Assembly (NCBI GenBank): GCA_021782915.1
Contig: JAJXUK010000001.1
Span: 1 to 64,000, forward strand
Origin: Actinomycetes bacterium
Lineage (GTDB): Bacteria > Actinomycetota > Acidimicrobiia > Acidimicrobiales > RAAP-2
DNA length: 64,000 nucleotides
Direction: 5' to 3'
Shown: positions 1-64,000 of the stretch, one piece after another
How positions within the stretch are numbered: position 1 is the stretch's first letter
How the letters are laid out: every line of letters begins with the position of its first letter
Program-made: the position numbers and the translations under genes
Notes under the pieces: generated by a model
Seen by the model: the letters and a program-made list of their open reading frames with translations, nothing else
The model's database searches: none
Told to the model about the DNA's origin: nothing

Positions 1-489
1 GGCGGGCGCGCTGTCCAGCGACTCCTCGGGCGCCACGGCCTTCGAGGCGCGCGTGCGGCGCGCCGCGCGCACGGGCAGGCGGGGGGTGAAGACCCAGCCG
101 ACAATGGGTACGGGCTTGCCGCCGATCAGGCGGCCCGGCTCGAAGAGCCACGGGTAGTCGTCCTGGAACTCCTGGAACGAGTCGTTGCTCAGCACCGTCG
201 CGTTGATCCGGTCGGCGATCTTGAGGATGAAGGCGTCTCCTCGCCCGATTGCTCCCGCGGGCGGGGTGACGATGCGCCCGGCGAGCTCGAGCTCGTGGAA
301 CCGGGAGCGCTCGTTGACGCTCACCCGGTGAGAGAAGCTCGCGTCGGTCACCACGATGATCTCGGCCTGGGGGTTCTCGTCGATGAACGCCGCGAGCGCG
401 TCGTCGAGCTGCGCGAGGCTCGGCAGGGTCCGGCCCTCGGTGGCCAGATTCGACCCGTCGACCACGATGCGCGGGCGAGCCTTGCTCAT
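1..489 (-). CDS. PIN/NYN-type (Zc3h12a-like) ribonuclease, C-terminus cut by the window edge
   Basis: A reading frame enters from the left edge and starts at the ATG at 489-487; 163 residues are visible and the C-terminus lies outside the window. The N-terminus has an IVVDGSNLA strand with an early Asp. Later come IIVVTDAS and a GDAFILKIADR...VLSNDSF block. These are the acidic-residue positions and the SND motif of Zc3h12a-like PIN/NYN metal-dependent RNases. The RNase role is inferred from this fold family; the RNA target is unknown. It follows kgd on the same strand with a TGATG stop/start overlap, so the two are probably co-transcribed. The last visible residues are Arg/Ala rich and may be a linker or a basic tail. 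Confidence 0.75.
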   Translation of the reverse strand, partial: MSKARPRIVVDGSNLATEGRTLPSLAQLDDALAAFIDENPQAEIIVVTDASFSHRVSVNERSRFHELELAGRIVTPPAGAIGRGDAFILKIADRINATVLSNDSFQEFQDDYPWLFEPGRLIGGKPVPIVGWVFTPRLPVRAARRTRASKAVAPEESLDSAPA

Positions 490-3400
490 CAGCCGATCGC
501 CCGTGCCAAGAGATCGGCCTGCTCGGCCGCGTGCACCAGCGAGCTGCCCGTGGCCGGACTGGCCGACTCGGCGCGCGCCACGTGTCGCACGGCCTTGTCA
601 CGCAGCAGGGCGTGCACCTGATGGTGCACGAAGGGCCAGGCGCCCATGTTCGTGGGCTCCTCCTGCAGCCAGAGGACCTCCTCCAGGGACGGGTACGACG
701 CGAAGACCGCGTCGAGGTCCTCGTGGGGCCACGGGTAGATCTGCTCGACGCGCACCACCGCCACGTGCGCCGCGCCGATCTCGTCGCGCCGGGCGAGGGC
801 CTCATGGGCGATCTTGCCCGTGGCCAGCACGACGCGAGTGACCCCGTCGCGCTGAAGGGGATGCTCGTCGAGCACGCGCTCGAAGCGACCGGACTCGAGC
901 GCTCCCAGGGGCGAGCGAGTGCCGGTGGCGCGCAGCATGGACTTGGGCGTGAAGACGATGAGGGGCGTCACGTGCTCACGGCGGACCTGGCTGCGCAGGA
1001 GGTGGAAGTACTGCGCGGCGTTCGAGGGCTGCGCGACGCGCAGGTTGTGACGCGCGCACAGAGACAGGAAGCGCTCGATGCGTCCGCTCGAGTGCTCGGG
1101 GCCCTGGCCCTCGTAGCCGTGGGGCAGGAGCATCACCAGGCTCGAACGCTGGCCCCACTTGTCCTCGGCCGCCACCAGGAAGTTGTCAATGATGATCTCC
1201 GCACCGTTGACGAAGTCGCCGAACTGGGCCTCCCACATGACGAGTGAGTCAAGTGACTCAACGGAGTAGCCGTACTCGAAGCCCAGGGCGGCGTACTCGC
1301 TCAGCAGCGAGTCGCGCACGGTGAAGAAGCCCCGGGCGCCCTCGAGGTGCGCCAGCGGCACGAACGTGGTGCCGTTCTCGTAGTCGAACAGCGCGGCGTG
1401 GCGGTGCGAGAAGGTGCCCCGACGCGAGTCCTGGCCCATCAGGCGCACGTTCGTGCCCTCGAGCACGAGGGAGCCGAACGCCAGAGCCTCGCCCAGGGCC
1501 CAGTCGACCTCACCGGCCTCCAGCAGGCTGGTGCGCTGGGCGAACTGGCGCTCCAGCTTGGGGTGCATGCGGAATCCCGCCGGCACGCTCATCGTGGCGC
1601 GCGCCACGACGAGCAGGCTCTCGCGGGCCACGCCGGTCTGCGGGGCCGGCGCGTCGGTGGGCACCTCGGCGACCGGCACGCCCTGCAGGCTGGGCACGGG
1701 CACGGTTCGCACCTCGTCCAGCACGCTCTGCAGGCGGGCGTTGAACTCCTCGAGGGCCGACTCGGCCTCCTCGAGCGAGATGTCCCCGCGCCGCACCAGG
1801 GTCTCGGTGTAGCCCTTGCGCACCGAGCGCATCTGGTCGATGACCTTGTACATGAGCGGCTGGGTGTAGCTCGGATCGTCGCCCTCATTGTGTCCGTGGC
1901 GCCGGTAGCACACGATGTCCAGCACCACGTCGCGATGGAAGGTCTCGCGGTAGTCGAACGCCAGTCGGGCTGCGCGCGCGCAGGCCTCGGGGTCATCGCC
2001 GTTGACGTGCAGGATCGGGGCCTGGATCATCTTGGCCACGTCCGTCGGATAGAAGCTCGAGCGCGCCGAGTCGGGCGCCGTGGTGAATCCCACCTGGTTG
2101 TTGATGACGATGTGCACGGTGCCACCCACCCGGTAGCCCGAGAGCTGCGAAAGGTTGAGTGTCTCAGCCACCACGCCCTGCCCGGCGAAGGCCGCGTCGC
2201 CGTGGACCAAGATGGGCAGGAACGGGAACCGCCCCGACATGGGTTGCGTCGTGGCGCCGTCGTCGGGCTCGATCACGAGGTCCTGCTTGGCCCGCACGAG
2301 ACCTTCGACCACGGGGCTGACCGCCTCGAGGTGCGAGGGATTCGAGGCCATCGAGACCTTGATCGAGCTCCCGGTCGAGCTCGTGTAGAGCCCGCTGGCA
2401 CCCTTGTGGTACTTCACGTCGCCACTGCCCTGCACGCTCTCCGGGTCGAGGTTGCCCTCGAACTCCGAGAAGATCTCGCGGTAGGACTTGCCCACGACGT
2501 TGGCCAGGACGTTGAGACGACCGCGATGGGCCATGCCGATGACCGCCTCGCTCAGCGCTTCATCAGCGGCCGCGTCCAAGATGGCTCGCAGGGCCACGAT
2601 GGTCGACTCGCCACCCTCGAGGCCGAAGCGCTTCTGGCCGACGTAGCGTGAATGCAAGAAGCGCTCGAAGACCTCTGCCTCGTTCAGGGCGCCGAGGATG
2701 CGCGCCTGCTCGTCGCGACTCGTGGTGGGGGTGATGCCCTCCACGCGCTCCTGGATCCAGCGCTTCTGGGCCGGGTCCATGATGTGGCCGTACTCGATGC
2801 CCGTAGTGCGGCAGTACGCGTCTCGAAGTATGGCGAGGACCTCAGCGAGGGTCGCCTCGCGACGTCCCGCCAGGCCGGCCACCACGAAGGTGCGCTGCAG
2901 GTCCCAGATGCTCAGGCCGTAGGTGTCGATCTCCAGCTCGGGGTGCAGTGGGGGTGGATCGGCGTGCAGTGGGTCCAAGTGCGCGTAGAGGTGCCCCCGG
3001 ACCCGGTACATGTTTATGAGCTCCTGCACGCGGATGTGCTTGAGCACGCGCGCCTCGTGGTCCTCGGCCACCGGATGCCGGTCCGGGGCCCAGCGCGCCG
3101 GCTCGTAGGGCACGCCCAGGGAGGAGAAGACGTCCTCGTAGAAGTCGTGAGCCCCCGTGAGGCACTCGGCGACGTATTTGAGGAAGAGCCCAGATTCGGC
3201 GCCCTGGATGATGCGATGGTCGTACGTGGACGTCAGGTTCATCACCTTGCCGACGCCGAGCTCGGCCATGGTGCGCGGGTCCGCGGCCTCGAAACCGGCC
3301 GGCCAGGCCAGCGAGCCCACCCCGATGATCGCGCCCTGGCCCGGCATCAAGCGGGGCACCGACTGCACCGTGCCGAGCGTGCCCGGATTGGTCAGGCTCA

Positions 3401-4097
3401 CCGTCGCCCCGGCGAGGTCCTCGGTGGCGAAGGTGCCGGCGTGCACCTTGCGCACGAGGTCCTCGTAGGCCAGCAGGAAGGTTCGAAAATCGAGGGTGTC
3501 GGCCTCGTGAATCACCGGCACCAGCAGGTTGCGCGTGCCGTCGGAGCGCTCCACGTCCACCGCCAGGCCCAGTCCGACGTGCTCGTGGTGGATGACGCCC
3601 GGCGTGCCCTTCGCGTCGATCGCCTCCACGAAGCTCGAGTTCAGATTGGGCACGGCCCGCAGTGCGCGCACCACCGCGAAGGCGATCAGGTGGGTGAAGG
3701 ACACCTTGGCCCCGCTGGTCCGCGACAGCGTCTCGTTCAGGCTGGCGCGATTTATCTCCAAGAGCCGCGCCGAGACCGTTCGCACACTGGTGGCCGTCGG
3801 CACGCTCAGGCTCGCGGTCATGTTGGCCACGATTCGTGCGCTGGCCCCGCGCAGGGCTAGCGCGCCCTCCCCCGCGCTCGGCGCGGGAGCGGGCGCGCTG
3901 GGCGCGGGCCCGGCGAGCACGGCCGAGCTCACGGTCGGCACCGTCGAGCGCTGGTAGTCCACGAAGAACTCCCGCCACGCGCCGGACACCGACTCCGGAT
4001 CGCTGAGGTAGCGGTCGTACATGTCGTCGACGAGCCACGCATTGGGCCCAAATGAGCCTCGGCGCGGCGTCGGTGCGGGAAGGGAGGGGGCGGCCAC
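489..4097 (-). CDS. kgd: Multifunctional 2-oxoglutarate metabolism enzyme (2-oxoglutarate dehydrogenase E1 with E2-like domain)
   Basis: This 1202-residue protein matches actinobacterial Kgd/OdhA (about 1230 residues in Mycobacterium). It is a fusion of an E2-type acyltransferase domain with a thiamine-diphosphate E1. The first 45 residues carry the FGPNAWLVDDMY E1 peripheral helix, followed by a Pro/Ala linker. An E2 catalytic domain spans about 80-330 with DHRIIQGA at 293-300. From about 340 the E1 part has MAHRGRLNVL, GDVKYHKG, HGDAAFAGQG and NNQVGFTT. There is no lipoyl domain, as in the known family; the lipoyl-bearing E2 and the E3 are probably those at 53448-56001. It catalyses 2-oxoglutarate decarboxylation and succinyl transfer in the TCA cycle. 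The GTG start at 4097 lies 6 nt from a TAGGCT -10 box. Confidence 0.95.
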   Translation of the reverse strand: MAAPSLPAPTPRRGSFGPNAWLVDDMYDRYLSDPESVSGAWREFFVDYQRSTVPTVSSAVLAGPAPSAPAPAPSAGEGALALRGASARIVANMTASLSVPTATSVRTVSARLLEINRASLNETLSRTSGAKVSFTHLIAFAVVRALRAVPNLNSSFVEAIDAKGTPGVIHHEHVGLGLAVDVERSDGTRNLLVPVIHEADTLDFRTFLLAYEDLVRKVHAGTFATEDLAGATVSLTNPGTLGTVQSVPRLMPGQGAIIGVGSLAWPAGFEAADPRTMAELGVGKVMNLTSTYDHRIIQGAESGLFLKYVAECLTGAHDFYEDVFSSLGVPYEPARWAPDRHPVAEDHEARVLKHIRVQELINMYRVRGHLYAHLDPLHADPPPLHPELEIDTYGLSIWDLQRTFVVAGLAGRREATLAEVLAILRDAYCRTTGIEYGHIMDPAQKRWIQERVEGITPTTSRDEQARILGALNEAEVFERFLHSRYVGQKRFGLEGGESTIVALRAILDAAADEALSEAVIGMAHRGRLNVLANVVGKSYREIFSEFEGNLDPESVQGSGDVKYHKGASGLYTSSTGSSIKVSMASNPSHLEAVSPVVEGLVRAKQDLVIEPDDGATTQPMSGRFPFLPILVHGDAAFAGQGVVAETLNLSQLSGYRVGGTVHIVINNQVGFTTAPDSARSSFYPTDVAKMIQAPILHVNGDDPEACARAARLAFDYRETFHRDVVLDIVCYRRHGHNEGDDPSYTQPLMYKVIDQMRSVRKGYTETLVRRGDISLEEAESALEEFNARLQSVLDEVRTVPVPSLQGVPVAEVPTDAPAPQTGVARESLLVVARATMSVPAGFRMHPKLERQFAQRTSLLEAGEVDWALGEALAFGSLVLEGTNVRLMGQDSRRGTFSHRHAALFDYENGTTFVPLAHLEGARGFFTVRDSLLSEYAALGFEYGYSVESLDSLVMWEAQFGDFVNGAEIIIDNFLVAAEDKWGQRSSLVMLLPHGYEGQGPEHSSGRIERFLSLCARHNLRVAQPSNAAQYFHLLRSQVRREHVTPLIVFTPKSMLRATGTRSPLGALESGRFERVLDEHPLQRDGVTRVVLATGKIAHEALARRDEIGAAHVAVVRVEQIYPWPHEDLDAVFASYPSLEEVLWLQEEPTNMGAWPFVHHQVHALLRDKAVRHVARAESASPATGSSLVHAAEQADLLARAIG

Positions 4098-4103
4098 GCA
4101 GCC

Positions 4104-4109
4104 AGCCTA
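4104..4109 (-). promoter_or_regulatory. -10 box of leaderless kgd promoter
   Basis: Read on the minus strand this is TAGGCT, exactly 6 nt before the kgd GTG. No Shine-Dalgarno lies between, so the transcript should begin at or next to the start codon. Confidence 0.55.
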
Positions 4110-4157
4110 GACACCCGTTCGCGCCGATCACGTGGCGTAGAGCCGGCCCAGACCGGG

Positions 4158-4163
4158 TAGGTT
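4158..4163 (+). promoter_or_regulatory. -10 box of leaderless hydrolase promoter
   Basis: TAGGTT lies 7 nt before the GTG at 4171. It shares a 73-bp divergent spacer with the kgd promoter. Confidence 0.5.
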
Positions 4164-4170
4164 CCCACTC

Positions 4171-4971
4171 GTGAGTTCGCTGACCAGACGCGCGGGTGGG
4201 CTGCACTACGTTGGGACCTCCGCCGTGGAGGGCCTGGCCGTTCTGGAGCGACGTCATCGCGACCCGCGGGCCAGCGTGATCTGCGTGCACGGGGGCCTGG
4301 ACCGAGGCGGCTCGTTCTCGCGCCTTGCCCGACGGCTCGAGGACTTCGACGTCATCGCCTACGACCGACGCGGGTATCAGGCCTCACGAGGCCTCGGCGT
4401 GGCCAGTCTGGCCGACCACGTCGCGGACCTGGTGACGTTGGCGCGCGCTGAGGCCCAGCGCGCGCGCCTACTGATCTTTGGCCACAGCATGGGCGGCGTG
4501 ATCGCACTCGGTGCCGCACTCGAGGCCCCCGACTCCATCACCGCCGCCGTGGCCTACGAGTCGCCGCTGCCGTGGATCCTCCCGCGGGAACACTCTCGCC
4601 CGCACCTGGGCGCGGACGCGGGCGAAGAGGCGGAGATCTTCTTCAAGCGTGTGGTCTCTCCCGGCGCCTGGGAGCGCCTGGGCGAGTTCGAGCGTGAGTC
4701 GCGGCGTCTGGATGGACCGGCTCTGCTGGCCGACCTGCACAGCGTGCGCGGCCCAGCGCCCTATGACCTCGCCCAGCTGCGCGCGGTGACGGCCTACGCG
4801 CACGGCGACGCGAGCCTGGCCTCGTACTATCGCGCCCTGGCCGGACTGCTCGAGGAGCGCTACGGGATCCGCGAGATCGAGATGAGCGGTGCCGGACACG
4901 GCGCCCACCTGTCGAACCCCGATCAGCTGGCCACTCTGGTGCGCCACTTCTGGGAGAGCGCGTGCGAATAG
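4171..4971 (+). CDS. Alpha/beta-fold hydrolase
   Basis: The 266-residue protein has a complete alpha/beta-hydrolase layout. VICVHGGLDRGGSF is the oxyanion-hole strand, FGHSMGGVIALGAAL is the nucleophile elbow with Ser in GHSMG, and GAGHGAHLSNPDQL near the C-terminus carries the catalytic His. It has no signal peptide and no membrane segment, so it is probably a soluble cytoplasmic esterase, lipase or haloperoxidase-like enzyme. The substrate cannot be told from sequence. The GTG at 4171 is favoured because a TAGGTT box sits 7 nt upstream. The next gene starts inside its last ten bases, so the two probably form one transcript. Confidence 0.85.
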   Translation: MSSLTRRAGGLHYVGTSAVEGLAVLERRHRDPRASVICVHGGLDRGGSFSRLARRLEDFDVIAYDRRGYQASRGLGVASLADHVADLVTLARAEAQRARLLIFGHSMGGVIALGAALEAPDSITAAVAYESPLPWILPREHSRPHLGADAGEEAEIFFKRVVSPGAWERLGEFERESRRLDGPALLADLHSVRGPAPYDLAQLRAVTAYAHGDASLASYYRALAGLLEERYGIREIEMSGAGHGAHLSNPDQLATLVRHFWESACE

Positions 4972-5864
4972 GCCTCACCGGTGCGTCGGGGTTCATCGGC
5001 TCGGCCCTGAGGCAGGCACTCGAGAGTCGTGGGGACGACGTCGTGCGCTTCGTGCGCCCCGGTGCTCGCACCGGGGTCGACACGGTGCGCTGGGCCCCCG
5101 CCACAGGTGATCTCGACAGGACCGAGCTTGAACGCGTCGGGCCCCTGGACGCGATCGTGAATCTGGCGGGGGTCGGCATCGGCGATCGCCGCTGGAGTGA
5201 CGCGCGTCGCCAGCAGATCGTCTCGTCGCGACTTGACGCAACTCATCTCATCACCGCGATCGCACGCGAGTTCGCAGTGCCGCACCTCGTCAGCGCCTCG
5301 GCGGTCGGGTACTACGGCTCACGCGCCGACGAAGTCCTGGACGAGTCATCGACGCCTGGAGACGGCTTTCTCGCCCGACTGTGCGTGGACTGGGAGGACG
5401 CAGCCGCCCCGGGTGAGACGCTGCGGGTGAGCCATCTGCGCACGGGCATCGTGCTGGATCGGCGCGGGGGCGCGCTCAAGAGACAGCTCACGCTCTTCGA
5501 ATGGGGTCTCGGCGGGCGCCTCGGCTCGGGCGATCAGTGGCTCAGCCCGATCTCCCTGCGCGACGCCGTGCGCGCCATACTCTGGGTTCTTGATACCGTG
5601 CCCACGGGTCCCGTCAACCTCGTGGCGCCCGAGTGCGTGAGGAACAGTGACTTCACCCGTGTGCTGGCCCACGCGCTGCGCCGACCGGCCGTGCTGGCGG
5701 TCCCAGCCTTCACGCTGCGTCTGGTGCTCGGCGCCGATCTCGCGGACGAGTTGATTCTCGCGAGCCAGCGCGTCACGCCGCACGTGCTGCTCGAGCGGGG
5801 ATTCTCCTTCGCCGACGCCACGCTGAGCGAGATCCTTTCCACCGCACTGGCCACGACGTCGTGA
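4962..5864 (+). CDS. TIGR01777-family NAD(P)-binding epimerase/SDR39U1-like protein
   Basis: The 300-residue protein begins RIGLTGASGFIGSAL, a Rossmann dinucleotide-binding loop of the extended SDR type. Family-typical blocks follow: SASAVGYYG, DESSTPGDGFL, RTGIVLDRRGGAL and WLSPISLRDAV. The last 60 residues correspond to the DUF1731 C-terminal segment of this family. It is annotated as a sugar-nucleotide epimerase-like oxidoreductase; no substrate is established for the family. The GTG start overlaps the preceding hydrolase gene by 10 bp, which indicates translational coupling. The gene is complete and shows no unusual features. Confidence 0.88.
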   Translation: MRIGLTGASGFIGSALRQALESRGDDVVRFVRPGARTGVDTVRWAPATGDLDRTELERVGPLDAIVNLAGVGIGDRRWSDARRQQIVSSRLDATHLITAIAREFAVPHLVSASAVGYYGSRADEVLDESSTPGDGFLARLCVDWEDAAAPGETLRVSHLRTGIVLDRRGGALKRQLTLFEWGLGGRLGSGDQWLSPISLRDAVRAILWVLDTVPTGPVNLVAPECVRNSDFTRVLAHALRRPAVLAVPAFTLRLVLGADLADELILASQRVTPHVLLERGFSFADATLSEILSTALATTS

Positions 5865-5898
5865 GAGCACGCCGACTCCCACGCACGTGATCCCTCGG

Positions 5899-5904
5899 TA
5901 GGCT
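5899..5904 (+). promoter_or_regulatory. -10 box upstream of first binding-protein gene
   Basis: TAGGCT lies in the gap after the epimerase gene and would place the transcript start near 5911. An AGGAG at 5932-5936, 10 nt before the GTG at 5947, could serve as the ribosome site. Confidence 0.4.
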
Positions 5905-5946
5905 GAGCGTGTCGGCCACCGACGCCAGCGCAGGAGCGACTGACGC

Positions 5947-7731
5947 GTGACACCATTTCCCAGATTCGTGCGACGAGCGATGTTGAGCGCTCTGGTGATG
6001 AGCGTCGCGTTCTTCGGCCAGGCGCCACTGGCCTCCGACGCCAGCCCCAGCGTGCTCACCTGGGCCGAGCAACCTGGAGCAAGCCCCAACTACATCTTTC
6101 CAATCACCCCGTGCCAGTACGCGTCAGCCAACAACACCCTGCAGTTCCAGCAGTTGATGTATCGGCCCCTCTACTGGTACGGGCTGGGACGCTCCACGGC
6201 GCTCATTCCCTCCCTGTCGCTCGCTCTGCCACCGGTGTTCAGTCCCGGCGACCGGATCCTGAACATCACGATGAAGGGATGGCGCTTCGCTGACGGACAG
6301 GTCGTGAACGCCCAGTCCGCGATCTTCTTTCTCAACCTCTATCGCGCGAACCCCTCCGCGTACTGCGACTACACCCCGGGACTCAGCCTTCCGGATCTCA
6401 TCGCCAACGTCAGCGCACACGGCAACGTACTGCGCGTGGCGCTGCGGCACGGCGTCAACCCGTCGTGGCTGATCGGCAACCTGCTCTCAGAGATCGTCCC
6501 GCTGCCCGACTCGTGGGATCGCACCTCGGCCTCCAGCGTGGGCTCGTGCGCTCACGGCGCGTACGGCGCACCGCGCACGATCACGGCGTGCCAGGCGGTG
6601 GCGAACTTCCTCAGTCAGCAGTCCCTCATGACCAGCACCTTCGCCAATGCGATGTGGCAGTCCGGTGTGGACGGTCCGTGGCGCCTGATCTCGCTCAACG
6701 CCCAGGGGACCGCTCTGTTTCGGGCGAATGGAGCGTACTCCGGCACTCCCCGTCCGCAGTTCTCGATGCTCAAGGAGATCGCCTACGACAACCTCGGCCA
6801 GGAAGTCGCAGACCTGTCGTCCGGACGGCTCTCGGTGGGCTACCTGAGTCCTTCGCTCATGGGCACGTCGGGCACCTCTGGGCTCTCCTCTCGCTACCGT
6901 CTGACGCCACTGCCGGCCTGGGGCTTCGGCCTTCTCGCGCTCAACCTGACGGGCACGGGACCCGGGAGCGCTCTTGTTGGGCAGCTCTACGTGCGACAGG
7001 CCCTCTCGCAGGCCATCGACCAAAGCGCGATCGTCTCTTCGGTGTACCACGGCTACGCGAGCGCGTCCTGGAGCCCGCTGCCGCCCTCGACGTCCGCGCT
7101 GGCCGGCTCGCCGGGGCCCAATCCCTACCCGTACGACCCGGCGCGTGCCCGCGCCATCTTCTCCTCACACGGTTGGCAGGTCGAAAACGGGGTGCAGACC
7201 TGCGTCAACCCCGGCACCGGGCCCGCTCAGTGCGGCCAGGGGGTCTCGAGCGGCGCGAGCCTCACCCTGAGCCTCGCGGTGGCGAATGGTTCTGTCACCG
7301 AGGCTGATCTGGTCCGCCAGGACGTCGCCGACTGGCGCGCTGTCGGGGTGAGCGTCACGCCCCTCACGACGACCTTCAGCAACGCCCTCGCCGCCTGTGC
7401 CGGGGCCTCGACCGCCGATATCTGCCTCTGGGACGGTGGCTGGAGCTACGGGGCCGACTACTACCCCAGCGGCGAGAACCTCCTGATGCCCGGGGCCTAC
7501 GCGAACTTCAGTCACTACCGCGACCCGCGTATGACCCAACTCATCAGGACATCTCTCTTCTCCCCCGGCTCCTTGAGCGCCTACGCGCGCTACGCCGCCG
7601 CCCAGCTGCCCGTGCTCTACCAGCCCCAGGCGCAGACCATCTGGGCACTCTCGAGCTCGCTGTCCAATCCGGCGGGTCCAGGTCCCAGTGCCCTGGGCAC
7701 GATGACCCCCGAGTTCCTGCGGCCGCGCTAG
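5947..7731 (+). CDS. ABC transporter substrate-binding protein, peptide/nickel (SBP_bac_5) family
   Basis: The 594-residue protein starts with a basic n-region, a hydrophobic core (AMLSALVMSVAFFG) and Ala-rich cleavage sites, a Sec signal peptide of about 30 residues. It lacks a lipobox cysteine, so it may be soluble or held by other means. The mature part has the family 5 features: an early LMYRPLYWYG block, MKGWRFADGQVVNAQSAIFFLN and, around residue 355, YVRQALSQAIDQSAI. It is a paralogue of the protein encoded just downstream (shared ASPNYIF and RPLYW blocks), so the pair arose by tandem duplication. With the permeases and fused ATPase nearby it should deliver oligopeptides or similar solutes. 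Its codon choice is less biased than the downstream copy's, suggesting lower expression. Confidence 0.88.
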   Translation: MTPFPRFVRRAMLSALVMSVAFFGQAPLASDASPSVLTWAEQPGASPNYIFPITPCQYASANNTLQFQQLMYRPLYWYGLGRSTALIPSLSLALPPVFSPGDRILNITMKGWRFADGQVVNAQSAIFFLNLYRANPSAYCDYTPGLSLPDLIANVSAHGNVLRVALRHGVNPSWLIGNLLSEIVPLPDSWDRTSASSVGSCAHGAYGAPRTITACQAVANFLSQQSLMTSTFANAMWQSGVDGPWRLISLNAQGTALFRANGAYSGTPRPQFSMLKEIAYDNLGQEVADLSSGRLSVGYLSPSLMGTSGTSGLSSRYRLTPLPAWGFGLLALNLTGTGPGSALVGQLYVRQALSQAIDQSAIVSSVYHGYASASWSPLPPSTSALAGSPGPNPYPYDPARARAIFSSHGWQVENGVQTCVNPGTGPAQCGQGVSSGASLTLSLAVANGSVTEADLVRQDVADWRAVGVSVTPLTTTFSNALAACAGASTADICLWDGGWSYGADYYPSGENLLMPGAYANFSHYRDPRMTQLIRTSLFSPGSLSAYARYAAAQLPVLYQPQAQTIWALSSSLSNPAGPGPSALGTMTPEFLRPR

Positions 7732-7755
7732 GCGAATGCGGCCCCGGAGTGCCTG

Positions 7756-7785
7756 GGCGATGTTACGTCTTCGTGACGGATCGCC
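7756..7785 (+). terminator. Hairpin after first binding-protein gene
   Basis: Two stacked 6-bp helices (GGCGAT/ATCGCC and GTTACG/CGTGAC, with one G-U pair) enclose a TCTT loop, with a 2-nt bulge between them. It begins 24 nt after the stop codon. There is no U-tract, so termination is only likely. Confidence 0.45.
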
Positions 7786-7836
7786 GTGACCAGCGAGAAT
7801 AAAGGAACCAGGGCCTATCGTCCCTGACGGGCATTC

Positions 7837-7865
7837 TTGTCCTGGTCCTTACCCGAGGGTACAGT
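7837..7865 (+). promoter_or_regulatory. Promoter of second binding-protein gene
   Basis: TTGTCC (7837-7842), a 17-nt spacer and TACAGT (7860-7865) fit a sigma-70-type promoter. It would give a leader of about 70 nt containing two short hairpins (CCTTC/GAAGG and GTGCTG/CAGCAC) before the ribosome site GGGAGG at 7929-7934. Confidence 0.55.
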
Positions 7866-7943
7866 GGCCCGTGAACCTTCGGTGAAGGGGACGATAAGAA
7901 AAGGTGTGCTGGCTACAGCAGCACCGCTGGGAGGCAATTGACA

Positions 7944-9773
7944 ATGCAGTTAACGCGCAAATTGCGGTCTGCGCTCGCGATCGGAGCAGTGGGCACTTCG
8001 CTCGCCTTCGGTCTTGTGGCGCCCGTGACCAGTGGCGCGGCCACACCATCAGGCACGATTACCTACGCTGAAGGTGCCACGGCCAGCCCCAACTACATCT
8101 TCCCGTATTACTCAAGCTCGTGGTGCAGTGTCGCCAACACGAGCCAGTTCCAGGCGCTGATGTTCCGGCCGCTGTACTGGTTCGGCCTCGGCGGCTCGGC
8201 ACTGATCCAGCCGAAGTTGTCGACGGCGTACATGCCCGTGTACTCCAACGGCAACAAGACGGTGACGATCACCATGAAGGGCTGGAAGTTCAAGGACGGC
8301 CAGACGGTCAACGCCAAGTCCGTCATGTTCTTCATCAACATGTGGAAGGCCGTCCCGCAGGACTTCTGCACCTACGCTCCGGGCTCTGGCTTCCCTGACC
8401 AGGTGGCGAGCGCTCGTGCCGTGGGCCAGAACAAGGTGGTCATCACCCTGAAGACCTCCACCAACCCCAACTGGTGGACCTACAACCAGCTCTCGACCAT
8501 CACCCCGATGCCCGACACCTGGGACCTCACCTCGGGCGGTCACAAGGCCAACTGCGCCGGCGGAGCCTACGGCGCGGCGTCGACCATCGTGGCGTGCAAG
8601 AACGTCTACAACTACCTGGACTCTCAGGCCCAGAACACCAGCACGTTCACGGGCAAGATGTGGCAGAGTGGCGCCGACGGCCCGTGGATGCTGACCAAGT
8701 TCGACAACCTGGGCAACGCGACGTTCCAGCCGAACCCCAAGTACTCCGGCCCGCAGAAGGCGCAAGTGGCGTACTTCAAGGAAGTCGCCTTCACGCAGGC
8801 CACCGCTGAGGAGAACGCGCTCCAGGCTGGCAGCATCGACCTGGGCTACGTGGACACCTCCATCCTGACCCAGCCCGCTCCCGCCCCAGGTAAGGCCGGT
8901 CCGAACTGGGGTCAGCTGAGCCAGCGCTACAACCTGTACTCCGGCTTCCCCTACTCGGAGAACGGCGACCCGTGGAACTTCGGTGGTCCGAGCCCGAACG
9001 CGGCGTTCGTGGCCCAGACGTACGTTCGTCAGGCGCTCCAGACAGCGACCGACCAGAACGGCATCATCAAGAACGTGTTCAAGAACTACGCGACGCCGAC
9101 GTACAGTCCGCTGCCGCTGAAGACGCCGAGTGCACTGAGCGCCCCGATCAACAACCCGTTCCCCTTCAGCCTGAGCAATGCTGAGGCGATGTTCACCAGC
9201 CACGGCTGGACGAACCAAGGCGGCCAGCTGGTGTGCACCAGCCCGGGTTCCGGAGCTACCCAGTGTGGCGCGGGCATTGCCGCGGGCTACAAGGCGACGA
9301 TCAACTTCCAGTGGGCATCGGGCTACCCGTCCCTGGACACGACCAACAACGCCATCATCTCTGACTGGGGCCAGCTAGGCGTCAAGGTCAACCACGACGA
9401 GACAACGTTCAACGCGATCTTCGGCTCGTGCCCGATCGCGTACGCGACCACCTCGACCTACGACCTGTGCTCGTGGGGCGGTGGCTGGCTGTACGCGCCG
9501 GACTACCTGCCGACGGGTGACGTGCTCTTCTACCCAGGCGCAGCGTTCAACCCCGGCAACTACAGCGACGCGACGATGAACAGTCTCATCAAGGCCACGC
9601 TGACGAAGTCCGTCAAGCTCACCGCGTACGGCAACTACGCCGCCAAGGCCGTGCCGTACCTGTGGGTGCCGAACGGAACGGGAACCGCCGAGGTCATCAA
9701 GACCCTCAAGAGCGACATCGGCTGGGCACTCAACCCGCTCGAGAACCTCACACCGGAGTACTTGCACTACTAG
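7944..9773 (+). CDS. ABC transporter substrate-binding protein, peptide/nickel (SBP_bac_5) family, second copy
   Basis: The protein has 609 residues from the ATG at 7944. A TTG two codons upstream is possible, but GGGAGG at 7929-7934 is correctly spaced (9 nt) only for the ATG. A Sec signal peptide (KLRSALAIGAVGTSLAFGLV) precedes the mature region. The family 5 core is clear: LMFRPLYWFGLGG, MKGWKFKDGQTVNAKSVMFFIN and YVRQALQTATDQNGI. It parallels its upstream paralogue along its length. Codon use is strongly biased to AAC and AAG, which together with its own promoter and a strong terminator marks it as the abundant component. It probably binds oligopeptides or similar ligands outside the membrane; specificity is not readable. 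Confidence 0.9.
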   Translation: MQLTRKLRSALAIGAVGTSLAFGLVAPVTSGAATPSGTITYAEGATASPNYIFPYYSSSWCSVANTSQFQALMFRPLYWFGLGGSALIQPKLSTAYMPVYSNGNKTVTITMKGWKFKDGQTVNAKSVMFFINMWKAVPQDFCTYAPGSGFPDQVASARAVGQNKVVITLKTSTNPNWWTYNQLSTITPMPDTWDLTSGGHKANCAGGAYGAASTIVACKNVYNYLDSQAQNTSTFTGKMWQSGADGPWMLTKFDNLGNATFQPNPKYSGPQKAQVAYFKEVAFTQATAEENALQAGSIDLGYVDTSILTQPAPAPGKAGPNWGQLSQRYNLYSGFPYSENGDPWNFGGPSPNAAFVAQTYVRQALQTATDQNGIIKNVFKNYATPTYSPLPLKTPSALSAPINNPFPFSLSNAEAMFTSHGWTNQGGQLVCTSPGSGATQCGAGIAAGYKATINFQWASGYPSLDTTNNAIISDWGQLGVKVNHDETTFNAIFGSCPIAYATTSTYDLCSWGGGWLYAPDYLPTGDVLFYPGAAFNPGNYSDATMNSLIKATLTKSVKLTAYGNYAAKAVPYLWVPNGTGTAEVIKTLKSDIGWALNPLENLTPEYLHY

Positions 9774-9808
9774 ACGGTGCGTGTGACCCTCGTGGTCAGC
9801 ACCATCTG

Positions 9809-9850
9809 ACAGCAGCCCCGCGGAGAACCCGCGGGGCTGCTGTCTTGTGC
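9809..9850 (+). terminator. Rho-independent-type terminator after second binding-protein gene
   Basis: A perfect 15-bp stem (9809-9823 with 9829-9843) closes a 5-nt loop and is followed by a weak T-rich CTTGTG tail. It should uncouple the binding-protein gene from the permeases. Confidence 0.8.
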
Positions 9851-10196
9851 GCCCGAGGACGCTCTTGACATCAACGCGGCCCGAAGTGGTGCGAGTGTCC
9901 CGGGGCGGACCACCAGGAGTGCGTCGCAACGAGCCGAGCGCGAACGAACTCGCGAGCGATGGAGGCGCCAGGACCGGCGACGTCGCATCACAGCACCCAC
10001 CCCTCGCGCTAGCGGGCGTGTCGTGTGGGCCCTCTACGGCTCCACGTACGCCGCGTCAGCGCTCAGAGGACGTCCGAGGCCACCACCGCCATCCGCGCCA
10101 GAACGGCGCCCTCCAGCGTCGCGAGTGAAGCGGTCACGAACCGCGGAGCTGCGTGCGCAACACCGCGGCGAACCAAGTCACTCAGGGCGTCACTGG

Positions 10197-10202
10197 TATA
10201 CT
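10197..10202 (+). promoter_or_regulatory. -10 box of leaderless permease promoter
   Basis: TATACT lies exactly 6 nt before the GTG at 10209 and decides the start of the permease gene. Confidence 0.65.
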
Positions 10203-10208
10203 CGCACG

Positions 10209-11177
10209 GTGCTTGTCTACATCCTGCGACGGCTCTTTCAGTCCCTAATTGTCCTGGCCATTATCGTCGTCGTGACGTTCACCCTGCCGTATTTCCAGCC
10301 CCAGGGAATCCTCGCGCCGGCGTACGCCACGTTGGGCCAACGCTCCACGCCCACGGCCATACGCACCTTCGCCCTGCAGCACGGGCTGGCGGGTTCGTAT
10401 CTCACGAGACTGTGGCAGTACGTCAATCAACTGGTCTTCCACCTGAATCTGGGACACTCCTTCAAGCAGAACATGTCCGTGTGGCAGATCATCTCGCTGT
10501 ACGTGCCCCGGACCATCTGGCTGGCCCTCACGGCGCTGATCCTGACGATTCTGATCGCGATCCCCCTGGGCGTGATACAGGCCACACGACGCAACACGAC
10601 GGTGGACTACGTCGCCACCGGGTCCGCGTTCGTCCTCTACGCGATGCCGTCCTTCCTGCTGTGCATCCTGGTCATCGACGCCTTCGGCTTTCACTGGCCC
10701 CACCTGCCCGTCTCGCCACCCTCGGGCGTCGCGCCGTGGGCGCTGTTTACCGATCCCAAGGGCTTCATCCTGCCGGTGGCGAGTCTGACGCTGCTATCCG
10801 TGGCGGCACTCAGTCGCTTCATGCGCGGCGCTGTGCTGGAGGTCCTGGTCCAGGACTACATCCGCACGGCACGGGCGAAGGGCTGCAACAACCGTCGCGT
10901 CCTGTGGCGTCACGCATTCCGCAATGCTCTCGGGCCGATCATCACCATCCTGGGCCTCTCGATTCCGGGGCTTTTCGGGGGGGCCCTCATCATCGAAGAC
11001 GTCTTCAACTACGCCGGACTAGGCGTGCAGACGGTAAACGCGGCGATCAACTTCGATGTGCCCACGGTGCTGGGGATCACCTTGCTCGTGGCCATCTTCA
11101 CGTTGCTCGGCAACTTGCTCGCCGACGTCGCCCTCGGACTGGTCAATCCACGCATTCGAATTGAAGGAACAAAGTGA
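10209..11177 (+). CDS. Peptide-type ABC transporter permease, DppB/OppB family
   Basis: The 322-residue protein opens with LVYILRRLFQSLIVLAIIVVVTF, the typical DppB first membrane helix. It then has about five more hydrophobic segments. The EAA loop that docks to the ATPase lies near residues 220-245 (YIRTARAKGCNNRRVLWRH), followed by FRNALGPIITILG. The frame stays open 62 codons further upstream, but that part has no family similarity, and a TATACT box 6 nt before 10209 fixes the start. It forms half of the membrane channel with the next gene product. Its stop overlaps the next start in GTGA. Confidence 0.92.
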   Translation: MLVYILRRLFQSLIVLAIIVVVTFTLPYFQPQGILAPAYATLGQRSTPTAIRTFALQHGLAGSYLTRLWQYVNQLVFHLNLGHSFKQNMSVWQIISLYVPRTIWLALTALILTILIAIPLGVIQATRRNTTVDYVATGSAFVLYAMPSFLLCILVIDAFGFHWPHLPVSPPSGVAPWALFTDPKGFILPVASLTLLSVAALSRFMRGAVLEVLVQDYIRTARAKGCNNRRVLWRHAFRNALGPIITILGLSIPGLFGGALIIEDVFNYAGLGVQTVNAAINFDVPTVLGITLLVAIFTLLGNLLADVALGLVNPRIRIEGTK

Positions 11178-12148
11178 GCGAAGACATTCGCGACGACGCC
11201 ACGCTCATCGAGCGATACTCGTCGGACGAGCGAGGAGTCGAGGAGATCGCCACCTCGGCGGCCGGCGTGCTCACCGACACCGCTGAGGTTGTGGTGCCGC
11301 TGTGGCGCCAGCGACTGCGCATCTTCATGAGCAACAAGCTGGCCATCGCCTCAGTGCTGTATCTGGTGCTGATCACACTGGCCTGCTTCCTTGGACCGAT
11401 CATCCACCCCACCAACCAGACGAATCAGGCCCTGACGTTCGGCACTCGATGGAACGCACCTCCCTCCATGGCCCACCCACTGGGCACGGACGCCAACGGC
11501 TTCGATGAGTTGGGCCGCATCTTCTACGGTGGGGAGTACTCGCTCACGCTCGGCTTCCTGGCCGGCTTCATCACGATCATCGTGGGCACGATCTACGGCA
11601 TGGTCTCGGGCTTCTTCGCCGGGCTCACCGACACGGTGATGATGCGTCTGCTGGACGCGTTCCTGTCGATCCCGTATCTGTTCCTTCTCATCACGCTGAT
11701 CACGATCTTCGGCCGCTCGACGATGTTCCTGATCACCATCATCGGCCTGACGGGCTGGTGGGGCAACGCCCGTATCATCCGTGGTGACGCACTGCTCATC
11801 CGCAATCTCGAGTACTCCCAGGCCGCCACGTCCATGGGGGCCGGACGTTGGCACATCATTCGGCGTCACGTCTTTCCGAACTCGATCAGCAACATCGTGA
11901 CCGTCGCGACGTTCTCGGTGGCTGATGCCATCCTGTTCCTGTCGGCCCTCGGATTCCTGGGCCTGGGCATTCAAACGCCCCAGACCGACTGGGGAACGAT
12001 GCTCCAGGCCGGCACGTCGCAGATCCAGAACGGTTTCTGGTGGGAGGTCTTGCCCCTCGCGACGATCTTTGTGCTCGTCGTGGTCAGCATCAACTACATC
12101 GGCGACGCACTACGCGACTCGTTCGAGGTTCGACTCCTCGAGCGTTAA
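11174..12148 (+). CDS. Peptide-type ABC transporter permease, DppC/OppC family
   Basis: The 324-residue protein has a long cytoplasmic N-terminal tail rich in Asp and Glu. Then come the DppC signature region (LWRQRLRIFMSNKLAIAS), the MAHPLGTDANGFDELGRIFYGG segment after the first helix and five further membrane spans. The EAA loop appears as YSQAATSMGAGRWHIIRRH followed by FPNSISNIV. It pairs with the preceding permease, whose stop it overlaps by 4 bp. The matching ATPases are encoded convergently downstream as one fused protein. Confidence 0.93.
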   Translation: MSEDIRDDATLIERYSSDERGVEEIATSAAGVLTDTAEVVVPLWRQRLRIFMSNKLAIASVLYLVLITLACFLGPIIHPTNQTNQALTFGTRWNAPPSMAHPLGTDANGFDELGRIFYGGEYSLTLGFLAGFITIIVGTIYGMVSGFFAGLTDTVMMRLLDAFLSIPYLFLLITLITIFGRSTMFLITIIGLTGWWGNARIIRGDALLIRNLEYSQAATSMGAGRWHIIRRHVFPNSISNIVTVATFSVADAILFLSALGFLGLGIQTPQTDWGTMLQAGTSQIQNGFWWEVLPLATIFVLVVVSINYIGDALRDSFEVRLLER

Positions 12149-12326
12149 ATTCCCTGCGGGCCCGCCGGATTCAGGAACCTGCCCGGCGCGAAGCCCGAAG
12201 ACGTCGAGTTCGAACGTGCCTGGGCAGCCGACGAGTCACCTTCGAGGCACCCGGGGCCCGTCCGGCGTCGATGTCGCGAGTGTGATCCACTTCTCACCGA
12301 GCGCTCCAGTCCTCGGGCGATCACGA

Positions 12327-12346
12327 CGAGATGAGGAACGATCTCG
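12327..12346 (+). terminator. Weak hairpin, possible terminator of permease operon
   Basis: CGAGAT pairs with ATCTCG across an 8-nt loop about 180 nt after the permease stop. There is no U-tract. Confidence 0.25.
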
Positions 12347-12548
12347 CTAAACCTGACTCCGCGCTCGCGGGGCCGAGACGCTCCTTGCGGAGCCTCTGAA
12401 CCTTCAGTGCCCAGCGACGAAGAGCAAAGGTCCATGGAGGCTTCGTCGAGTCACAGGATCTCTCGGCACGACCGACGAGGCGACTCTGCACGCAACGTCC
12501 GGCGCGAGATCGCGGCGTGGCCCTCTTGCGACTGCGTCAGCCCAGCTC

Positions 12549-12589
12549 GTGGCGCCCTGGCGCGTCAGCGCCCTCGGACGCGGCGCCAC
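12549..12589 (-). terminator. Nested hairpin after the fused ATPase gene
   Basis: An outer 8-bp stem (GTGGCGCC/GGCGCCAC) encloses a 5-bp hairpin with GTCA loop. It lies 7 nt beyond the stop codon of the ATPase gene, where a terminator is expected. It lacks a U-tract. Confidence 0.5.
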
Positions 12590-12595
12590 CCCGGC

Positions 12596-14629
12596 TCAGC
12601 TGGACGACGCACTCCGCGCCGTCAGCGAGACCGGCGTACGCAGCGGGAAGTGACAGGCGGCCTGCTGAGACGGGCCGAAGTCCTGAAAGAGTGGCTCCTC
12701 CGCCGCACAGATTCCCTGGGCTCGGGGACAACGCGTGCGAAAGCGACATCCCGTCGGCGGATTCACCGGCGACGGCAGCTCACCGGTCACCTGGCGTCCG
12801 CGCCGCGCCCGCGCCTCTACCGGCTCCGGTACGGGAACGGCGTCGAGCAGACCCTGCGTGTAGGGGTGCGCGGGATTGCGGAACACCGACTCGGCGTCTC
12901 CAATCTCGACGATCTTGCCGAGATACATGACGCCGATGGTGTCGGCCATGTAATAGACCACGGCCAAGTCGTGGCTCACGAAGATGTAGGTCAGTCCGTG
13001 CTCTCGCTGCAGATCCTTCATGAGGTTCAGGATCTGCGCCTGAATCGAGACGTCCAGCGCCGACACGGGCTCGTCCGCCACGATCAGGCGTGGATTGAGC
13101 GCTAGAGCCCTCGCGAGGCCGATTCGCTGGCGCTGACCGCCCGAGAATTCGTGCGGGTATCGATCGGCGGCGTAGCGGTCGAGTCCCGTCGCCAGCAGCA
13201 GCTCCTCGACGCGACGGCGCCGCTGCGCGCGGTTGCCCTCGCTCTGAACGAGGAGCGGCTCGCCGACGATGTCAGCCACCTTCATACGCGGGTTCAGGGA
13301 CGAGTAGGGGTCCTGAAACATCATCTGCAGCTGGCGTCGGTCCTCGCGAGCCGGTCGACGCGAGTGGGACGAAATGCTCACGCCGTCGAAGAACACTTCG
13401 CCGGCCGTCGGCGCCTCCAGACCCACCACCATGCGCCCGATGGTCGTCTTGCCGCAGCCCGACTCACCAACCAGGCCGAACGTCTCACCCTGGTTGATGG
13501 CGAAGTTCACTCCGGCGACCGCGCTGATCGCACCCACCTTGTGTCGAATGAGTCCCGCCTTGATGGCAAACTCCCTGGTCAGGTTCTCCACACGCAGCAG
13601 CTCCGTGGGAGAGGTCCCCGCCTTGTCCCTCACGACTGTCTCACGCACGATCGTCTCACGAGGACCCTGCACTGGGTGGAAGCACGCGAAGGTCCGATCC
13701 CCCTCCATGGTGAAGGGCGGCTCCTCAAGCCGGCACTGATCGGTCGCGAAGACACAGCGAGGGGCGAATCGGCAGCCTTCGATCGGCTTGGAGAGATCCG
13801 GCGGGAGACCCGCGATCGAGGCCAGCTCCTGCTTCGACGCGGTCTCGAGGCTCGGCATCGACGCGAGGAGCGCCTGCGAATACGGATGACGCATTCCGTG
13901 GAAGAGATCCATGGTGGATGCTTCCTCGGCCTTGCGGCCGCCATACATGACGACCACGCGATCGGCGCGTCCCGCAATCACGCCCATGTCGTGGGTGATC
14001 AGGAGGACTCCCATGTTGAGCTCAGTCCGCAGGTTGTCGATGATGTCGAGGATCTGCGCCTGAATTGTCACGTCTAGGGCCGTCGTGGGCTCGTCCGCGA
14101 TGAGCAGCTTCGGTCGACACACCAGGCTCATGGCGATGATGACCCTCTGGCGAAGTCCGCCCGAGAGCTCGAACGGGTACTGGCCGAGGCGCTCCGCGGG
14201 ACGCGGCATCTCGACCATCTCGAGAACCTCTAGAGCCCGCTTGTGCGCCTCAGCGTCAGACGCGCCAAAGTGGATTCGCAGTCCCTCGCCGATCTGCTTT
14301 CCGATCTTGGTGGCCGGATTGAGCGAGCTCATCGGATCCTGAGGGATGAGAGCCACGGATCGTCCGCGATGACTCTGCATCTCCTTCTCACTCAGCGAGC
14401 TCATCTCAACGCCGTCGAGGATGACCGAGCCAGCCCCGATGTGGCCATTGCCCGGCAGCAGTCGCATGATGGCCAGCCCGGTCGTCGTCTTTCCGCAGCC
14501 CGATTCACCGACCAAACCAACGCACTCACCGGGTCCCACCGAGAGCGAGAAGTCATCGACTGCCGTCACCAACGCCTTCTGCGTAGCGAATTGGACCTTT
14601 AAATTGTTGACTGTCAGGAGCGAAGACAT
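12596..14629 (-). CDS. Fused double ATP-binding protein of peptide-type ABC transporter (DppD-DppF fusion)
   Basis: The 677-residue protein contains two complete ABC ATPase cassettes in tandem. The first has GESGCGKTT near residue 40, an altered signature LSGGLRQR and Walker [13 protein letters not shown]. The second has GESGCGKTT near 395, signature FSGGQRQR and [12 protein letters not shown]. Each is followed by the Cys-containing oligopeptide-transporter C-terminal extension (CRFAPRC and CRFRTRC). It powers import by the two permeases encoded convergently upstream. Fused DppD-DppF proteins of this length are well known. It has its own start region with a TAAGAT -10 box, so it is transcribed apart from the permeases. 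Confidence 0.95.
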
Positions 14630-14638
14630 ACCTCGTAG

Positions 14639-14644
14639 ATCTTA
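14639..14644 (-). promoter_or_regulatory. -10 box upstream of fused ATPase gene
   Basis: TAAGAT on the minus strand, 9 nt before the ATG at 14629, implies a leader of only a few nucleotides. Confidence 0.45.
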
Positions 14645-14696
14645 CTCTCCGAATCAAGGGGGAGACGACGGCCCACCAGACAACGATGCGAAATTT

Positions 14697-15344
14697 CTAC
14701 CCACTGACCAGGCTCCACGACAAGCGATGCTCCGAGGTTGGGCCGTGCTCCTTGATCGCGTCGCGGTGCCGGCGCGTGCCGTAGCCCTTGTTGCGATTCC
14801 ACTCATAGGCGGGCCAGATCTCGTGCAACGTCTCCATGTGGGCGTCACGTTGCACCTTGGCCACCACCGAGGCCCCCGCGATGCTCGCGCACCGGGAATC
14901 TCCGCGCACCACGGTTCGAACCGGGGCGTCTGGCAGCGGCAGTGAACCAACCACGAGGCGCGGGCGCTTGGCCAGTGCACTGAGGTAGTCGAAGGAACCG
15001 TCCAGCAAGATGACGTCGGGTGAGATCGAGAGGTTCGCGAGAGCTCGAGCCGCCGCAAGGCCGAGGGCCACGCTGATGCCCCACTCGTCAATCTCTCGGG
15101 CACTCGCCCAACCCAGAGACCAGGACGCCGCCCACTCTCTGACGAGAGGTGCGATGACGATGCGGCGCCCAGCGCCGAGCATCTTCGAGTCAGTGAGCCC
15201 CTCCGGTGGCCCTTCCAGTGACGTCAACGCGACTGCCCCCACCGCCACCGGTCCGGCCAGCGAGCCTCGACCGACTTCGTCAAGACCCACGACGACGTGA
15301 CCCTGGGCGAGGTGGGGGGATTCAACCTCGAGGGTCGCCGGCAT
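14697..15344 (-). CDS. rnhB: Ribonuclease HII
   Basis: The 215-residue protein has the RNase HII catalytic set. GLDEVGRGSLAGP supplies the first Asp-Glu pair, ILLDGSFDY the next Asp, and GDSRCASIAGASVVAKVQRD the last acidic residue with the Ser/Ala/Lys helix. GYGTRRHRDAIKEHGP near the C-terminus is also diagnostic. The enzyme cleaves RNA in RNA/DNA hybrids, including single ribonucleotides in DNA. A TAGCCT box 6 nt before the ATG supports this start and a leaderless mRNA. Its promoter overlaps that of the divergent cofC. Confidence 0.95.
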   Translation of the reverse strand: MPATLEVESPHLAQGHVVVGLDEVGRGSLAGPVAVGAVALTSLEGPPEGLTDSKMLGAGRRIVIAPLVREWAASWSLGWASAREIDEWGISVALGLAAARALANLSISPDVILLDGSFDYLSALAKRPRLVVGSLPLPDAPVRTVVRGDSRCASIAGASVVAKVQRDAHMETLHEIWPAYEWNRNKGYGTRRHRDAIKEHGPTSEHRLSWSLVSG

Positions 15345-15350
15345 GACCTC

Positions 15351-15356
15351 AGGCTA
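15351..15356 (-). promoter_or_regulatory. -10 box of leaderless rnhB promoter
   Basis: TAGCCT on the minus strand lies exactly 6 nt before the rnhB ATG. Confidence 0.6.
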
Positions 15357-15364
15357 GTGAGACA

Positions 15365-15370
15365 TATCAT
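15365..15370 (+). promoter_or_regulatory. -10 box of leaderless cofC promoter
   Basis: TATCAT lies 7 nt before the GTG at 15378. It is only 9 nt from the opposing rnhB box, so the two promoters occupy the same DNA. Confidence 0.5.
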
Positions 15371-15377
15371 GCGCACC

Positions 15378-15950
15378 GTGACGCAGTGGGACACCCAGCG
15401 CGAGATCATTGTCCTCGTGCCACTGCGCGGTCTGCGCGAGGCCAAGCAGCGACTCCGCGAGGCGCTCGTGCCAGACGTCGACGACCTGGTTCGACGCCTC
15501 GCCCGCGGTGTCATCACTGCCGCCGCGCCGCGTAGGTGCGTGGTCGTGACCGAGGATCCAGAGACCGCCGACTTCGCACACGACCTTGGCGCGCAGGTCC
15601 TCATCTCGCCAGTGGCCTCACTCAACGGAGCCGTCCAGTGGGCCTACGCCGAGCTCGAGCGCCTTGCAGAGCATGTCGTCATCGCCCACGGCGATCTGCT
15701 CGAACCCTCAGGCGTACACGAGATGGGCCGGTTCCACGGAGTGACCCTGGTGGCGGATCATCACGGAGAGGGCACCACCGTCCTCGCCCTGCCGACGGGA
15801 ACGGCCTTCCGCTTCGCGTACGGGGCCCGGTCTCTGCGGCGCCACCGCGACGAGGCTCGGCGACTGGGCCTACCCTGTCGCGTCATTCTGGGCTCCACCC
15901 TGTCGCGCGACGTCGACGTGGCCGCCGACCTGGACCCAGACGGCACTTGA
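15378..15950 (+). CDS. cofC: 2-phospho-L-lactate/phosphoenolpyruvate guanylyltransferase (F420 biosynthesis)
   Basis: The 190-residue protein begins with [19 protein letters not shown], the nucleotide-binding loop of the CofC/FbiD family. [13 protein letters not shown] and [12 protein letters not shown] follow in the expected order. It would load GTP onto phospholactate or phosphoenolpyruvate to give the activated intermediate of coenzyme F420 synthesis. F420 is common in actinobacteria, which fits. The frame is open further upstream, into rnhB, but TATCAT 7 nt before 15378 favours this GTG; an ATG at 15369 is the alternative. Other F420 genes are not in the window. The last blocks are less conserved, so the family call is good but not certain. 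Confidence 0.8.
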
Positions 15951-15972
15951 GGGGGTCCGAAGACCCCCTCAA
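15947..15972. terminator. Bidirectional terminator hairpin between cofC and the H1-like gene
   Basis: A perfect 11-bp stem (TTGAGGGGGTC paired with its complement) with CGAA loop starts within the cofC stop codon. It lies between two convergent genes and reads equally from either side. Confidence 0.75.
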
Positions 15973-15999
15973 TGCCACTACTCAACTCGTCATAGCGAG

Positions 16000-16272
16000 C
16001 TACTTCTTGGCGACAGCCTTCTTGGCCGGAGCCTTCTTGGCGGCAGCCTTCCTGGCCGGAGCCTTCTTGGCTACCTTCTTGGCCGGTGCCTTCTTGGCCG
16101 GAGCCTTCTTGGCTACCTTCTTGGCCGGTGCCTTCTTGGCCGGAGCCTTCTTGGCGGCAGCCTTCTTGGCCGGTGCCTTCTTGGCGGCGGCCTTCTTGGC
16201 CGGAGCCTTCTTCGCTACCTTCTTAGCTGGGGCCTTCTTGGCCGGAGCCTTCTTCTTCGCGGCAGTTGCCAC
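16000..16272 (-). CDS. Histone H1-like Lys/Ala/Pro repeat DNA-binding protein
   Basis: The 90-residue product is almost wholly Lys, Ala, Pro and Val, arranged as repeated [10 protein letters not shown] and KKVA units. This composition matches eukaryotic H1 tails, the chlamydial Hc proteins and the C-terminal tail of mycobacterial HupB, but no HU-fold domain precedes it here. It is probably a nucleoid or nucleic-acid-binding protein; that is an inference from composition. The GTG start is preceded by a strong AAGGAGGG 3 nt upstream, a Shine-Dalgarno led start unlike most genes here. The DNA repeats could change length by slippage. A short palindrome lies 20 nt upstream of the start. Confidence 0.8.
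16005..16255 (-). repeat. Degenerate 15-bp tandem repeats inside the H1-like gene
   Basis: Units of the type CTTCTTGGCCGGAGC recur head to tail through the gene, with occasional CTACCTTCTTGG and GGCGGC variants. They encode the repeating Lys-Lys-Ala-Pro-Ala peptide. Confidence 0.85.
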
Positions 16273-16546
16273 TTTCCCTCCTTGGGACTCAACGTTGAAT
16301 CAACGTGGGTCGTGAACACCGCCGTGGTGCTTCACTCTTGACACCTCGCTGATGGTCATGAACTCGATCATGTGCTGCCCAGCGTCCCCGCTGTACAGCG
16401 TCCAATCGCAGTGCACGGTCCTTTGCCTTGGAGCACATCCCGAATGAACTGCTAGCACCACACCCGGAACATGTGCGCCTCCTCCGCAGAAGGACACTTA
16501 AAAGTTCACTCGCTCAACACACCAATGTCAAGCATTTCGACGACGA
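16273..16546. other. Intergenic region with palindromes between the H1-like and coupling-protein genes
   Basis: This gap is visibly richer in A/T than its surroundings. It carries a 15-nt inverted repeat at 16292-16306 (ACGTTGA-A-TCAACGT). A perfect 12-bp palindrome CGCTGTACAGCG lies at 16389-16400. A CAGCGTCC direct repeat lies at 16380-16387 and 16396-16403. No clear -10 box precedes the coupling-protein gene. The elements look like operators or, because a relaxase is nearby, a possible transfer-origin remnant; neither is proven. Confidence 0.45.
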
Positions 16547-17863
16547 ATGCGACCGTTGTCGAAAGTGATCGATGAGCGCGGCATCTACCTCGGACGTGGT
16601 CAACACGGTGACGTCTTCAGTGGACGTGAGCTCTCGACGCTCGTGCTCGGTCCAACTCGCAGTGGCAAGACGTCAGCACTCATCATCCCGAACCTGTTAA
16701 CGACCCAACGCGCTGCGATCATCACCTCCACGAAGGACGACGTCGTGCAACGCACCGCCGGACAGCGTCGCGATGTCACGACGCTGCTCTTTGACCCCTC
16801 CGACACGGTGATCGCGCCGCGGGGCGTCGAGCGCGTGGGCTACTCGCCGCTGCAGCACGCGCGCACCTGGGACGGCGCGGTGCTGGCGACGCGCAGCCTG
16901 CTGGACGTCGCGAGACGCGGCGGCCCCGATCGTGCCGAGGATCACTGGACCGAGCGCGCCGGGGCGCTCGTCGCCCCCCTGTTGCACGCGGCCGCCCTGG
17001 CTGGCGAGTCGCTCCCCCAGCTGGCCACGCGCATCGACGAGCGCCAGGCCGGCGCCCACCTCGACCTGCTGCGCGAGGCCTACGGAGACGCCCATCCCGC
17101 CACGGCCCTCTTGGGAGGCATCCTGAGCACCGAGGAACGCGAACGCTCCGGCATCTGGTCGACGGCGTCGGGCCTCTTCGCCGGGCTGCGCACCGAGGGT
17201 GCGCGTCGCGCCGCACAGATCGGGGCGCTCGACGTGTCGGAGTTCCTCTCGGGGCGCCACCAGCTGCACATCGTGGCCCCCAGTCGGCACCAGGCGCTCT
17301 CGGTGCCGCTCGTCGTGGGCTTGATCGAGCACGTCGTGCACACGACCTACGAACGACACCACGACGGCGCCCGACTCCTGCTCGCTCTGGACGAGATGGC
17401 CAACGTGGCTCCCCTGCCCCAGCTGCCCAGCCTCGTCTCAGAGGGGGGAGGTCAGGGCGTTCTCACGCTGGCCTGTCTACAGGACCTGAGCCAGGCCCGG
17501 GTGCGCTGGGGCGCCGCGGCCGACGGTTTCCTCTCGCTCTTTCCTACGACGATCGCCCTGCCCGGGCTAGCGGATCGGCGCACCCTCGAGCTGCTCTCGC
17601 ACCTCGCGGGACGGGTCCAGGTGCCCGTCGAGTCCCGTCAGCGCGGCGCGTGGCATCAGCCGCGCTCCTCCAGCACGAGCTGGATCGAGCGGGATCGAGC
17701 GAGTCTCGCCCAGCTGGCCCAGGGCCGGCCGGGACACGCGCTCACCGTGCGCGCGGACAAGTCGCTGGGCTGGGTCGAGCTCACCCCGGCGCACCGCGAC
17801 CCGCGCTTCCTGGGCTATCGCTCGCGCAGCGACCGAGAGTCCTCTCGCACCCGAGAGCGCTGA
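16547..17863 (+). CDS. VirD4/TraG-like type IV coupling ATPase without membrane anchor
   Basis: The 438-residue protein has Walker A GPTRSGKT at 35-42, followed by SALIIPNLLTT as in VirD4/TraG coupling proteins. Walker B is LLLALDE at 277-283, and the following NVAPLPQLPSLVSEGGGQGV matches the TraM-recognition segment. Typical VirD4 proteins are 550-700 residues with two N-terminal membrane helices; none is present here, so this one is cytosolic or recruited by a partner. Coupling proteins bring relaxase-bound DNA to a type IV secretion channel, but no channel genes are in the window. The C-terminal tail is Arg/Ser rich and overlaps the opposing relaxase gene by 49 bp. Confidence 0.82.
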   Translation: MRPLSKVIDERGIYLGRGQHGDVFSGRELSTLVLGPTRSGKTSALIIPNLLTTQRAAIITSTKDDVVQRTAGQRRDVTTLLFDPSDTVIAPRGVERVGYSPLQHARTWDGAVLATRSLLDVARRGGPDRAEDHWTERAGALVAPLLHAAALAGESLPQLATRIDERQAGAHLDLLREAYGDAHPATALLGGILSTEERERSGIWSTASGLFAGLRTEGARRAAQIGALDVSEFLSGRHQLHIVAPSRHQALSVPLVVGLIEHVVHTTYERHHDGARLLLALDEMANVAPLPQLPSLVSEGGGQGVLTLACLQDLSQARVRWGAAADGFLSLFPTTIALPGLADRRTLELLSHLAGRVQVPVESRQRGAWHQPRSSSTSWIERDRASLAQLAQGRPGHALTVRADKSLGWVELTPAHRDPRFLGYRSRSDRESSRTRER

Positions 17864-18858
17864 CGTGCTCGCTCTCGCTCGTGCCAGCCTTCAAGGTCGA
17901 GCGAGCGAACACGGGTGATCCCCACGCTGGGCCCCTCCAGCCCACGTGAGGCGATCAACTCGGGCAGGGCGACATCGACGCCGCTCTCAATGCGATCCGC
18001 ACGCGCCCCGAAGACCTGGGCGTCGGCCCAGGAGGCGACCACGTGGGATCGCGTGATACGCGTCAAGCCCTCGAACGCCGCGGCGAAGGCGTGCACGTCG
18101 AGCGCGCGGCTCGGGGGAACCACTTCGGCCTCCGGCTGATATCGGCTCAGGGCGCGCGCCCACTCGGAGCGCGCCGCCTCACGCGAGTAGTGGCGTTTCG
18201 TGCCCCGCTCGTCGTGATGACCTCCCCAGAGGGTCCGGTATCCCTCGTCGACGCCGGTGACGGCCTCTAGTCCGCCGAAGGATCGCCACGCCACCCAGCC
18301 CGTGCGACGCGCGAGCTCGACCCGCAGGTGTGCGCGATAGAGCGCGTCGGCGGCGACCTGATGCGCACGCAGCGATCTGGCGTCGAGCACGGTGTCCTCG
18401 CCCTCAGGACGCGCGCCGACGAGCACGTGATCATGAAGGTGTGGATCGCCGTGACGGTTCACGCCGTGGGTGAAGGAGACGACTGACTCCCAACGGGCCG
18501 ACCACTGCGCGTTCATCCCGCCCCGGCGCACTCGCACGCTCAGGGCTCGATCTTCGAGGTAGCGCAGCGCGGCGGCCACCGACTCGCGATGAGCCCGCAC
18601 GAGCCCCGCGCCGGCGGACTCGTCCAGCGCCAGCAGCACCGACACGGGGCGTGGGGCGGCCACGATGATGTCGTAGCCGAGCACGCGAGCGCGCGGGCTC
18701 GATCCCAACACCCCGGCGACACGGTCCGGGTCTGACGCGTCACCGTCTCCGCGCAGCCACCAGCCGGCGCTGGGGCGGAGTCCGTCCAGCTCACGAGCCT
18801 GGTCCTCGGTGTAGTAGCGCACGTCGCGACTGCGACGAGGCATGATCCGGATCATCAC
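17815..18858 (-). CDS. MobF (TrwC-type) relaxase domain protein without helicase
   Basis: The 347-residue protein matches only the relaxase domain of TrwC/TraI. It has a double Tyr at 15-16 (VRYYTEDQ), GYDIIVAAPRPVSVLLAL at about 61-78 (family form: LTFSAPKSVS) and the metal-binding HLHDH at 140-144 in a GDPHLHDH context. Full MobF relaxases carry a helicase domain and exceed 900 residues, so this one is minimal. It could nick and bind DNA strands; conjugative function is unproven. The ATG one codon inside the GTG start (18855) lies 6 nt from a weak TAGGGG box and may be the true start. The C-terminal 16 codons lie antisense to the coupling-protein gene. Confidence 0.8.
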   Translation of the reverse strand: MMIRIMPRRSRDVRYYTEDQARELDGLRPSAGWWLRGDGDASDPDRVAGVLGSSPRARVLGYDIIVAAPRPVSVLLALDESAGAGLVRAHRESVAAALRYLEDRALSVRVRRGGMNAQWSARWESVVSFTHGVNRHGDPHLHDHVLVGARPEGEDTVLDARSLRAHQVAADALYRAHLRVELARRTGWVAWRSFGGLEAVTGVDEGYRTLWGGHHDERGTKRHYSREAARSEWARALSRYQPEAEVVPPSRALDVHAFAAAFEGLTRITRSHVVASWADAQVFGARADRIESGVDVALPELIASRGLEGPSVGITRVRSLDLEGWHERERARQRSRVREDSRSLRER

Positions 18859-18861
18859 GTC

Positions 18862-18867
18862 CCCCTA
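18862..18867 (-). promoter_or_regulatory. Possible weak -10 box of relaxase gene
   Basis: TAGGGG on the minus strand lies 6 nt before the ATG at 18855. It lacks the final T, so read-through from pafBC 27 bp upstream is an alternative. Confidence 0.3.
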
Positions 18868-18885
18868 GCGGGAACGCAACGGTCC

Positions 18886-20817
18886 CTAGAGTCGCTCGGC
18901 GATGCGCGCGGCCAGCGCGCGGCCCGCCTTGGCGAAGCCAGGCGTGGCCACAACCGCGCCGGCGCCGGCGCGCAGCATCAGGTGGTCCAGGAACCGCTCG
19001 TCGCGCACGCGAAAGGCCACCGCCAGGCGCCCGTCCTGCAGTGCACGCCACTGGGCGTTGGGCAGGGGCTCGAACAGCCAGCGCAGTCCGGGCTCGATGA
19101 CCACCACCACCTCGTCACCGCCCTCGCCGACCTCGGTCAGCCAGTTGACCACCGGATCCACGGCACGCTCGGCGGCCACGGGTGACTTGGCCAAGATCGC
19201 CCCGATGCGATCGACACGGAACGTGCGCCAGTCCCCTCGCGTGGTGCAGAAGGCCCGCACGTAGGCGTGCCCGTTGAGCACCCGCAGCTCACGAGGTTCG
19301 ATGACCCGTGTCTCGGACTGCTCGGACTCGCTGGAGGTGTACGTGATCTTGATCTGCTCGGAGGCCTCAATGGCGTCTCGCAACTCGTCGAGGAGCCACT
19401 CGTGGGCGGTCTCTACGCGAACGAAGCCGTCCACGGCATCCTCGATCTTGGCGATGGCCGACGACAGCGCCGGGTCGTCGTAGAGGCGCGCGGCCTCACG
19501 CAAGGCGATGTTCACCTCGAAGAGATCACGCCAGTAGAGCGGGGCGGGCTCGTGGTGTCCGTCGCGATCGAAGTACTCGACGGTGTAGAGGGAGTCGTCG
19601 TTGGCCTCGTCGTCCCAGTCGTCGCACTCCTTCACGACGTGGGCGGGAAAGCCGTACGCGCCGCCCATGGGCTCGAAGGTCACGAGCCGATCCATCACTC
19701 GTCGCACCATCGCGGGGTCCATGGAGAAGCGGTGGGCCAGGTCACTGATGCGCAGTCCCTGCGCCGACTGGTACACCGCGTGCAGCAGGCGCAGCGTCTG
19801 GCCGAGCGAGTCGTTGGGCGAGCTCTGATTGAAGGTGATCCCGCTGAGATCCGGCGCCGTGGCCCGGTTGACGTGGCGCAGCCAGTCGGCCAACTCCTGG
19901 CGCAGGGACTTCGGCGCACGCAGACGCAGGCGCTCCCCGGCGTCGAGCACGAAGCGCAGCGCGTCGCGTGGGCTGTCGAAGGCCAGCTCAACTTCGGCGA
20001 TCCCGGCGCTGGTCGTGGCCAGCGTGGCACCCGGGAACTGACGGCACAGCAGGGTGGCGTAGTCCTCACTAGTCTCCACCACGATCTGCGTGGGCTCGAG
20101 CGGCCGAGCGAACTCGGGTCGCCAGGCCGCGGCCGCCTCGCGAGTCGGCGCGTCGGCCTCGAAGGCCACGTCCAGGACCGTCGGCATGGAGGTCATGCGC
20201 GTCACACGGTACCCCTTGATCGCGCTGGAACCGTGAACCCGAGCGATCAGGTAGGCCGCCCCCTCGAAGACGCCGATGGACAGAGGATCGACGACGCGGA
20301 CCTTCTCGCTCGTGCTGCGATAGTCGAAGCGCACGGCGCGCTGCAGGCGCAGCGCGCGCACCAGCGGGGTGTAGTAGTTGGAAAAGGACAGTCCTCCGTC
20401 GCCCGCCGGACCCTCGTTGAACAGGCTGAAGGCGCCGGGCGCACCGAAGCCGCAGAAGCGCAGGGCGAGACGCACGACGCGCTCCTCGTCCTCGGTGAAG
20501 TCGATCTTGGGCGCAGTGGCGCTGTCCGGCTCGATCCAGTACCCGACGCTGCCACCGCCCAGGTCGAGCGTCTCGATCTGAAAGCCCAAGTCGCGAATCC
20601 TGGCCTTGTCACGCTCGAATTTCTGGCGCACCGCCACTTCACTGCCCTGGTACGCGGGGATGCGCCGTGGCGCGCGGGACTCGCGCGGCTCGTCGACCAG
20701 CAGCTCTCTGACGATCACGTCCTGGGTCAAAGGGTTCTGACGCGAGGCGCTCTGCAGCAGCAGCACCAGGGCCACGAGCCGCTCACGGCTCTCTTCGGCG
20801 GCTTGCGAGGTGGCCAT
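18886..20817 (-). CDS. pafBC: PafC/PafB-type WYL transcription factor, both halves fused
   Basis: The 643-residue protein contains two HTH-WYL modules in one chain. Each has an N-terminal helix-turn-helix (ERLVALVLLLQSASRQNPLT; and, near residue 335, QTLRLLHAVYQSAQGLRISD). Each is followed by a WYL ligand-binding domain (AVRFDYRS...IGVFEGAAYLIARV; IKITYTSS...LRVLNGHAYVRAF) and a C-terminal WCX segment. In mycobacteria PafB and PafC are separate subunits of a DNA-damage-response activator; fused forms are known in some actinobacteria. This gene is not next to proteasome genes here. It follows moaC by 19 bp and is probably co-transcribed with it. Confidence 0.88.
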   Translation of the reverse strand: MATSQAAEESRERLVALVLLLQSASRQNPLTQDVIVRELLVDEPRESRAPRRIPAYQGSEVAVRQKFERDKARIRDLGFQIETLDLGGGSVGYWIEPDSATAPKIDFTEDEERVVRLALRFCGFGAPGAFSLFNEGPAGDGGLSFSNYYTPLVRALRLQRAVRFDYRSTSEKVRVVDPLSIGVFEGAAYLIARVHGSSAIKGYRVTRMTSMPTVLDVAFEADAPTREAAAAWRPEFARPLEPTQIVVETSEDYATLLCRQFPGATLATTSAGIAEVELAFDSPRDALRFVLDAGERLRLRAPKSLRQELADWLRHVNRATAPDLSGITFNQSSPNDSLGQTLRLLHAVYQSAQGLRISDLAHRFSMDPAMVRRVMDRLVTFEPMGGAYGFPAHVVKECDDWDDEANDDSLYTVEYFDRDGHHEPAPLYWRDLFEVNIALREAARLYDDPALSSAIAKIEDAVDGFVRVETAHEWLLDELRDAIEASEQIKITYTSSESEQSETRVIEPRELRVLNGHAYVRAFCTTRGDWRTFRVDRIGAILAKSPVAAERAVDPVVNWLTEVGEGGDEVVVVIEPGLRWLFEPLPNAQWRALQDGRLAVAFRVRDERFLDHLMLRAGAGAVVATPGFAKAGRALAARIAERL

Positions 20818-20836
20818 CAGCGCCCTCGGGCGCGGG

Positions 20837-21340
20837 TCACGCCTCGACCCCGTCTTCGCCCTGGGTCTCGCGGCGCCAGGTGCCCGAGCGACCGCCGGAC
20901 TTCTCCCACAGGGCGATGTCCGCGATCGTCATGGTTCGATCGGCGGACTTGCACATGTCGTAGATCGTCAGCGCGGCGACGCTGACCGCCGTCAGGGCCT
21001 CCATCTCGACGCCGGTGCGGTCCACGGTGTCCACGCTGGCCTCCACCTCGATGTAGCGGTCCGCGATGAAGAAGTTGAGATAGACGGTGCCCACCATGAC
21101 CGGGTGGGCCATGGGCAGCAGCACGGACGCCTGCTTGGCCGCCTGGATCCCCGCCACCCGGGCCGTGGCCAGGACGTCGCCCTTGTTGATGGTGTTGGCG
21201 GCAACGGCCGCGGTGGTCGCGGCCTGCATGTACACCCGCCCGCGCGCCAGCGCGCGCCGCGCGGTTACCTCGGCGGCACCCAGTTCTCGCGGGAAAGCGC
21301 CTTCACGTGGCGAGCGTCGCAACTGGTGGAAATCGTCCAC
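20837..21340 (-). CDS. moaC: Cyclic pyranopterin monophosphate synthase (MoaC), divergent
   Basis: The 167-residue protein keeps the MoaC core: KGDVLATARVAGIQAAK, RTGVEMEALTAVSVAALTIYDMCKSAD and LWEKSGGRSG. These hold the active-site Lys, Glu, Asp and Lys residues. It makes cPMP from the MoaA product in molybdopterin synthesis. Two usual features differ. The MVDVS motif near the N-terminus is missing, and the PLCHP loop reads PMAHP, keeping the catalytic His but not the Cys. A TAGCAT box 6 nt before the GTG supports this start, so the short N-terminus is not a start-site error. The enzyme is probably active, but its divergence is noted. Confidence 0.85.
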   Translation of the reverse strand: MDDFHQLRRSPREGAFPRELGAAEVTARRALARGRVYMQAATTAAVAANTINKGDVLATARVAGIQAAKQASVLLPMAHPVMVGTVYLNFFIADRYIEVEASVDTVDRTGVEMEALTAVSVAALTIYDMCKSADRTMTIADIALWEKSGGRSGTWRRETQGEDGVEA

Positions 21341-21346
21341 CGGGAC

Positions 21347-21352
21347 ATGCTA
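21347..21352 (-). promoter_or_regulatory. -10 box of leaderless moaC promoter
   Basis: TAGCAT on the minus strand lies exactly 6 nt before the moaC GTG. Confidence 0.6.
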
Positions 21353-21396
21353 CTGAGGGCCGAGGCGGTGCCGACGAGGCGATGCTTCGCGCCCGA

Positions 21397-21425
21397 TACA
21401 CTGCCACGCAGGAGTCACCCGGGAG
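21397..21425 (+). promoter_or_regulatory. -10 box and ribosome site of fmdB-like gene
   Basis: TACACT at 21397-21402 is followed by GGGAG at 21421-21425, 5 nt before the ATG at 21431. This start is led by a ribosome site. Confidence 0.5.
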
Positions 21426-21430
21426 ACCTC

Positions 21431-21652
21431 ATGCCGACCTACGAGTACGAGTGCCAGTCCTGTCACCAGCGAGTTGAGGCTGTCCAGCGCTTCGCCGATG
21501 CCCCGTTGACGACCTGCGAGGCCTGTGGCGGTGAGCTCAAGAAGGTGTTCTCGGCGGTGGGCATCGTGTTCAAGGGCAGCGGCTTCTACAAGACCGACAG
21601 TCGCGGCACGAGCACGGCCACCAGCGCGGCGAGCGCCACCAGTTCGGACTAG
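21431..21652 (+). CDS. FmdB-family zinc-ribbon protein
   Basis: The 73-residue protein starts PTYEYECQSCHQRVEAVQ, followed by two CxxC pairs (CQSC and CEAC) that form a zinc ribbon. GIVFKGSGFYKTDS is the family's conserved block. The C-terminus is a Ser/Thr/Ala tail. FmdB proteins were named as putative regulators of formamidase or formate dehydrogenase genes, but the biochemical role is not settled. The frame is open further upstream; the ATG at 21431 with GGGAG 5 nt before it matches the family N-terminus. Its TAG stop overlaps the opposing tldE stop in CTAG. Confidence 0.9.
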   Translation: MPTYEYECQSCHQRVEAVQRFADAPLTTCEACGGELKKVFSAVGIVFKGSGFYKTDSRGTSTATSAASATSSD

Positions 21653-23004
21653 GCGCCCGACACCGCCAGGTCCGCGATCGCCAGGCTCTGACCGGCGGCC
21701 ACGCCCGGCAGCCACGTCAGGTCCGCTCCTACGTGCGAGATGTCCAGCAGCATTCGCTGCAAGGTGGAGGCCACCGTCACCTCACGCACTGCTTCGGCCA
21801 GCTCACCGTCGCGAATCATCAGTCCGGTGACCCCGACGGAGAAGTCACCGGAAACCGGATTCACTCCCGAGTGCACGCCCGTGAGCGAGTCGACCAGCAG
21901 GCCCTCGCCCACCTCACGCCAGATCTGCTCTGGCGTGAGTGATCCGGGGCGAAGCCTCAGGGCGCGCACGCCAGCCGAGGGCGAGCCCGCGATGCCAGCG
22001 CGCACGGCGCCACCGGTCCCGGCCACGCCAGCACGACGTGCGGACACGGTGTCATAGACGAAGTCGCGCAGAACGCCATCCTCGATCAGGGTGTTGCGCC
22101 GACAGGCCAGGCCCTCGCCATCGAAGTTTGACGCCGAGAAGTGGCGCGCGTCCGTGGGATCGTCGACGAGCGTCACGCCTGATGAGGCGACCGCCTCGCC
22201 CCGGCGACCCGCGAAGAAGGACCGGCCGCGCACCACCGCCTCCCCGCTCAGGGCCCTTCCCACGATGCCCAAGAAGCTTGCCGCCGTGCGCGGGTCCAGG
22301 ACGACGGACATGCGACGCGACGCCGGCCGGGTCGCTCCCAGGTGACGCGTCGCGCGCTCAACAGCGTCCCGGGCCGCCACCATCAGGTCGAGCTCCTCGG
22401 GCGAGCGACCCGCACTCAGACCCCAGCCGGTCTGATCGCCCGCCGGATCTGACGCGATGGCCTCGACCGACAGGTAGGCCCCCGAGCGCGCGTATCGGGC
22501 CTCGACACCCGTCGTGGAGAGCAACACGGCCTCGACGACGAAGTCCGAGTAGGCGGCACGCTCCACCTGACGGATCCGCGCGTCGCCCGCACGCACCACG
22601 CGTTCGAGCTCCCGTGCCAGATCGATCTTGCGCGCCAGGGCGGTGCCCCGCACACCCTCGCTCAGCAGCTGCAGTCCCGCGGGCCCCACCCCATCAGGGC
22701 GTGCGAAGGTGACGAAGTCGTCGGGGGTCGCGAAGCGCGCGTTGTCGCGCGCCTGGGCCAGCGCCTCGTCCACGGCCGCCTCCTCGAGCGAGCCGGCCCA
22801 CGCGGTGCCCACCCGCGCACCCGCATCGCCCTCCAGGAGCACTCGCACACCGATACCGGAGGACGTGGCGGTGGTCAGCTTCTCAATTTCGCCCTCGTAG
22901 ACCTCCACGTCCGTGTCCGTCCCCCGGCTGAGGTAGACCTCGACGTGCTCGTCGGCCTCCGCACGCTCCACGACGCGCCGAGCCAGGTCTCGAAGTTCGC
23001 TCAC
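21649..23004 (-). CDS. tldE: TldE/PmbA-family protein (subunit of TldD/TldE metalloprotease)
   Basis: The 451-residue protein has the TldE layout: VEVYLSRGTDTDVEVYEGEIEKL at the start, a region with SGIGVRVLLEGDAGARVGTAW, and a C-terminal GNPVSGDF-like block (GVNPVSGDFSVGV). It lacks the HExxxH motif, which is in its partner TldD; in characterised pairs TldD cuts peptides and TldE forms the heterodimer. Its GTG start overlaps the tldD stop in GTGA, so the two subunits are translated together. A frame extension upstream would run into tldD and is not credited. Its stop overlaps that of the fmdB-like gene. Confidence 0.92.
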   Translation of the reverse strand: MSELRDLARRVVERAEADEHVEVYLSRGTDTDVEVYEGEIEKLTTATSSGIGVRVLLEGDAGARVGTAWAGSLEEAAVDEALAQARDNARFATPDDFVTFARPDGVGPAGLQLLSEGVRGTALARKIDLARELERVVRAGDARIRQVERAAYSDFVVEAVLLSTTGVEARYARSGAYLSVEAIASDPAGDQTGWGLSAGRSPEELDLMVAARDAVERATRHLGATRPASRRMSVVLDPRTAASFLGIVGRALSGEAVVRGRSFFAGRRGEAVASSGVTLVDDPTDARHFSASNFDGEGLACRRNTLIEDGVLRDFVYDTVSARRAGVAGTGGAVRAGIAGSPSAGVRALRLRPGSLTPEQIWREVGEGLLVDSLTGVHSGVNPVSGDFSVGVTGLMIRDGELAEAVREVTVASTLQRMLLDISHVGADLTWLPGVAAGQSLAIADLAVSGA

Positions 23005-24395
23005 GACGCCGTACCGCCAATCGTGACGCTCGTCAGACGCATCGTCGCCTGTCCCGTGCCCACGGGCACGGACTGGCCGTCCTTGCCGCACGTGCCGGGG
23101 GTCATCGAGAAGTCGCCGGCCACGGCGTCCACGCGCTGCAAGATGGCGGGCCCGTTGCCGATCAGATTGCAGTCGCGCAGCGGTGTCGTCACGACTCCGT
23201 TCTCGATGAGGTACGCCTCTGTCATGCCGAACACGAAGTCACCGGTCGTCGTATTCACCTGGCCCCCACCGAGCTGTGCTACGTAGACGCCGTAGGGAGT
23301 TTGGGCGATGATCTCCGCGGCGTCATCCTGTCCGGGCAGCAGGTAGGTATTGGTCATGCGCACCATCGGCAGGTGCTGGTAGCTCTGGCGCCGCCCGTTG
23401 CCCGACGATGCGCGGCCCTCGCGTCGGGCCCGCAGCAGGTCCCACATGTAGTCAGTCAGAACGCCGTTCTCAATGAGCACGTTGCGCGAGCCGGGGTGTC
23501 CTTCGTCGTCGACTCCGAGATAGCCCCACTCACCAGCCACCGTGCCGTCGTCGACGAGACTCACGAGCGGACTCGCCACGCGCTCGCCGAGGCGATTGGC
23601 GTAGACCGACGCCTGTTTGAGAATCGCGTCGGCCTCGAGTCCATGACCACAGGCCTCGTGAAAGAGGATGCCACCCGAACCCCCGGCCAGCACGACGGGC
23701 AGGTCCCCGGAGGGTGCGGGGCGGGCCCGCAGCTTGGTCAGCGCCTGGCGAGCGGCCTGGCGAGCCGTACTCTCGATGACCTCGTCGCTCAGGGCCTCGA
23801 AGCCTCGAGTGACAGCGAAGGGCTGGTAGCCCGTCTGCAGTCCAGCGTCGCCGCTGGCCACGCACGAGACGACGAATCGAGTGCGCACCTGATGCTCGCC
23901 CGCGATCAGACCGTCCGTGTTGGCCACGAGGAAGTGCCGAGAGGAGTCACCGATGCCCACCTGGACCTGACTGATCGCCCCGCCCTGGCTGCGAGCCACG
24001 TCGTCAGCTCGGCGCAAGAGACCAACCCGGTGGGCCTTGTCAACCTCCTCGGGCAGGACGTGGGCCAGACTGGCCCGCTCGGACAGGCGCCCGAGCGTGA
24101 CCGCTCGAGCGCCGGGCTCCCCGGAGCGTGCCACGGCCGCCGCCGCCTCGGCCGCGGCCAGAAGGCCCGCCTCTGAGAGGTCAGCGGTGTGGGCAAAGCC
24201 CGTCGTCTCTCCCACCACCACCCGGATGCCGGCTCCTCGATCGCGCCCACTGCTGAGCTCCTCAACGCGGCCCTGATCGAGAGAGGCCCCCGAGCTACGG
24301 CGATCCTCGGCGTAGACCTCGGCGAACTCGCCCCGAGCGCCCGCGAAACTCAGGACGCGCTCGAGGACATCGGGTTCGATCAGGGGACTGGGCAC
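23001..24395 (-). CDS. tldD: TldD-family zinc metalloprotease
   Basis: The 464-residue protein carries the TldD zinc motif HEACGH (HExxxH) near residue 245, in the context GGSGGILFHEACGHG. The later SYQHLPMVRMTNTYL and TTTGDFVFGMTEAY blocks are also typical. It acts with the overlapping tldE product to degrade or trim peptides. Two adjacent GTG codons are possible starts (24398 and 24395). A TACCAT box lies exactly 6 nt before the second, which is chosen. It diverges from dxs, whose start shows the same doubled GTG. Confidence 0.93.
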   Translation of the reverse strand: MPSPLIEPDVLERVLSFAGARGEFAEVYAEDRRSSGASLDQGRVEELSSGRDRGAGIRVVVGETTGFAHTADLSEAGLLAAAEAAAAVARSGEPGARAVTLGRLSERASLAHVLPEEVDKAHRVGLLRRADDVARSQGGAISQVQVGIGDSSRHFLVANTDGLIAGEHQVRTRFVVSCVASGDAGLQTGYQPFAVTRGFEALSDEVIESTARQAARQALTKLRARPAPSGDLPVVLAGGSGGILFHEACGHGLEADAILKQASVYANRLGERVASPLVSLVDDGTVAGEWGYLGVDDEGHPGSRNVLIENGVLTDYMWDLLRARREGRASSGNGRRQSYQHLPMVRMTNTYLLPGQDDAAEIIAQTPYGVYVAQLGGGQVNTTTGDFVFGMTEAYLIENGVVTTPLRDCNLIGNGPAILQRVDAVAGDFSMTPGTCGKDGQSVPVGTGQATMRLTSVTIGGTAS

Positions 24396-24401
24396 CACGA
24401 A

Positions 24402-24407
24402 ATGGTA
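24402..24407 (-). promoter_or_regulatory. -10 box of leaderless tldD promoter
   Basis: TACCAT on the minus strand lies 6 nt before the GTG at 24395 and chooses between two adjacent GTG codons. Confidence 0.55.
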
Positions 24408-24451
24408 CCGGGGACCCTAGGCACGCCCATCGGAATCTCGAAGAGCACCGG

Positions 24452-24457
24452 TAGAAT
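24452..24457 (+). promoter_or_regulatory. -10 box of leaderless dxs promoter
   Basis: TAGAAT lies 6 nt before the GTG at 24464, choosing it over the GTG at 24461. Confidence 0.6.
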
Positions 24458-24463
24458 TCAGTG

Positions 24464-26389
24464 GTGATCCTGGATTCAATCAACGGCCCCGAGGACCTGC
24501 GCGGCCTGTCGTATCGCCAACTCAACACTCTCAGCACGGAGATCCGCGACTTCATCATCGAGCACGTGACCAAGACGGGCGGACACTTGGGTTCCAACCT
24601 CGGCGTCGTGGAGCTCACGATCGCGCTACACCGCGTGTTCGACTCGCCGCGCGACATCCTGCTCTTTGACACCGGGCACCAGGCGTACGTGCACAAACTG
24701 CTCACGGGTCGCCGCTACGGCTTCAAGCGGCTGCGCCAGCGTGGGGGCATCTCGGGCTACCCGAACCGCTCCGAAAGCGAACACGACTGGATCGAGTCCT
24801 CGCACGCCTCCACGGCCCTCTCCTACGCCCACGGACTGTCCGTGGCCCTGGAGCGACGCAAGGAGCTGATCGGCCACGGTGGCTCACGCCACGTCGTGGC
24901 CATCGTCGGGGACGGGTCCCTCACCGGCGGCATGGCGTACGAAGCGCTCAACAACCTCGGGCACTCCGAACAACGCGTCGTCATCGTGCTCAACGACAAT
25001 GGACGCAGCTACGCGCCAACCATCTCCAAGCTCTCCGAGAGCCTGACGGCCCTGCGCCTGAACAAGACCTACGTCTCACTGCGCGACCGGATACGGCGCC
25101 TGGTGCCGCACCTGCCACGCCTCGGCAAGGCGGCCTACGTCGGTGTGGACGCCATGACCTCGGTCGTGCGCGAGATGGTCACGCCCCACACCTTCTTCGA
25201 GAACCTGGGCGTGCGCTACGTGGGGCCCATCGACGGGCACAACATCGAAGCCCTCGAGAACGCCTTGACCAGCGCGGCGCGCTGGGACGGGCCCATCCTC
25301 GTGCACGTTCTGACGGAGAAGGGCCGTGGCTACGCGCCGGCCACCAGCGACCACCTGCGCATGCACGACTACAAGCTGCCGGCCAAGCTCAACGACGAGG
25401 AGGTCGTGCCCAAGTCCTTCACCGAGGCCTTCGGCGACGCGCTGGTGACTTTGGCCGATCTCGACGAGCGCATCGTGGCCATCACCGCGGCCATGGCCGG
25501 TCCAACCGGGCTGCTCGGCTTTCAGGAGCGCTTCCCCGAGCGCTTCTTCGACGTCGGCATCGCCGAGCAGCACGCGGTCACCGCCGCGGCCGGCATGGCG
25601 ATGGGTGGCCTCAAACCCGTCGTGGCCGTGTACTCGACGTTCTTCTCGCGCGCCTTCGACCAGGCCAATCTCGACGTCGGGCTCCTGGGGCTGCCCGTGG
25701 TGTTCGTCTTTGACCGCGCGGGCATCACGGGCGACGACGGACCGAGCCACCACGGCGTGCTCGACATCGCGCTCAGTCTGGCGATTCCCAACATGACCGT
25801 CTTCGCTCCCAGCTGCGCGGAGGAGATTCCGGGCATGCTCGCCAGTGCTCTCTCCCTGAGTGGTCCTAGCGCCATCCGCTTCCCCAAGACCCTGCCCCAG
25901 CCCCTCGACGGCCACGTCGGCACTGGCCTGGAGGCGCGATGCCTGACGCGCGGGGACGGCTCGCTGTGTGTTCTGGCGGTGGGCAAGATGGCGGCCTCAT
26001 CTCGGCGCGCCCTCGAACTGATGGGCGAGGCTGGCCGACGCGTCACCCTCTACGACGTTCGAGTCCTGCCGCCGGATCCGCACATGATCGACGACGCCCT
26101 CGAGCACCAGCGCGTCGTCACGGTCGAGGACGGCACGCGCCACGGCGGCGCGGGCACGCTGATGGTCTCGGCCGTGCGCAACGGCGCCCAGGACCGGGGC
26201 CAAGCGTTCCCGCCGACGAGAATCCTCGGTGTGCCACGGGCCTACCTGGAACACCACCGGCCGGACGAGCTTCTCGCGGAGCTTGGACTCGACCCACCGG
26301 GCCTGGCCGGTGCCTTCACGCGGATGCTGGCCGACGAACCAGAGTTTCCGCGAGTTCTGCCCGAGGCGCCGCGCTCGACCTATCTGTGA
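24464..26389 (+). CDS. dxs: 1-deoxy-D-xylulose-5-phosphate synthase
   Basis: The 641-residue protein is a full-length DXS, the first enzyme of the MEP isoprenoid pathway, joining pyruvate and glyceraldehyde 3-phosphate with thiamine diphosphate. Visible motifs are GHQAYVHKLLTGR with its active-site His, GDGSLTGGMAYEAL and the following LNDNGRSYAP (thiamine-diphosphate and Mg binding). The transketolase-like domain has FFDVGIAEQHAVTAAAGMA with the catalytic Glu and FDRAGITGDDGPSHHG. The C-terminal transketolase domain ends near residue 620. The start is set by the TAGAAT box. No other isoprenoid genes are near. Confidence 0.97.
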   Translation: MILDSINGPEDLRGLSYRQLNTLSTEIRDFIIEHVTKTGGHLGSNLGVVELTIALHRVFDSPRDILLFDTGHQAYVHKLLTGRRYGFKRLRQRGGISGYPNRSESEHDWIESSHASTALSYAHGLSVALERRKELIGHGGSRHVVAIVGDGSLTGGMAYEALNNLGHSEQRVVIVLNDNGRSYAPTISKLSESLTALRLNKTYVSLRDRIRRLVPHLPRLGKAAYVGVDAMTSVVREMVTPHTFFENLGVRYVGPIDGHNIEALENALTSAARWDGPILVHVLTEKGRGYAPATSDHLRMHDYKLPAKLNDEEVVPKSFTEAFGDALVTLADLDERIVAITAAMAGPTGLLGFQERFPERFFDVGIAEQHAVTAAAGMAMGGLKPVVAVYSTFFSRAFDQANLDVGLLGLPVVFVFDRAGITGDDGPSHHGVLDIALSLAIPNMTVFAPSCAEEIPGMLASALSLSGPSAIRFPKTLPQPLDGHVGTGLEARCLTRGDGSLCVLAVGKMAASSRRALELMGEAGRRVTLYDVRVLPPDPHMIDDALEHQRVVTVEDGTRHGGAGTLMVSAVRNGAQDRGQAFPPTRILGVPRAYLEHHRPDELLAELGLDPPGLAGAFTRMLADEPEFPRVLPEAPRSTYL

Positions 26390-26394
26390 GCCGG

Positions 26395-26400
26395 TACGGT
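26395..26400 (+). promoter_or_regulatory. -10 box of leaderless msrB promoter
   Basis: TACGGT begins 5 nt after the dxs stop and lies exactly 6 nt before the msrB ATG, so msrB can be transcribed on its own. Confidence 0.55.
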
Positions 26401-26406
26401 GAGCCC

Positions 26407-26811
26407 ATGAGCTTCGCCGTGAACAAGTCCGACGAGCAGTGGCGCGACCAGCTGGGACTGGCGCGCTACCAGATCCTGCGCGAGGCGGCCACGGAGGCCC
26501 CCTTCACCGGCTCGCTGCTCAACGTCAGCACCGAGGGCGAGTACTCCTGCGGCGGCTGCGGCCAGGTCCTCTTTCGCTCCGAGCAGAAGTTCGACTCGCA
26601 CTGCGGCTGGCCGAGCTTCGACGCGTGCGCGCCGGGCTCCATCATCGAGCGCCCCGATCACTCCCTGGCCCGAGTGCGCACCGAGATCCTGTGCTCGCGC
26701 TGCGGGGGCCACCTCGGGCACGTCTTCGACGACGGACCGACCCCCAGCGGCCTGCGCTACTGCGTCAACTCCCTCGCGGTGGACTTCGCGGCCCGCGAGA
26801 CGGGCGCCTAG
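26407..26811 (+). CDS. msrB: Peptide-methionine (R)-S-oxide reductase
   Basis: The 134-residue protein is a complete MsrB. It has the FDSHCGWPSF core, two CxxC zinc pairs (CGGC and CSRC, the latter leading to GGHLGHVFDDGP) and the C-terminal GLRYCVNS with the resolving/catalytic Cys. It reduces the R-sulfoxide of methionine in oxidised proteins, using thioredoxin. No signal peptide is present, so it is cytoplasmic. The frame is open upstream through dxs, but the ATG at 26407 has a TACGGT box 6 nt before it and matches the family N-terminus. Its stop overlaps the opposing ftsX stop in CTAG. Confidence 0.96.
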   Translation: MSFAVNKSDEQWRDQLGLARYQILREAATEAPFTGSLLNVSTEGEYSCGGCGQVLFRSEQKFDSHCGWPSFDACAPGSIIERPDHSLARVRTEILCSRCGGHLGHVFDDGPTPSGLRYCVNSLAVDFAARETGA

Positions 26812-27662
26812 ACCTCGAGGAAGCGTCGGATCGCGATCGCCGAGCCGACCGAACCGATCAGCACCCCCACTAGCACCACGACGACGTTGGTCCCGATGAG
26901 CGCGGTCGTGTCGAGGGCGAACTCGTTGTGCAGCGGGTACCAGGTGTGCAGCGCGGTCACCGCCAGGGCGGCGACCGCGGAGCCCAGCAGGCCCTGGATG
27001 AATCCCTCGGTGATGTAGGGCACGCGGATGAACCAGTTGGTCGCGCCGACCAGCTTCATCACGGAGACCTCGCGTCGCCGCGCGAAGATGGCCATGCGGA
27101 TCGTGTTGAGGATGAGCACCGTCGCCGACAGCAGCAGCACCCCGGCCAGGATGAGGAAGACCACCTGCAGGATGCGGATCGCGTGGTTCATCTGGCGGAT
27201 CTGCTGCTCCGGGGCGGTGACGCGATAGACGCCCGGCTGGTTCGAGAAGGTCGACTCGATCACGAAGGCGTCCTGGGGCACCGTGGGCACGCAACGAAAC
27301 GACGACGGCATCGCCCCGATCGTGAGGACCTCCCACTCCGACTTGGGCAGCAGCGTCTTGGCCTCGGCGTAGTCCTGGGCCTGGGTGAAGTACGTGCAGT
27401 CCTTCACGATGGGCGAACTGGTCAGCTGGGTGCGCACGGCGTCGACCTGACTCGACGTCGCGTTCGGCTGCATCCAGACCGTCACGCGGGTGCCCTGCTG
27501 CCACTGGGCCGAGGCCTGGGCCGCGCTCTGCTTGAGCAGGAGGGCGGCACCGACCAGGGACAGGGACACCGCGACGGTCAAGATGGCGGCCACCGTCATC
27601 ATGCGGTTGCGCCAGAGGTTGGTCAGGGTCTCCTTGACCGCGTATCGGAAGTACACCCGCAT
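26808..27662 (-). CDS. ftsX: Cell-division protein FtsX (ABC-type permease)
   Basis: The 284-residue protein has the FtsX arrangement. A short cytoplasmic N-terminus (YFRYAVKETLTNLWRNR) leads to a first membrane helix (MTVAAILTVAVSLSL). An extracellular loop of about 125 residues follows, then three C-terminal helices, the first containing FLILAGVLLLSATVLIL. It forms a complex with FtsE that activates peptidoglycan hydrolases at the division site. The ATG overlaps the ftsE stop in TAATG. The extracellular loop holds two Cys (in VKDCTYF and SFRCVP) that could form a disulfide. Confidence 0.95.
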   Translation of the reverse strand: MRVYFRYAVKETLTNLWRNRMMTVAAILTVAVSLSLVGAALLLKQSAAQASAQWQQGTRVTVWMQPNATSSQVDAVRTQLTSSPIVKDCTYFTQAQDYAEAKTLLPKSEWEVLTIGAMPSSFRCVPTVPQDAFVIESTFSNQPGVYRVTAPEQQIRQMNHAIRILQVVFLILAGVLLLSATVLILNTIRMAIFARRREVSVMKLVGATNWFIRVPYITEGFIQGLLGSAVAALAVTALHTWYPLHNEFALDTTALIGTNVVVVLVGVLIGSVGSAIAIRRFLEV

Positions 27663-28363
27663 TACAGGTTGACCGCCGCCTCGTCGATCCCGTAGACGCC
27701 GCGTACCTGGTCGCGCACGATCTCACCGCGGTCGAGCTCGATGACGCGTCGGCGCATCCTGTCCACCAGGGCCTTGTCGTGGGTGGCCATGACCACCGTG
27801 GTGCCCGTTCGGTTGATCCGCTCCAGCAGGGCCATGATCGACTCGGAGTTTGCCGGATCCAGGTTTCCCGTCGGCTCGTCCGCCAGCAGGATCAGGGGCC
27901 GGTTCACGAAGGCTCGCGCCACCGCCACTCGCTGCTGCTCGCCGCCGGAGAGCTCACCGGGCAGGTTCTTGGCCTTGTCCGACAGGCCCACGAGCTCCAG
28001 GATCTGGGGCACCTGAGACTCCACGGTCGTGCGGGGCCGACCGATGACCTCCAGGGCGAAGGCGACGTTGTCGAAGACGCTCTTGTTCGGCAGCAGGCGG
28101 AAGTCCTGGAAGACGCAGCCGATGTTGCGCCGCAGGTAGGGCACGCGCCACTTGGACAGCTTGCCGATATCGCGACCCGCCTCCAGGATGCGACCCGAGT
28201 CGGGCAGTTCCTCGCGCAGCAGCAGTCGCAGGAACGTCGTCTTGCCCGAGCCCGAGGCGCCGACCAGGAAGACGAACTCGCCCTTCTCGATGTCGAGGTT
28301 GACGTCGCGCAGCGCGGGGGTTCCGTTCTTGTAGGTCTTGGAGACGTGCTCGAAGCGGATCAC
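27662..28363 (-). CDS. ftsE: Cell-division ATP-binding protein FtsE
   Basis: The 233-residue ABC ATPase has Walker A GASGSGKT, a Q-loop in [20 protein letters not shown], signature LSGGEQQR and Walker [13 protein letters not shown]. These are close to FtsE of other bacteria. It drives FtsX, encoded downstream with a TAATG overlap. The frame extends upstream, but the extra residues have no similarity. The GTG at 28363 gives the family N-terminus ([10 protein letters not shown]) and has AGGA 8 nt before it. A TAGACT box at 28426-28431 would give a leader of about 55 nt with a GGCGC/GCGCC hairpin. Confidence 0.95.
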
Positions 28364-28425
28364 GTGGACAGTCCTGGGCCGAAGGGATGAGAGGCGCAAT
28401 GCGCGCCGGCAGTACGAATGACTCC

Positions 28426-28431
28426 AGTCTA
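28426..28431 (-). promoter_or_regulatory. Possible -10 box of ftsEX
   Basis: TAGACT on the minus strand lies in the prfB-ftsE gap. The resulting leader contains a 5-bp hairpin at 28393-28407 and an AGGA ribosome site. Confidence 0.35.
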
Positions 28432-28492
28432 CTTTCGAGCCTCTCGGCACAGACGCAATCGCGCCCGGTGGGGCCCGCCAGTTGACGAATTC

Positions 28493-29650
28493 TTACGAAC
28501 GCGCGCCCGCTCGGGAGCGCTGACGCCGCAGCTCGGCCTCCATGAATCCGTCCAGGTCCCCGTCGAGCACGGCGTCGACATTGCCGGTCTCGAAGTCGGT
28601 GCGGTGGTCCTTGACCAACTGGTAGGGAGCCTGCACGTAGCTGCGGATCTGCGAGCCCCACGCGTTGTCGCTGCGCTCGCCCGAGAGCGCATCCATCTGG
28701 GCCTGACGCTCCGCACGGGCACGCTCGGCGAGCTTGGCCTCGAGGATCTGCAGCGCGCGCTCGCGGTTCTGGTGCTGGGAACGCTCGTTCTGGCAACTCA
28801 CCACGATCCCGCTCGGCAGGTGCGTGATGCGGATGGCCGAGTCGGTCTTGTTCACGTGCTGGCCGCCAGCGCCCGAGGAGCGGTAGGTGTCGATGCGCAG
28901 GTCCTTCTCGTCGATCTCGACCTCCGCGGCGTCGTTGGCGAGCAGGGGCGTCACGTCCAGACTCGCGAAGCTCGTCTGTCGTCGCGCCTGGGAGTCGAAG
29001 GGGCTCATGCGCACCAGTCGGTGCACTCCGCGCTCGGCCGACAGCCAGCCGTAGGCGAAGCGGCCCTTGACGATGAACGTGGCCGACAGGAGTCCGGCCT
29101 CTTGGCCCTCGCTCACCTCGTCGATCTCGACGTCGAATCCGCGTCGCTCGGCCCAGCGCGAGTACATGCGCAGCAGCATCTCGGTCCAGTCCTGGGCGTC
29201 CGTGCCCCCGGCACCCGCGTGCAGCTCGGCGATGGCGTCGTTCTCGTCGTAGGGACCCGAGAAGAGGCTCTGGACCTCCAGGGCCGTGAGCTGGGCTTCG
29301 AGGTGCTCGACACCGTCGGCCAGCTCGCTGAGCAGCGACCAGTCCGCCTCGCCGGTGCCAATCGTCTCGCGTGAGAGCTCCACCAGGACCCGACAGTCCT
29401 CGAGTGAGCCGCCCAGTCGATCGAAGGACTCCAGGTCGGCGTTGAGGCGTCCGTACTCGGTGGTCACGACGCGCGCGTGGTCCTGGTCGTCCCACAGATC
29501 CGGAGCCTCGATCGCCTCGGTGAGCTGGTCGTGACGGGTTCGGCGCTCGTCGATCTTCAGGTAGTCGTGCGCCGCTCGCCAGCGCTCCTCGAGGCTCTCC
29601 AGACTCGCCTGGGCCTCACGCAGCGCGTTCTCGGCCCTAGGGTCGGCCAT
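28493..29650 (-). CDS. prfB: Peptide chain release factor 2
   Basis: The 385-residue protein has the RF2 stop-codon recognition tripeptide SPF ([16 protein letters not shown]) and the GGQ peptidyl-release motif ([12 protein letters not shown]). It releases completed chains at UGA and UAA codons. Many bacteria encode RF2 with a programmed +1 frameshift at about codon 25; here the frame is continuous from the ATG at 29650, so no frameshift is needed. The frame is also open further upstream inside secA, but without RF2 similarity. The gene overlaps the 3' end of secA by 14 bp, which implies co-transcription. Confidence 0.96.
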
Positions 29651-32306
29651 GGCACTGCTTGAACTTGCGACCCGAACCGCACCAGCACGGCTCGTTGCGC
29701 CCGATCTTGTCGCCTTCGCGCTTGGTCGGGGCCTTCGCGCCCCCGTGCTCGGGCAGACTGACCGCACCCGGAGCCACCTCGACGGCGTTGGTGATCGCCC
29801 GCTCCAGGCCCTCGTCCACGCTCGCCGTCTCCTCGGCCACGGCCTCGACATGGGTGATGTAGCGCACGAAGTCCGCGTCCACGGCCGCCAGGAGGTGCGA
29901 GAACATCTCGTAGCCCTCCTTTTGCCACGCCGTGAGCGGGTCCTGCTGGGCCACCTGGCGCAGGTGGATGCCATCGCGCAGGTAGTCCATGTCCGAGAGG
30001 TGATCGCGCCAGCGCTGATCGATGATCTGCAACATGACGTCGCGTTCGATCTCCTTGGCCGTCTCCAGGCCCCCGGGATAGGCCTCACACTTGGCCTCGT
30101 ACAGGCCCAGGGCCTCCTCGAGGACCACGGCGAGCACGTCATCGCGATCCTCGTACGCGCTCAGCGTCGCGACATCGAACTTCGTCGGGTAGTAGGCCTG
30201 CAGGTCCATCAGCAGCGCCGCCAGATCCCACTCCTCGGAGAACTCGCTCGTCAGGCGCTCGCCGAGCACGCGAGTGAGTTCCTCCTCGATGAGCGCGAGT
30301 GTGGCGTCGTGGATGTCCTCACCCTGGATGACCTGCTGGCGACGCGCGTAGATGACCTTGCGCTGCTCGTTCATCACTTCGTCGTACTTCAGGACGTCCT
30401 TGCGAATCTCGGCGTTGCGTCCCTCGACGGTGTTCTGGGCGCGCTCGATCGCCCGTGTGACCATCTTGGCCTCGATGGCTTCGCCCTCGGGCAGGGCGCG
30501 CTCCATGACCCAGGACACCGCTCCGGTGGCGAACAGGCGCATGAGGTCGTCCTCGAGCGACAGGTAGAAGCGGCTCTCGCCGGGATCTCCCTGACGTCCG
30601 GAGCGACCGCGCAGCTGGTTGTCGATGCGCCGAGACTCGTGACGCTCGGTGCCGATCACGTAGAGCCCGCCCAGGTCGCGGACCTCGGCACCCTCCTCCT
30701 CGCACTCGGCCTCGAAGCGGCCCAGCATCTCGGCCATCGCGGCTTCGAACTCGTCGCTGCCCGCGACCAGGTCCTTGGCGGCGAGCTCGCGGCGTACCAG
30801 GCCATCGGGATTGCCCCCGAGGTGGATGTCCACGCCGCGCCCGGCCATGTTGGTCGCGACGGTCACGGCGTGCTTGCGCCCGGCCTGGGCGATGATCTCG
30901 GCCTCGCGAAAGTGCTGCTTGGCGTTGAGGACCTCGTGGGTGACGCCGGCCTTGGACAGAGCCCGAGAGAGCAACTCGGACTTCTCCACCGACGCCGTGC
31001 CCAGCAGGATCGGCTGACCACGGTCGGAGCGCTCGCGCACCTCCTCGACGATCGCCTCGAACTTGGCGTCCTCGCTCTTAAAGATCAGGTCCGCCTGGTC
31101 CAGTCGGACCATCGGGCGATTCGTCGGGATGGGCACGACCGAGAGGCCGTAGGTCGAGGAGAACTCCGCGGCCTCCGTCTCGGCGGTGCCGGTCATGCCG
31201 GCGAGCTTCTCGTAGAGGCGGAAGTAGTTCTGCAGCGTGACCGTGGCCCAGGTGTGGTTCTCCTCCTGGATCCGCACGCGCTCCTTGGCCTCGACGGCCT
31301 GGTGCAGGCCGTCGGACCAGCGCCGGCCCTCGAGGGTGCGCCCCGTGAACTCGTCGACGATCTTCACCTCGCCCGCCGCCACCAGGTAGTCCTTGTCGCG
31401 ATGGAAGAGCTCCTTGGCCCGCAGGGCCTGGCCGAGCTGGTGTACGTAGTTCGTAGCCACCTCGTCGTAGAGGTTGGTCACGCCCAGCTGCTTTTCCACC
31501 TTCTCGATGCCCGACTCGGTGGGCATCACCGTCTTCTTCTCCTCATCGACTTCGTAGTCGACGTCGCGCACCAGGGTGCGCGCTATGGAGGCGAACTGGT
31601 AGTAGAGCTTGGTCACGTCCGAGGCCGGCCCCGAGATGATCAGCGGCGTGCGCGCCTCGTCGATCAGGATGGAGTCAACCTCGTCGACGATCGCGTAGTG
31701 GTGCCCGCGCTGGACCATGTGCTCGGCGCGCCGGGCCATGTTGTCGCGCAGGTAGTCGAAGCCAAACTCGGTGTTCGTGCCGTACGTGATGTCACAGCGA
31801 TAGGCCGCACGCTTGTCCTCGAAGTCCGGCAGGTCCGGACCGACGCGGCCCACGCTCAGGCCCAAGAAGCGGTGCAGGCGGCCCATCCACTCAGCGTCAC
31901 GCGTGGCCAGGTAGTCGTTGACCGTGACCACGTGCACGCCCTCTCCAGCGAGGGCGTTGAGATAGACCGGCAGCGTCGACACCAGGGTCTTGCCCTCGCC
32001 CGTCTTCATCTCGGCGATCCAGCCGAAGTGCAGGGCCATGCCGCCCATGAGCTGCACGTCGTAGTGGCGCTGGCGCAGCACCCGGCTGGCCCCCTCACGC
32101 ACCACGGCGAAAGCCTCAATGAGCAGGTCATCCAGGGTCTCGCCCTCGGCCAGGCGCTCACGGAACGCGTCGGTCTTCGCGCGCAGCTCGGCGTCGGTCA
32201 GACCCGCCATCTCGCCGCTGAGCTCGTTGATCGGCCCGACCAGCTCGGCGAGCTGGCGCACGCGCTTGCCCTCGCCGGCCCGCAGAATCTTGCTGAACAC
32301 ACTCAT
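29637..32306 (-). CDS. secA: Preprotein translocase ATPase SecA
   Basis: The 889-residue protein is a full-length SecA, the motor that pushes unfolded preproteins through SecYEG. It has Walker [29 protein letters not shown] (DEAD-like Walker B), a preprotein cross-linking region and the second ATPase fold with NMAGRGVDI and [11 protein letters not shown]. The C-terminus carries the zinc-binding [14 protein letters not shown] tail that contacts SecB or phospholipids. A TAGGGT box 9 nt before the ATG at 32306 gives an almost leaderless mRNA. prfB follows with a 14-bp overlap. Confidence 0.98.
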
Positions 32307-32315
32307 GTCGACATC

Positions 32316-32321
32316 ACCCTA
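32316..32321 (-). promoter_or_regulatory. -10 box of secA promoter
   Basis: TAGGGT on the minus strand, 9 nt before the secA ATG. The rest of the 296-bp gap to 32602 shows nothing recognisable. Confidence 0.45.
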
Positions 32322-32602
32322 CCGGCCGAGACCTCTCACACGAGGGGCTGCGCGTGTCTGACCTGGTCTTTGACCCCACACCTGCCTGCTGCGACGTCCG
32401 TGCGCGCGCTGACAGCCGAAGCTCTTCCGCGCGTGCTCGCACACTTCGCCGGCTCGTGCGACGACCACCTTGATCGCCGTCCGGCAGGACTTACCTCTAA
32501 ACCGCGCCATGCTCAGCGCCCAAAAGGCGCCTTACGTGGGTCGTTTCGCCCGCGGCTGGCCTCGACTTTCAACCACAGAACCACCCGCAGCCCCTGATGA
32601 GT

Positions 32603-33445
32603 CTAGTTCTCCGTCTCGTGCGCGCCCCGTGCGAGGCTGATGAGCAGGCGTGCGCCCAGCACCAGCGCCGCCAGTGGAATCAGCGCCCGGCGCGGCCCAC
32701 GGGCGTGGTAGGCCTCAAAGCGCAGGGCGCTCGCGTGGTGCGCCACGAGCATGGCCCGCCCGGCGCGACGTCGTGAGAGCCCCTCGACGTGCGTGACCGC
32801 CACGTCGTTGAGCGCCTCGACGCTGAGGCCCAACTCGCGCACGCGCCAGCACAGGTCCATGTCCTCGGCGAACATGAAGAAGCGCTCGTCGAATCCCCCG
32901 ATCGCCTCGAAATCGGCCCGGCGCATCGCGAAGAAGGCCCCCGACACCCAGTCGACCGTGCCGTCCGGGCGCGGCGAGCGGTAGCGGCGCGTGGCCGGAT
33001 TGTGGGGCCACAGCGGCGCGAGCAGGGCGTGAGCGGCCGCCAGCCACACGTTGGGAAACACGCGCTGGGACGGATAGACCGTGCCGTCCGGACGCTCGAT
33101 ACGCGGCGCCACCACGCCGACACCGGCCCGCGAGCCCAGGACGTGCACCAGTCCGGCCACCACGCCCGGATGAGCGAGAACGTCGGGGTTGGAGATCACG
33201 AGGAACTCACCCGTCGCACGGGCCACCCCACGATTGGCCCCGCGCCCGTAGCCCAGGTTGAGTCCCGTCTGGAGCACCGTGGCCGGCTGGGCGCCGAGCG
33301 CGGCGGCGCTGGTACCGGCCTCGGCGTTGTCGACCACGATCACCTCGTGCACGCCGTTGTCCCACAGCGATCGCACGCACGCCTCGAGTGAGGCGCCCGA
33401 GTGATAGTCGACCACGATCGCGCTGACGCGCCCAGGGATTACCAC
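32603..33445 (-). CDS. Family 2 glycosyltransferase, rhamnosyltransferase (WbbL)-like
   Basis: The 280-residue protein has the GT-A fold of family 2 enzymes. It starts VSAIVVDYHSGASLEACV, then VIVVDNAE, NLGYGRGANRG and ISNPDV (nucleotide-sugar binding with the DXD-like Asp). A GAFFAMRRADFEAIGGFDE acceptor block and EDMDLCWRVRELG follow. A hydrophobic C-terminal segment (ALIPLAALVLGARLLISL) may tether it to the membrane. WbbL-type enzymes add rhamnose in cell-wall linker or polysaccharide synthesis. The neighbouring rfbD, which makes dTDP-rhamnose, supports that role. The GTG start at 33445 overlaps the rfbD stop by 7 bp; the longer upstream frame has no similarity. Confidence 0.85.
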   Translation of the reverse strand: MVIPGRVSAIVVDYHSGASLEACVRSLWDNGVHEVIVVDNAEAGTSAAALGAQPATVLQTGLNLGYGRGANRGVARATGEFLVISNPDVLAHPGVVAGLVHVLGSRAGVGVVAPRIERPDGTVYPSQRVFPNVWLAAAHALLAPLWPHNPATRRYRSPRPDGTVDWVSGAFFAMRRADFEAIGGFDERFFMFAEDMDLCWRVRELGLSVEALNDVAVTHVEGLSRRRAGRAMLVAHHASALRFEAYHARGPRRALIPLAALVLGARLLISLARGAHETEN

Positions 33446-34359
33446 GAGGCGTCCCGGGCGGCGAGCAGGCGAGCCACGGCGTCGTGCCAGTCGGGTGGCG
33501 CGGCATAACCCGCGCCGGTGAAGCGCTCGGTGGACAGGTCCGAGCGCGCCGGGCGCTGGGCCGCGGGCACGGGGCTGAGCTCGGCGGTGTCGATCGGCTC
33601 GGCAAAGTCCTGGGCCCGTCCTAGGCAGGCACCGGCGTGAGCGGCGACGTCGAACCAGGTCGTCGCACCGGCGTTGGCGACGTGCCACGTACCACCCGGT
33701 CGCGCGCGCACCAATGCCACCAGGGCGTGGGCCAGGTCAGCGGCGGTGGTGACGGTGCCGGTCTGGTCGGCCACGAAGCGAACGCGCTCGCCACTGGCCG
33801 CTCGCCGGGCGATCGCCCGCAGCACGTTCTGGCCCCGCACGCCCATGACCCATGAGGTGCGCACGATCGTGTCAAGCGGCGAGCATCGCCGCTCTCCGGC
33901 CAGCTTGGTCGCGCCGTAGACGTTGAGCGGACCCGTGGAATCGTCCTCGACGTAGGCCGCTCCCTTGGTGCCGTCGAAGACGTAGTCAGTCGAGAGGGTG
34001 ATCAAGTGCGAGTCCACCGCCTCAGCGGCCTCGGAGAGCACACCCACGGCGATGTCGTTGACGGCCCGGCACGTCGCGACGTCCGACTCGGCGCGATCAA
34101 CCGCGGTGTAGGCAGCCAGATTCACGATGACGTCAGGTCGAGTCATCTCGATCGCGTGGCGCAGCAGCTCCGGGCTCGTCATGTCCACGTCGTGGCGCGT
34201 CAGGCCCAGGACCTCGAACTCCCCGTCGGCGACCGGACGCGCGTCCGCCCAGTACGCTCGGGACGCCCCGGGGACCTCGAGGCCCCGCAGCGTGTCGAGT
34301 AGGTCTAGACCAACCTGACCGGCCGCGCCGGTCAGCACGACACGGGTGGCTCGGCTCAT
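33439..34359 (-). CDS. rfbD: dTDP-4-dehydrorhamnose reductase
   Basis: The 306-residue extended SDR begins VVLTGAAGQVGLDLL. It then has VNLAAYTAVDRAESD, STDYVFDGTKGAAY and the catalytic NVYGATKLAGE (YxxxK), all diagnostic of RmlD/RfbD. It carries out the last step of dTDP-L-rhamnose synthesis. The other three rml genes are not in the window. The ATG at 34359 overlaps the birA stop in ATGA, and the GT2 gene starts inside its stop, so birA-rfbD-GT2 form one operon. The longer frame upstream has no family similarity. Confidence 0.93.
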   Translation of the reverse strand: MSRATRVVLTGAAGQVGLDLLDTLRGLEVPGASRAYWADARPVADGEFEVLGLTRHDVDMTSPELLRHAIEMTRPDVIVNLAAYTAVDRAESDVATCRAVNDIAVGVLSEAAEAVDSHLITLSTDYVFDGTKGAAYVEDDSTGPLNVYGATKLAGERRCSPLDTIVRTSWVMGVRGQNVLRAIARRAASGERVRFVADQTGTVTTAADLAHALVALVRARPGGTWHVANAGATTWFDVAAHAGACLGRAQDFAEPIDTAELSPVPAAQRPARSDLSTERFTGAGYAAPPDWHDAVARLLAARDASW

Positions 34360-35093
34360 GAGCCCGACCGCCGCAGGTGCACGACGTCGCCAGCCAACAC
34401 GCGACGTACTCCCTGGCCCGTCTGCACCAGCAAGCACCCGGCGTCATCGACGTCCACGGCTTGACCGTGCCAGGTCTCCTCTCGCTGCTGCACCGACACC
34501 TCCTGCCCGATCGTCGCCAGGCCCGCACGGTACTCGTGCAGCAGCCTCGCGCGCCCCGCGGGGCTGGCGAGCAGCGCCCGACGAGGCTCGAGCTGCTCGA
34601 GGAGCGTGTCGAGCAGGGCGTCCGGACCCGGCGGGCTGCTCGCGATCAACGTGGCGACGTCAGTGGCCGCCAGCTCGGGCGGGTGACTCGTCAGGTTGAG
34701 CCCGAGGCCCACCACCACCGCGCCCGGAACCCCCGGCACGGATTCGGCCAGAACGCCACCGAGCTTCAGCGTGCCGACGACCAGGTCATTGGGCCACTTC
34801 AGGCTGCACTCGGCTCCCAGGCCCGCCAGCGCGGCCCGGGCCGCCAGTGCCACCGCGATCACCGCCCACTGCATCTCACCGGGCTCCAGTGCGGGTCGCA
34901 GCAGGATCGAGCACAGCAACGCCGAGTCGGGTGGGGCCAGCCACGCGCGTCCCAACCGACCGCGGCCCTGGCTCTGGAACGACGCCCACAGCACGAGTCC
35001 CTCACTGGCTCCCAGGCGGGCGCGCTCGAGCAGCGCGCGATTGGTCGAGTCGACCTGACTGAGGTGTTCTCGACGCCAGGCCAGTGCGCTCAC
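34356..35093 (-). CDS. birA: Biotin--[acetyl-CoA-carboxylase] ligase, no DNA-binding domain
   Basis: The 245-residue protein is a monofunctional biotin protein ligase. It has the biotinyl-AMP loop GRGRLGRAW, KWPNDLVV, GGVLAES and GLGLNL, plus a C-terminal SH3-like cap. It lacks the N-terminal helix-turn-helix of E. coli BirA, so it should not act as a repressor. Its likely substrate is the biotin domain of the carboxylase encoded divergently 64 bp away. The GTG at 35093 is chosen because TAATCT lies exactly 6 nt upstream; a TTG two codons earlier lies next to that box. Confidence 0.93.
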   Translation of the reverse strand: MSALAWRREHLSQVDSTNRALLERARLGASEGLVLWASFQSQGRGRLGRAWLAPPDSALLCSILLRPALEPGEMQWAVIAVALAARAALAGLGAECSLKWPNDLVVGTLKLGGVLAESVPGVPGAVVVGLGLNLTSHPPELAATDVATLIASSPPGPDALLDTLLEQLEPRRALLASPAGRARLLHEYRAGLATIGQEVSVQQREETWHGQAVDVDDAGCLLVQTGQGVRRVLAGDVVHLRRSGS

Positions 35094-35099
35094 TCCCAA

Positions 35100-35105
35100 A
35101 GATTA
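35100..35105 (-). promoter_or_regulatory. -10 box of leaderless birA promoter
   Basis: TAATCT on the minus strand lies 6 nt before the GTG at 35093 and adjoins the divergent carboxylase promoter. Confidence 0.6.
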
Positions 35106-35109
35106 GGGT

Positions 35110-35151
35110 TTGACAGTTAGGTGGTAGAAAGTGACAATCCCGCCCCGGAGG
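35110..35151 (+). promoter_or_regulatory. Sigma-70-type promoter and ribosome site of carboxylase gene
   Basis: TTGACA (35110-35115), a 17-nt spacer and GACAAT (35133-35138) form the best consensus promoter in the window. GGAGG at 35147-35151 lies 5 nt before the GTG at 35157, which excludes the earlier in-frame GTG at 35121. Confidence 0.7.
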
Positions 35152-35156
35152 TGTGC

Positions 35157-36899
35157 GTGCTGAAGAAGGTCCTGGTCGCCAACCGAGGCGAGATCGCCGT
35201 GCGGGTCATGCGAACCTGCCGGGAGATGGGAATCGCCACCGTGGCGGTCTACAGTGACCTCGACCGCGACTCGATGCACGTGCGCACCGCGGACGAGGCC
35301 TACGCCCTGGGCGGCACCAGCGCGGCCGAGAGCTACCTGAACACCGAGTCCATCCTGAGCGCGATCGAGGCGAGCGGGGCCGATGCGGTGCACCCCGGCT
35401 ACGGCTTCTTCAGCGAGAATACGGACTTCGCTCGAGCGATCACGTCGCGCGGGGTGACCTTCATCGGCCCTCCGCCAGAGGCGATCGAGGTCATGGGCGA
35501 CAAGATCTCCTCGCGCCTGGCGGCCGAGGCGGCCGGTGTCGCCGGTGTGCCCGGGCGCAACGAGACCCTGAGGAGCGCCGAGGAAGTCGTCGACTTCGGC
35601 GAGCAGCACGGTTGGCCCGTGGCGATCAAGGCCGCCTACGGAGGTGGCGGTCGCGGCATGAAGGTCGTGCGCGGGCCCGAGGAGGCCGCGAGCGCGCTCG
35701 AGAGCGCCCAGCGAGAGGCCCTGAGCTACTTCGGGCGACCCGAGTGCTACCTGGAGCGATACCTGACGTGGCCGCGCCACATCGAGATGCAGGTCTTGGC
35801 TGACACCCACGGCACCACGCTGTGGCTGGGCGAGCGTGACTGCTCTGCTCAGCGGCGCCACCAGAAGCTCATCGAGGAGTCCCCGGCGGCCAACTTCCCG
35901 CCCGAGGTCCGCACGGCCATGGGCGAAGCGGCAGTCAAGGTCTCACGGGCCTGTGGGTACGTCAACGCCGGCACGGTGGAGTTCCTCTACCAGGACGGCG
36001 AGTTCTACTTCCTGGAGATGAACACGCGACTGCAGGTCGAGCACCCCGTGACCGAGCTGGTGACGGGACTGGACCTGGTCGAGTGGCAGCTGCGCATCGC
36101 CGCGGGTGAGGCCCTCAGCTTCGGCCAAGACGACGTGCAGCGTCGCGGGCACGCGATGGAGGTTCGCATCAACGCCGAGGACGCCGCGGGCGGGCGCTTC
36201 AGCCCCTCGCCGGGACTCATCACGCGCTTCGAGCAGCCCGGCGGCCCGGGTGTGCGACTCGACGCCGGCTACGGCGCCGGTGACGCCGTCTCGCAGTACT
36301 ACGACAACCTGATCGCCAAGCTCGTCGTCTGGGGTGAGGACCGTGAACGCGCCCGACGCCGTCTCCTGCGCGCCATCGAGGAGACGATCATCGAAGGCGT
36401 CGCCACGACCTTGCCGGCCGATGAGATCATCCTGAGCCACGAGGACTTCGTCGCCGGCACGCACTCCACCAAGTGGGTCGAGGAGTCCCTCGATTTCAGT
36501 TCTCTCGTGCCCACGCCGGCCGCCATGGGTCTGAGCGACTCGCGTGAGCGCCGTGAGGTCACCGCCGAGGTCAACGGACGGCGTGTCAAGGTCGCGCTGT
36601 GGCTCGACGAGGCCAGCGCCAGCGCGCCGGCCAGCACCGCGGCGCGACCGCGGCGCCAACACCACGCCGGGGTCCTGGGCAGTGGCTCCGGCAGCGTGAG
36701 CGTGCCAATGCAGGGCACGATCGTCAAGATCAACGTCGAGGTCGGCCAGAGCGTCGAGGCCGGCCAGACCGTCGTCATCCTCGAAGCCATGAAGATGGAG
36801 AACGCGGTCCCGGCCGAGCGTGCCGGTGTCGTGACGTCGGTGCGTGTCAGCGAGGGCGACTCGGTCGCCGCCGGCGACGTGGTGGTCACCGTCGAATGA
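35157..36899 (+). CDS. Acetyl/propionyl-CoA carboxylase alpha subunit (biotin carboxylase plus biotin carrier)
   Basis: The 580-residue protein begins [19 protein letters not shown] and has a complete biotin carboxylase: [10 protein letters not shown], the ATP-grasp loop [25 protein letters not shown] and the RINAEDA block. A linker leads to a C-terminal biotinyl domain with EAMKMENAV, where the Lys is biotinylated. It is of the AccA3 type. It carboxylates biotin using ATP and bicarbonate; the carboxyltransferase partner is not in the window, so acetyl- versus propionyl-CoA specificity is open. The nearby acyl-CoA mutase makes a propionate route plausible. Its stop overlaps the M20 gene in ATGA. 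Confidence 0.95.
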
Positions 36900-38044
36900 G
36901 TGTCCTCGACGTCGCCATCGACGCCGCCACGCCCAGCCTGCTCACCCTCAGCCACTTCATCCACGCCCACCCCGAGTTGGGCTACGAGGAGCACGAGAGC
37001 TCGGCCGCGCTCGCGGCCGCGGCCGAATCGGCGGGCTTTCGCGTGGAGCGAAACGCCGCGGGCCTGGCCACCGCATTTCGCGCGGTGTCGGGCTCCGGAA
37101 CCCTGCACGTCGCCCTGTGCGCCGAGTACGACGCGCTGCCCGATGTGGGTCACGCCTGCGGACACAACATCATCGCCGCCGCCTCCCTGGGAGCGGCGAT
37201 CGGCCTCGCGGCGCTGGCCGAGGAGCTCGACCTGACCGTCGTGCTCCTGGGGACGCCGTCGGAGGAGGGCGGCGGGGGCAAGATCGACCTGCTGCGCGCC
37301 GGCTACTTCGCCGACGTGCACGCGGCGATGATGATCCACCCGTGGCCACAGGACCGCCTCGAGGCGACGTGCCTCGCCGTGGACCACTTCGACGTCACCT
37401 ACCGGGGCCGGGAGGCCCACGCCTCAGCCGCGCCCTGGGAGGGCGTTAACGCGCTGGACGCGCTGACCATCGCCCAAGTGGCGATCGGGCTGCTTCGTCA
37501 GCAATTGCGCCGCGACGACCAGGTCCACGGCATGGTCCTGGAAGGTGGCTCGGCGGCGAACATCATTCCCTCACGCGCCGTGGGGCGCTTCATGGCTCGC
37601 TCCCGCACGAGCGAGCGCCTCGCGGGGTTGCGCGAGCGACTGGACGCGTGCTTTCGCGCCGGCGCACTGGCCACCGGGGCCGACCTGTCGGTCGAGGAGC
37701 TGGGCAACGCCTTCTCGCACATGGTGTCGGACCCCGACCTGCTCGAGCACTACCGGGCCGCCGCCGAGGGACTCGGACGGCGCTTCAGCGCCGACGACGC
37801 GGGCGAAGCGGCGCCGACCATCTCGACGGACATGGCCAATGTCTCCTTGGCCGTGCCGAGCATTCACCCCCTACTCGGCATCGAAACCCACGGGGCCGTC
37901 AACCACCAGCCAGAGTTCACCGCCGCCTGCGTGAGCGAGAGCGCCGACCGGGCCGTCATCGACGGAGCACGCGCCCTCGCGCACACGGCGGCCAGCGTGG
38001 CGCGCGACGCCTCGCTGCGTGCGCGACTCCTCGCGCGATCGTGA
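36896..38044 (+). CDS. M20-family metallopeptidase/amidohydrolase (PM20D2-like)
   Basis: The 382-residue protein matches the M20 aminoacylase-like subfamily: [34 protein letters not shown] (metal-binding Asp and His), [15 protein letters not shown] and a dimerisation domain with [13 protein letters not shown]. It should hydrolyse an N-acyl amino acid, dipeptide or similar amide; no substrate can be named. The ATG overlaps the carboxylase stop in ATGA and the gene ends in GTGA with the next one, so all three are co-translated. The link of an amidohydrolase to a biotin carboxylase is unexplained. The longer upstream frame lies within the carboxylase gene and is not used. Confidence 0.88.
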
Positions 38045-38333
38045 TCCTCGAACACGCGCTGCTTGTGGTGCGCGAGGACGTCGCCGAGGACTTTGAGGCG
38101 GCCATGAGCGACGCCCTGGGGATCATCACGTTGGCACCGGGTTGTCACGCCGCCGAGGTGCGCCGCCAGATCGAGGATCCGAGAACCTACCTGCTGATGG
38201 TGACGTGGGACTCCGTCGCCCACCACGAGGCCTTCCGCGCCAGCGGCGCCTACGAGACCTGGCGCGTCCTGACGCATCCGTGGTACGAGACAACGCCAGC
38301 CGTCACGCACTTCGACGAGCCACTCGCTCGGAC

Positions 38334-38337
<4 letters not shown>
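38041..38337 (+). CDS. Antibiotic biosynthesis monooxygenase (ABM)-domain protein
   Basis: The 98-residue protein has the dimeric alpha+beta barrel pattern of the ABM superfamily: [17 protein letters not shown], then [35 protein letters not shown] and FDEPL at the end. Members are heme-degrading, quinol or small monooxygenases, or have unknown roles. No heme-ligand signature could be identified, so the activity is left open. The GTG start overlaps the M20 stop in GTGA, and the stop overlaps the opposing mutase stop in CTAG. It is the last gene of the carboxylase operon. Confidence 0.8.
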
Positions 38338-39911
<1,574 letters not shown>

Positions 39912-39917
39912 CGCCCC

Positions 39918-39923
39918 AATGTA
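39918..39923 (-). promoter_or_regulatory. -10 box of leaderless mutase promoter
   Basis: TACATT on the minus strand lies exactly 6 nt before the mutase ATG at 39911. Confidence 0.6.
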
Positions 39924-39966
39924 GGTCGCTTGCGCGCCCTGATCGCGTGGCGTCGCCTCCAGGCAC

Positions 39967-39972
39967 CAGAAT
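39967..39972 (+). promoter_or_regulatory. -10 box of leaderless RDD-gene promoter
   Basis: CAGAAT lies exactly 6 nt before the GTG at 39979. Confidence 0.45.
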
Positions 39973-39978
39973 GGACGG

Positions 39979-40503
39979 GTGAACTGTACCCAGTGCGGCA
40001 GCGAGGTCCACGGCGCATTCTGCGACGTGTGCGGAACTCAAGTGACACGGCGACCGGCGAGCTCGAGCGTGACCCTCTCGGGGTGGTGGCGCCGCGTTGG
40101 CGCCACCCTCATCGACAGCCTGCTGCTCTTCATCCCGACGACCATCGTCTACTACCTGGTCGGCGGCGTCGCTGGACGCTACATCGGCGCGCTCTTCGCC
40201 ATGCTGGTCGAGGGCGTGTACATGGTCAAGCTCCTCACCACGTCGGCGGGCCAGACGGTGGGCAACCGCGTCGTGTCCACGCGCGTGCGCGACGCCCTGA
40301 CCGGTGCGACGATCACTCCGACGCAGGCGGTGCGCCGCTGGGTGTTCGTCGCGATCTACGGGGCTCTCGCCGTGACGCTGCCCACGTCGCTGGTCACGAT
40401 CCCCAACGTGATCGCCCTCGTGGACTGCCTCTACCCGCTGTTCGATCCACGCAAGCAGACCCTGCACGACAAGTTCGCCAACACCCTGGTCGTCAGGGTC
40501 TAG
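39979..40503 (+). CDS. RDD-family membrane protein with N-terminal zinc ribbon
   Basis: The 174-residue protein starts with a zinc ribbon (NCTQCGS and FCDVCGT, two CxxC pairs), then an RDD domain with about three membrane helices. The first contains [17 protein letters not shown] with the Arg and Asp that name the family. The later motifs are [16 protein letters not shown] and the C-terminal [22 protein letters not shown] proteins are membrane proteins of poorly known role, in some cases ion exchangers. The gene is single and ends convergently on the MoeB fusion gene in CTAG. Confidence 0.87.
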
Positions 40504-41666
40504 GCCCGTGCCGCCACGTGCGGCATGCACAGCTCGTCGTACTCGGCGATCACGATCGGACCGGCGCTCTCCCCACACGCGGGGCAGTGGGGGTCCCGGC
40601 GCACGCGGAAGGTACGGAAGCTCTCGTCCATCGCGTCGTAGGTGAGCAGCCGACCCACCAGGGGCTCGCCGAGTCCCAGGATCAACTTGATCGCCTCGAG
40701 CGCCTGAATCGAGCCCACGATGCCGGGCAACACGCCCAGCACCCCAGCCTCCGCGCAGCTCGGCGCGAGTTCGGCCGGCGGTGGCTCCGGGATCATGCAG
40801 CGATAGCACGGTCCGACGTAGGGGCTGAAGATCGTCACCTGACCCTCGAAGCGAAAGATCGAGCCGTGCACGACCGGGATCTTCTTGAGCAGCGACGCGT
40901 CGTTGACCAGGTAGCGCGTGGGAAAGTTGTCGGTCCCATCAACGATCACGTCGTAGCCGTCGATGATGTCCAAGATGTTGTCGGCCCCCAAGCGCAGGTC
41001 GTAGGTGCGCACCTCCAGATCGGGGTTGATGGCGCTGAGTGTCGCCTTGGCGCTGTCGACCTTGCGCATGCCGATGCGGTCCATGTTGTGCAGCACCTGG
41101 CGCTGCAGGTTCGACGCGTCGACCACGTCCATGTCGATGATGCCGATCGTGCCCACGCCCGCGGCCGCGAGGTACAGTGCCGCGGGCGAGCCGAGCCCGC
41201 CGGCGCCCAGCAGCAGGACCTTGGCGTCCAGCAGCTTGAGCTGGCCCTCGTCGCCGACCTCGGGCAGCAGGAGGTGACGCTGATAGCGGTTGCGCTGGTC
41301 GGGACTGAGCGCGCGCGGCGTCGTCCAGGGCAGGCCCTCGTCCTTCCAGCGGTTGAATCCTCCGGCCACCGAGACGACATCGGCGTAGCCCAGCTCCTGG
41401 AGGGTCCGGGCCGCGAAGGCCGATCGCACGCCGCCCGCACAGTAGACCGCGATGGGGGCCGACTTGTCGAGCAGGCGACCCTCGACGGCAAACTCGAGCT
41501 GGCCGCGCGGGATGTGTACGGCTCCGGTGACGGCCCCCTGGTCGTGCTCGTCCGGCTCTCGCACGTCGAGAATCCGGTAGTAACTGAGCCGACTCGCGAC
41601 CTCTTGGGGGTCCACCTCGCGGATCTGCGCCTTGGCGGCGTTCAAGAGTTCTCGGGGAGTGGCCAA
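40500..41666 (-). CDS. Rhodanese-MoeB/ThiF fusion (sulfur-carrier adenylyltransferase, reversed domain order)
   Basis: Residues 1-110 of this 388-residue protein are a rhodanese domain (ILDVREPDEHDQG, and AVYCAGGVRS with the active Cys). Residues 120-388 are a MoeB/ThiF adenylyltransferase with LLLGAGGLGSPAALYLAAAG, VDGTDNFPTRYLVND and zinc CxxC pairs (CYRC and CPAC). It would adenylate and thiolate a MoaD- or ThiS-like sulfur carrier for molybdopterin, thiamine or thiolation pathways. In mycobacterial MoeZ the order is the reverse, with the rhodanese last. The start is a TTG led by a strong AAGGAGG 4 nt upstream; TAGGAT at 41689-41694 is the likely -10 box. Confidence 0.9.
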   Translation of the reverse strand: MATPRELLNAAKAQIREVDPQEVASRLSYYRILDVREPDEHDQGAVTGAVHIPRGQLEFAVEGRLLDKSAPIAVYCAGGVRSAFAARTLQELGYADVVSVAGGFNRWKDEGLPWTTPRALSPDQRNRYQRHLLLPEVGDEGQLKLLDAKVLLLGAGGLGSPAALYLAAAGVGTIGIIDMDVVDASNLQRQVLHNMDRIGMRKVDSAKATLSAINPDLEVRTYDLRLGADNILDIIDGYDVIVDGTDNFPTRYLVNDASLLKKIPVVHGSIFRFEGQVTIFSPYVGPCYRCMIPEPPPAELAPSCAEAGVLGVLPGIVGSIQALEAIKLILGLGEPLVGRLLTYDAMDESFRTFRVRRDPHCPACGESAGPIVIAEYDELCMPHVAARA

Positions 41667-41669
41667 CGT

Positions 41670-41694
41670 TCCTCCTTGGGGTGCGCAAATCCTA
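41670..41694 (-). promoter_or_regulatory. -10 box and Shine-Dalgarno deciding a TTG start
   Basis: TAGGAT (41689-41694, minus strand) is followed by AAGGAGG (41671-41677), which is 4 nt before the TTG start of the rhodanese-MoeB gene. Confidence 0.55.
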
Positions 41695-41727
41695 CCGGAG
41701 GGCGAAAAACCCGAGACGGCAACCTGC

Positions 41728-41733
41728 TAGACC
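41728..41733 (+). promoter_or_regulatory. Possible -10 box of nitroreductase gene
   Basis: TAGACC lies 6 nt before the GTG at 41740. It lacks the final T of the usual box. Confidence 0.35.
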
Positions 41734-41739
41734 CGTCGC

Positions 41740-42336
41740 GTGGAGCTACGCGACGCCCTCTCGAGCCGGCGCATGGTGCGCTCCTTCGATGGGCGCGCCG
41801 TGGACCAGGAGGAGCTCGCCACGCTATGTGCCGAGGCCCTGCGCGCGCCGAGCGCCGGGCACAGCGCCGGGGTGCGCCTGAACATCATCGGGCCAGAGCG
41901 CCTCGGTGAGTTCTTCACCGTCGCCACCGACGCGACCTGGCGCGAGCACTCCACACGCTTCGCCGGACTCGCGCGCGCTGGCGCCGGGGTGCTGGTGAGC
42001 ACGCGTCCTCAGGACTACGCCGCGCGCTACCGCGAGGCGGACAAGGAATCAGCCGGCCTGGGCGAGACGGGCGCGTGGCCCCTTCCCTACTGGCACGCCG
42101 ACGCCGCGATGGCCACCATGGCCCTGCTGCTGCTGATCGAGGAGGCCGGCCTCGGCGCCGTGATCTGGGGCGCCTTTCGCCACGTGGGCGCCGTGCTCGA
42201 CTGGGCGGGCCTGAGCGACGAGGAGCTCTTCGGCACCGTCCTGGTCGGTCACCCTGACGGGGCAGACCGACCGACGAGCTCGAACGCCCGGCGGGTGCCC
42301 CCCCGGGCCGAGCGGGTGCGGCGACTGACGCGCTAG
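41740..42336 (+). CDS. Nitroreductase-family FMN oxidoreductase
   Basis: The 198-residue protein has the nitroreductase fold signatures: an N-terminal RRMVRSFDGRAVDQEEL with FMN-phosphate Arg residues, EALRAPSAGHSAGVR, a central helix AAMATMALLLLIEEAGLGAVIWGAF and a C-terminal VLVGHPDG. It binds FMN and uses NAD(P)H to reduce an unknown acceptor. BluB and F420 ligase share this fold, but their defining features are not seen. It stands alone between the rhodanese-MoeB gene and pepA, ending on pepA in CTAG. Confidence 0.85.
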   Translation: MELRDALSSRRMVRSFDGRAVDQEELATLCAEALRAPSAGHSAGVRLNIIGPERLGEFFTVATDATWREHSTRFAGLARAGAGVLVSTRPQDYAARYREADKESAGLGETGAWPLPYWHADAAMATMALLLLIEEAGLGAVIWGAFRHVGAVLDWAGLSDEELFGTVLVGHPDGADRPTSSNARRVPPRAERVRRLTR

Positions 42337-43832
42337 GGGTGCGAGCCCGTCGCCACGTCGCTCAGCAGCTCGATGAGGGTGCGCACTCCGAAGGCCGTGC
42401 CGCCCTTGGTCGTGAAGCCGCTCGCGCTCTCGGCGCGCGCCGGGCCAACCACGTCGAGGTGCGCCCACGGCAACCCGTTCGTGAAGCGCTCCAGGAAGAG
42501 GGCCGCCACCACCGAGCCCGCCTGTCCCGCCTTGCCGATGTTGGCCAGATCAGCCACCTCGCTATCGAGGTGGCTACGGTAGGCGTCCACCAGTGGCATT
42601 CGCCAGAATGACTCGCCCGAGCGGGCCCCAGCCGAGCTGAGGAGGCGAGCGAGCTCGTCGGTGGTCGCGTAGAGCGCCGCGACCTCGTTGCCCAGCGCCA
42701 CGCGCTGGGCTCCGGTCAGCGTCGCGATGTCCACGATCGCGTCCGGCTCGGCCTCGGCGGCCAGGCTGAGCCCATCGGCCAGCAGCAGCCTGCCCTCGGC
42801 GTCCGTATTCAGCACCTCGACGCTGAGCCCGTTGCGGATCTCGACGACGTCGCCGGGCTTTACGGCGTCCGGTCCCACGACGTTCTCGGCCATGGGCGCG
42901 ATCGCCGTGACGCGCAAGCGCAGTCCCAGTCGTGCGGCCGCGTCCACGCTGGCCATCACCACGGCCGCTCCCGTCATGTCCGTCTTCATCGTCACCATCG
43001 CGTCAGCGGGCTTGAGGCTGAGCCCACCGGAGTCGAAGGTCACGCCCTTGCCCACGAGTGCCACGTGCGCCAGGGCCGCGCCCGGCTCGGGGTCGTAGGT
43101 GGCCATGACCAGCCGCGGGGCCTGCGCGGACCCGGCCGACACGCCGAGCACTCCCCCACAGCGCTCGGCCTTGAGCGCCTCCTCATCCCACACCACCACC
43201 GACACCGATGGCAGCGCGAGGCGATCGAGGACCGCGCGCGCGAGCTCTCGTGGTGCCAGCAGATTGGCCGGCGTATTGATCAAGTGCTTGGCCCAGTTCA
43301 CGGCCTCGGCGACCACGACGCCGCGACGCACACCGGCGACGACGGCGTCGTGGGCGGCCACGCTCGGCAGCGGATCACCGATGGGAACGACGACAAAGCG
43401 CGAGTCGCCCTCGTCGCGGTAGCGGTACGAGGCGAGCAGGGCGCCCTCGACCAGCGCGGCGCTGATCTCTCCCGGACGTTCGAGCCCGGCCGTGGGCAGG
43501 AGGAAGGCCAGGTCCCTCGCGCCCACGGCACGCACCGCTCCCGCACCGGCCAGGCGAAAGCTCGCCGCGTCGGTGTAGGTCGCGCCGGCCGCCACGAGGA
43601 CCACGCTGGAGCCACTGGGTGAACGCAGCACGCTGAACGAGCCCGCCTCGGGCTTGAGGCCCACGGCCTCACACCAGTCGAGGTCCAACTCGGCGGACAG
43701 GCCATCCACACCCAGAGCCTCGACGACGCTGGGGGCTACGAAGGCACCGGTGGCGTCGAAGAGCACCGGCAACGCCACGGCGCCCATCGAGCGAACCTCC
43801 TCCAGACGTGCCAGATCTGCGCTACGGGACAT
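42333..43832 (-). CDS. pepA: Leucyl aminopeptidase (M17)
   Basis: The 499-residue protein is a full-length M17 aminopeptidase with a macro-like N-terminal domain and a C-terminal catalytic domain. The two-metal site appears in VGKGVTFDSGGLSLKPA, MKTDMTGAA and NTDAEGRLLLADG, which hold the metal-binding Lys, Asp and Glu residues and the catalytic Arg. It removes N-terminal residues from peptides in the cytoplasm as a hexamer. The ATG at 43832 is preceded by AGGAGG 5 nt upstream. It follows the cobalamin adenosyltransferase gene by 17 bp and is probably in its operon. Confidence 0.95.
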   Translation of the reverse strand: MSRSADLARLEEVRSMGAVALPVLFDATGAFVAPSVVEALGVDGLSAELDLDWCEAVGLKPEAGSFSVLRSPSGSSVVLVAAGATYTDAASFRLAGAGAVRAVGARDLAFLLPTAGLERPGEISAALVEGALLASYRYRDEGDSRFVVVPIGDPLPSVAAHDAVVAGVRRGVVVAEAVNWAKHLINTPANLLAPRELARAVLDRLALPSVSVVVWDEEALKAERCGGVLGVSAGSAQAPRLVMATYDPEPGAALAHVALVGKGVTFDSGGLSLKPADAMVTMKTDMTGAAVVMASVDAAARLGLRLRVTAIAPMAENVVGPDAVKPGDVVEIRNGLSVEVLNTDAEGRLLLADGLSLAAEAEPDAIVDIATLTGAQRVALGNEVAALYATTDELARLLSSAGARSGESFWRMPLVDAYRSHLDSEVADLANIGKAGQAGSVVAALFLERFTNGLPWAHLDVVGPARAESASGFTTKGGTAFGVRTLIELLSDVATGSHP

Positions 43833-43849
43833 TGCTCCTCCTAAATGAT

Positions 43850-44389
43850 CTACGACTCGCGGACCGTGCGGTGGTGCGGGCCCTCGGCCCAGCGCGCCAG
43901 CGTCCAGGCCAGGTCGCTCAAGCGGTTCAAGTAGGCGATGACCTGAGAGCCCTCGATCGGATTCGCGACGGCCACTCGCTCGGCGCGACGGATCACCGTT
44001 CGCGCCACGTCCAAGGCCGCCGACAGCTGCGTCTCGCCGGGCACGACGAACTCGTCGGGCATCTCAATTTCGGCCGAGAGCTCGTCAATCTGGCCCTCGA
44101 GGCGCTCGACCATGGCGCCGCTGACACGCGAGACACCTTCGACGAGCTTGTGTCGATTCTCTTCGAGTGTGGCGACCTCGGCCATGAGCACCCAGAGATC
44201 GCGCTCGAGGGAGATCAACAGCTCGTTCACGCGCGTCGATGAACCACTGAGCGAGCGGGCCCAGCCCAGTGCGGCCTGCGCCTCGTCAACTGCGCCATTG
44301 ATCTCGATGGGCGCGGAGGTCTTGGGAACCCGACCACCGTAGAAGAGTCCGGTCATGCCCCGGTCCCCACCGCGCGTGTAGATCTTCAC
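43850..44389 (-). CDS. Cob(I)alamin adenosyltransferase, PduO type
   Basis: The 179-residue protein has the PduO-type ATP site (KIYTRGGDRGMTGLFYG) and the helical-bundle motifs INGAVDEAQAALGWAR, RTVIRRAERVAVA and IAYLNRLSDLAWTLARW. It transfers the adenosyl group of ATP to cob(I)alamin, giving adenosylcobalamin for enzymes such as the acyl-CoA mutase nearby. A longer frame exists, but the GTG at 44389 has TACGCT exactly 6 nt upstream and gives the normal family N-terminus. It is divergent from metH across 49 bp. Confidence 0.93.
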   Translation of the reverse strand: MKIYTRGGDRGMTGLFYGGRVPKTSAPIEINGAVDEAQAALGWARSLSGSSTRVNELLISLERDLWVLMAEVATLEENRHKLVEGVSRVSGAMVERLEGQIDELSAEIEMPDEFVVPGETQLSAALDVARTVIRRAERVAVANPIEGSQVIAYLNRLSDLAWTLARWAEGPHHRTVRES

Positions 44390-44395
44390 GTCCTC

Positions 44396-44401
44396 AGCGT
44401 A
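44396..44401 (-). promoter_or_regulatory. -10 box of leaderless adenosyltransferase promoter
   Basis: TACGCT on the minus strand lies exactly 6 nt before the GTG at 44389. Confidence 0.6.
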
Positions 44402-44423
44402 GTGAGTCAACCCACGAGACGAA

Positions 44424-44429
44424 TAGCCT
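44424..44429 (+). promoter_or_regulatory. Probable -10 box of metH
   Basis: TAGCCT lies 9 nt before the metH ATG, with no ribosome site between. The leader would be only a few nucleotides, and no cobalamin riboswitch fits in the 49-bp gap. Confidence 0.4.
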
Positions 44430-44438
44430 GAGAATGCC

Positions 44439-47936
<3,498 letters not shown>

Positions 47937-48564
47937 CACTCGGCACCCCGGTGCCCTCAACGTCGTTCAGCGCACGGAGAGCCATTCCGGCGCGCTCCAG
48001 ACGAGTCGTTCGGTCCGCCCACGCCCAGGCGCCCTCGACGCTCAATCGTCAGAGGACGCGTCTCGAGCCGACGGCGCACCTCGTCTTCATCTGTTGTGCT
48101 TCAAGACACACCCTGGGAAGTGCCGCAATTACCCAAAGAGTCACCCGATGAATCCGGCAAATCTTTACAATGTCAACTTCAAAGAGACGTCCACGTCTTA
48201 GTAACAGTCATCTAATTGCTGGGCCTTCATTCTCAATTTCTTGACACAATGAACGATCATCGTCGCTCGACATGTTTCTGTGATGAATGACGGAGGGACC
48301 AGCCGACGCAGATGTCCGGCGCGGCAGAAGCACAGGAGGGGATCTCACAGCGACGCGGCTCACTTCAGTTTCTCGACCCCACTTCATCGTGAGGCCGAGA
48401 ACAAGGGGCGCACTCATCTCATCGAGCATCGCGAAGGCGATGCGGGTCAGATGCCATGACGTCACATCGCTGCGTGCTGCTTCAGTGAGTCAACGGCTCC
48501 TTCGTCTTGACAGATGACGTCGTGGCACCTGAACGACCTCATCCCTACAGAGAGGAAGTCACCG
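47937..48564. other. 628-bp intergenic region, partly AT-rich
   Basis: No credible gene is seen here. A terminator-like hairpin follows metH. From about 48110 to 48300 the composition is clearly richer in A and T than elsewhere, with a TACAAT at 48166-48171 and TTGACA at 48241-48246 and 48507-48512, none with a well-spaced partner element. The long segment upstream of the collagen-like gene may hold its promoter and regulatory sites. Confidence 0.45.
47942..47955 (+). terminator. Hairpin after metH
   Basis: GGCACC and GGTGCC pair across a 2-nt gap, starting 6 nt after the metH stop. It is short and has no U-tract. Confidence 0.4.
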
Positions 48565-49407
48565 ATGTTCAAGCACTTACAGGCCAGGAGTCGACGAGCG
48601 ATCGTCGTGCTCGGCGCCCTCGTGGCGATCGTCGCCGGTTCGGGCATCGCCGCCGCGTCGGGCGCGATCTCGCTGCCCTTCTCCGGAGGTGGCACGACGA
48701 TCAACGGCTGCTACTCACCGGGCGGCCAGCTCAAGGTCCTAACGCGGACTCAGAACACCTGTCCGCCGGGTATGACACCCATTCAGTGGAACGTCACCGG
48801 TCCTCAGGGGCCCCAAGGACCCGCCGGGGCCCAGGGCGTGCCGGGACCGACGGGCCCACAGGGCATCCAAGGCGTCGCCGGGCCCGCCGGTCCCCAGGGT
48901 CCCCAAGGGCCCAAGGGCGACACCGGGCCCGCCGGAGTGAACGTCGCCGCTGGTCAGTCCTGCCCCACAGGACAGTTCGTGATGGGCTTCACGTCAAACG
49001 GGGACATCAGCTGCGCCGCTACCACGACCACCACGGCCGCTCCCGCGTGTCCGGCCAACAGCCAGTTCGTCTTCAGCGTCACGGGCTCACCGGCCGGCGC
49101 CTTGGCCGGACTCCAGTACTGGCCCGGAGGCTCCCAGAGCCAGACGCTCCCGGGATATCCGAACTGCTCGGTCACCGTGGCACTGCCCGCGGGCGTGATC
49201 AACAACGTCCCTGGCACGAACGGCTGGAGCGTCGTGAGCTGGCAGGGATTCACGTCGGCCTCGGGAGTAGTGCAGATGCCCAGCTGCGGCAGCGGTTCAG
49301 CACTGGGCACCCAGAGCTTCGCCAGCATCAGCGGGACCTACCCGGTGTGCTCGGACGCCCTGGACGTCAACACCTCCACGGACAGCTTCGTGGTGACGGC
49401 GTCGTAG
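48565..49407 (+). CDS. Secreted collagen-like protein
   Basis: The 280-residue protein has a Sec signal peptide (basic n-region, then [21 protein letters not shown]). A small domain of the type often found before actinobacterial collagen repeats follows ([14 protein letters not shown] and [12 protein letters not shown], Cys 49 and 66). Then come 15 uninterrupted Gly-X-Y triplets (residues 79-123) and a C-terminal domain of about 150 residues with further Cys and a Thr stretch. It should be exported and trimeric, perhaps an adhesin or surface protein; its role is unknown. The ATG at 48565 has GAGGAAG 6 nt upstream, so an earlier in-frame ATG at 48514 is not used. Confidence 0.85.
48799..48933 (+). 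repeat. Gly-X-Y collagen repeat-coding segment
   Basis: Fifteen consecutive Gly-X-Y codon triplets, rich in Pro and Gln, lie in the collagen-like gene. Confidence 0.85.
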
Positions 49408-49432
49408 TCCCGAGGTAACTCGCTGTCACCTC

Positions 49433-49486
49433 GACCGGTCGACCCCGTTCATCTCGAACACCGAGACGAGTCGGGGTCGACCGGTC
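49433..49486 (+). terminator. Nested hairpin terminator after the collagen-like gene
   Basis: A perfect 15-bp stem (49433-49447 with 49472-49486) encloses a second 5-bp hairpin (TCTCG/CGAGA, loop AACAC). It starts 25 nt after the stop codon. There is no U-tract. Confidence 0.6.
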
Positions 49487-49795
49487 CGTGGCGGCCCACG
49501 GTCTCGGGCCCGGCGACGTCCGACGCCAGGCCACCGGGCCGTGAGGTGCCACGAGTGCACCCCCGCGCCACGTGTGGCGCCGTGAGGTCTGCAGAGAGCG
49601 TGGACGTCGCAGCCTGATCCGGCGCCCCCGCTTCACTGGGCAAGCCGGGTGTCCGAGTTCCCGACGAACTCGGCTGCGCACACCACACCGCCACGAGCGT
49701 CCTCGGACGCGACGAATGAGCGATTCGACGTGCGGCGCGTTGAAAATGTGCATAAGAATCGCCGGGGCGACTTTCAGCGCTCGCGCGGGTGTCCC

Positions 49796-49801
49796 TAGAT
49801 T
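49796..49801 (+). promoter_or_regulatory. -10 box of leaderless dimethylformamidase-like gene
   Basis: TAGATT lies exactly 6 nt before the ATG at 49808. Confidence 0.6.
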
Positions 49802-49807
49802 GAACCG

Positions 49808-51340
49808 ATGCCCCTCTCGCCCTCGCGCCGCGACCTGCTCAAGGGAGCTGGCGCGGCGGCCGTGGGCCTGCTCTGGGCTTCGCGAGCTGGGGCCAGCGAG
49901 GTCGCCAGACTGGTCCCGAGCGCGCGGGCCGCGTGGGTGAGCGCCGAGAACGACCAGCCCGGCTGGGCGGGCTGGATGTCGGGCGTGCCCGCGCCGGCCG
50001 GAATGCTCGAGGCCTACGCGTCGGCCCCGAGCCTCAGCGGCGGCGAGAGCCTGTCCGTCTTCGTCTCGGCCCCGCGTGGCGCGCTGAGGGCTCGGGTGCT
50101 GCGGCTGGGCTACTACCAGGGCCTGGGGGCGCGCCTCGTGCAGACGCTGGAGAATCTGGCGGTCCGGCCCCAGCCCGTGCCGGCCCCGGACGAGCTCGGC
50201 ACCGTGGACTGTGCGTGGTCGAGCACTTTCGAGCTGCCCCTCGACGCGCGCTACGCGCCGGGTCAGTACCTGATACGCCTGGAGAACGAGCAGGGCCACT
50301 TTCGCTTCGTGCCCTTCCTGGTGCGCGACGACGCCTCGCGAGCGACCTTCCTCTACCAGAGCTCGGTCACCACGTGGCAGGCCTACAACGCCTGGGGAGG
50401 CTTCAGCCTCTACCGCCAGACGGATCCGACCGGCTCGACGGTCATCTCCAACGCCGCGAGGGCCGAGCGGGTCTCGTTCAACCGTCCGTACGCGCGCGTC
50501 TTCGCCAACGGCGCCGGCGATCTGATCGGCAACGAGTTCCCCCTCCTCTTCCTGGCCGAGCGCCTCGGCCTCGACCTCGCCTACTGGACCGACCTCGACC
50601 TGCACGCGCGCGGCGCCCAGTTGAGCCAGCACCGCGCGCTGCTCTCACTCGGACACGACGAGTACTACTCGCTGGCCATGCGCGATGCCGTCGTCACCGG
50701 CGTGAACGCGGGCGTCAACGTCGCCTTCTTCGGCGCCAACTTCGCCTATCGCAAGGTGCGCTTCGAGCCCTCGGCCAACGGCGCACTGCGCCTGATGGTG
50801 AACTATCGCTCAACCGCGGATCCAATCATGGCGAGCGATCCCGCCCAGGCGACCGTCAACTGGGCCTCGTACCCAGCCGACGCACCCTCCAGCACCTTCT
50901 CGGGCTCCAGCTACGGCGGCGCCCAGGGCCAGGGATCGCTCGTGGTGGCCGACGCGACCAGCTGGCTCTGGCGCGGCACCGGGCTGAGCGACGGTTCGGT
51001 TCTCGCGGGCGCCCTCGGCGGGGAGTTCAACCACTTCAATCCCGCGCTCGCCAACCCGCCCAGCGTGCAGATCTTCGGCCACTCGGGCGTCGCCGGTGGC
51101 ACCAGCGACGTCACGTACTCCGCGCTGGCCGGGCGCGGCGGCGTCTGGTGTTCGGGCACCGGCCAGTGGATCTTTCACCTGTCCGACGCGCCGCGTCTCG
51201 GGGGGCGATGGATCCCCAACGCCACGCCGGTCACCGCGCCCTTGGAGGCCGCCACTGTCAATCTCCTCGCCCTCTACGCGCGCGGAGCGGCGGGCACCAC
51301 GACACCCTCGCAGGACAACACCGCCCAGTTCTACGCCTAG
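49808..51340 (+). CDS. Tat-exported N,N-dimethylformamidase large-subunit-like protein
   Basis: The 510-residue protein starts with a Tat signal (SRRDLLKGAGAAAVGLLWAS), so it is probably exported folded. After an immunoglobulin-like N-terminal region (SLSVFVSAPRGALRARVLRLGYY), it has the family block SVTTWQAYNAWGGFSLY. GAGDLIGNEFPLLFLAERLG and LSLGHDEYYSLAMRDAV follow. These match the C-terminal domain of the large subunit of N,N-dimethylformamidase. Most proteins with this domain have no tested function, so amide hydrolysis is only suggested. No small-subunit gene is adjacent. TAGATT 6 nt before the ATG supports the start. Confidence 0.78.
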   Translation: MPLSPSRRDLLKGAGAAAVGLLWASRAGASEVARLVPSARAAWVSAENDQPGWAGWMSGVPAPAGMLEAYASAPSLSGGESLSVFVSAPRGALRARVLRLGYYQGLGARLVQTLENLAVRPQPVPAPDELGTVDCAWSSTFELPLDARYAPGQYLIRLENEQGHFRFVPFLVRDDASRATFLYQSSVTTWQAYNAWGGFSLYRQTDPTGSTVISNAARAERVSFNRPYARVFANGAGDLIGNEFPLLFLAERLGLDLAYWTDLDLHARGAQLSQHRALLSLGHDEYYSLAMRDAVVTGVNAGVNVAFFGANFAYRKVRFEPSANGALRLMVNYRSTADPIMASDPAQATVNWASYPADAPSSTFSGSSYGGAQGQGSLVVADATSWLWRGTGLSDGSVLAGALGGEFNHFNPALANPPSVQIFGHSGVAGGTSDVTYSALAGRGGVWCSGTGQWIFHLSDAPRLGGRWIPNATPVTAPLEAATVNLLALYARGAAGTTTPSQDNTAQFYA

Positions 51341-51353
51341 GTGTGACCGGCGA

Positions 51354-51758
51354 CTAGTAGAGGCTGGTGACGCAGGACATGACGTCCTTGGCGAAGCTCT
51401 TCCAGCCGATCGTCCACGCCCGCTGGTGGGCGGCGACGTAGCCCAGGAGGGCCCTCTGGCTGGACGCTCCGGCCTCGTACTTGAGAGAGGCGGCCAGGTC
51501 GCCCATCAGCCGGCGCGTCGCGGCGTCCGGTGCCTCGCGGGCCAACTTGGCGAAGAACGGCTGGTAGGTCTTGGCCCACGCACGGTACGCCGTGACGTTC
51601 TTCGCCGACGGCGGCGTCGCGGGATGAAACGACGTGAGCGTCTTGCAGAACGGACTCATCGAGGCGCCCGCGCCGAGCGCAGTGACCGGCGCGACTAGTG
51701 CACCCAGCAGTGCCGCTCCCGCAATGACCCGCCGGGCTCGTCTGGCCAACTCTCCCAT
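51354..51758 (-). CDS. Small secreted protein of unknown function
   Basis: I do not recognise the family. The 134-residue protein has a signal peptide (ELARRARRVIAGAALLGALVAPVTALGAG) and a mature part of about 100 residues, helical by composition. The mature part has two Cys (in SPFCKTL and DVMSCVTSL, near its two ends), which could form one disulfide. The ATG at 51758 is preceded by AGGGGG 7-8 nt upstream; an earlier in-frame start would spoil the signal peptide. It converges on the dimethylformamidase-like gene with a 13-bp gap. It may be an exported binding or structural protein. Confidence 0.65.
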   Translation of the reverse strand: MGELARRARRVIAGAALLGALVAPVTALGAGASMSPFCKTLTSFHPATPPSAKNVTAYRAWAKTYQPFFAKLAREAPDAATRRLMGDLAASLKYEAGASSQRALLGYVAAHQRAWTIGWKSFAKDVMSCVTSLY

Positions 51759-51824
51759 GGCCCAACCCCCTTCGTGGAGGCGTGGCCTCCTTGGGTGCAC
51801 TATAGGACGCCCCCTCGGTATCCG

Positions 51825-53447
51825 TCAGCGACGCGACAGACCCACGGGGGTCGACTCCAGGGCCTCGCGCGCGTGATAGCTCGAGCGCGTCAGCGGCGAG
51901 GACTGCACGTGACTCAGCCCGTGGGCCTCACCACGAGCGGCCAGCTCGTCGAACTCATGGGGGCTCCACCAGCGAGCCACCGGTAGGTGCTGAGCGCTGG
52001 GGCGCAGGTACTGGCCGATGGTGGCGATCGAGACGCCCACGCCGGCCAGGTCCGCCAACGTCTCGTCGACCTCGTCAAGGGTCTCGCCGAGACCTACCAT
52101 CAGGCCCGACTTGGTGGTCAGACCCTCGGCGCGCGCGCGGGCCAGCACCGTGAGACTGCGCAGGTAGCCGGCGCTGGGGCGCACCGCGCGCTGCAGTCGC
52201 GCCACGGTCTCGATGTTGTGGTTGAGCACGTCCGGGCGAGCATCGATGATGAGCTGCAGTGACCAACGGTCCCCTCGCAAGTCACTGGTCAGGACCTCGA
52301 CCATGGTCTCGGGTGATCGACGTCGAATCGCCCGGATCGTCTCGGCGATCGCCCCGGCGCCCCCATCGGCCAGGTCGTCGCGTGCCACACAGGTCACCAC
52401 CGCGTGATGAAGTCCCAGTCGCACCACGGCCTCGGCGACGCGCTCGGGCTCGGTCGGATCCAGCGCGAGGGGCTTGCGCGTGTCGATCAAGCAGAAGCCG
52501 CAGGCACGCGTACAGCGCTCACCGTTGACCATGAATGTCGCGGTGCCCGCCTGCCAGCACTCGAAGATGTTCGGACAGCCGGCTTCCTCACACACGGTCA
52601 CCAGACGCAGGTCCTCGGTGAGAGTGCGCAGGGACTGGAACTGCGTGCCCATGTGGGCCGGAATGCGCAGCCACTCGGGCTTGCGCGCGTTGATGGACAG
52701 GGCGGCATCAGGGTCCACGCCCGCCTTGCGCAGCCGTCGGATCAGGGGACGCTCACCCGTCTCGGGCGCCGCTCCACGATCCACGCGAGCCACGTGCTCA
52801 CCGGTGCCGCCCAGGTGGGCCTCGAGGGCGACGCCGAGGCGCTCCTCGACGGTCTCGGCACTGACGGCCAGGCCCAGCGAGGCCAGCGAGGCCACGGGCT
52901 TGTCGGGGATGCCGCAGGGAACGATGGCCTTAAAGGCGTCGAGGTCGACGACGACGTTGAGGGCGACGCCGTGCAGGCTGCGTCGCACGCCGGCGGAGTT
53001 GCGCTCGGTGCGCACCCCGACCGCGGCCACCTTGGCCGGCGTTGACTCCAAGCGCGCCCAGACACCCGGGTAACCCTCGAGACGACCCACCTCGCCGAGT
53101 CGCCCGTCCGGGTCCAGTGAGCGCAGCGTCTCGATCACGGCGTCCTCCAGACGTCCCACGTGGCGTCGCCCGGCCGACGGATCCTCGCCGACGTCCAGCA
53201 CCGCCCAGGCCACCACCTGACCCGGGCCGTGGTACGTGACGTCCCCGCCCCGATCCGCGTCCACGACGTCTGCGGCCAGACTCTCGGGGGCCATCAGGAA
53301 GCTCGACTCCTGCGCACGCACCCCGCGGGTGTAGGTCGGCGGATGCTCCATGAGCAGCACGTAGCCGTCACGCGACTCGAGCAGGGCGTGCTGGAAGTCG
53401 TTGGCCTCCGCGAAGCTAACCCGTCCGAGATGGCGCCGGCGCAGCAT
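51825..53447 (-). CDS. Fused octanoyltransferase and lipoyl synthase (LipB-LipA)
   Basis: One uninterrupted 540-residue frame encodes both lipoate-synthesis enzymes. Residues 1-215 are LipB: EHPPTYTRG, RGGDVTYHGPGQ, Lys139 in AKVAAVG and catalytic Cys178 in IVPCGIP. Residues about 255-540 are LipA: the auxiliary-cluster Cys at 286, 291 and 297 (CEEAGCPNIFEC), the radical-SAM CxxxCxxC at 312, 316 and 319, and RSSYHA at 521-526. LipB moves octanoyl from acyl carrier protein to an E2 lysine, and LipA inserts two sulfurs. Separate adjacent genes are the norm. The gene starts directly after the E2 stop, so synthesis is tied to its substrate. An internal start giving free LipA cannot be excluded. 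Confidence 0.92.
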   Translation of the reverse strand: MLRRRHLGRVSFAEANDFQHALLESRDGYVLLMEHPPTYTRGVRAQESSFLMAPESLAADVVDADRGGDVTYHGPGQVVAWAVLDVGEDPSAGRRHVGRLEDAVIETLRSLDPDGRLGEVGRLEGYPGVWARLESTPAKVAAVGVRTERNSAGVRRSLHGVALNVVVDLDAFKAIVPCGIPDKPVASLASLGLAVSAETVEERLGVALEAHLGGTGEHVARVDRGAAPETGERPLIRRLRKAGVDPDAALSINARKPEWLRIPAHMGTQFQSLRTLTEDLRLVTVCEEAGCPNIFECWQAGTATFMVNGERCTRACGFCLIDTRKPLALDPTEPERVAEAVVRLGLHHAVVTCVARDDLADGGAGAIAETIRAIRRRSPETMVEVLTSDLRGDRWSLQLIIDARPDVLNHNIETVARLQRAVRPSAGYLRSLTVLARARAEGLTTKSGLMVGLGETLDEVDETLADLAGVGVSIATIGQYLRPSAQHLPVARWWSPHEFDELAARGEAHGLSHVQSSPLTRSSYHAREALESTPVGLSRR

Positions 53448-54593
53448 CTACAGCTCGGCGTCCAGGTCGAGGTCGTCGAGCAACGCGCCGACCCGCTCGA
53501 GGAAGCGCGCCGCCGTGAAGGGCTCACAGGCCCGGTGATCGAAGGTCAGCCCGAGCACGATGCGCCAGCGCGCCGCCTCGGCTCCCTCCGGGCTCTCCCG
53601 GCGCGGGGCGCCGAGGGAGAGCATCGCCACCTGGGGCTGTATGAGCACCGGGGCGATCGAAAGCGTGTGAGCACTGAGCGGGCCGATCACGCTGAACGTT
53701 CCACCCATCAGGTCGTCGGCCATGAGCTGACGGGCGTGCAGACGCTCGTCGAGGTCGGCCACCCGACGTGCGAGGGCCCGCAGGCTCAAGCGCGTCGCCG
53801 CGTGCACCACGGGGACCAACGTCGCACTGTCGGCGGCCCGCACGAAGCCGACGTTGACACTACGAAAGACAATCAGGTGATCGTCCTCGACACTGGCGTT
53901 CAGCGTCGTGAACTCCGCGAGAGCGCGTACCGCGGCCCTCGCGACCAGCGTCTCAGCACCGACCGGCACCCCGTCGCCACTGATCGAGCCGCGGGCCCCG
54001 AGTCGCTCAAAGACCTCGGTCTGCACCTCGATCGCCACGTAACCCTGCGGTGCCGAGAGCGCCGAGGCCGCCATGTGCTGGCCCATCCGGCGCTGACCGT
54101 GCGACAGCGGAACGATCAACTCCTCAGTCGGACCCAACGCAACCGCGCGCTCGGCGTCACGACGGGTGATGGCCCCCCCGGGACCAGTGCCGCGAATCGT
54201 GGAGGCCTCCACGCCCCCATCAGCCAGGATTCGGCGAACCACCGGCGAGATGACCAGTCCCGGCGTCGCAGCCGCAGACCTGGGCGGGGTGGCGCTCGCT
54301 GGGGCGGAGCGCCCGGGAAGCTCCGCCGACGCTGCCTCGGTGCGGGGCATCGCGACGGCGCTCTCGTCGATCACCCCGACGCGCGAGCCAGTCTCGACGG
54401 TGTCGCCCTCCTCGGCGACGATGGCCACCAGGACGCCCGCGGCCGGCGAGGGCAATTCGGAGTCGACCTTGTCCGTCGAGACCTCCAGGAGTGGCTCGTC
54501 GCGCGCGACGGCGTCACCCACCTTCTTGAACCATCGAGTGATGATTCCTTCGGTGACCGACTCACCCAGCGACGGGAGGGTGACGTCAACCAA
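53448..54593 (-). CDS. Dihydrolipoamide acyltransferase (E2) of a 2-oxoacid dehydrogenase, altered active site
   Basis: The 381-residue protein has one lipoyl domain (EVSTDKVDSELP, Lys42 lipoylated), a Pro/Ala linker, a peripheral-subunit-binding domain (ISPVVRRILADGG, 115-149) and a C-terminal acyltransferase domain. The usual catalytic DHRxxDG is here DHRACEP (352-358): the His is present, but Asp is Glu and Gly is Pro. It is the lipoyl carrier for an E1 such as Kgd and the substrate of LipBA. Whether its own transferase works is open, and Kgd carries its own E2-type domain. It lies between lpdA (8-bp overlap) and lipBA (no gap). Confidence 0.88.
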   Translation of the reverse strand: MVDVTLPSLGESVTEGIITRWFKKVGDAVARDEPLLEVSTDKVDSELPSPAAGVLVAIVAEEGDTVETGSRVGVIDESAVAMPRTEAASAELPGRSAPASATPPRSAAATPGLVISPVVRRILADGGVEASTIRGTGPGGAITRRDAERAVALGPTEELIVPLSHGQRRMGQHMAASALSAPQGYVAIEVQTEVFERLGARGSISGDGVPVGAETLVARAAVRALAEFTTLNASVEDDHLIVFRSVNVGFVRAADSATLVPVVHAATRLSLRALARRVADLDERLHARQLMADDLMGGTFSVIGPLSAHTLSIAPVLIQPQVAMLSLGAPRRESPEGAEAARWRIVLGLTFDHRACEPFTAARFLERVGALLDDLDLDAEL

Positions 54594-56001
54594 CGTGCAG
54601 TCCCCGTCCCGCCAACGCGATGAGTGTCTCGCCGAAGGTTTCCGACAGCGACGGGTGCGGCTGAATCAACGCGGCCGCCTCCTCGACGGTCGCCTCCCAG
54701 TTGACCGCGTAGTAGCCCGCCCCGAGCTGCTCGGTGACCCACGGACCTGCCATGTGCACGCCCAGAATCTGCCCGGCGGTGCCGTCAGCGCGCTTCTCGG
54801 CGATCACCTTCACCACACCGTCGGTCTCGCCCAGGATCTGGGCTCGGCTGTTGCCACCGAAGGGGTCCTTCTTGACCACGACGTCGTAGCCCTTCTCCTT
54901 GGCCCTCTCCTCGGTCAGCCCGCAGAAGGCGACCTCGGGGTTCGAGTAGATGGCCCACGGCACGCGCTCGTAGTCCACCGGCACGGCCGTTTCGCCCAAG
55001 ATCGACTTGATCGCGACGATGGCCTCGGCGAAGGCCACGTGCGCCAGCTGTGGCGTACCGGCGACGACGTCACCCACGGCGAAGACCTTCGGATTCGCGG
55101 TGCGCATCGTGGCGTCGGCCACGATGAAGCCGCGCTCGTCGAGCTGCACGCCCGTACCCTCGCCGAGCAGGCCCTCCGTGTAGGGACGTCGTCCGATCGA
55201 CATCACCACCATGTCCACGGTGACGGCCTCGGCCCCCTCCAGGGAGATCGCCGTGCCCTTCTTGCCGGGCTTGTGGCCCGTGGCGCTGACGCCCGTCATC
55301 ACCTCGATCCCACGCTTCTTGAAGGCGCGCTGGACAACGCTGGCGACCTCGGTGTCACAGCCCGCCAGGATGGAGGGCAGGAACTCCAGAATGGTCACCT
55401 TGGTGCCCATGTCGGCCAGCATCGAGGCGAACTCGCAACCGATGGCCCCGCCGCCGATGACCGCGGCGCTGGCCGGCAGGCTCGTCAGGTCCAAGAACTC
55501 GTCCGAGGTCACCACGACCTTGCCATCGACCTCAAAGCCCGGCAGCGTGCGCGGCACCGAGCCCGAGGCGAGGATGACGTGGGCGCCCCTCAACGTGGTA
55601 CCGGCGTCGGCGCCCTCCACGAGCGTGACGCTGAGATCGGCGTCCAGGCGGGCGGTGCCCTCGAGCAGCGTGACCTTGCGACCCTTGATCAGTCCCGTCA
55701 GACCTTTGGTCAACTTGTCGACCACCTCGCCCTTGCGCGTCTGGGAGACGGCGAAGTCCACCGTGACCGCGCCCGGGGTGATGCCGAAGGCGCTGGCGTG
55801 CTCCAGCGTGCGCCGTACGTGGGCCGTCTCGAGGAACTCCTTGGCCGGCACGCAGCCGCGCTGCAGACAGGTCCCACCCACCTTGTCGCGCTCGATCAGC
55901 GCGATGTTCAGACCCGCCGAGGCGCCGTAGAGAGCGGCGGCGTAGCCACCCGGTCCCCCGCCGATGATGACGACGTCGAACTGCTGGACCTCAGGTGCCA
56001 C
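54586..56001 (-). CDS. lpdA: Dihydrolipoyl dehydrogenase (E3)
   Basis: The 471-residue flavoprotein has the FAD site DVVIIGGGPGGYAAAL and the redox disulfide GGTCLQRGCVPAK (Cys45 and Cys50). An NAD-binding AVIGGGAIGCEFASML block and a C-terminal dimerisation domain ending HPSLSETFGET with its catalytic His follow. It reoxidises the dihydrolipoyl arm of the E2 encoded next, passing electrons to NAD. The GTG start has AAGGGG 6 nt upstream, and TAGGAT at 56038-56043 is a likely -10 box. It is the first gene of an E3-E2-LipBA operon. Confidence 0.97.
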   Translation of the reverse strand: MAPEVQQFDVVIIGGGPGGYAAALYGASAGLNIALIERDKVGGTCLQRGCVPAKEFLETAHVRRTLEHASAFGITPGAVTVDFAVSQTRKGEVVDKLTKGLTGLIKGRKVTLLEGTARLDADLSVTLVEGADAGTTLRGAHVILASGSVPRTLPGFEVDGKVVVTSDEFLDLTSLPASAAVIGGGAIGCEFASMLADMGTKVTILEFLPSILAGCDTEVASVVQRAFKKRGIEVMTGVSATGHKPGKKGTAISLEGAEAVTVDMVVMSIGRRPYTEGLLGEGTGVQLDERGFIVADATMRTANPKVFAVGDVVAGTPQLAHVAFAEAIVAIKSILGETAVPVDYERVPWAIYSNPEVAFCGLTEERAKEKGYDVVVKKDPFGGNSRAQILGETDGVVKVIAEKRADGTAGQILGVHMAGPWVTEQLGAGYYAVNWEATVEEAAALIQPHPSLSETFGETLIALAGRGLHVG

Positions 56002-56007
56002 GGGATT

Positions 56008-56043
56008 CCCCTTCGCTTGAGTCGTAGACCAAGCGAAATCCTA
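56008..56043 (-). promoter_or_regulatory. Promoter and ribosome site of the lpdA operon
   Basis: TAGGAT (56038-56043) and GAAGGGG (56008-56013) precede the lpdA GTG with normal spacing on the minus strand. Confidence 0.45.
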
Positions 56044-56068
56044 ATGTTCGTGCGGTGTCGCGTTTCGC

Positions 56069-56509
56069 TCAGAGTCCAGACTGCGAGGCGCTCTGGGTGT
56101 CGGCGGCCCGCGTGGCCAGCGAGTCCACGAAGTCGTTGAGCGCGTCTCCAGAGTGACCCTTGACCCAGCGGAACTGCACCTCGCGCTCCCCGAGGGCGAG
56201 CTCGAGGAGTCGCTCCCACAGGTCACGGTTGGCCACCGCCTGGCCCGAGGCGTTGCGCCAGGCGCGCCGACGCCATCCCACGTACCAGCGGTCGTGGAAG
56301 CACTTGACGACGTAGGACGAGTCGCTGACGATCTCGACGGGCCCCTCGGGCGCGGCGAGGAGGGCTTCGATCACCGCGCGCAGCTCCATACGCTGGTTGG
56401 TCGTGTGCGCCTCGGCGCCACTGGCGAAGCGCTCGAGCCCCTCCGCCCACGCCCAGCCCCCGGGGCCCGGGTTACCGCGGCAGGCGCCGTCGGTATGAAT
56501 TCTTTTCAT
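56069..56509 (-). CDS. rnhA: Ribonuclease HI
   Basis: The 146-residue protein has the RNase HI core: IHTDGACRGNPGPGGWA, TTNQRMELRAVIEAL, VSDSSYVV and a basic handle around WRRRAWRNASGQAVANRDLW. The catalytic Asp-Glu-Asp-Asp set is complete. The last Asp is in GHSGDALNDFVD. It degrades RNA in RNA/DNA hybrids. The ATG at 56509 overlaps the upstream Rrf2 stop in ATGA, which fixes the start. The window thus encodes both RNase H types (rnhB at 14697). Confidence 0.96.
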   Translation of the reverse strand: MKRIHTDGACRGNPGPGGWAWAEGLERFASGAEAHTTNQRMELRAVIEALLAAPEGPVEIVSDSSYVVKCFHDRWYVGWRRRAWRNASGQAVANRDLWERLLELALGEREVQFRWVKGHSGDALNDFVDSLATRAADTQSASQSGL

Positions 56510-56964
56510 ATCTGACGGGTTACCCACGCATCCGGGTCTTTGGTGAAACGCGTCACCGCCTCAGGCATGTCACCGCGCAAGACCTGATCGAGGGTCACGT
56601 GCTCGAGCACCTCGCGCAGCGCGGCGCGTACCGCCACCCACACCTCGCGCAGGTGCTCGGCCTCCCCCTCGTACTGCAGGGTCTCCGGACGCAGACCGCG
56701 CACGCCCGCCATGGGCCCGCTCACCACGCGCAGCACGTCGGCGATCATGATCGTCTCGGCCGGCCTGGCCAGGCGGAACCCGCCCTCCGGACCGCGTTGG
56801 CTCGTCACGATGCCCCCCCGGCGCAGGTCGGACATGATCGCGCCCAGGAACTTCGCCGGCAGACCCTGCTGACGAGCGAGCTGGTCCGCGCTCACCGAAT
56901 CCGTGCTCGCCGCGAGCGCCAGCAGGGCGCGCACCGCGTAGTCGGCCTTGGCCGGTATCTGCAT
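56506..56964 (-). CDS. Rrf2-family transcriptional regulator without cysteines
   Basis: The 152-residue protein has the Rrf2 winged helix: IPAKADYAVRALLALA, LARQQGLPAKFLGAIMSDLRRGGIV and RGPEGGFRLARP. Most characterised members bind a 2Fe-2S cluster through three Cys after the wing. This protein has no Cys at all, so it cannot sense iron-sulfur status that way; some Rrf2 proteins sense other signals. Its target is unknown; suf genes lie 4 kb away. A CAGAAT box lies exactly 6 nt before the ATG at 56964, choosing it over an in-frame ATG six codons earlier. It is co-transcribed with rnhA. Confidence 0.88.
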   Translation of the reverse strand: MQIPAKADYAVRALLALAASTDSVSADQLARQQGLPAKFLGAIMSDLRRGGIVTSQRGPEGGFRLARPAETIMIADVLRVVSGPMAGVRGLRPETLQYEGEAEHLREVWVAVRAALREVLEHVTLDQVLRGDMPEAVTRFTKDPDAWVTRQI

Positions 56965-56970
56965 GGGCCC

Positions 56971-56976
56971 ATTCTG
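56971..56976 (-). promoter_or_regulatory. -10 box of leaderless Rrf2-rnhA promoter
   Basis: CAGAAT on the minus strand lies 6 nt before the ATG at 56964. Confidence 0.5.
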
Positions 56977-57020
56977 CCCCATCAGGGCCCACGACGCCGG
57001 AGTCTCGTCGCGCGGCTTCC

Positions 57021-57026
57021 TAGAGT
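57021..57026 (+). promoter_or_regulatory. -10 box of leaderless thiE promoter
   Basis: TAGAGT lies exactly 6 nt before the GTG at 57033. Confidence 0.55.
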
Positions 57027-57032
57027 GGGGCC

Positions 57033-57662
57033 GTGTTCGACCTGTCCACCCGCCGCCTGTACCTCTGCGTGCCCATCCGAGACGACCTGGCCCGATTCCT
57101 CCCCTCGGTGATCGGCGCAGGCGTCGACGTGGTCCAGCTGCGCGAGAAGCAGCACTCTGACGCCGAGCGACTGGCGGCCGCGGCTGTGATCGGCCCGATC
57201 TGCCGGGACCTGGGGGTCCCGTTCATCATGAATGACTCGCCCGAGCTCGCTCTAGCCAGCGGCGCCGACGGGGTGCACGTGGGCCAGGACGACGTGAGCG
57301 TCGCCCGATGCCGTGAGCTACTCGGCGAGCACGCCATCGTCGGCCTCTCGACGCACTCGCCGGAAGAGTTCGCCCGCTCGCTACCCCAGGCGGCCACGTA
57401 CTTCAGTGCGGGCCCGCTGGTTCCCACCCCGACCAAGCCGGGACGCTCGGGCACCGGGCTTGACTACGCCCTGGCCTGTCAGGCCGCCAGCGACCGGCCG
57501 GTCTTTGTCACGGGCAACGTCAGCGCACTCAACGTGGGCGAGCTCGTGGCGGCGGGGCTGCGCCACTTCGTGGTCGTGCGCGCCCTCACCGAATCGCCCG
57601 ATCCGGCTCGGGCGGCTCGGGCCATACGCTCCGCACTCGACGAGGCCCTGAGCGAGATCTAG
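57033..57662 (+). CDS. thiE: Thiamine-phosphate synthase
   Basis: The 209-residue TIM-barrel protein has DVVQLREK, FIMNDSPELALASGADGVHVGQDDV and the pyrophosphate loop PTPTKPGR, with FVTGNVS near the end (family form GGI). It joins the pyrimidine and thiazole phosphates to make thiamine phosphate, needed by dxs and kgd products. No other thiamine genes are near. The substitution TGNVS for the usual IGGI is a small oddity. The start is set by TAGAGT 6 nt upstream. Its stop overlaps the opposing hydrolase stop in CTAG. Confidence 0.9.
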   Translation: MFDLSTRRLYLCVPIRDDLARFLPSVIGAGVDVVQLREKQHSDAERLAAAAVIGPICRDLGVPFIMNDSPELALASGADGVHVGQDDVSVARCRELLGEHAIVGLSTHSPEEFARSLPQAATYFSAGPLVPTPTKPGRSGTGLDYALACQAASDRPVFVTGNVSALNVGELVAAGLRHFVVVRALTESPDPARAARAIRSALDEALSEI

Positions 57663-58405
57663 CGATGCCGGTCGAGCCAGCCCAGCAGGGTGGCGACCAT
57701 GCGCGGGTCAGCTCGCAGCTGGTGTCCGGCGCCCTGAATCAGGCGTAGCTCGGCCCGGCCCTCGGCGGCCGCCACGAGGTCGCGCGCGTCCGAAACCGGC
57801 ACGTCCTCGTCGTCAGTGCCGTGGCCGATCAAGAGTCGTCGCGGCGGAATCTGGGCGACCGAGCCAAGCGGGTCGATCGCCAACACGTCTCGATACAGCT
57901 CCTCCGCGCTGAGCAGCTCGCCCTCGTTGCTCACCACGCCCGCGAGCAGGACGGCGGCGCGCAGGGCCTGGGCTGAGCCACACCAGCGCTCCAGATGCGC
58001 GGGCGCGGCGAAGGTCGCGACCCCGCGCACGCGCTCGTCCTCGGCGGCCACCGACAGCGCCAGGGCGCCGCCGAAGCCGAAGCCCGCCAGCGAGATGCGC
58101 GGCTCATCCGCACTCATCCTCGTGATGATCCTCATGAGGTCAGCCCGCCACTGGTGGGCCGAGAACGTACCCTGACTGGCGCCCACGCCCGACAGGGTTC
58201 CCGTGGCCACGGTCCAACCAGACTCGGTCGCCAGGTGCGCAGCCAACTCGGGCAGCAGGCCCGCGGCCTGACGGCCCATGCCGAGGGCCCGTGGCAGACC
58301 GTGGACGAGGATCAAGACGTGGCCCGCGACGGGACGCGCCTCGGAGGTGGCGATGCGCAAGTCCAGCTGGGCGCCGCCCACGTCGAGCTGCTCGTGAGCC
58401 AGCAC
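57659..58405 (-). CDS. Alpha/beta-hydrolase-fold protein lacking the nucleophile serine
   Basis: The 248-residue protein has the alpha/beta-hydrolase pattern: LILVHGLPRAL, a nucleophile-elbow strand ISLAGFGFGGALAL, an acid region LLIGHGTDDEDVPV and a C-terminal GAGHQLRADP with the His. The elbow GxSxG reads GFGFG, so the catalytic Ser is Gly. The protein may be inactive or act as a binding or structural protein. It follows the acyl-CoA dehydrogenase gene by 6 bp and is probably in its operon. I would call it a hydrolase fold, not a hydrolase. Confidence 0.78.
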   Translation of the reverse strand: MLAHEQLDVGGAQLDLRIATSEARPVAGHVLILVHGLPRALGMGRQAAGLLPELAAHLATESGWTVATGTLSGVGASQGTFSAHQWRADLMRIITRMSADEPRISLAGFGFGGALALSVAAEDERVRGVATFAAPAHLERWCGSAQALRAAVLLAGVVSNEGELLSAEELYRDVLAIDPLGSVAQIPPRRLLIGHGTDDEDVPVSDARDLVAAAEGRAELRLIQGAGHQLRADPRMVATLLGWLDRHR

Positions 58406-58411
58406 GCGGCC

Positions 58412-59527
58412 TTAGATGCCCAGACGCTGAGCCAGCAGCTCGCGATGGTACGCGGGGTCGCCGAGGAACAGCTCCGAGGACTTGGCCCGCTTGAAGTACA
58501 GGTGTGCGTGATGCTCCCAGGTGAATCCGATTCCCCCGTGGATCTGAATGTTCTCGGCCGCGCAGTGAAAGTACGCCTCGGAGCAGAACGACTTGGCCAG
58601 GCTGGCCGCGATCGGCAACTCCTCGTTGAGCTCCTGGGCGGCCCAGGCGGCGTAGTAGGCCGCAGACTTGGCGGACTCCACGTCGAGCAGCATGTCCGCA
58701 CACTTGTGCTTGATGGCCTGGAACGATCCAATGGCCCGGCCGAATTGGATGCGAGTCTTGGCGTATTCCACGGCGTTGTCCAGGACTCGTTGGGCCCCGC
58801 CGACCTGCTCGGCCGCCAGAGCCGCCGCGGCGATCTGGGTGGTGGTCACCAGGCCCGCGAGCGCCGCGCCCTCAGCACCGATCAGCGCGCCCGGCACATC
58901 CTCGAGGACCAGGCGGGCCTGCTTGCGCGTCTGGTCCATCGTCGGCAGAGACTCCTTGCTCAGCCCCTCAGCGTCCCCCGCGACGGCAAAGAGCGAGAGC
59001 CCTCCCGGGCTCATCGCCGGCACCAGGATGAGATTCGCCACGGCACCATCGGTCACGTAGTTGCGCACGCCGCTCACGCGCCAGGTCCCCTCGACCAGGC
59101 GAGCGCTGCTCGACGTGCTGGCCAACTCCCACTGGCCGGCGTCGTCGGTCAGCGCGAGAGTCGCGATCGTCTCGCCCGAGGCGATGCCGGGCAGGTACGC
59201 CTGCTTGTCGGCCTCGGTCCCCACCTGGAGCAGCGCGTTCGCCGCCAGTGCGACGCTCGAGAAGTACGGGCCGCAGTACAGCGCCGCGCCCATCTCCTCG
59301 AACACGACGTAGAGCTCCACGGGGCCGAAGCCCTGGCCCCCGTAGGACTCCGGGATACCGAGACCCTGCAGCGCCAGCTCGCCCGCCATCTGCGCCCAGA
59401 CCGCCGGGTCGTAGCCTTCCTCGGTCGCCATCAGGCGCCGCACCTCGGTCTCCGGAGACTTCTCTTCCAGGAAGCGGCGCACCATCCGGCGCAGTTCTTC
59501 CTGTTCCTCACTGAATCCAAAGTTCAT
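58412..59527 (-). CDS. Acyl-CoA dehydrogenase family protein
   Basis: The 371-residue protein has the acyl-CoA dehydrogenase three-domain fold: an N-terminal helical part (FGFSEEQEELRRMVRRFLEE), a middle beta domain and a C-terminal helical part. The last has RIQFGRAIGSFQAIKHKCADML and IQIHGGIGFTWEHHAHLYFKRA, the flavin-binding helix block. It transfers electrons from an acyl-CoA thioester to FAD. Chain-length and substrate cannot be told; many actinobacterial paralogues act on steroid or branched acyl-CoA. The ATG has AGGGGA 5 nt upstream. It starts a two-gene operon with the hydrolase-fold protein. Confidence 0.92.
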   Translation of the reverse strand: MNFGFSEEQEELRRMVRRFLEEKSPETEVRRLMATEEGYDPAVWAQMAGELALQGLGIPESYGGQGFGPVELYVVFEEMGAALYCGPYFSSVALAANALLQVGTEADKQAYLPGIASGETIATLALTDDAGQWELASTSSSARLVEGTWRVSGVRNYVTDGAVANLILVPAMSPGGLSLFAVAGDAEGLSKESLPTMDQTRKQARLVLEDVPGALIGAEGAALAGLVTTTQIAAAALAAEQVGGAQRVLDNAVEYAKTRIQFGRAIGSFQAIKHKCADMLLDVESAKSAAYYAAWAAQELNEELPIAASLAKSFCSEAYFHCAAENIQIHGGIGFTWEHHAHLYFKRAKSSELFLGDPAYHRELLAQRLGI

Positions 59528-59608
59528 GGCGTCCCCTGTCGTTACCGGGCGGTACCACCAGCGAGACTAGCCAAATCGAGGAGCCGACCCGCGTGGCAGG
59601 CTGGAGCC

Positions 59609-60226
59609 ATGAGCGGACCAGAACTCGTCTGGAGCGACGCGGCGGCCGAGGTCCACCGCGTGGTCGTCGGACCCCTGGCCAACGACGTCTACGTGGTGCG
59701 CTGCCGGCGCAGCGGGTCCGCCGTGCTCATCGACGCCGCCGACGAGCACGAGCGACTCCTCGAGCTCAGCGCTGCCCTCGGCGTGACCTCGGTGCTCGAG
59801 ACGCACGGGCACTGGGACCACATCGGCGCCGTCGAGGCCATGCGCGAGGTAGGTGTGGAGGTCTGGGTCCACCCCGAAGACGCGGCCCGCTTGCCTAGCT
59901 ACGACCAACTCCTGGTCGACGGGGCCGTGCACCAGGTCGGGGACCTGCGCGTGCGCGTGATACACACCCCGGGGCACACCGAGGGCTCGACGTGCTTTCA
60001 CCTCGAGACGACTCCCGTGCTCTTCACCGGCGACACCCTCTTTCCGGGTGGACCCGGGGCCACCCACTTCGAGGGCGGTGACTTCACGAGCATCATCTCC
60101 TCGATCGAGCGCCGTCTGTTGCGAGCCTTCGGCGACGAGACGATCATCTGGCCCGGCCACGGCGCGCCGTCCACGATCGGCGCCGAGCGACCACACCTGG
60201 ATGAGTGGATCGAACGCGGCTGGTGA
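59609..60226 (+). CDS. Metallo-beta-lactamase-fold hydrolase (glyoxalase II-like)
   Basis: The 205-residue protein has the metal-binding THGHWDHIG (HxHxDH), then the His in HTPGHTEGS, the Asp in FTGDTLFPGGPG and the C-terminal PGHG His. This is the glyoxalase II-like branch of the metallo-beta-lactamase fold, with two-metal hydrolysis of a thioester or ester. No signal peptide is seen, so it is cytoplasmic. A frame is open far upstream across the acyl-CoA dehydrogenase gene, but the ATG at 59609 matches the family N-terminus. It lies 37 bp before sufC. Confidence 0.88.
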   Translation: MSGPELVWSDAAAEVHRVVVGPLANDVYVVRCRRSGSAVLIDAADEHERLLELSAALGVTSVLETHGHWDHIGAVEAMREVGVEVWVHPEDAARLPSYDQLLVDGAVHQVGDLRVRVIHTPGHTEGSTCFHLETTPVLFTGDTLFPGGPGATHFEGGDFTSIISSIERRLLRAFGDETIIWPGHGAPSTIGAERPHLDEWIERGW

Positions 60227-60251
60227 GGGACGGATTCTCACCGGCCCCCGG

Positions 60252-60257
60252 TAGGAT
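60252..60257 (+). promoter_or_regulatory. -10 box of leaderless sufC promoter
   Basis: TAGGAT lies exactly 6 nt before the GTG at 60264. Confidence 0.6.
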
Positions 60258-60263
60258 CGAACC

Positions 60264-61022
60264 GTGCCAACACCCCTGCTTGAGCTGCGCGATCTGCACG
60301 TCACGGCCGGTGGGGCCCAGATCCTTCGCGGCGTCTCGCTCGTCGTCAACGAGGGCGAGATTCATGCCCTGATGGGGCCCAACGGCGCCGGCAAGTCGAC
60401 CTTGGCCAACGTGGTGATGGGCCATCCCGGCTACGAAGTGACTGCGGGCGACGTCCTCTTGAAGGGCGCCAGCATCGCGCGCTGGTCGGCCGACGCACGA
60501 GCGCGAGCCGGCATCTTTCTCGCCTTCCAGTATCCCGAGGCGATCAGCGGCGTCTCGGTCATCCAGTTCCTGCGCCAGGCAATCGCGGCGCGCAAGGGAC
60601 TCGAGGAGTTGAGCGTGCTGGAGGTGCGCCTCGACCTGGCCGAGTGGATGGAGCGCCTGGGCATGGACGCGGCCTTCGCCGAGCGCCACCTCAACGAGGG
60701 ATTCTCCGGCGGCGAGCGCAAGCGGAACGAGATCCTCCAGATGGCCCTGCTCGAGCCGGTGATCGCCCTACTCGACGAGACGGACTCGGGTCTGGACATC
60801 GACGCGCTGCGAGTCGTGGCGCGAGGCGTGCGCACGGTACGCGACGAACACCCGGCGATGGGGACCCTGATCGTCACCCACTACGTCAAGCTCCTAGAGG
60901 AGATCAGCCCGGACCAGGTGCACATCCTCATCGACGGGCGCATCGTCGACAGCGGCGACGCCTCGCTCGCCGATCGAATCGAGCACCACGGCTACGACGC
61001 CTGGCGCACGGTCAGCGCGTGA
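60264..61022 (+). CDS. sufC: Fe-S cluster assembly ATPase SufC
   Basis: The 252-residue ABC ATPase has Walker A GPNGAGKST, the SufC-specific FLAFQYPEAISGV Q-loop, signature FSGGERKRNEILQM, Walker B ALLDETDSGLD and the H-loop VTHY. It powers the SufBCD scaffold that builds iron-sulfur clusters. sufB and sufD are not in the window: the gene upstream is a metallo-beta-lactamase protein. The GTG start has TAGGAT 6 nt upstream. Its stop overlaps sufS in GTGA. Confidence 0.97.
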   Translation: MPTPLLELRDLHVTAGGAQILRGVSLVVNEGEIHALMGPNGAGKSTLANVVMGHPGYEVTAGDVLLKGASIARWSADARARAGIFLAFQYPEAISGVSVIQFLRQAIAARKGLEELSVLEVRLDLAEWMERLGMDAAFAERHLNEGFSGGERKRNEILQMALLEPVIALLDETDSGLDIDALRVVARGVRTVRDEHPAMGTLIVTHYVKLLEEISPDQVHILIDGRIVDSGDASLADRIEHHGYDAWRTVSA

Positions 61023-62254
61023 GCAGCTTCGATCCGCGCCGCGTTCGCGTGGACACGCCCATGCTCAGTCGCGTCGTGAAGGGTCGTCGGCTGACCTACC
61101 TGGACTCAGCGTCCTCGAGCCTGCCCCCGCGCACCGTGATCGAGGCGATCGACCGCTACTACTCGCTGCACCACGCGAACGTGCACAGGGGCGTCTACAC
61201 AACGGCCAACGAGGCCACCGAGATCTTCGAGGGCGCCCGCGCGGGCGTCGCGCACTTCCTCAACGCCCCCGGCGGCTCCGACGAGGTGGTCTTCACTCAC
61301 GGCACCACCGAGTCGATGAACTTGCTGGCGCGCAGCTGGGGCGCGGCGAACCTGCGGGCCGGCGACGTGGTGCTGGTGAGTCAGATGGAGCACCACGCCA
61401 ACATCGTGCCCTGGTTCCAGCTGCGCGAGACCCACGGCATCGAGGTGCGCTTCATCCCGGTGGGCGAGGACTTTCGCCTGGACCTGAGCGGTATCGACGA
61501 TCTGATGCGCGGGGTGCGACTCGTCTCGGTGACCGGCATGTCCAACGTGCTCGGCACGATCAACCCCGTCGCGGCCCTGGCTCGCGTGGCCCACGAGCAC
61601 GGAGCCCTCATCGCGGTCGACGGCGCCCAGTCGGTCGCCCACCTGGGGACCGACCTGAGCGCGCTCGACATCGACTTCTTGGCGTTTTCCGGTCACAAGA
61701 TGCTGGGCCCCACCGGCATCGGGGTGTTCTGGACCCGCCGTGAGATCCTGGCCGACATGCCCCCGTTCCTGGGCGGCGGCGGCATGATCCGCGACGTGCG
61801 TGAGGACGGCTACACCCCGGCGACCGGCCCGACGCGCTTCGAGGCCGGCACGCCCCCCATCGCCGAAGCCGCGGGCCTGGGCGCCGCGGTGCGCTACCTC
61901 GAGAGCCTCGGCATGGACGCCCTGGCGGCCCACGAGCGCGAGCTCACGGCCGACGCGCTCACGCGTCTGGCCCAAGAGTTCGACGGACGCGTGCGCGTCA
62001 TCGGGCCCGCGACGCCCGAGCAGCGCGGTGGCGTTCTGAGCCTGGACGTCGAGGGCGTGCATCCGCACGACGTGGCCCAGATCCTGGACCAGTATGGCGT
62101 CTGCGTGCGCCCGGGTCATCACTGCGCCAAGCCACTGATGCGTCGTTTCGGGCTGGCCGCGACGGCGCGCGCCTCCTTCGGTCCCTACTCGCTGACCGCA
62201 GACACGGACGTGCTGATCGAGGCCCTCGGCGAGGCCGTCAAGCTCTTCGGCTGA
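61019..62254 (+). CDS. sufS: Cysteine desulfurase SufS
   Basis: The 411-residue PLP enzyme has YLDSASSSLPP near the N-terminus, the THGTTESMN cofactor block, SGHKMLGPTGIGVF with the PLP Lys and RPGHHCAKPL with the catalytic Cys. It is the group II (SufS) type. It takes sulfur from cysteine and passes it to SufU. The GTG at 61019 overlaps the sufC stop in GTGA; a longer upstream frame is inside sufC. Its stop shares a base with the sufU start (TGATG). Confidence 0.97.
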   Translation: MSSFDPRRVRVDTPMLSRVVKGRRLTYLDSASSSLPPRTVIEAIDRYYSLHHANVHRGVYTTANEATEIFEGARAGVAHFLNAPGGSDEVVFTHGTTESMNLLARSWGAANLRAGDVVLVSQMEHHANIVPWFQLRETHGIEVRFIPVGEDFRLDLSGIDDLMRGVRLVSVTGMSNVLGTINPVAALARVAHEHGALIAVDGAQSVAHLGTDLSALDIDFLAFSGHKMLGPTGIGVFWTRREILADMPPFLGGGGMIRDVREDGYTPATGPTRFEAGTPPIAEAAGLGAAVRYLESLGMDALAAHERELTADALTRLAQEFDGRVRVIGPATPEQRGGVLSLDVEGVHPHDVAQILDQYGVCVRPGHHCAKPLMRRFGLAATARASFGPYSLTADTDVLIEALGEAVKLFG

Positions 62255-62721
62255 TGAACAACCTCGACGACCTGTACCGCGAGATCATCCTCGATCACTA
62301 CCGCTCGCCGCGCAATCGCGGTGAGCTCGAGTCACCCAGCGCGCGGGTCGAGGGCTTCAATCCCCTCTGCGGCGATGAGATCGTGATCTACCTGCGCGTC
62401 GAGGACGGCGTCATCAGCGACGTCAAGATGACCGGGCACGGTTGCTCGATCTCTCAGGCGTCGAGCTCGATGATGAGCACCGCGATCAAGGGCAAGACCC
62501 TCGAGCAGGCTCATCGAGTGATCGACCGGTTCAAGGAGATGATGACGCTCAAGGAGCGCAGCCTGGATGAGGCCGAGGAGCCGAGTGAGCCCGATCTGCG
62601 CAGCCTCGGCGAGCTCGCGGCCCTGGCCGGCGTGGTGAAGTTCCCCGTGCGCATCAAGTGCGCGACGCTGTCCTGGAACACGCTCGCCCAGGCCCTGGAC
62701 GAGGTCGAGTCCGCCCCCTAG
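62254..62721 (+). CDS. sufU: Fe-S cluster assembly sulfur-transfer protein SufU
   Basis: The 155-residue protein has LYREIILDHYRSPRNRG, a Cys in NPLCGDEI, a Cys in GHGCSISQASSSMM, and RIKCATLSWNTL with the third Cys. These, with the Asp, bind zinc and accept sulfur from SufS. The insertion between the second and third Cys is typical of SufU, unlike IscU. It is the last gene of sufCSU. Its stop overlaps the opposing LCP gene stop in CTAG. Confidence 0.95.
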   Translation: MNNLDDLYREIILDHYRSPRNRGELESPSARVEGFNPLCGDEIVIYLRVEDGVISDVKMTGHGCSISQASSSMMSTAIKGKTLEQAHRVIDRFKEMMTLKERSLDEAEEPSEPDLRSLGELAALAGVVKFPVRIKCATLSWNTLAQALDEVESAP

Positions 62722-63935
62722 CGAGGCGTGCAGGGAACCGGGTCGAAGTACTGCAGACCCTCGGGCGGCTGCGTCGTCGTGGTCGAGGGGTGCGCACTCG
62801 CGGGCTTCTTCGTACCCGTGGTGGTGTGCGTCGGGGTGGCGAGCGTGGTCGTCGTGGTGGGCAGCGGCGGCATCGGCGTCTGCAGGGCGGTGTTCGGCGG
62901 CGGGTTGGTGGGTCGCTCCAGGGCGGTGCCGAAGATGCTGGCCAGCAGCTGCTCCGCCTGGGGCTCCTGCACGAACAGGACGCTGCCGGCCGGGCTGTTG
63001 CCCGGCACCACGGGCAGCGTGTAGGTCTTCATGGCGTTGGTGTTCATGTTGTGGAACTTCAGGGCCAGGCCGACGAGTTCCGAGAGCGAGAAGTTCGTGT
63101 CCAGGGTGATGCCCTGGGGGACATTGGAGAGGAACGAGTTGAGCGTGAGCGGGTTGCGAATGCCCTTGACCCGATCGAGCAGGGCGCGCAGGAACGCGTT
63201 CTGACGCTGGATGCGCCCGAAGTCACTCGTCACGTCGTAGTTCCACTGCCCGTTCTGGTACCAGTAGTAGTGCCGGCTGCGGGCCACGGCCAGGGCCTGG
63301 AACCCGGTCACCAACTGACAGCCCGAATGCAGGACCTTCAGGCCCGAGTACGGATCCTTGGCCGGATACGGGAAGTCGAGGTAGACCCCGCCGACCGCGT
63401 CGGCCGCGTTGATGAGCCCGGCGAAGTTGACCTGAACCACGTGATTGATCGGGATGCCGAAGTTGGCCGTAATCGTCTGGGCGAGCAGCGACGGACCGTT
63501 GCCGTAGTTGACGTTGATGCGGTTGAACTTGCCATACAGCGACTGATTGGCCAGCAGGGTCACGATCGTGTCGCGCGGGATGGACAGGATGGAGATCGTC
63601 TTGGTGGCCGGGTCCACGTGCATGATCTTGATCACGTCACTGCGCTGGCCGGCCGCGGCGCCCACGGTGGCCCCGCTCTGGCGCGCCACCAGACCCGTCA
63701 GCCCCGCCCGGGAGTCCGAGCCGATCGACAGGATGTTGAAGGGCTGACCCGAGATGACCTGCTGCTCGCCGGCGACCTTCACCTTGGGAATCAGGCTGAA
63801 GCGCCAGCGCGCGTAGAGGTAGCCCCCGCCCAGCAGGCCGACGACAAGGCCGACGACGACGATGGCGCTGATCACCAGAACGCGACGACGACGGGGCCCG
63901 CGCGGCCCACGAGCCTTTCGCGTGCGCCGCGACAC
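62718..63935 (-). CDS. LytR-CpsA-Psr (LCP) family cell-wall glycopolymer ligase
   Basis: From the GTG at 63935 the protein has 405 residues. A basic N-terminus (RRTRKARGPRGPRRRR) precedes one membrane helix (VLVISAIVVVGLVVGLLGGGYLY). The extracellular LCP domain has ILSIGSDSR, QRSDVIKIMHVDP, ISILSIPRDTIV and INVNYGNGPSL, holding the Arg and Asp residues that bind polyprenyl pyrophosphate. After it comes a Pro/Thr-rich tail with Thr runs. It attaches glycopolymers such as arabinogalactan-like or teichoic polymers to peptidoglycan. The same frame stays open without stop to position 64000, so the true start may lie outside the window. Confidence 0.88.
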   Translation of the reverse strand: MSRRTRKARGPRGPRRRRVLVISAIVVVGLVVGLLGGGYLYARWRFSLIPKVKVAGEQQVISGQPFNILSIGSDSRAGLTGLVARQSGATVGAAAGQRSDVIKIMHVDPATKTISILSIPRDTIVTLLANQSLYGKFNRINVNYGNGPSLLAQTITANFGIPINHVVQVNFAGLINAADAVGGVYLDFPYPAKDPYSGLKVLHSGCQLVTGFQALAVARSRHYYWYQNGQWNYDVTSDFGRIQRQNAFLRALLDRVKGIRNPLTLNSFLSNVPQGITLDTNFSLSELVGLALKFHNMNTNAMKTYTLPVVPGNSPAGSVLFVQEPQAEQLLASIFGTALERPTNPPPNTALQTPMPPLPTTTTTLATPTHTTTGTKKPASAHPSTTTTQPPEGLQYFDPVPCTPR

Positions 63936-64000
63936 GCCGTTGTGCTCGTCGACGGCCGTGCCCAGCGCGCGCAGGCGCTGCTCATTCGCGATCGATCCGG

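Follow-up and report, generated by a model that had tools for sequence, protein, structure and literature searches.

A relaxase and coupling ATPase at a fixed chromosomal site in Acidimicrobiales, probable parts of a vertically inherited, non-mobile conjugation system

Genes for conjugation normally mark selfish, mobile DNA. The archaeal Ced system turns machinery of the conjugation type to the exchange of chromosomal DNA, which it is thought to import, and to our knowledge it has no relaxase. The GGI of Neisseria gonorrhoeae is an F-like island that was acquired horizontally and sits at one place. Its type IV secretion system (T4SS) operates with a relaxase and secretes chromosomal DNA, as passages of one account describe (PMC12857230). 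The Acidimicrobiales system considered here would likewise bring a relaxase and a T4SS to chromosomal DNA, but, unlike the GGI, it is inherited in parts located at two housekeeping sites and, unlike Ced, it retains the relaxase. We found no published report of such a system in the open-licence literature. Our reading, to which we assign a probability of roughly 0.57, is that a gene pair for a relaxase and a coupling ATPase supplies the DNA-processing half of a conjugation system that is ancient, non-mobile and passed on by vertical inheritance, and that a channel at a second fixed site is the other half.

The pair lies in the window analysed, which is a 64,000-nt stretch of one genome, and its features are collected in Table 1. 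A sequence-only reading of the window had described two facing genes encoding proteins of 438 and 347 residues, the first of them a coupling-type ATPase, and the open reading frames and Pfam matches bear this out. Its remark that the composition is normal is corrected to figures: the G+C content of the pair is 0.72, and positions 10001–26000 span 0.61–0.72. The neighbour that it called H1-like is indeed there, and 19 of the 20 genus loci have it (the contig of the other, L073, ends soon past the ATPase start), but its product resembles the tail of a HupB/HU protein; in other families a full HU-plus-tail protein occupies the same place. The cofC gene is present in 17 of the 20 loci, and the remaining three contigs stop short of it.

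Table 1. Features of the gene pair and its surroundings, in window coordinates
Feature	Position	Strand	Description or basis
K/A-rich HupB-tail gene ("H1-like")	16000..16272	-	conserved neighbour
cofC, flanking anchor gene	15297..15950	+	profile match
Conserved noncoding element, 72 nt, upstream of ATPase	16351..16422		compensating hairpin
D4-1, VirD4/TrwB-type coupling ATPase	16547..17863	+	438 aa, anchorless; Pfam and Foldseek matches
Walker A GPTRSGKT, ATPase residues 35-42	16649..16672	+	orthologue alignment
Walker B acidic pair Asp282-Glu283, ATPase	17390..17395	+	orthologue alignment
Tail-to-tail overlap of ATPase and relaxase genes	17815..17863		49 bases; pairs of relatives overlap too
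MobF (TrwC-type) relaxase, relaxase domain only	17815..18858	-	347 aa; Pfam TrwC, structure model
Relaxase His motif, His131 ... His140-Leu-His142-Asp-His144	18427..18468	-	orthologue alignment
Relaxase Tyr15, presumed catalytic	18814..18816	-	orthologue alignment
pafBC (WYL/WCX regulator), flanking anchor gene directly upstream of relaxase	18886..20817	-	profile match

The relaxase has the same fold, His motif and first Tyr as TrwC of R388 and TraI of F and pKM101, and differs from them in having no helicase half, an unconserved second Tyr and a fixed chromosomal site. Its Pfam TrwC match (2.9e-26) is over the cut-off of that profile and covers part of it (positions 70–224 of 286), whereas the NCBIfam MobF model gives 83.5 bits, under its cut-off of 100. 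The structure model (pLDDT 95.4) superimposes on TrwC (1zm5) with a Z score of 20.0 and an rmsd of 2.8 over 238 residues, as compared with 6.9 for the next class, MOBV, and thus shows the TrwC/TraI fold of the MobF class. MobF relaxases are defined by two catalytic tyrosine pairs, and no second pair was seen along the conservation line of this relaxase. Tyr15 is present in 50 of 51 distinct orthologues, the sole exception (L058) having been read from a wrong start over an ambiguous base, but at position 16 43 orthologues have Phe, six have Leu and one has Cys, and Tyr occurs in the source genome only. The intact double Tyr noted earlier is therefore peculiar to the source genome. His131, His140, His142 and His144 are found in all 51 and align with the H...LHTH motif of TraI. 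By analogy with TrwC and TraI, we take Tyr15 to be the presumed nucleophile and the His motif to be a putative metal-binding triad, as judged from its residues. No match to a C-terminal RecD-like helicase was obtained in the relaxase, and the orthologues are 304–417 residues long; other families have longer forms at the same place, and three of the five long ones tested match the helicase-type profile AAA_30. An open frame of 330–356 codons runs from the start of the match in five of six loci read for in-frame stops, and in G103 (L310) the match shifts frame midway, near ambiguous bases.

D4-1 has the ATPase and TraG-D_C domains of VirD4, TrwB and TraG, but no transmembrane anchor, and it is one of two paralogues at two fixed loci. 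The Pfam matches are T4SS-DNA_transf (6e-20) and TraG-D_C (1e-17), and in a Foldseek comparison with the PDB the structure model, which has a pLDDT of 75.4 and is weak near both Walker motifs, matches Cag-beta (8dol, 1.8e-14) and TrwB (1e9s, 2.2e-11). Walker A reads GP(T/S)RSGKT in all 50 orthologues that reach it (51 were aligned and one is cut by a contig end), and Asp282-Glu283 of Walker B is present in 51 of 51 distinct orthologues, so that the protein combines the RecA-like ATPase and TraG-D_C domain of the VirD4 type. As judged by hydropathy only, it contains no hydrophobic segment that could be the N-terminal anchor of VirD4, and none starts within the first 60 residues of any of 80 orthologue entries (duplicates included); the earlier description of the protein as anchorless is upheld. 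A contig search with a single relaxase gave no match, and one with the ATPase alignment gave 241 relatives, of which 80 were kept. Among 24 loci read for in-frame stops, two have a stop, which falls either close to the C terminus or in the variable stretch at the N terminus.

Within the genus, the relaxase is present in 60 of 60 genomes, and 94 of 99, the source genome included, have an orthologue-like ATPase. The sequence-only reading had proposed that in a conserved chromosomal system the order, overlap and flanks of the pair would persist and the catalytic residues would be under purifying selection. Relaxase, ATPase and pafBC adjoin in all 20 genus loci compared, the overlap recurs in relatives, and the His and Walker residues are invariant with dN/dS low. 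In three sister pairs, dN/dS is 0.13, 0.20 and 0.15 for the relaxase and 0.07, 0.16 and 0.10 for the ATPase, as compared with 0.11–0.17 for cofC, 0.08–0.31 for rnhB, 0.05–0.11 for pafBC and 0.01–0.07 for moaC; the medians are 0.28 for the relaxase (581 pairs) and 0.16 for the ATPase (693 pairs). Distances for the pair follow those of the flanking genes (Mantel r 0.76–0.89; none of 2000 permutations as high). The active sites have been kept, under purifying selection and with vertical inheritance within the genus. Of the two origins suggested at the outset, domestication on the chromosome is strongly supported, and a relic is not; confinement of the pair to one genome, decay and integration duplications, which had been named as contrary signs, were looked for and not seen.

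No tRNA occurs in the window, the direct repeats in 15300–21400 are the internal repeats of the K/A-rich gene and two weak pairs, and no integrase was found among six proteins scanned with Pfam; the attachment repeats or tRNA site and the patchy distribution of an ICE or IME are thus not in evidence. IMG/VR contains no relative of the ATPase, and phages gave one weak match. Among plasmids, 417 records matched the relaxase, none covering 80% of it, and 568 matched the ATPase, 95 covering 80%; all the plasmid matches are at <60% identity. A mobile-element reading was rejected on the strength of the genus-wide presence, the fixed position, the low dN/dS and the lack of a tRNA or attachment repeats. 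It is accordingly very improbable that the pair is a stranded or dying mobilisable element (an IME or plasmid remnant), despite its conjugative-type genes and a mobile-type T4SS elsewhere in the same genome (contig C15): the genus-wide presence of both genes already contradicts this, and their distances track those of the flanking genes.

The pair had been called isolated and without channel genes, which holds for its surroundings only, and the distant type IV secretion locus that was suggested as a check was found in the source genome, on contig C37. Here the order is SerS-RegX3-SenX3-[B2 B6 SCO6880 B4 D4]-ROK in 13 of 13 loci, which were selected for holding the second VirD4 (D4-2), so that the channel genes sit between senX3/regX3 and a ROK gene. 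They encode a pilin-like B2 (DUF6112, 7.9e-8; T4SS_pilin match under its cut-off), a VirB6-like B6 (poly-TM and without a Pfam match, identified from position and hydropathy), a VirB4 split into a SCO6880-like N part (2.9e-14, under its cut-off) and a C-terminal ATPase (AAA_10, 1.5e-10; PDB VirB4 4ag5, 2.8e-15), and D4-2 (VirD4, 8.5e-24), which in the source genome has no membrane anchor by hydropathy. VirB4, VirB6-like, pilin-like and VirD4 genes thus stand together as in a T4SS; this locus has no recognisable VirB1-, VirB3- or VirB8-like gene. The order SCO6880-VirB4-VirD4 is shared with the actinobacterial ICE-type T4SS on contig C15, but locus 2 has a fixed place next to senX3/regX3 and ROK, its genes are shorter and its VirB4 is split, whereas C15 encodes ArdC and a VirD4 that has hydrophobic segments at its N terminus. 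The locus-2 VirB4 is found in 92 of 99 genus genomes, and the seven that lack it, like the five without an orthologue-like ATPase, are fragmented drafts. In six genomes, distances of D4-1 correlate with those of D4-2 (r 0.96) and B4 (r 0.91; 4/2000), as against r 0.50 (95/2000) for SerS. A motif common to both loci was looked for and not found.

At the level of the order, the ATPase (best E ≤4.1e-57, a cut chosen by eye) occurs in 72 of 248 genomes, from 19 families. Of 35 loci from families that hold the ATPase, 28 have senX3 adjoining the channel, five are cut by the contig or fetched end and two are without senX3; in families that do not hold the ATPase, senX3 adjoins the channel in none of five loci. 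It does so in three of 15 further loci, bringing the total to 16 families; among these 15, the ATPase holders G075, G202, G194 and G187 have channel genes without senX3. In G075 and G202, both of family f16, a relaxase adjoins B2 of the channel operon, which may be a physical link between the two halves or, alternatively, part of a mobile-type T4SS. The pafBC gene lies ≤2.5 kb from the relaxase in nine other families. Outside the genus, 40 loci were selected for their ATPase, many of them on short contigs, and a relaxase is within the fetched stretch in only 10; the two genes are apart in families f39 and f45. Among the matches listed, VirB4 (E 1e-20) is found in at least 71 of 72 ATPase holders and at least 27 of 176 other genomes, and a second VirD4 in at least 64 and at least 22, respectively; these counts are weak evidence because the holders are related, the matches listed are incomplete and the profiles for VirB4 and D4-2 fail to tell fixed genes from those of mobile type, with controls reaching 1e-76 and 1e-80. 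Across families, distances correlate more weakly, at r 0.71 for ATPase and CofC, 0.40 for ATPase and PafBC, 0.26 for relaxase and PafBC (113/2000 permutations as high) and at most 0.28 for B2; housekeeping genes do no better (0.26–0.65). In 296 genomes of the phylum, eight reach E 1e-60, seven in Acidimicrobiales and one outside (G416), whose locus has channel genes and no senX3. The undiscriminating profiles, and a relaxase near so few ATPase loci beyond the genus, are why we hold the main reading at the probability given above.

The 72-nt element is a candidate oriT or regulatory element. Its hairpin has 13 cells changed on both sides; none of 500 shuffles reaches its paired percentage or covariation score, 26 reach its number of compensating pairs and 34 its pair types, and RNAalifold picked a fold that differs from the hairpin tested. 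A known RNA was rejected, with no match in Rfam. The covariance model detects the element in the genus, including the divergent L080 (41 bits), and outside it gives weak matches only, the best (L198, 19.6 bits, E 0.064) lying just upstream of the ATPase at that locus; when the surroundings of 16 ATPase starts from outside the genus were scanned directly, no copy with fewer than three mismatches was found. An order-wide oriT was rejected on these two results.

In the conjugation system that we favour, the relaxase would nick a chromosomal site and remain attached to the 5' end, the relaxase-ssDNA would be passed to the VirB4/B6/B2 channel by one of the anchorless VirD4 ATPases or by both, and the channel would deliver the DNA into a neighbouring cell or outside the cell, resulting in exchange of chromosomal DNA. 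Transfer of chromosomal DNA is the most likely function; we infer this transfer, an oriT and the partnership of the two loci, and with them the joint action of relaxase, D4-1 and channel, DNA as the cargo, a nick site and the direction. The pair could instead work inside the cell, as a domesticated relaxase and DNA pump that takes part in replication, plasmid clearance or repair, and the T4SS locus would then have another purpose. Both proteins are soluble by hydropathy, the two loci are on separate contigs in the source genome, and the neighbouring pafBC is a DNA-damage regulator in mycobacteria; we nevertheless consider this role unlikely, since the channel is retained in the same genomes, the relaxase adjoins the channel operon in the two f16 genomes, and PADLOC has no match for either protein. 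That last result also speaks against a defence reading of the pair, although the locus-2 VirB4 part does match mad8 (3.6e-23) and HerA, and D4-2 matches mad8 (1.3e-10). The resemblance to mad8 and the retention of two different VirD4s would suit a T4SS for protein export or contact signalling, with the relaxase kept as a substrate or for a side task, and T4SSs without a relaxase are thought often to have been domesticated for protein transport, as stated in part of one study (PMC3158045). This is improbable, because the same genomes keep a relaxase with an intact active site under selection. Still less probable is import of DNA, as thought for Ced, as a substitute for uptake of the ComEC type. 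In a comparison of clade genomes with controls, none of the 16 clade genomes gave a match to ComEC (PF03772), which is present in 10 of 14 controls, but the conserved relaxase speaks for nicking and export. An excerpt of one survey has ComEC missing in 10.7% of actinobacterial strains (PMC6299819).

A wider picture, which we offer tentatively and at less than even odds, is that a large Acidimicrobiales clade may possess an inherited machine dedicated to "bacterial sex," a domesticated conjugation apparatus in which the relaxase works with a miniature channel and two coupling ATPases, and which probably became fixed at its two housekeeping sites before the 19 families split. It would move chromosomal DNA among kin and replace ComEC-based transformation, and the 72-nt hairpin would be the oriT of the genus. 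If a relaxase, coupling ATPases and a channel have indeed been kept vertically across many families, conjugation would here have been made a host function, and the system would be a bacterial counterpart of the systems by which archaea exchange DNA. When a relaxase or T4SS is called on such a chromosome, the usual interpretation as a mobile element would then have to be replaced by another.

The open reading frames of the coupling ATPase and the MobF relaxase (see table) run towards each other and share their last 49 bases. Hydropathy analysis found no hydrophobic segment in the ATPase. Its predicted structure (pLDDT 75.4) has structural matches to Cag-beta/VirD4 and TrwB, and the relaxase model (pLDDT 95.4) superposes on TrwC with an rmsd of 2.8 over 238 residues and a Z score of 20.0; MOBV, the next relaxase class, scores far lower (Z 6.9).

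Features of the coupling pair, a raiA RNA elsewhere in the window, and the channel locus on contig C37 of the same genome (positions are those of the window unless a fetched locus, L, is named)
Feature	Location	Strand	Remarks
Noncoding element, 72 nt, upstream of ATPase	16351-16422		conserved; hairpin with compensating changes
VirD4/TrwB/TraG-type coupling ATPase, 438 aa	16547-17863	+	family matches
MobF relaxase, 347 aa, relaxase domain only	17815-18858	-	family matches
raiA RNA (RF03072)	32349-32589	-	133 bits
Channel locus, five genes	L087 5155-9859		between senX3/regX3 and ROK gene
Pilin-like protein (B2)	C37 channel locus		DUF6112, 7.9e-8
Polytopic membrane protein (B6)	C37 channel locus		without family match
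SCO6880-like VirB4 N-part	C37 channel locus		2.9e-14, below curated cut-off
VirB4 C-terminal ATPase	C37 channel locus		
Second VirD4, no membrane anchor (D4-2)	C37 channel locus		8.5e-24

The relaxase is present in all 60 genomes of the genus that were searched, and an orthologue-like ATPase in 94 of 99. Most genomes in the analysis are drafts. Among the other five, G111 has no ATPase match at all, and the best matches in G100, G125, G130 and G137 are weak, between 2.7e-23 and 5.6e-20; that in G100, the only one of these four weak matches listed, is a paralogue with 31% identity. The relatives with names are MAGs; apart from a few, their labels are Acidimicrobiaceae, Acidimicrobiales, Actinomycetes or actinobacterium, and many have bog or palsa in their isolate names. 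All 20 fetched genus loci have the tail-to-tail pair adjoining pafBC, with cofC and rnhB at 17 (the remaining three contigs stop short of both), moaC at 16 and tldD at 13. Orthologues in the genus have 304–417 residues (relaxases) and 370–472 residues (ATPases); the shortest relaxase (G103) has a frame change midway, and the shortest ATPase is truncated by a contig end. Across 51 distinct relaxases His131, His140, His142 and His144 are unchanged and Tyr15 occurs in 50, while Tyr16 is found in this genome alone. Walker A is intact in the 50 ATPases that extend to the motif, and Asp282-Glu283 is present in 51 of 51.

The core 12-mer of the noncoding element (16407–16418) has one copy in the window, and 17 of the 20 genus loci contain it without a change. 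The element has no match in Rfam and no clear copy in the searches made outside the genus; it may serve as an oriT or have a regulatory role. The adjacent K/A-repeat gene (16000–16272), called H1-like in the sequence-only reading, is similar to the tail of HupB, and at eight loci in four other families the ATPase has an HU-plus-tail protein as neighbour, one of them checked with Pfam.

The order of the five channel genes on C37, flanked by SerS, RegX3 and SenX3 at one end and by ROK and an amidohydrolase at the other, is the same in all 13 genus loci, which were selected for the presence of D4-2. The channel VirB4 was found in 92 of 99 genus genomes. Two abutting genes in this genome (L087, 6535–8717) are read as a split VirB4 because both parts form a single open frame of 733–744 residues in 5 of the 13 loci. 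The contrast between split and single-frame VirB4 is documented by loci L087, L090, L093, L097, L098 and L100. Two conserved boxes, TCTCGCAGAC and GCGACCGTTG, lie upstream of the channel operon (upstream of 5155 in L087); 10 of the 13 loci have an exact copy of the first, and 10 of the second. The same genome has a mobile-type T4SS on the 7.5-kb contig C15 (L088), with genes for ArdC, VirB4, an SCO6880 protein and a VirD4 that has hydrophobic segments near its N terminus.

Beyond the genus, a relaxase of similar size is at the same place in two other genera of the family. The ATPase was found in 72 of 248 genomes of the order, in 19 families (best E value 4.1e-57 or lower, a cut-off set by eye, with the next genome at 1.3e-54); among 296 genomes from the phylum, eight reached 1e-60, seven of them in this order. 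Loci from nine other families (f21, f31, f32, f38, f39, f45, f47, f48 and f61) have pafBC no more than 2.5 kb from the relaxase. With many contigs short, the relaxase was within the fetched stretch at 10 of 40 loci selected by the ATPase, and cofC was visible at 17 of 48 ATPase loci. In f39 and f45 the two genes are apart: the relaxase remains next to pafBC, and the ATPase is found with cofC at another place. A helicase-type AAA_30 match in three of five long relaxase frames at this place, and in none of five shorter ones, makes it likely that the ancestral relaxase carried a helicase.

A VirB4 match (E 1e-20) was found in 71 of the 72 ATPase-holding genomes of the order versus 27 of the 176 others, and a VirD4 match elsewhere in the genome in at least 64 versus 22, counts that are confounded by descent and mobile-type genes. 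Because the VirB4 and D4-2 profiles also pick up mobile-type genes (with control E values down to 1e-76 and 1e-80), position is stronger evidence than co-occurrence. The channel adjoins senX3 at 28 of 35 loci from ATPase-holding families (two lack senX3 and five are cut short by the end of the contig or of the fetched stretch) versus none of five from families without the ATPase, and at 3 of a further 15 loci, giving 16 families overall. G091 has the ATPase, one TrwC relaxase ~28 kb away and the channel at senX3. In two genomes of f16 (G075, L284; G202, L287), which have no separate D4-2 match, a relaxase frame adjoins the B2-B6-SCO6880-VirB4 genes.

We found no description of such a system in the open-licence literature that was searched. 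In the accessible text of the sources, Actinobacteria have many relaxases and few T4SSs, and T4SSs without a relaxase are suggested to be often domesticated (PMC3158045); Acidimicrobidae are devoid of AICEs, a different kind of element (PMC3218068); non-canonical chromosomal transfer is represented by the gonococcal GGI, Streptomyces TraB, mycobacterial DCT and mycoplasma MCT (PMC12857230); and Acidimicrobiia go unmentioned (PMC11104534). The gene set supplies a relaxase presumed to nick DNA, coupling ATPases, VirB4 as motor, one membrane protein and a pilin-like subunit, and we infer that it transfers chromosomal ssDNA with the relaxase in the lead. ComEC is the usual DNA uptake pore. A search for it (PF03772) in 16 genomes of the clade that holds the system, this genome and G091 among them, gave no match, and 10 of 14 control genomes had it. 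PMC6299819 reports that 10.7% of actinobacterial strains lack ComEC. Its absence, judged against 14 controls, is consistent with a transfer system but proves nothing.

In three sister pairs dN/dS was 0.13, 0.20 and 0.15 for the relaxase and 0.07, 0.16 and 0.10 for the ATPase, compared with 0.11–0.17 for cofC, 0.08–0.31 for rnhB and lower values for pafBC and moaC; medians over all comparable pairs were 0.28 (relaxase) and 0.16 (ATPase). Within the genus, relaxase and ATPase distances correlate with those of flanking genes (r = 0.76–0.89; 0 of 2000 permutations). Vertical inheritance at the deep level is only moderately supported. That the genes keep their places, evolve under purifying selection and are inherited vertically indicates that the host benefits from the system.
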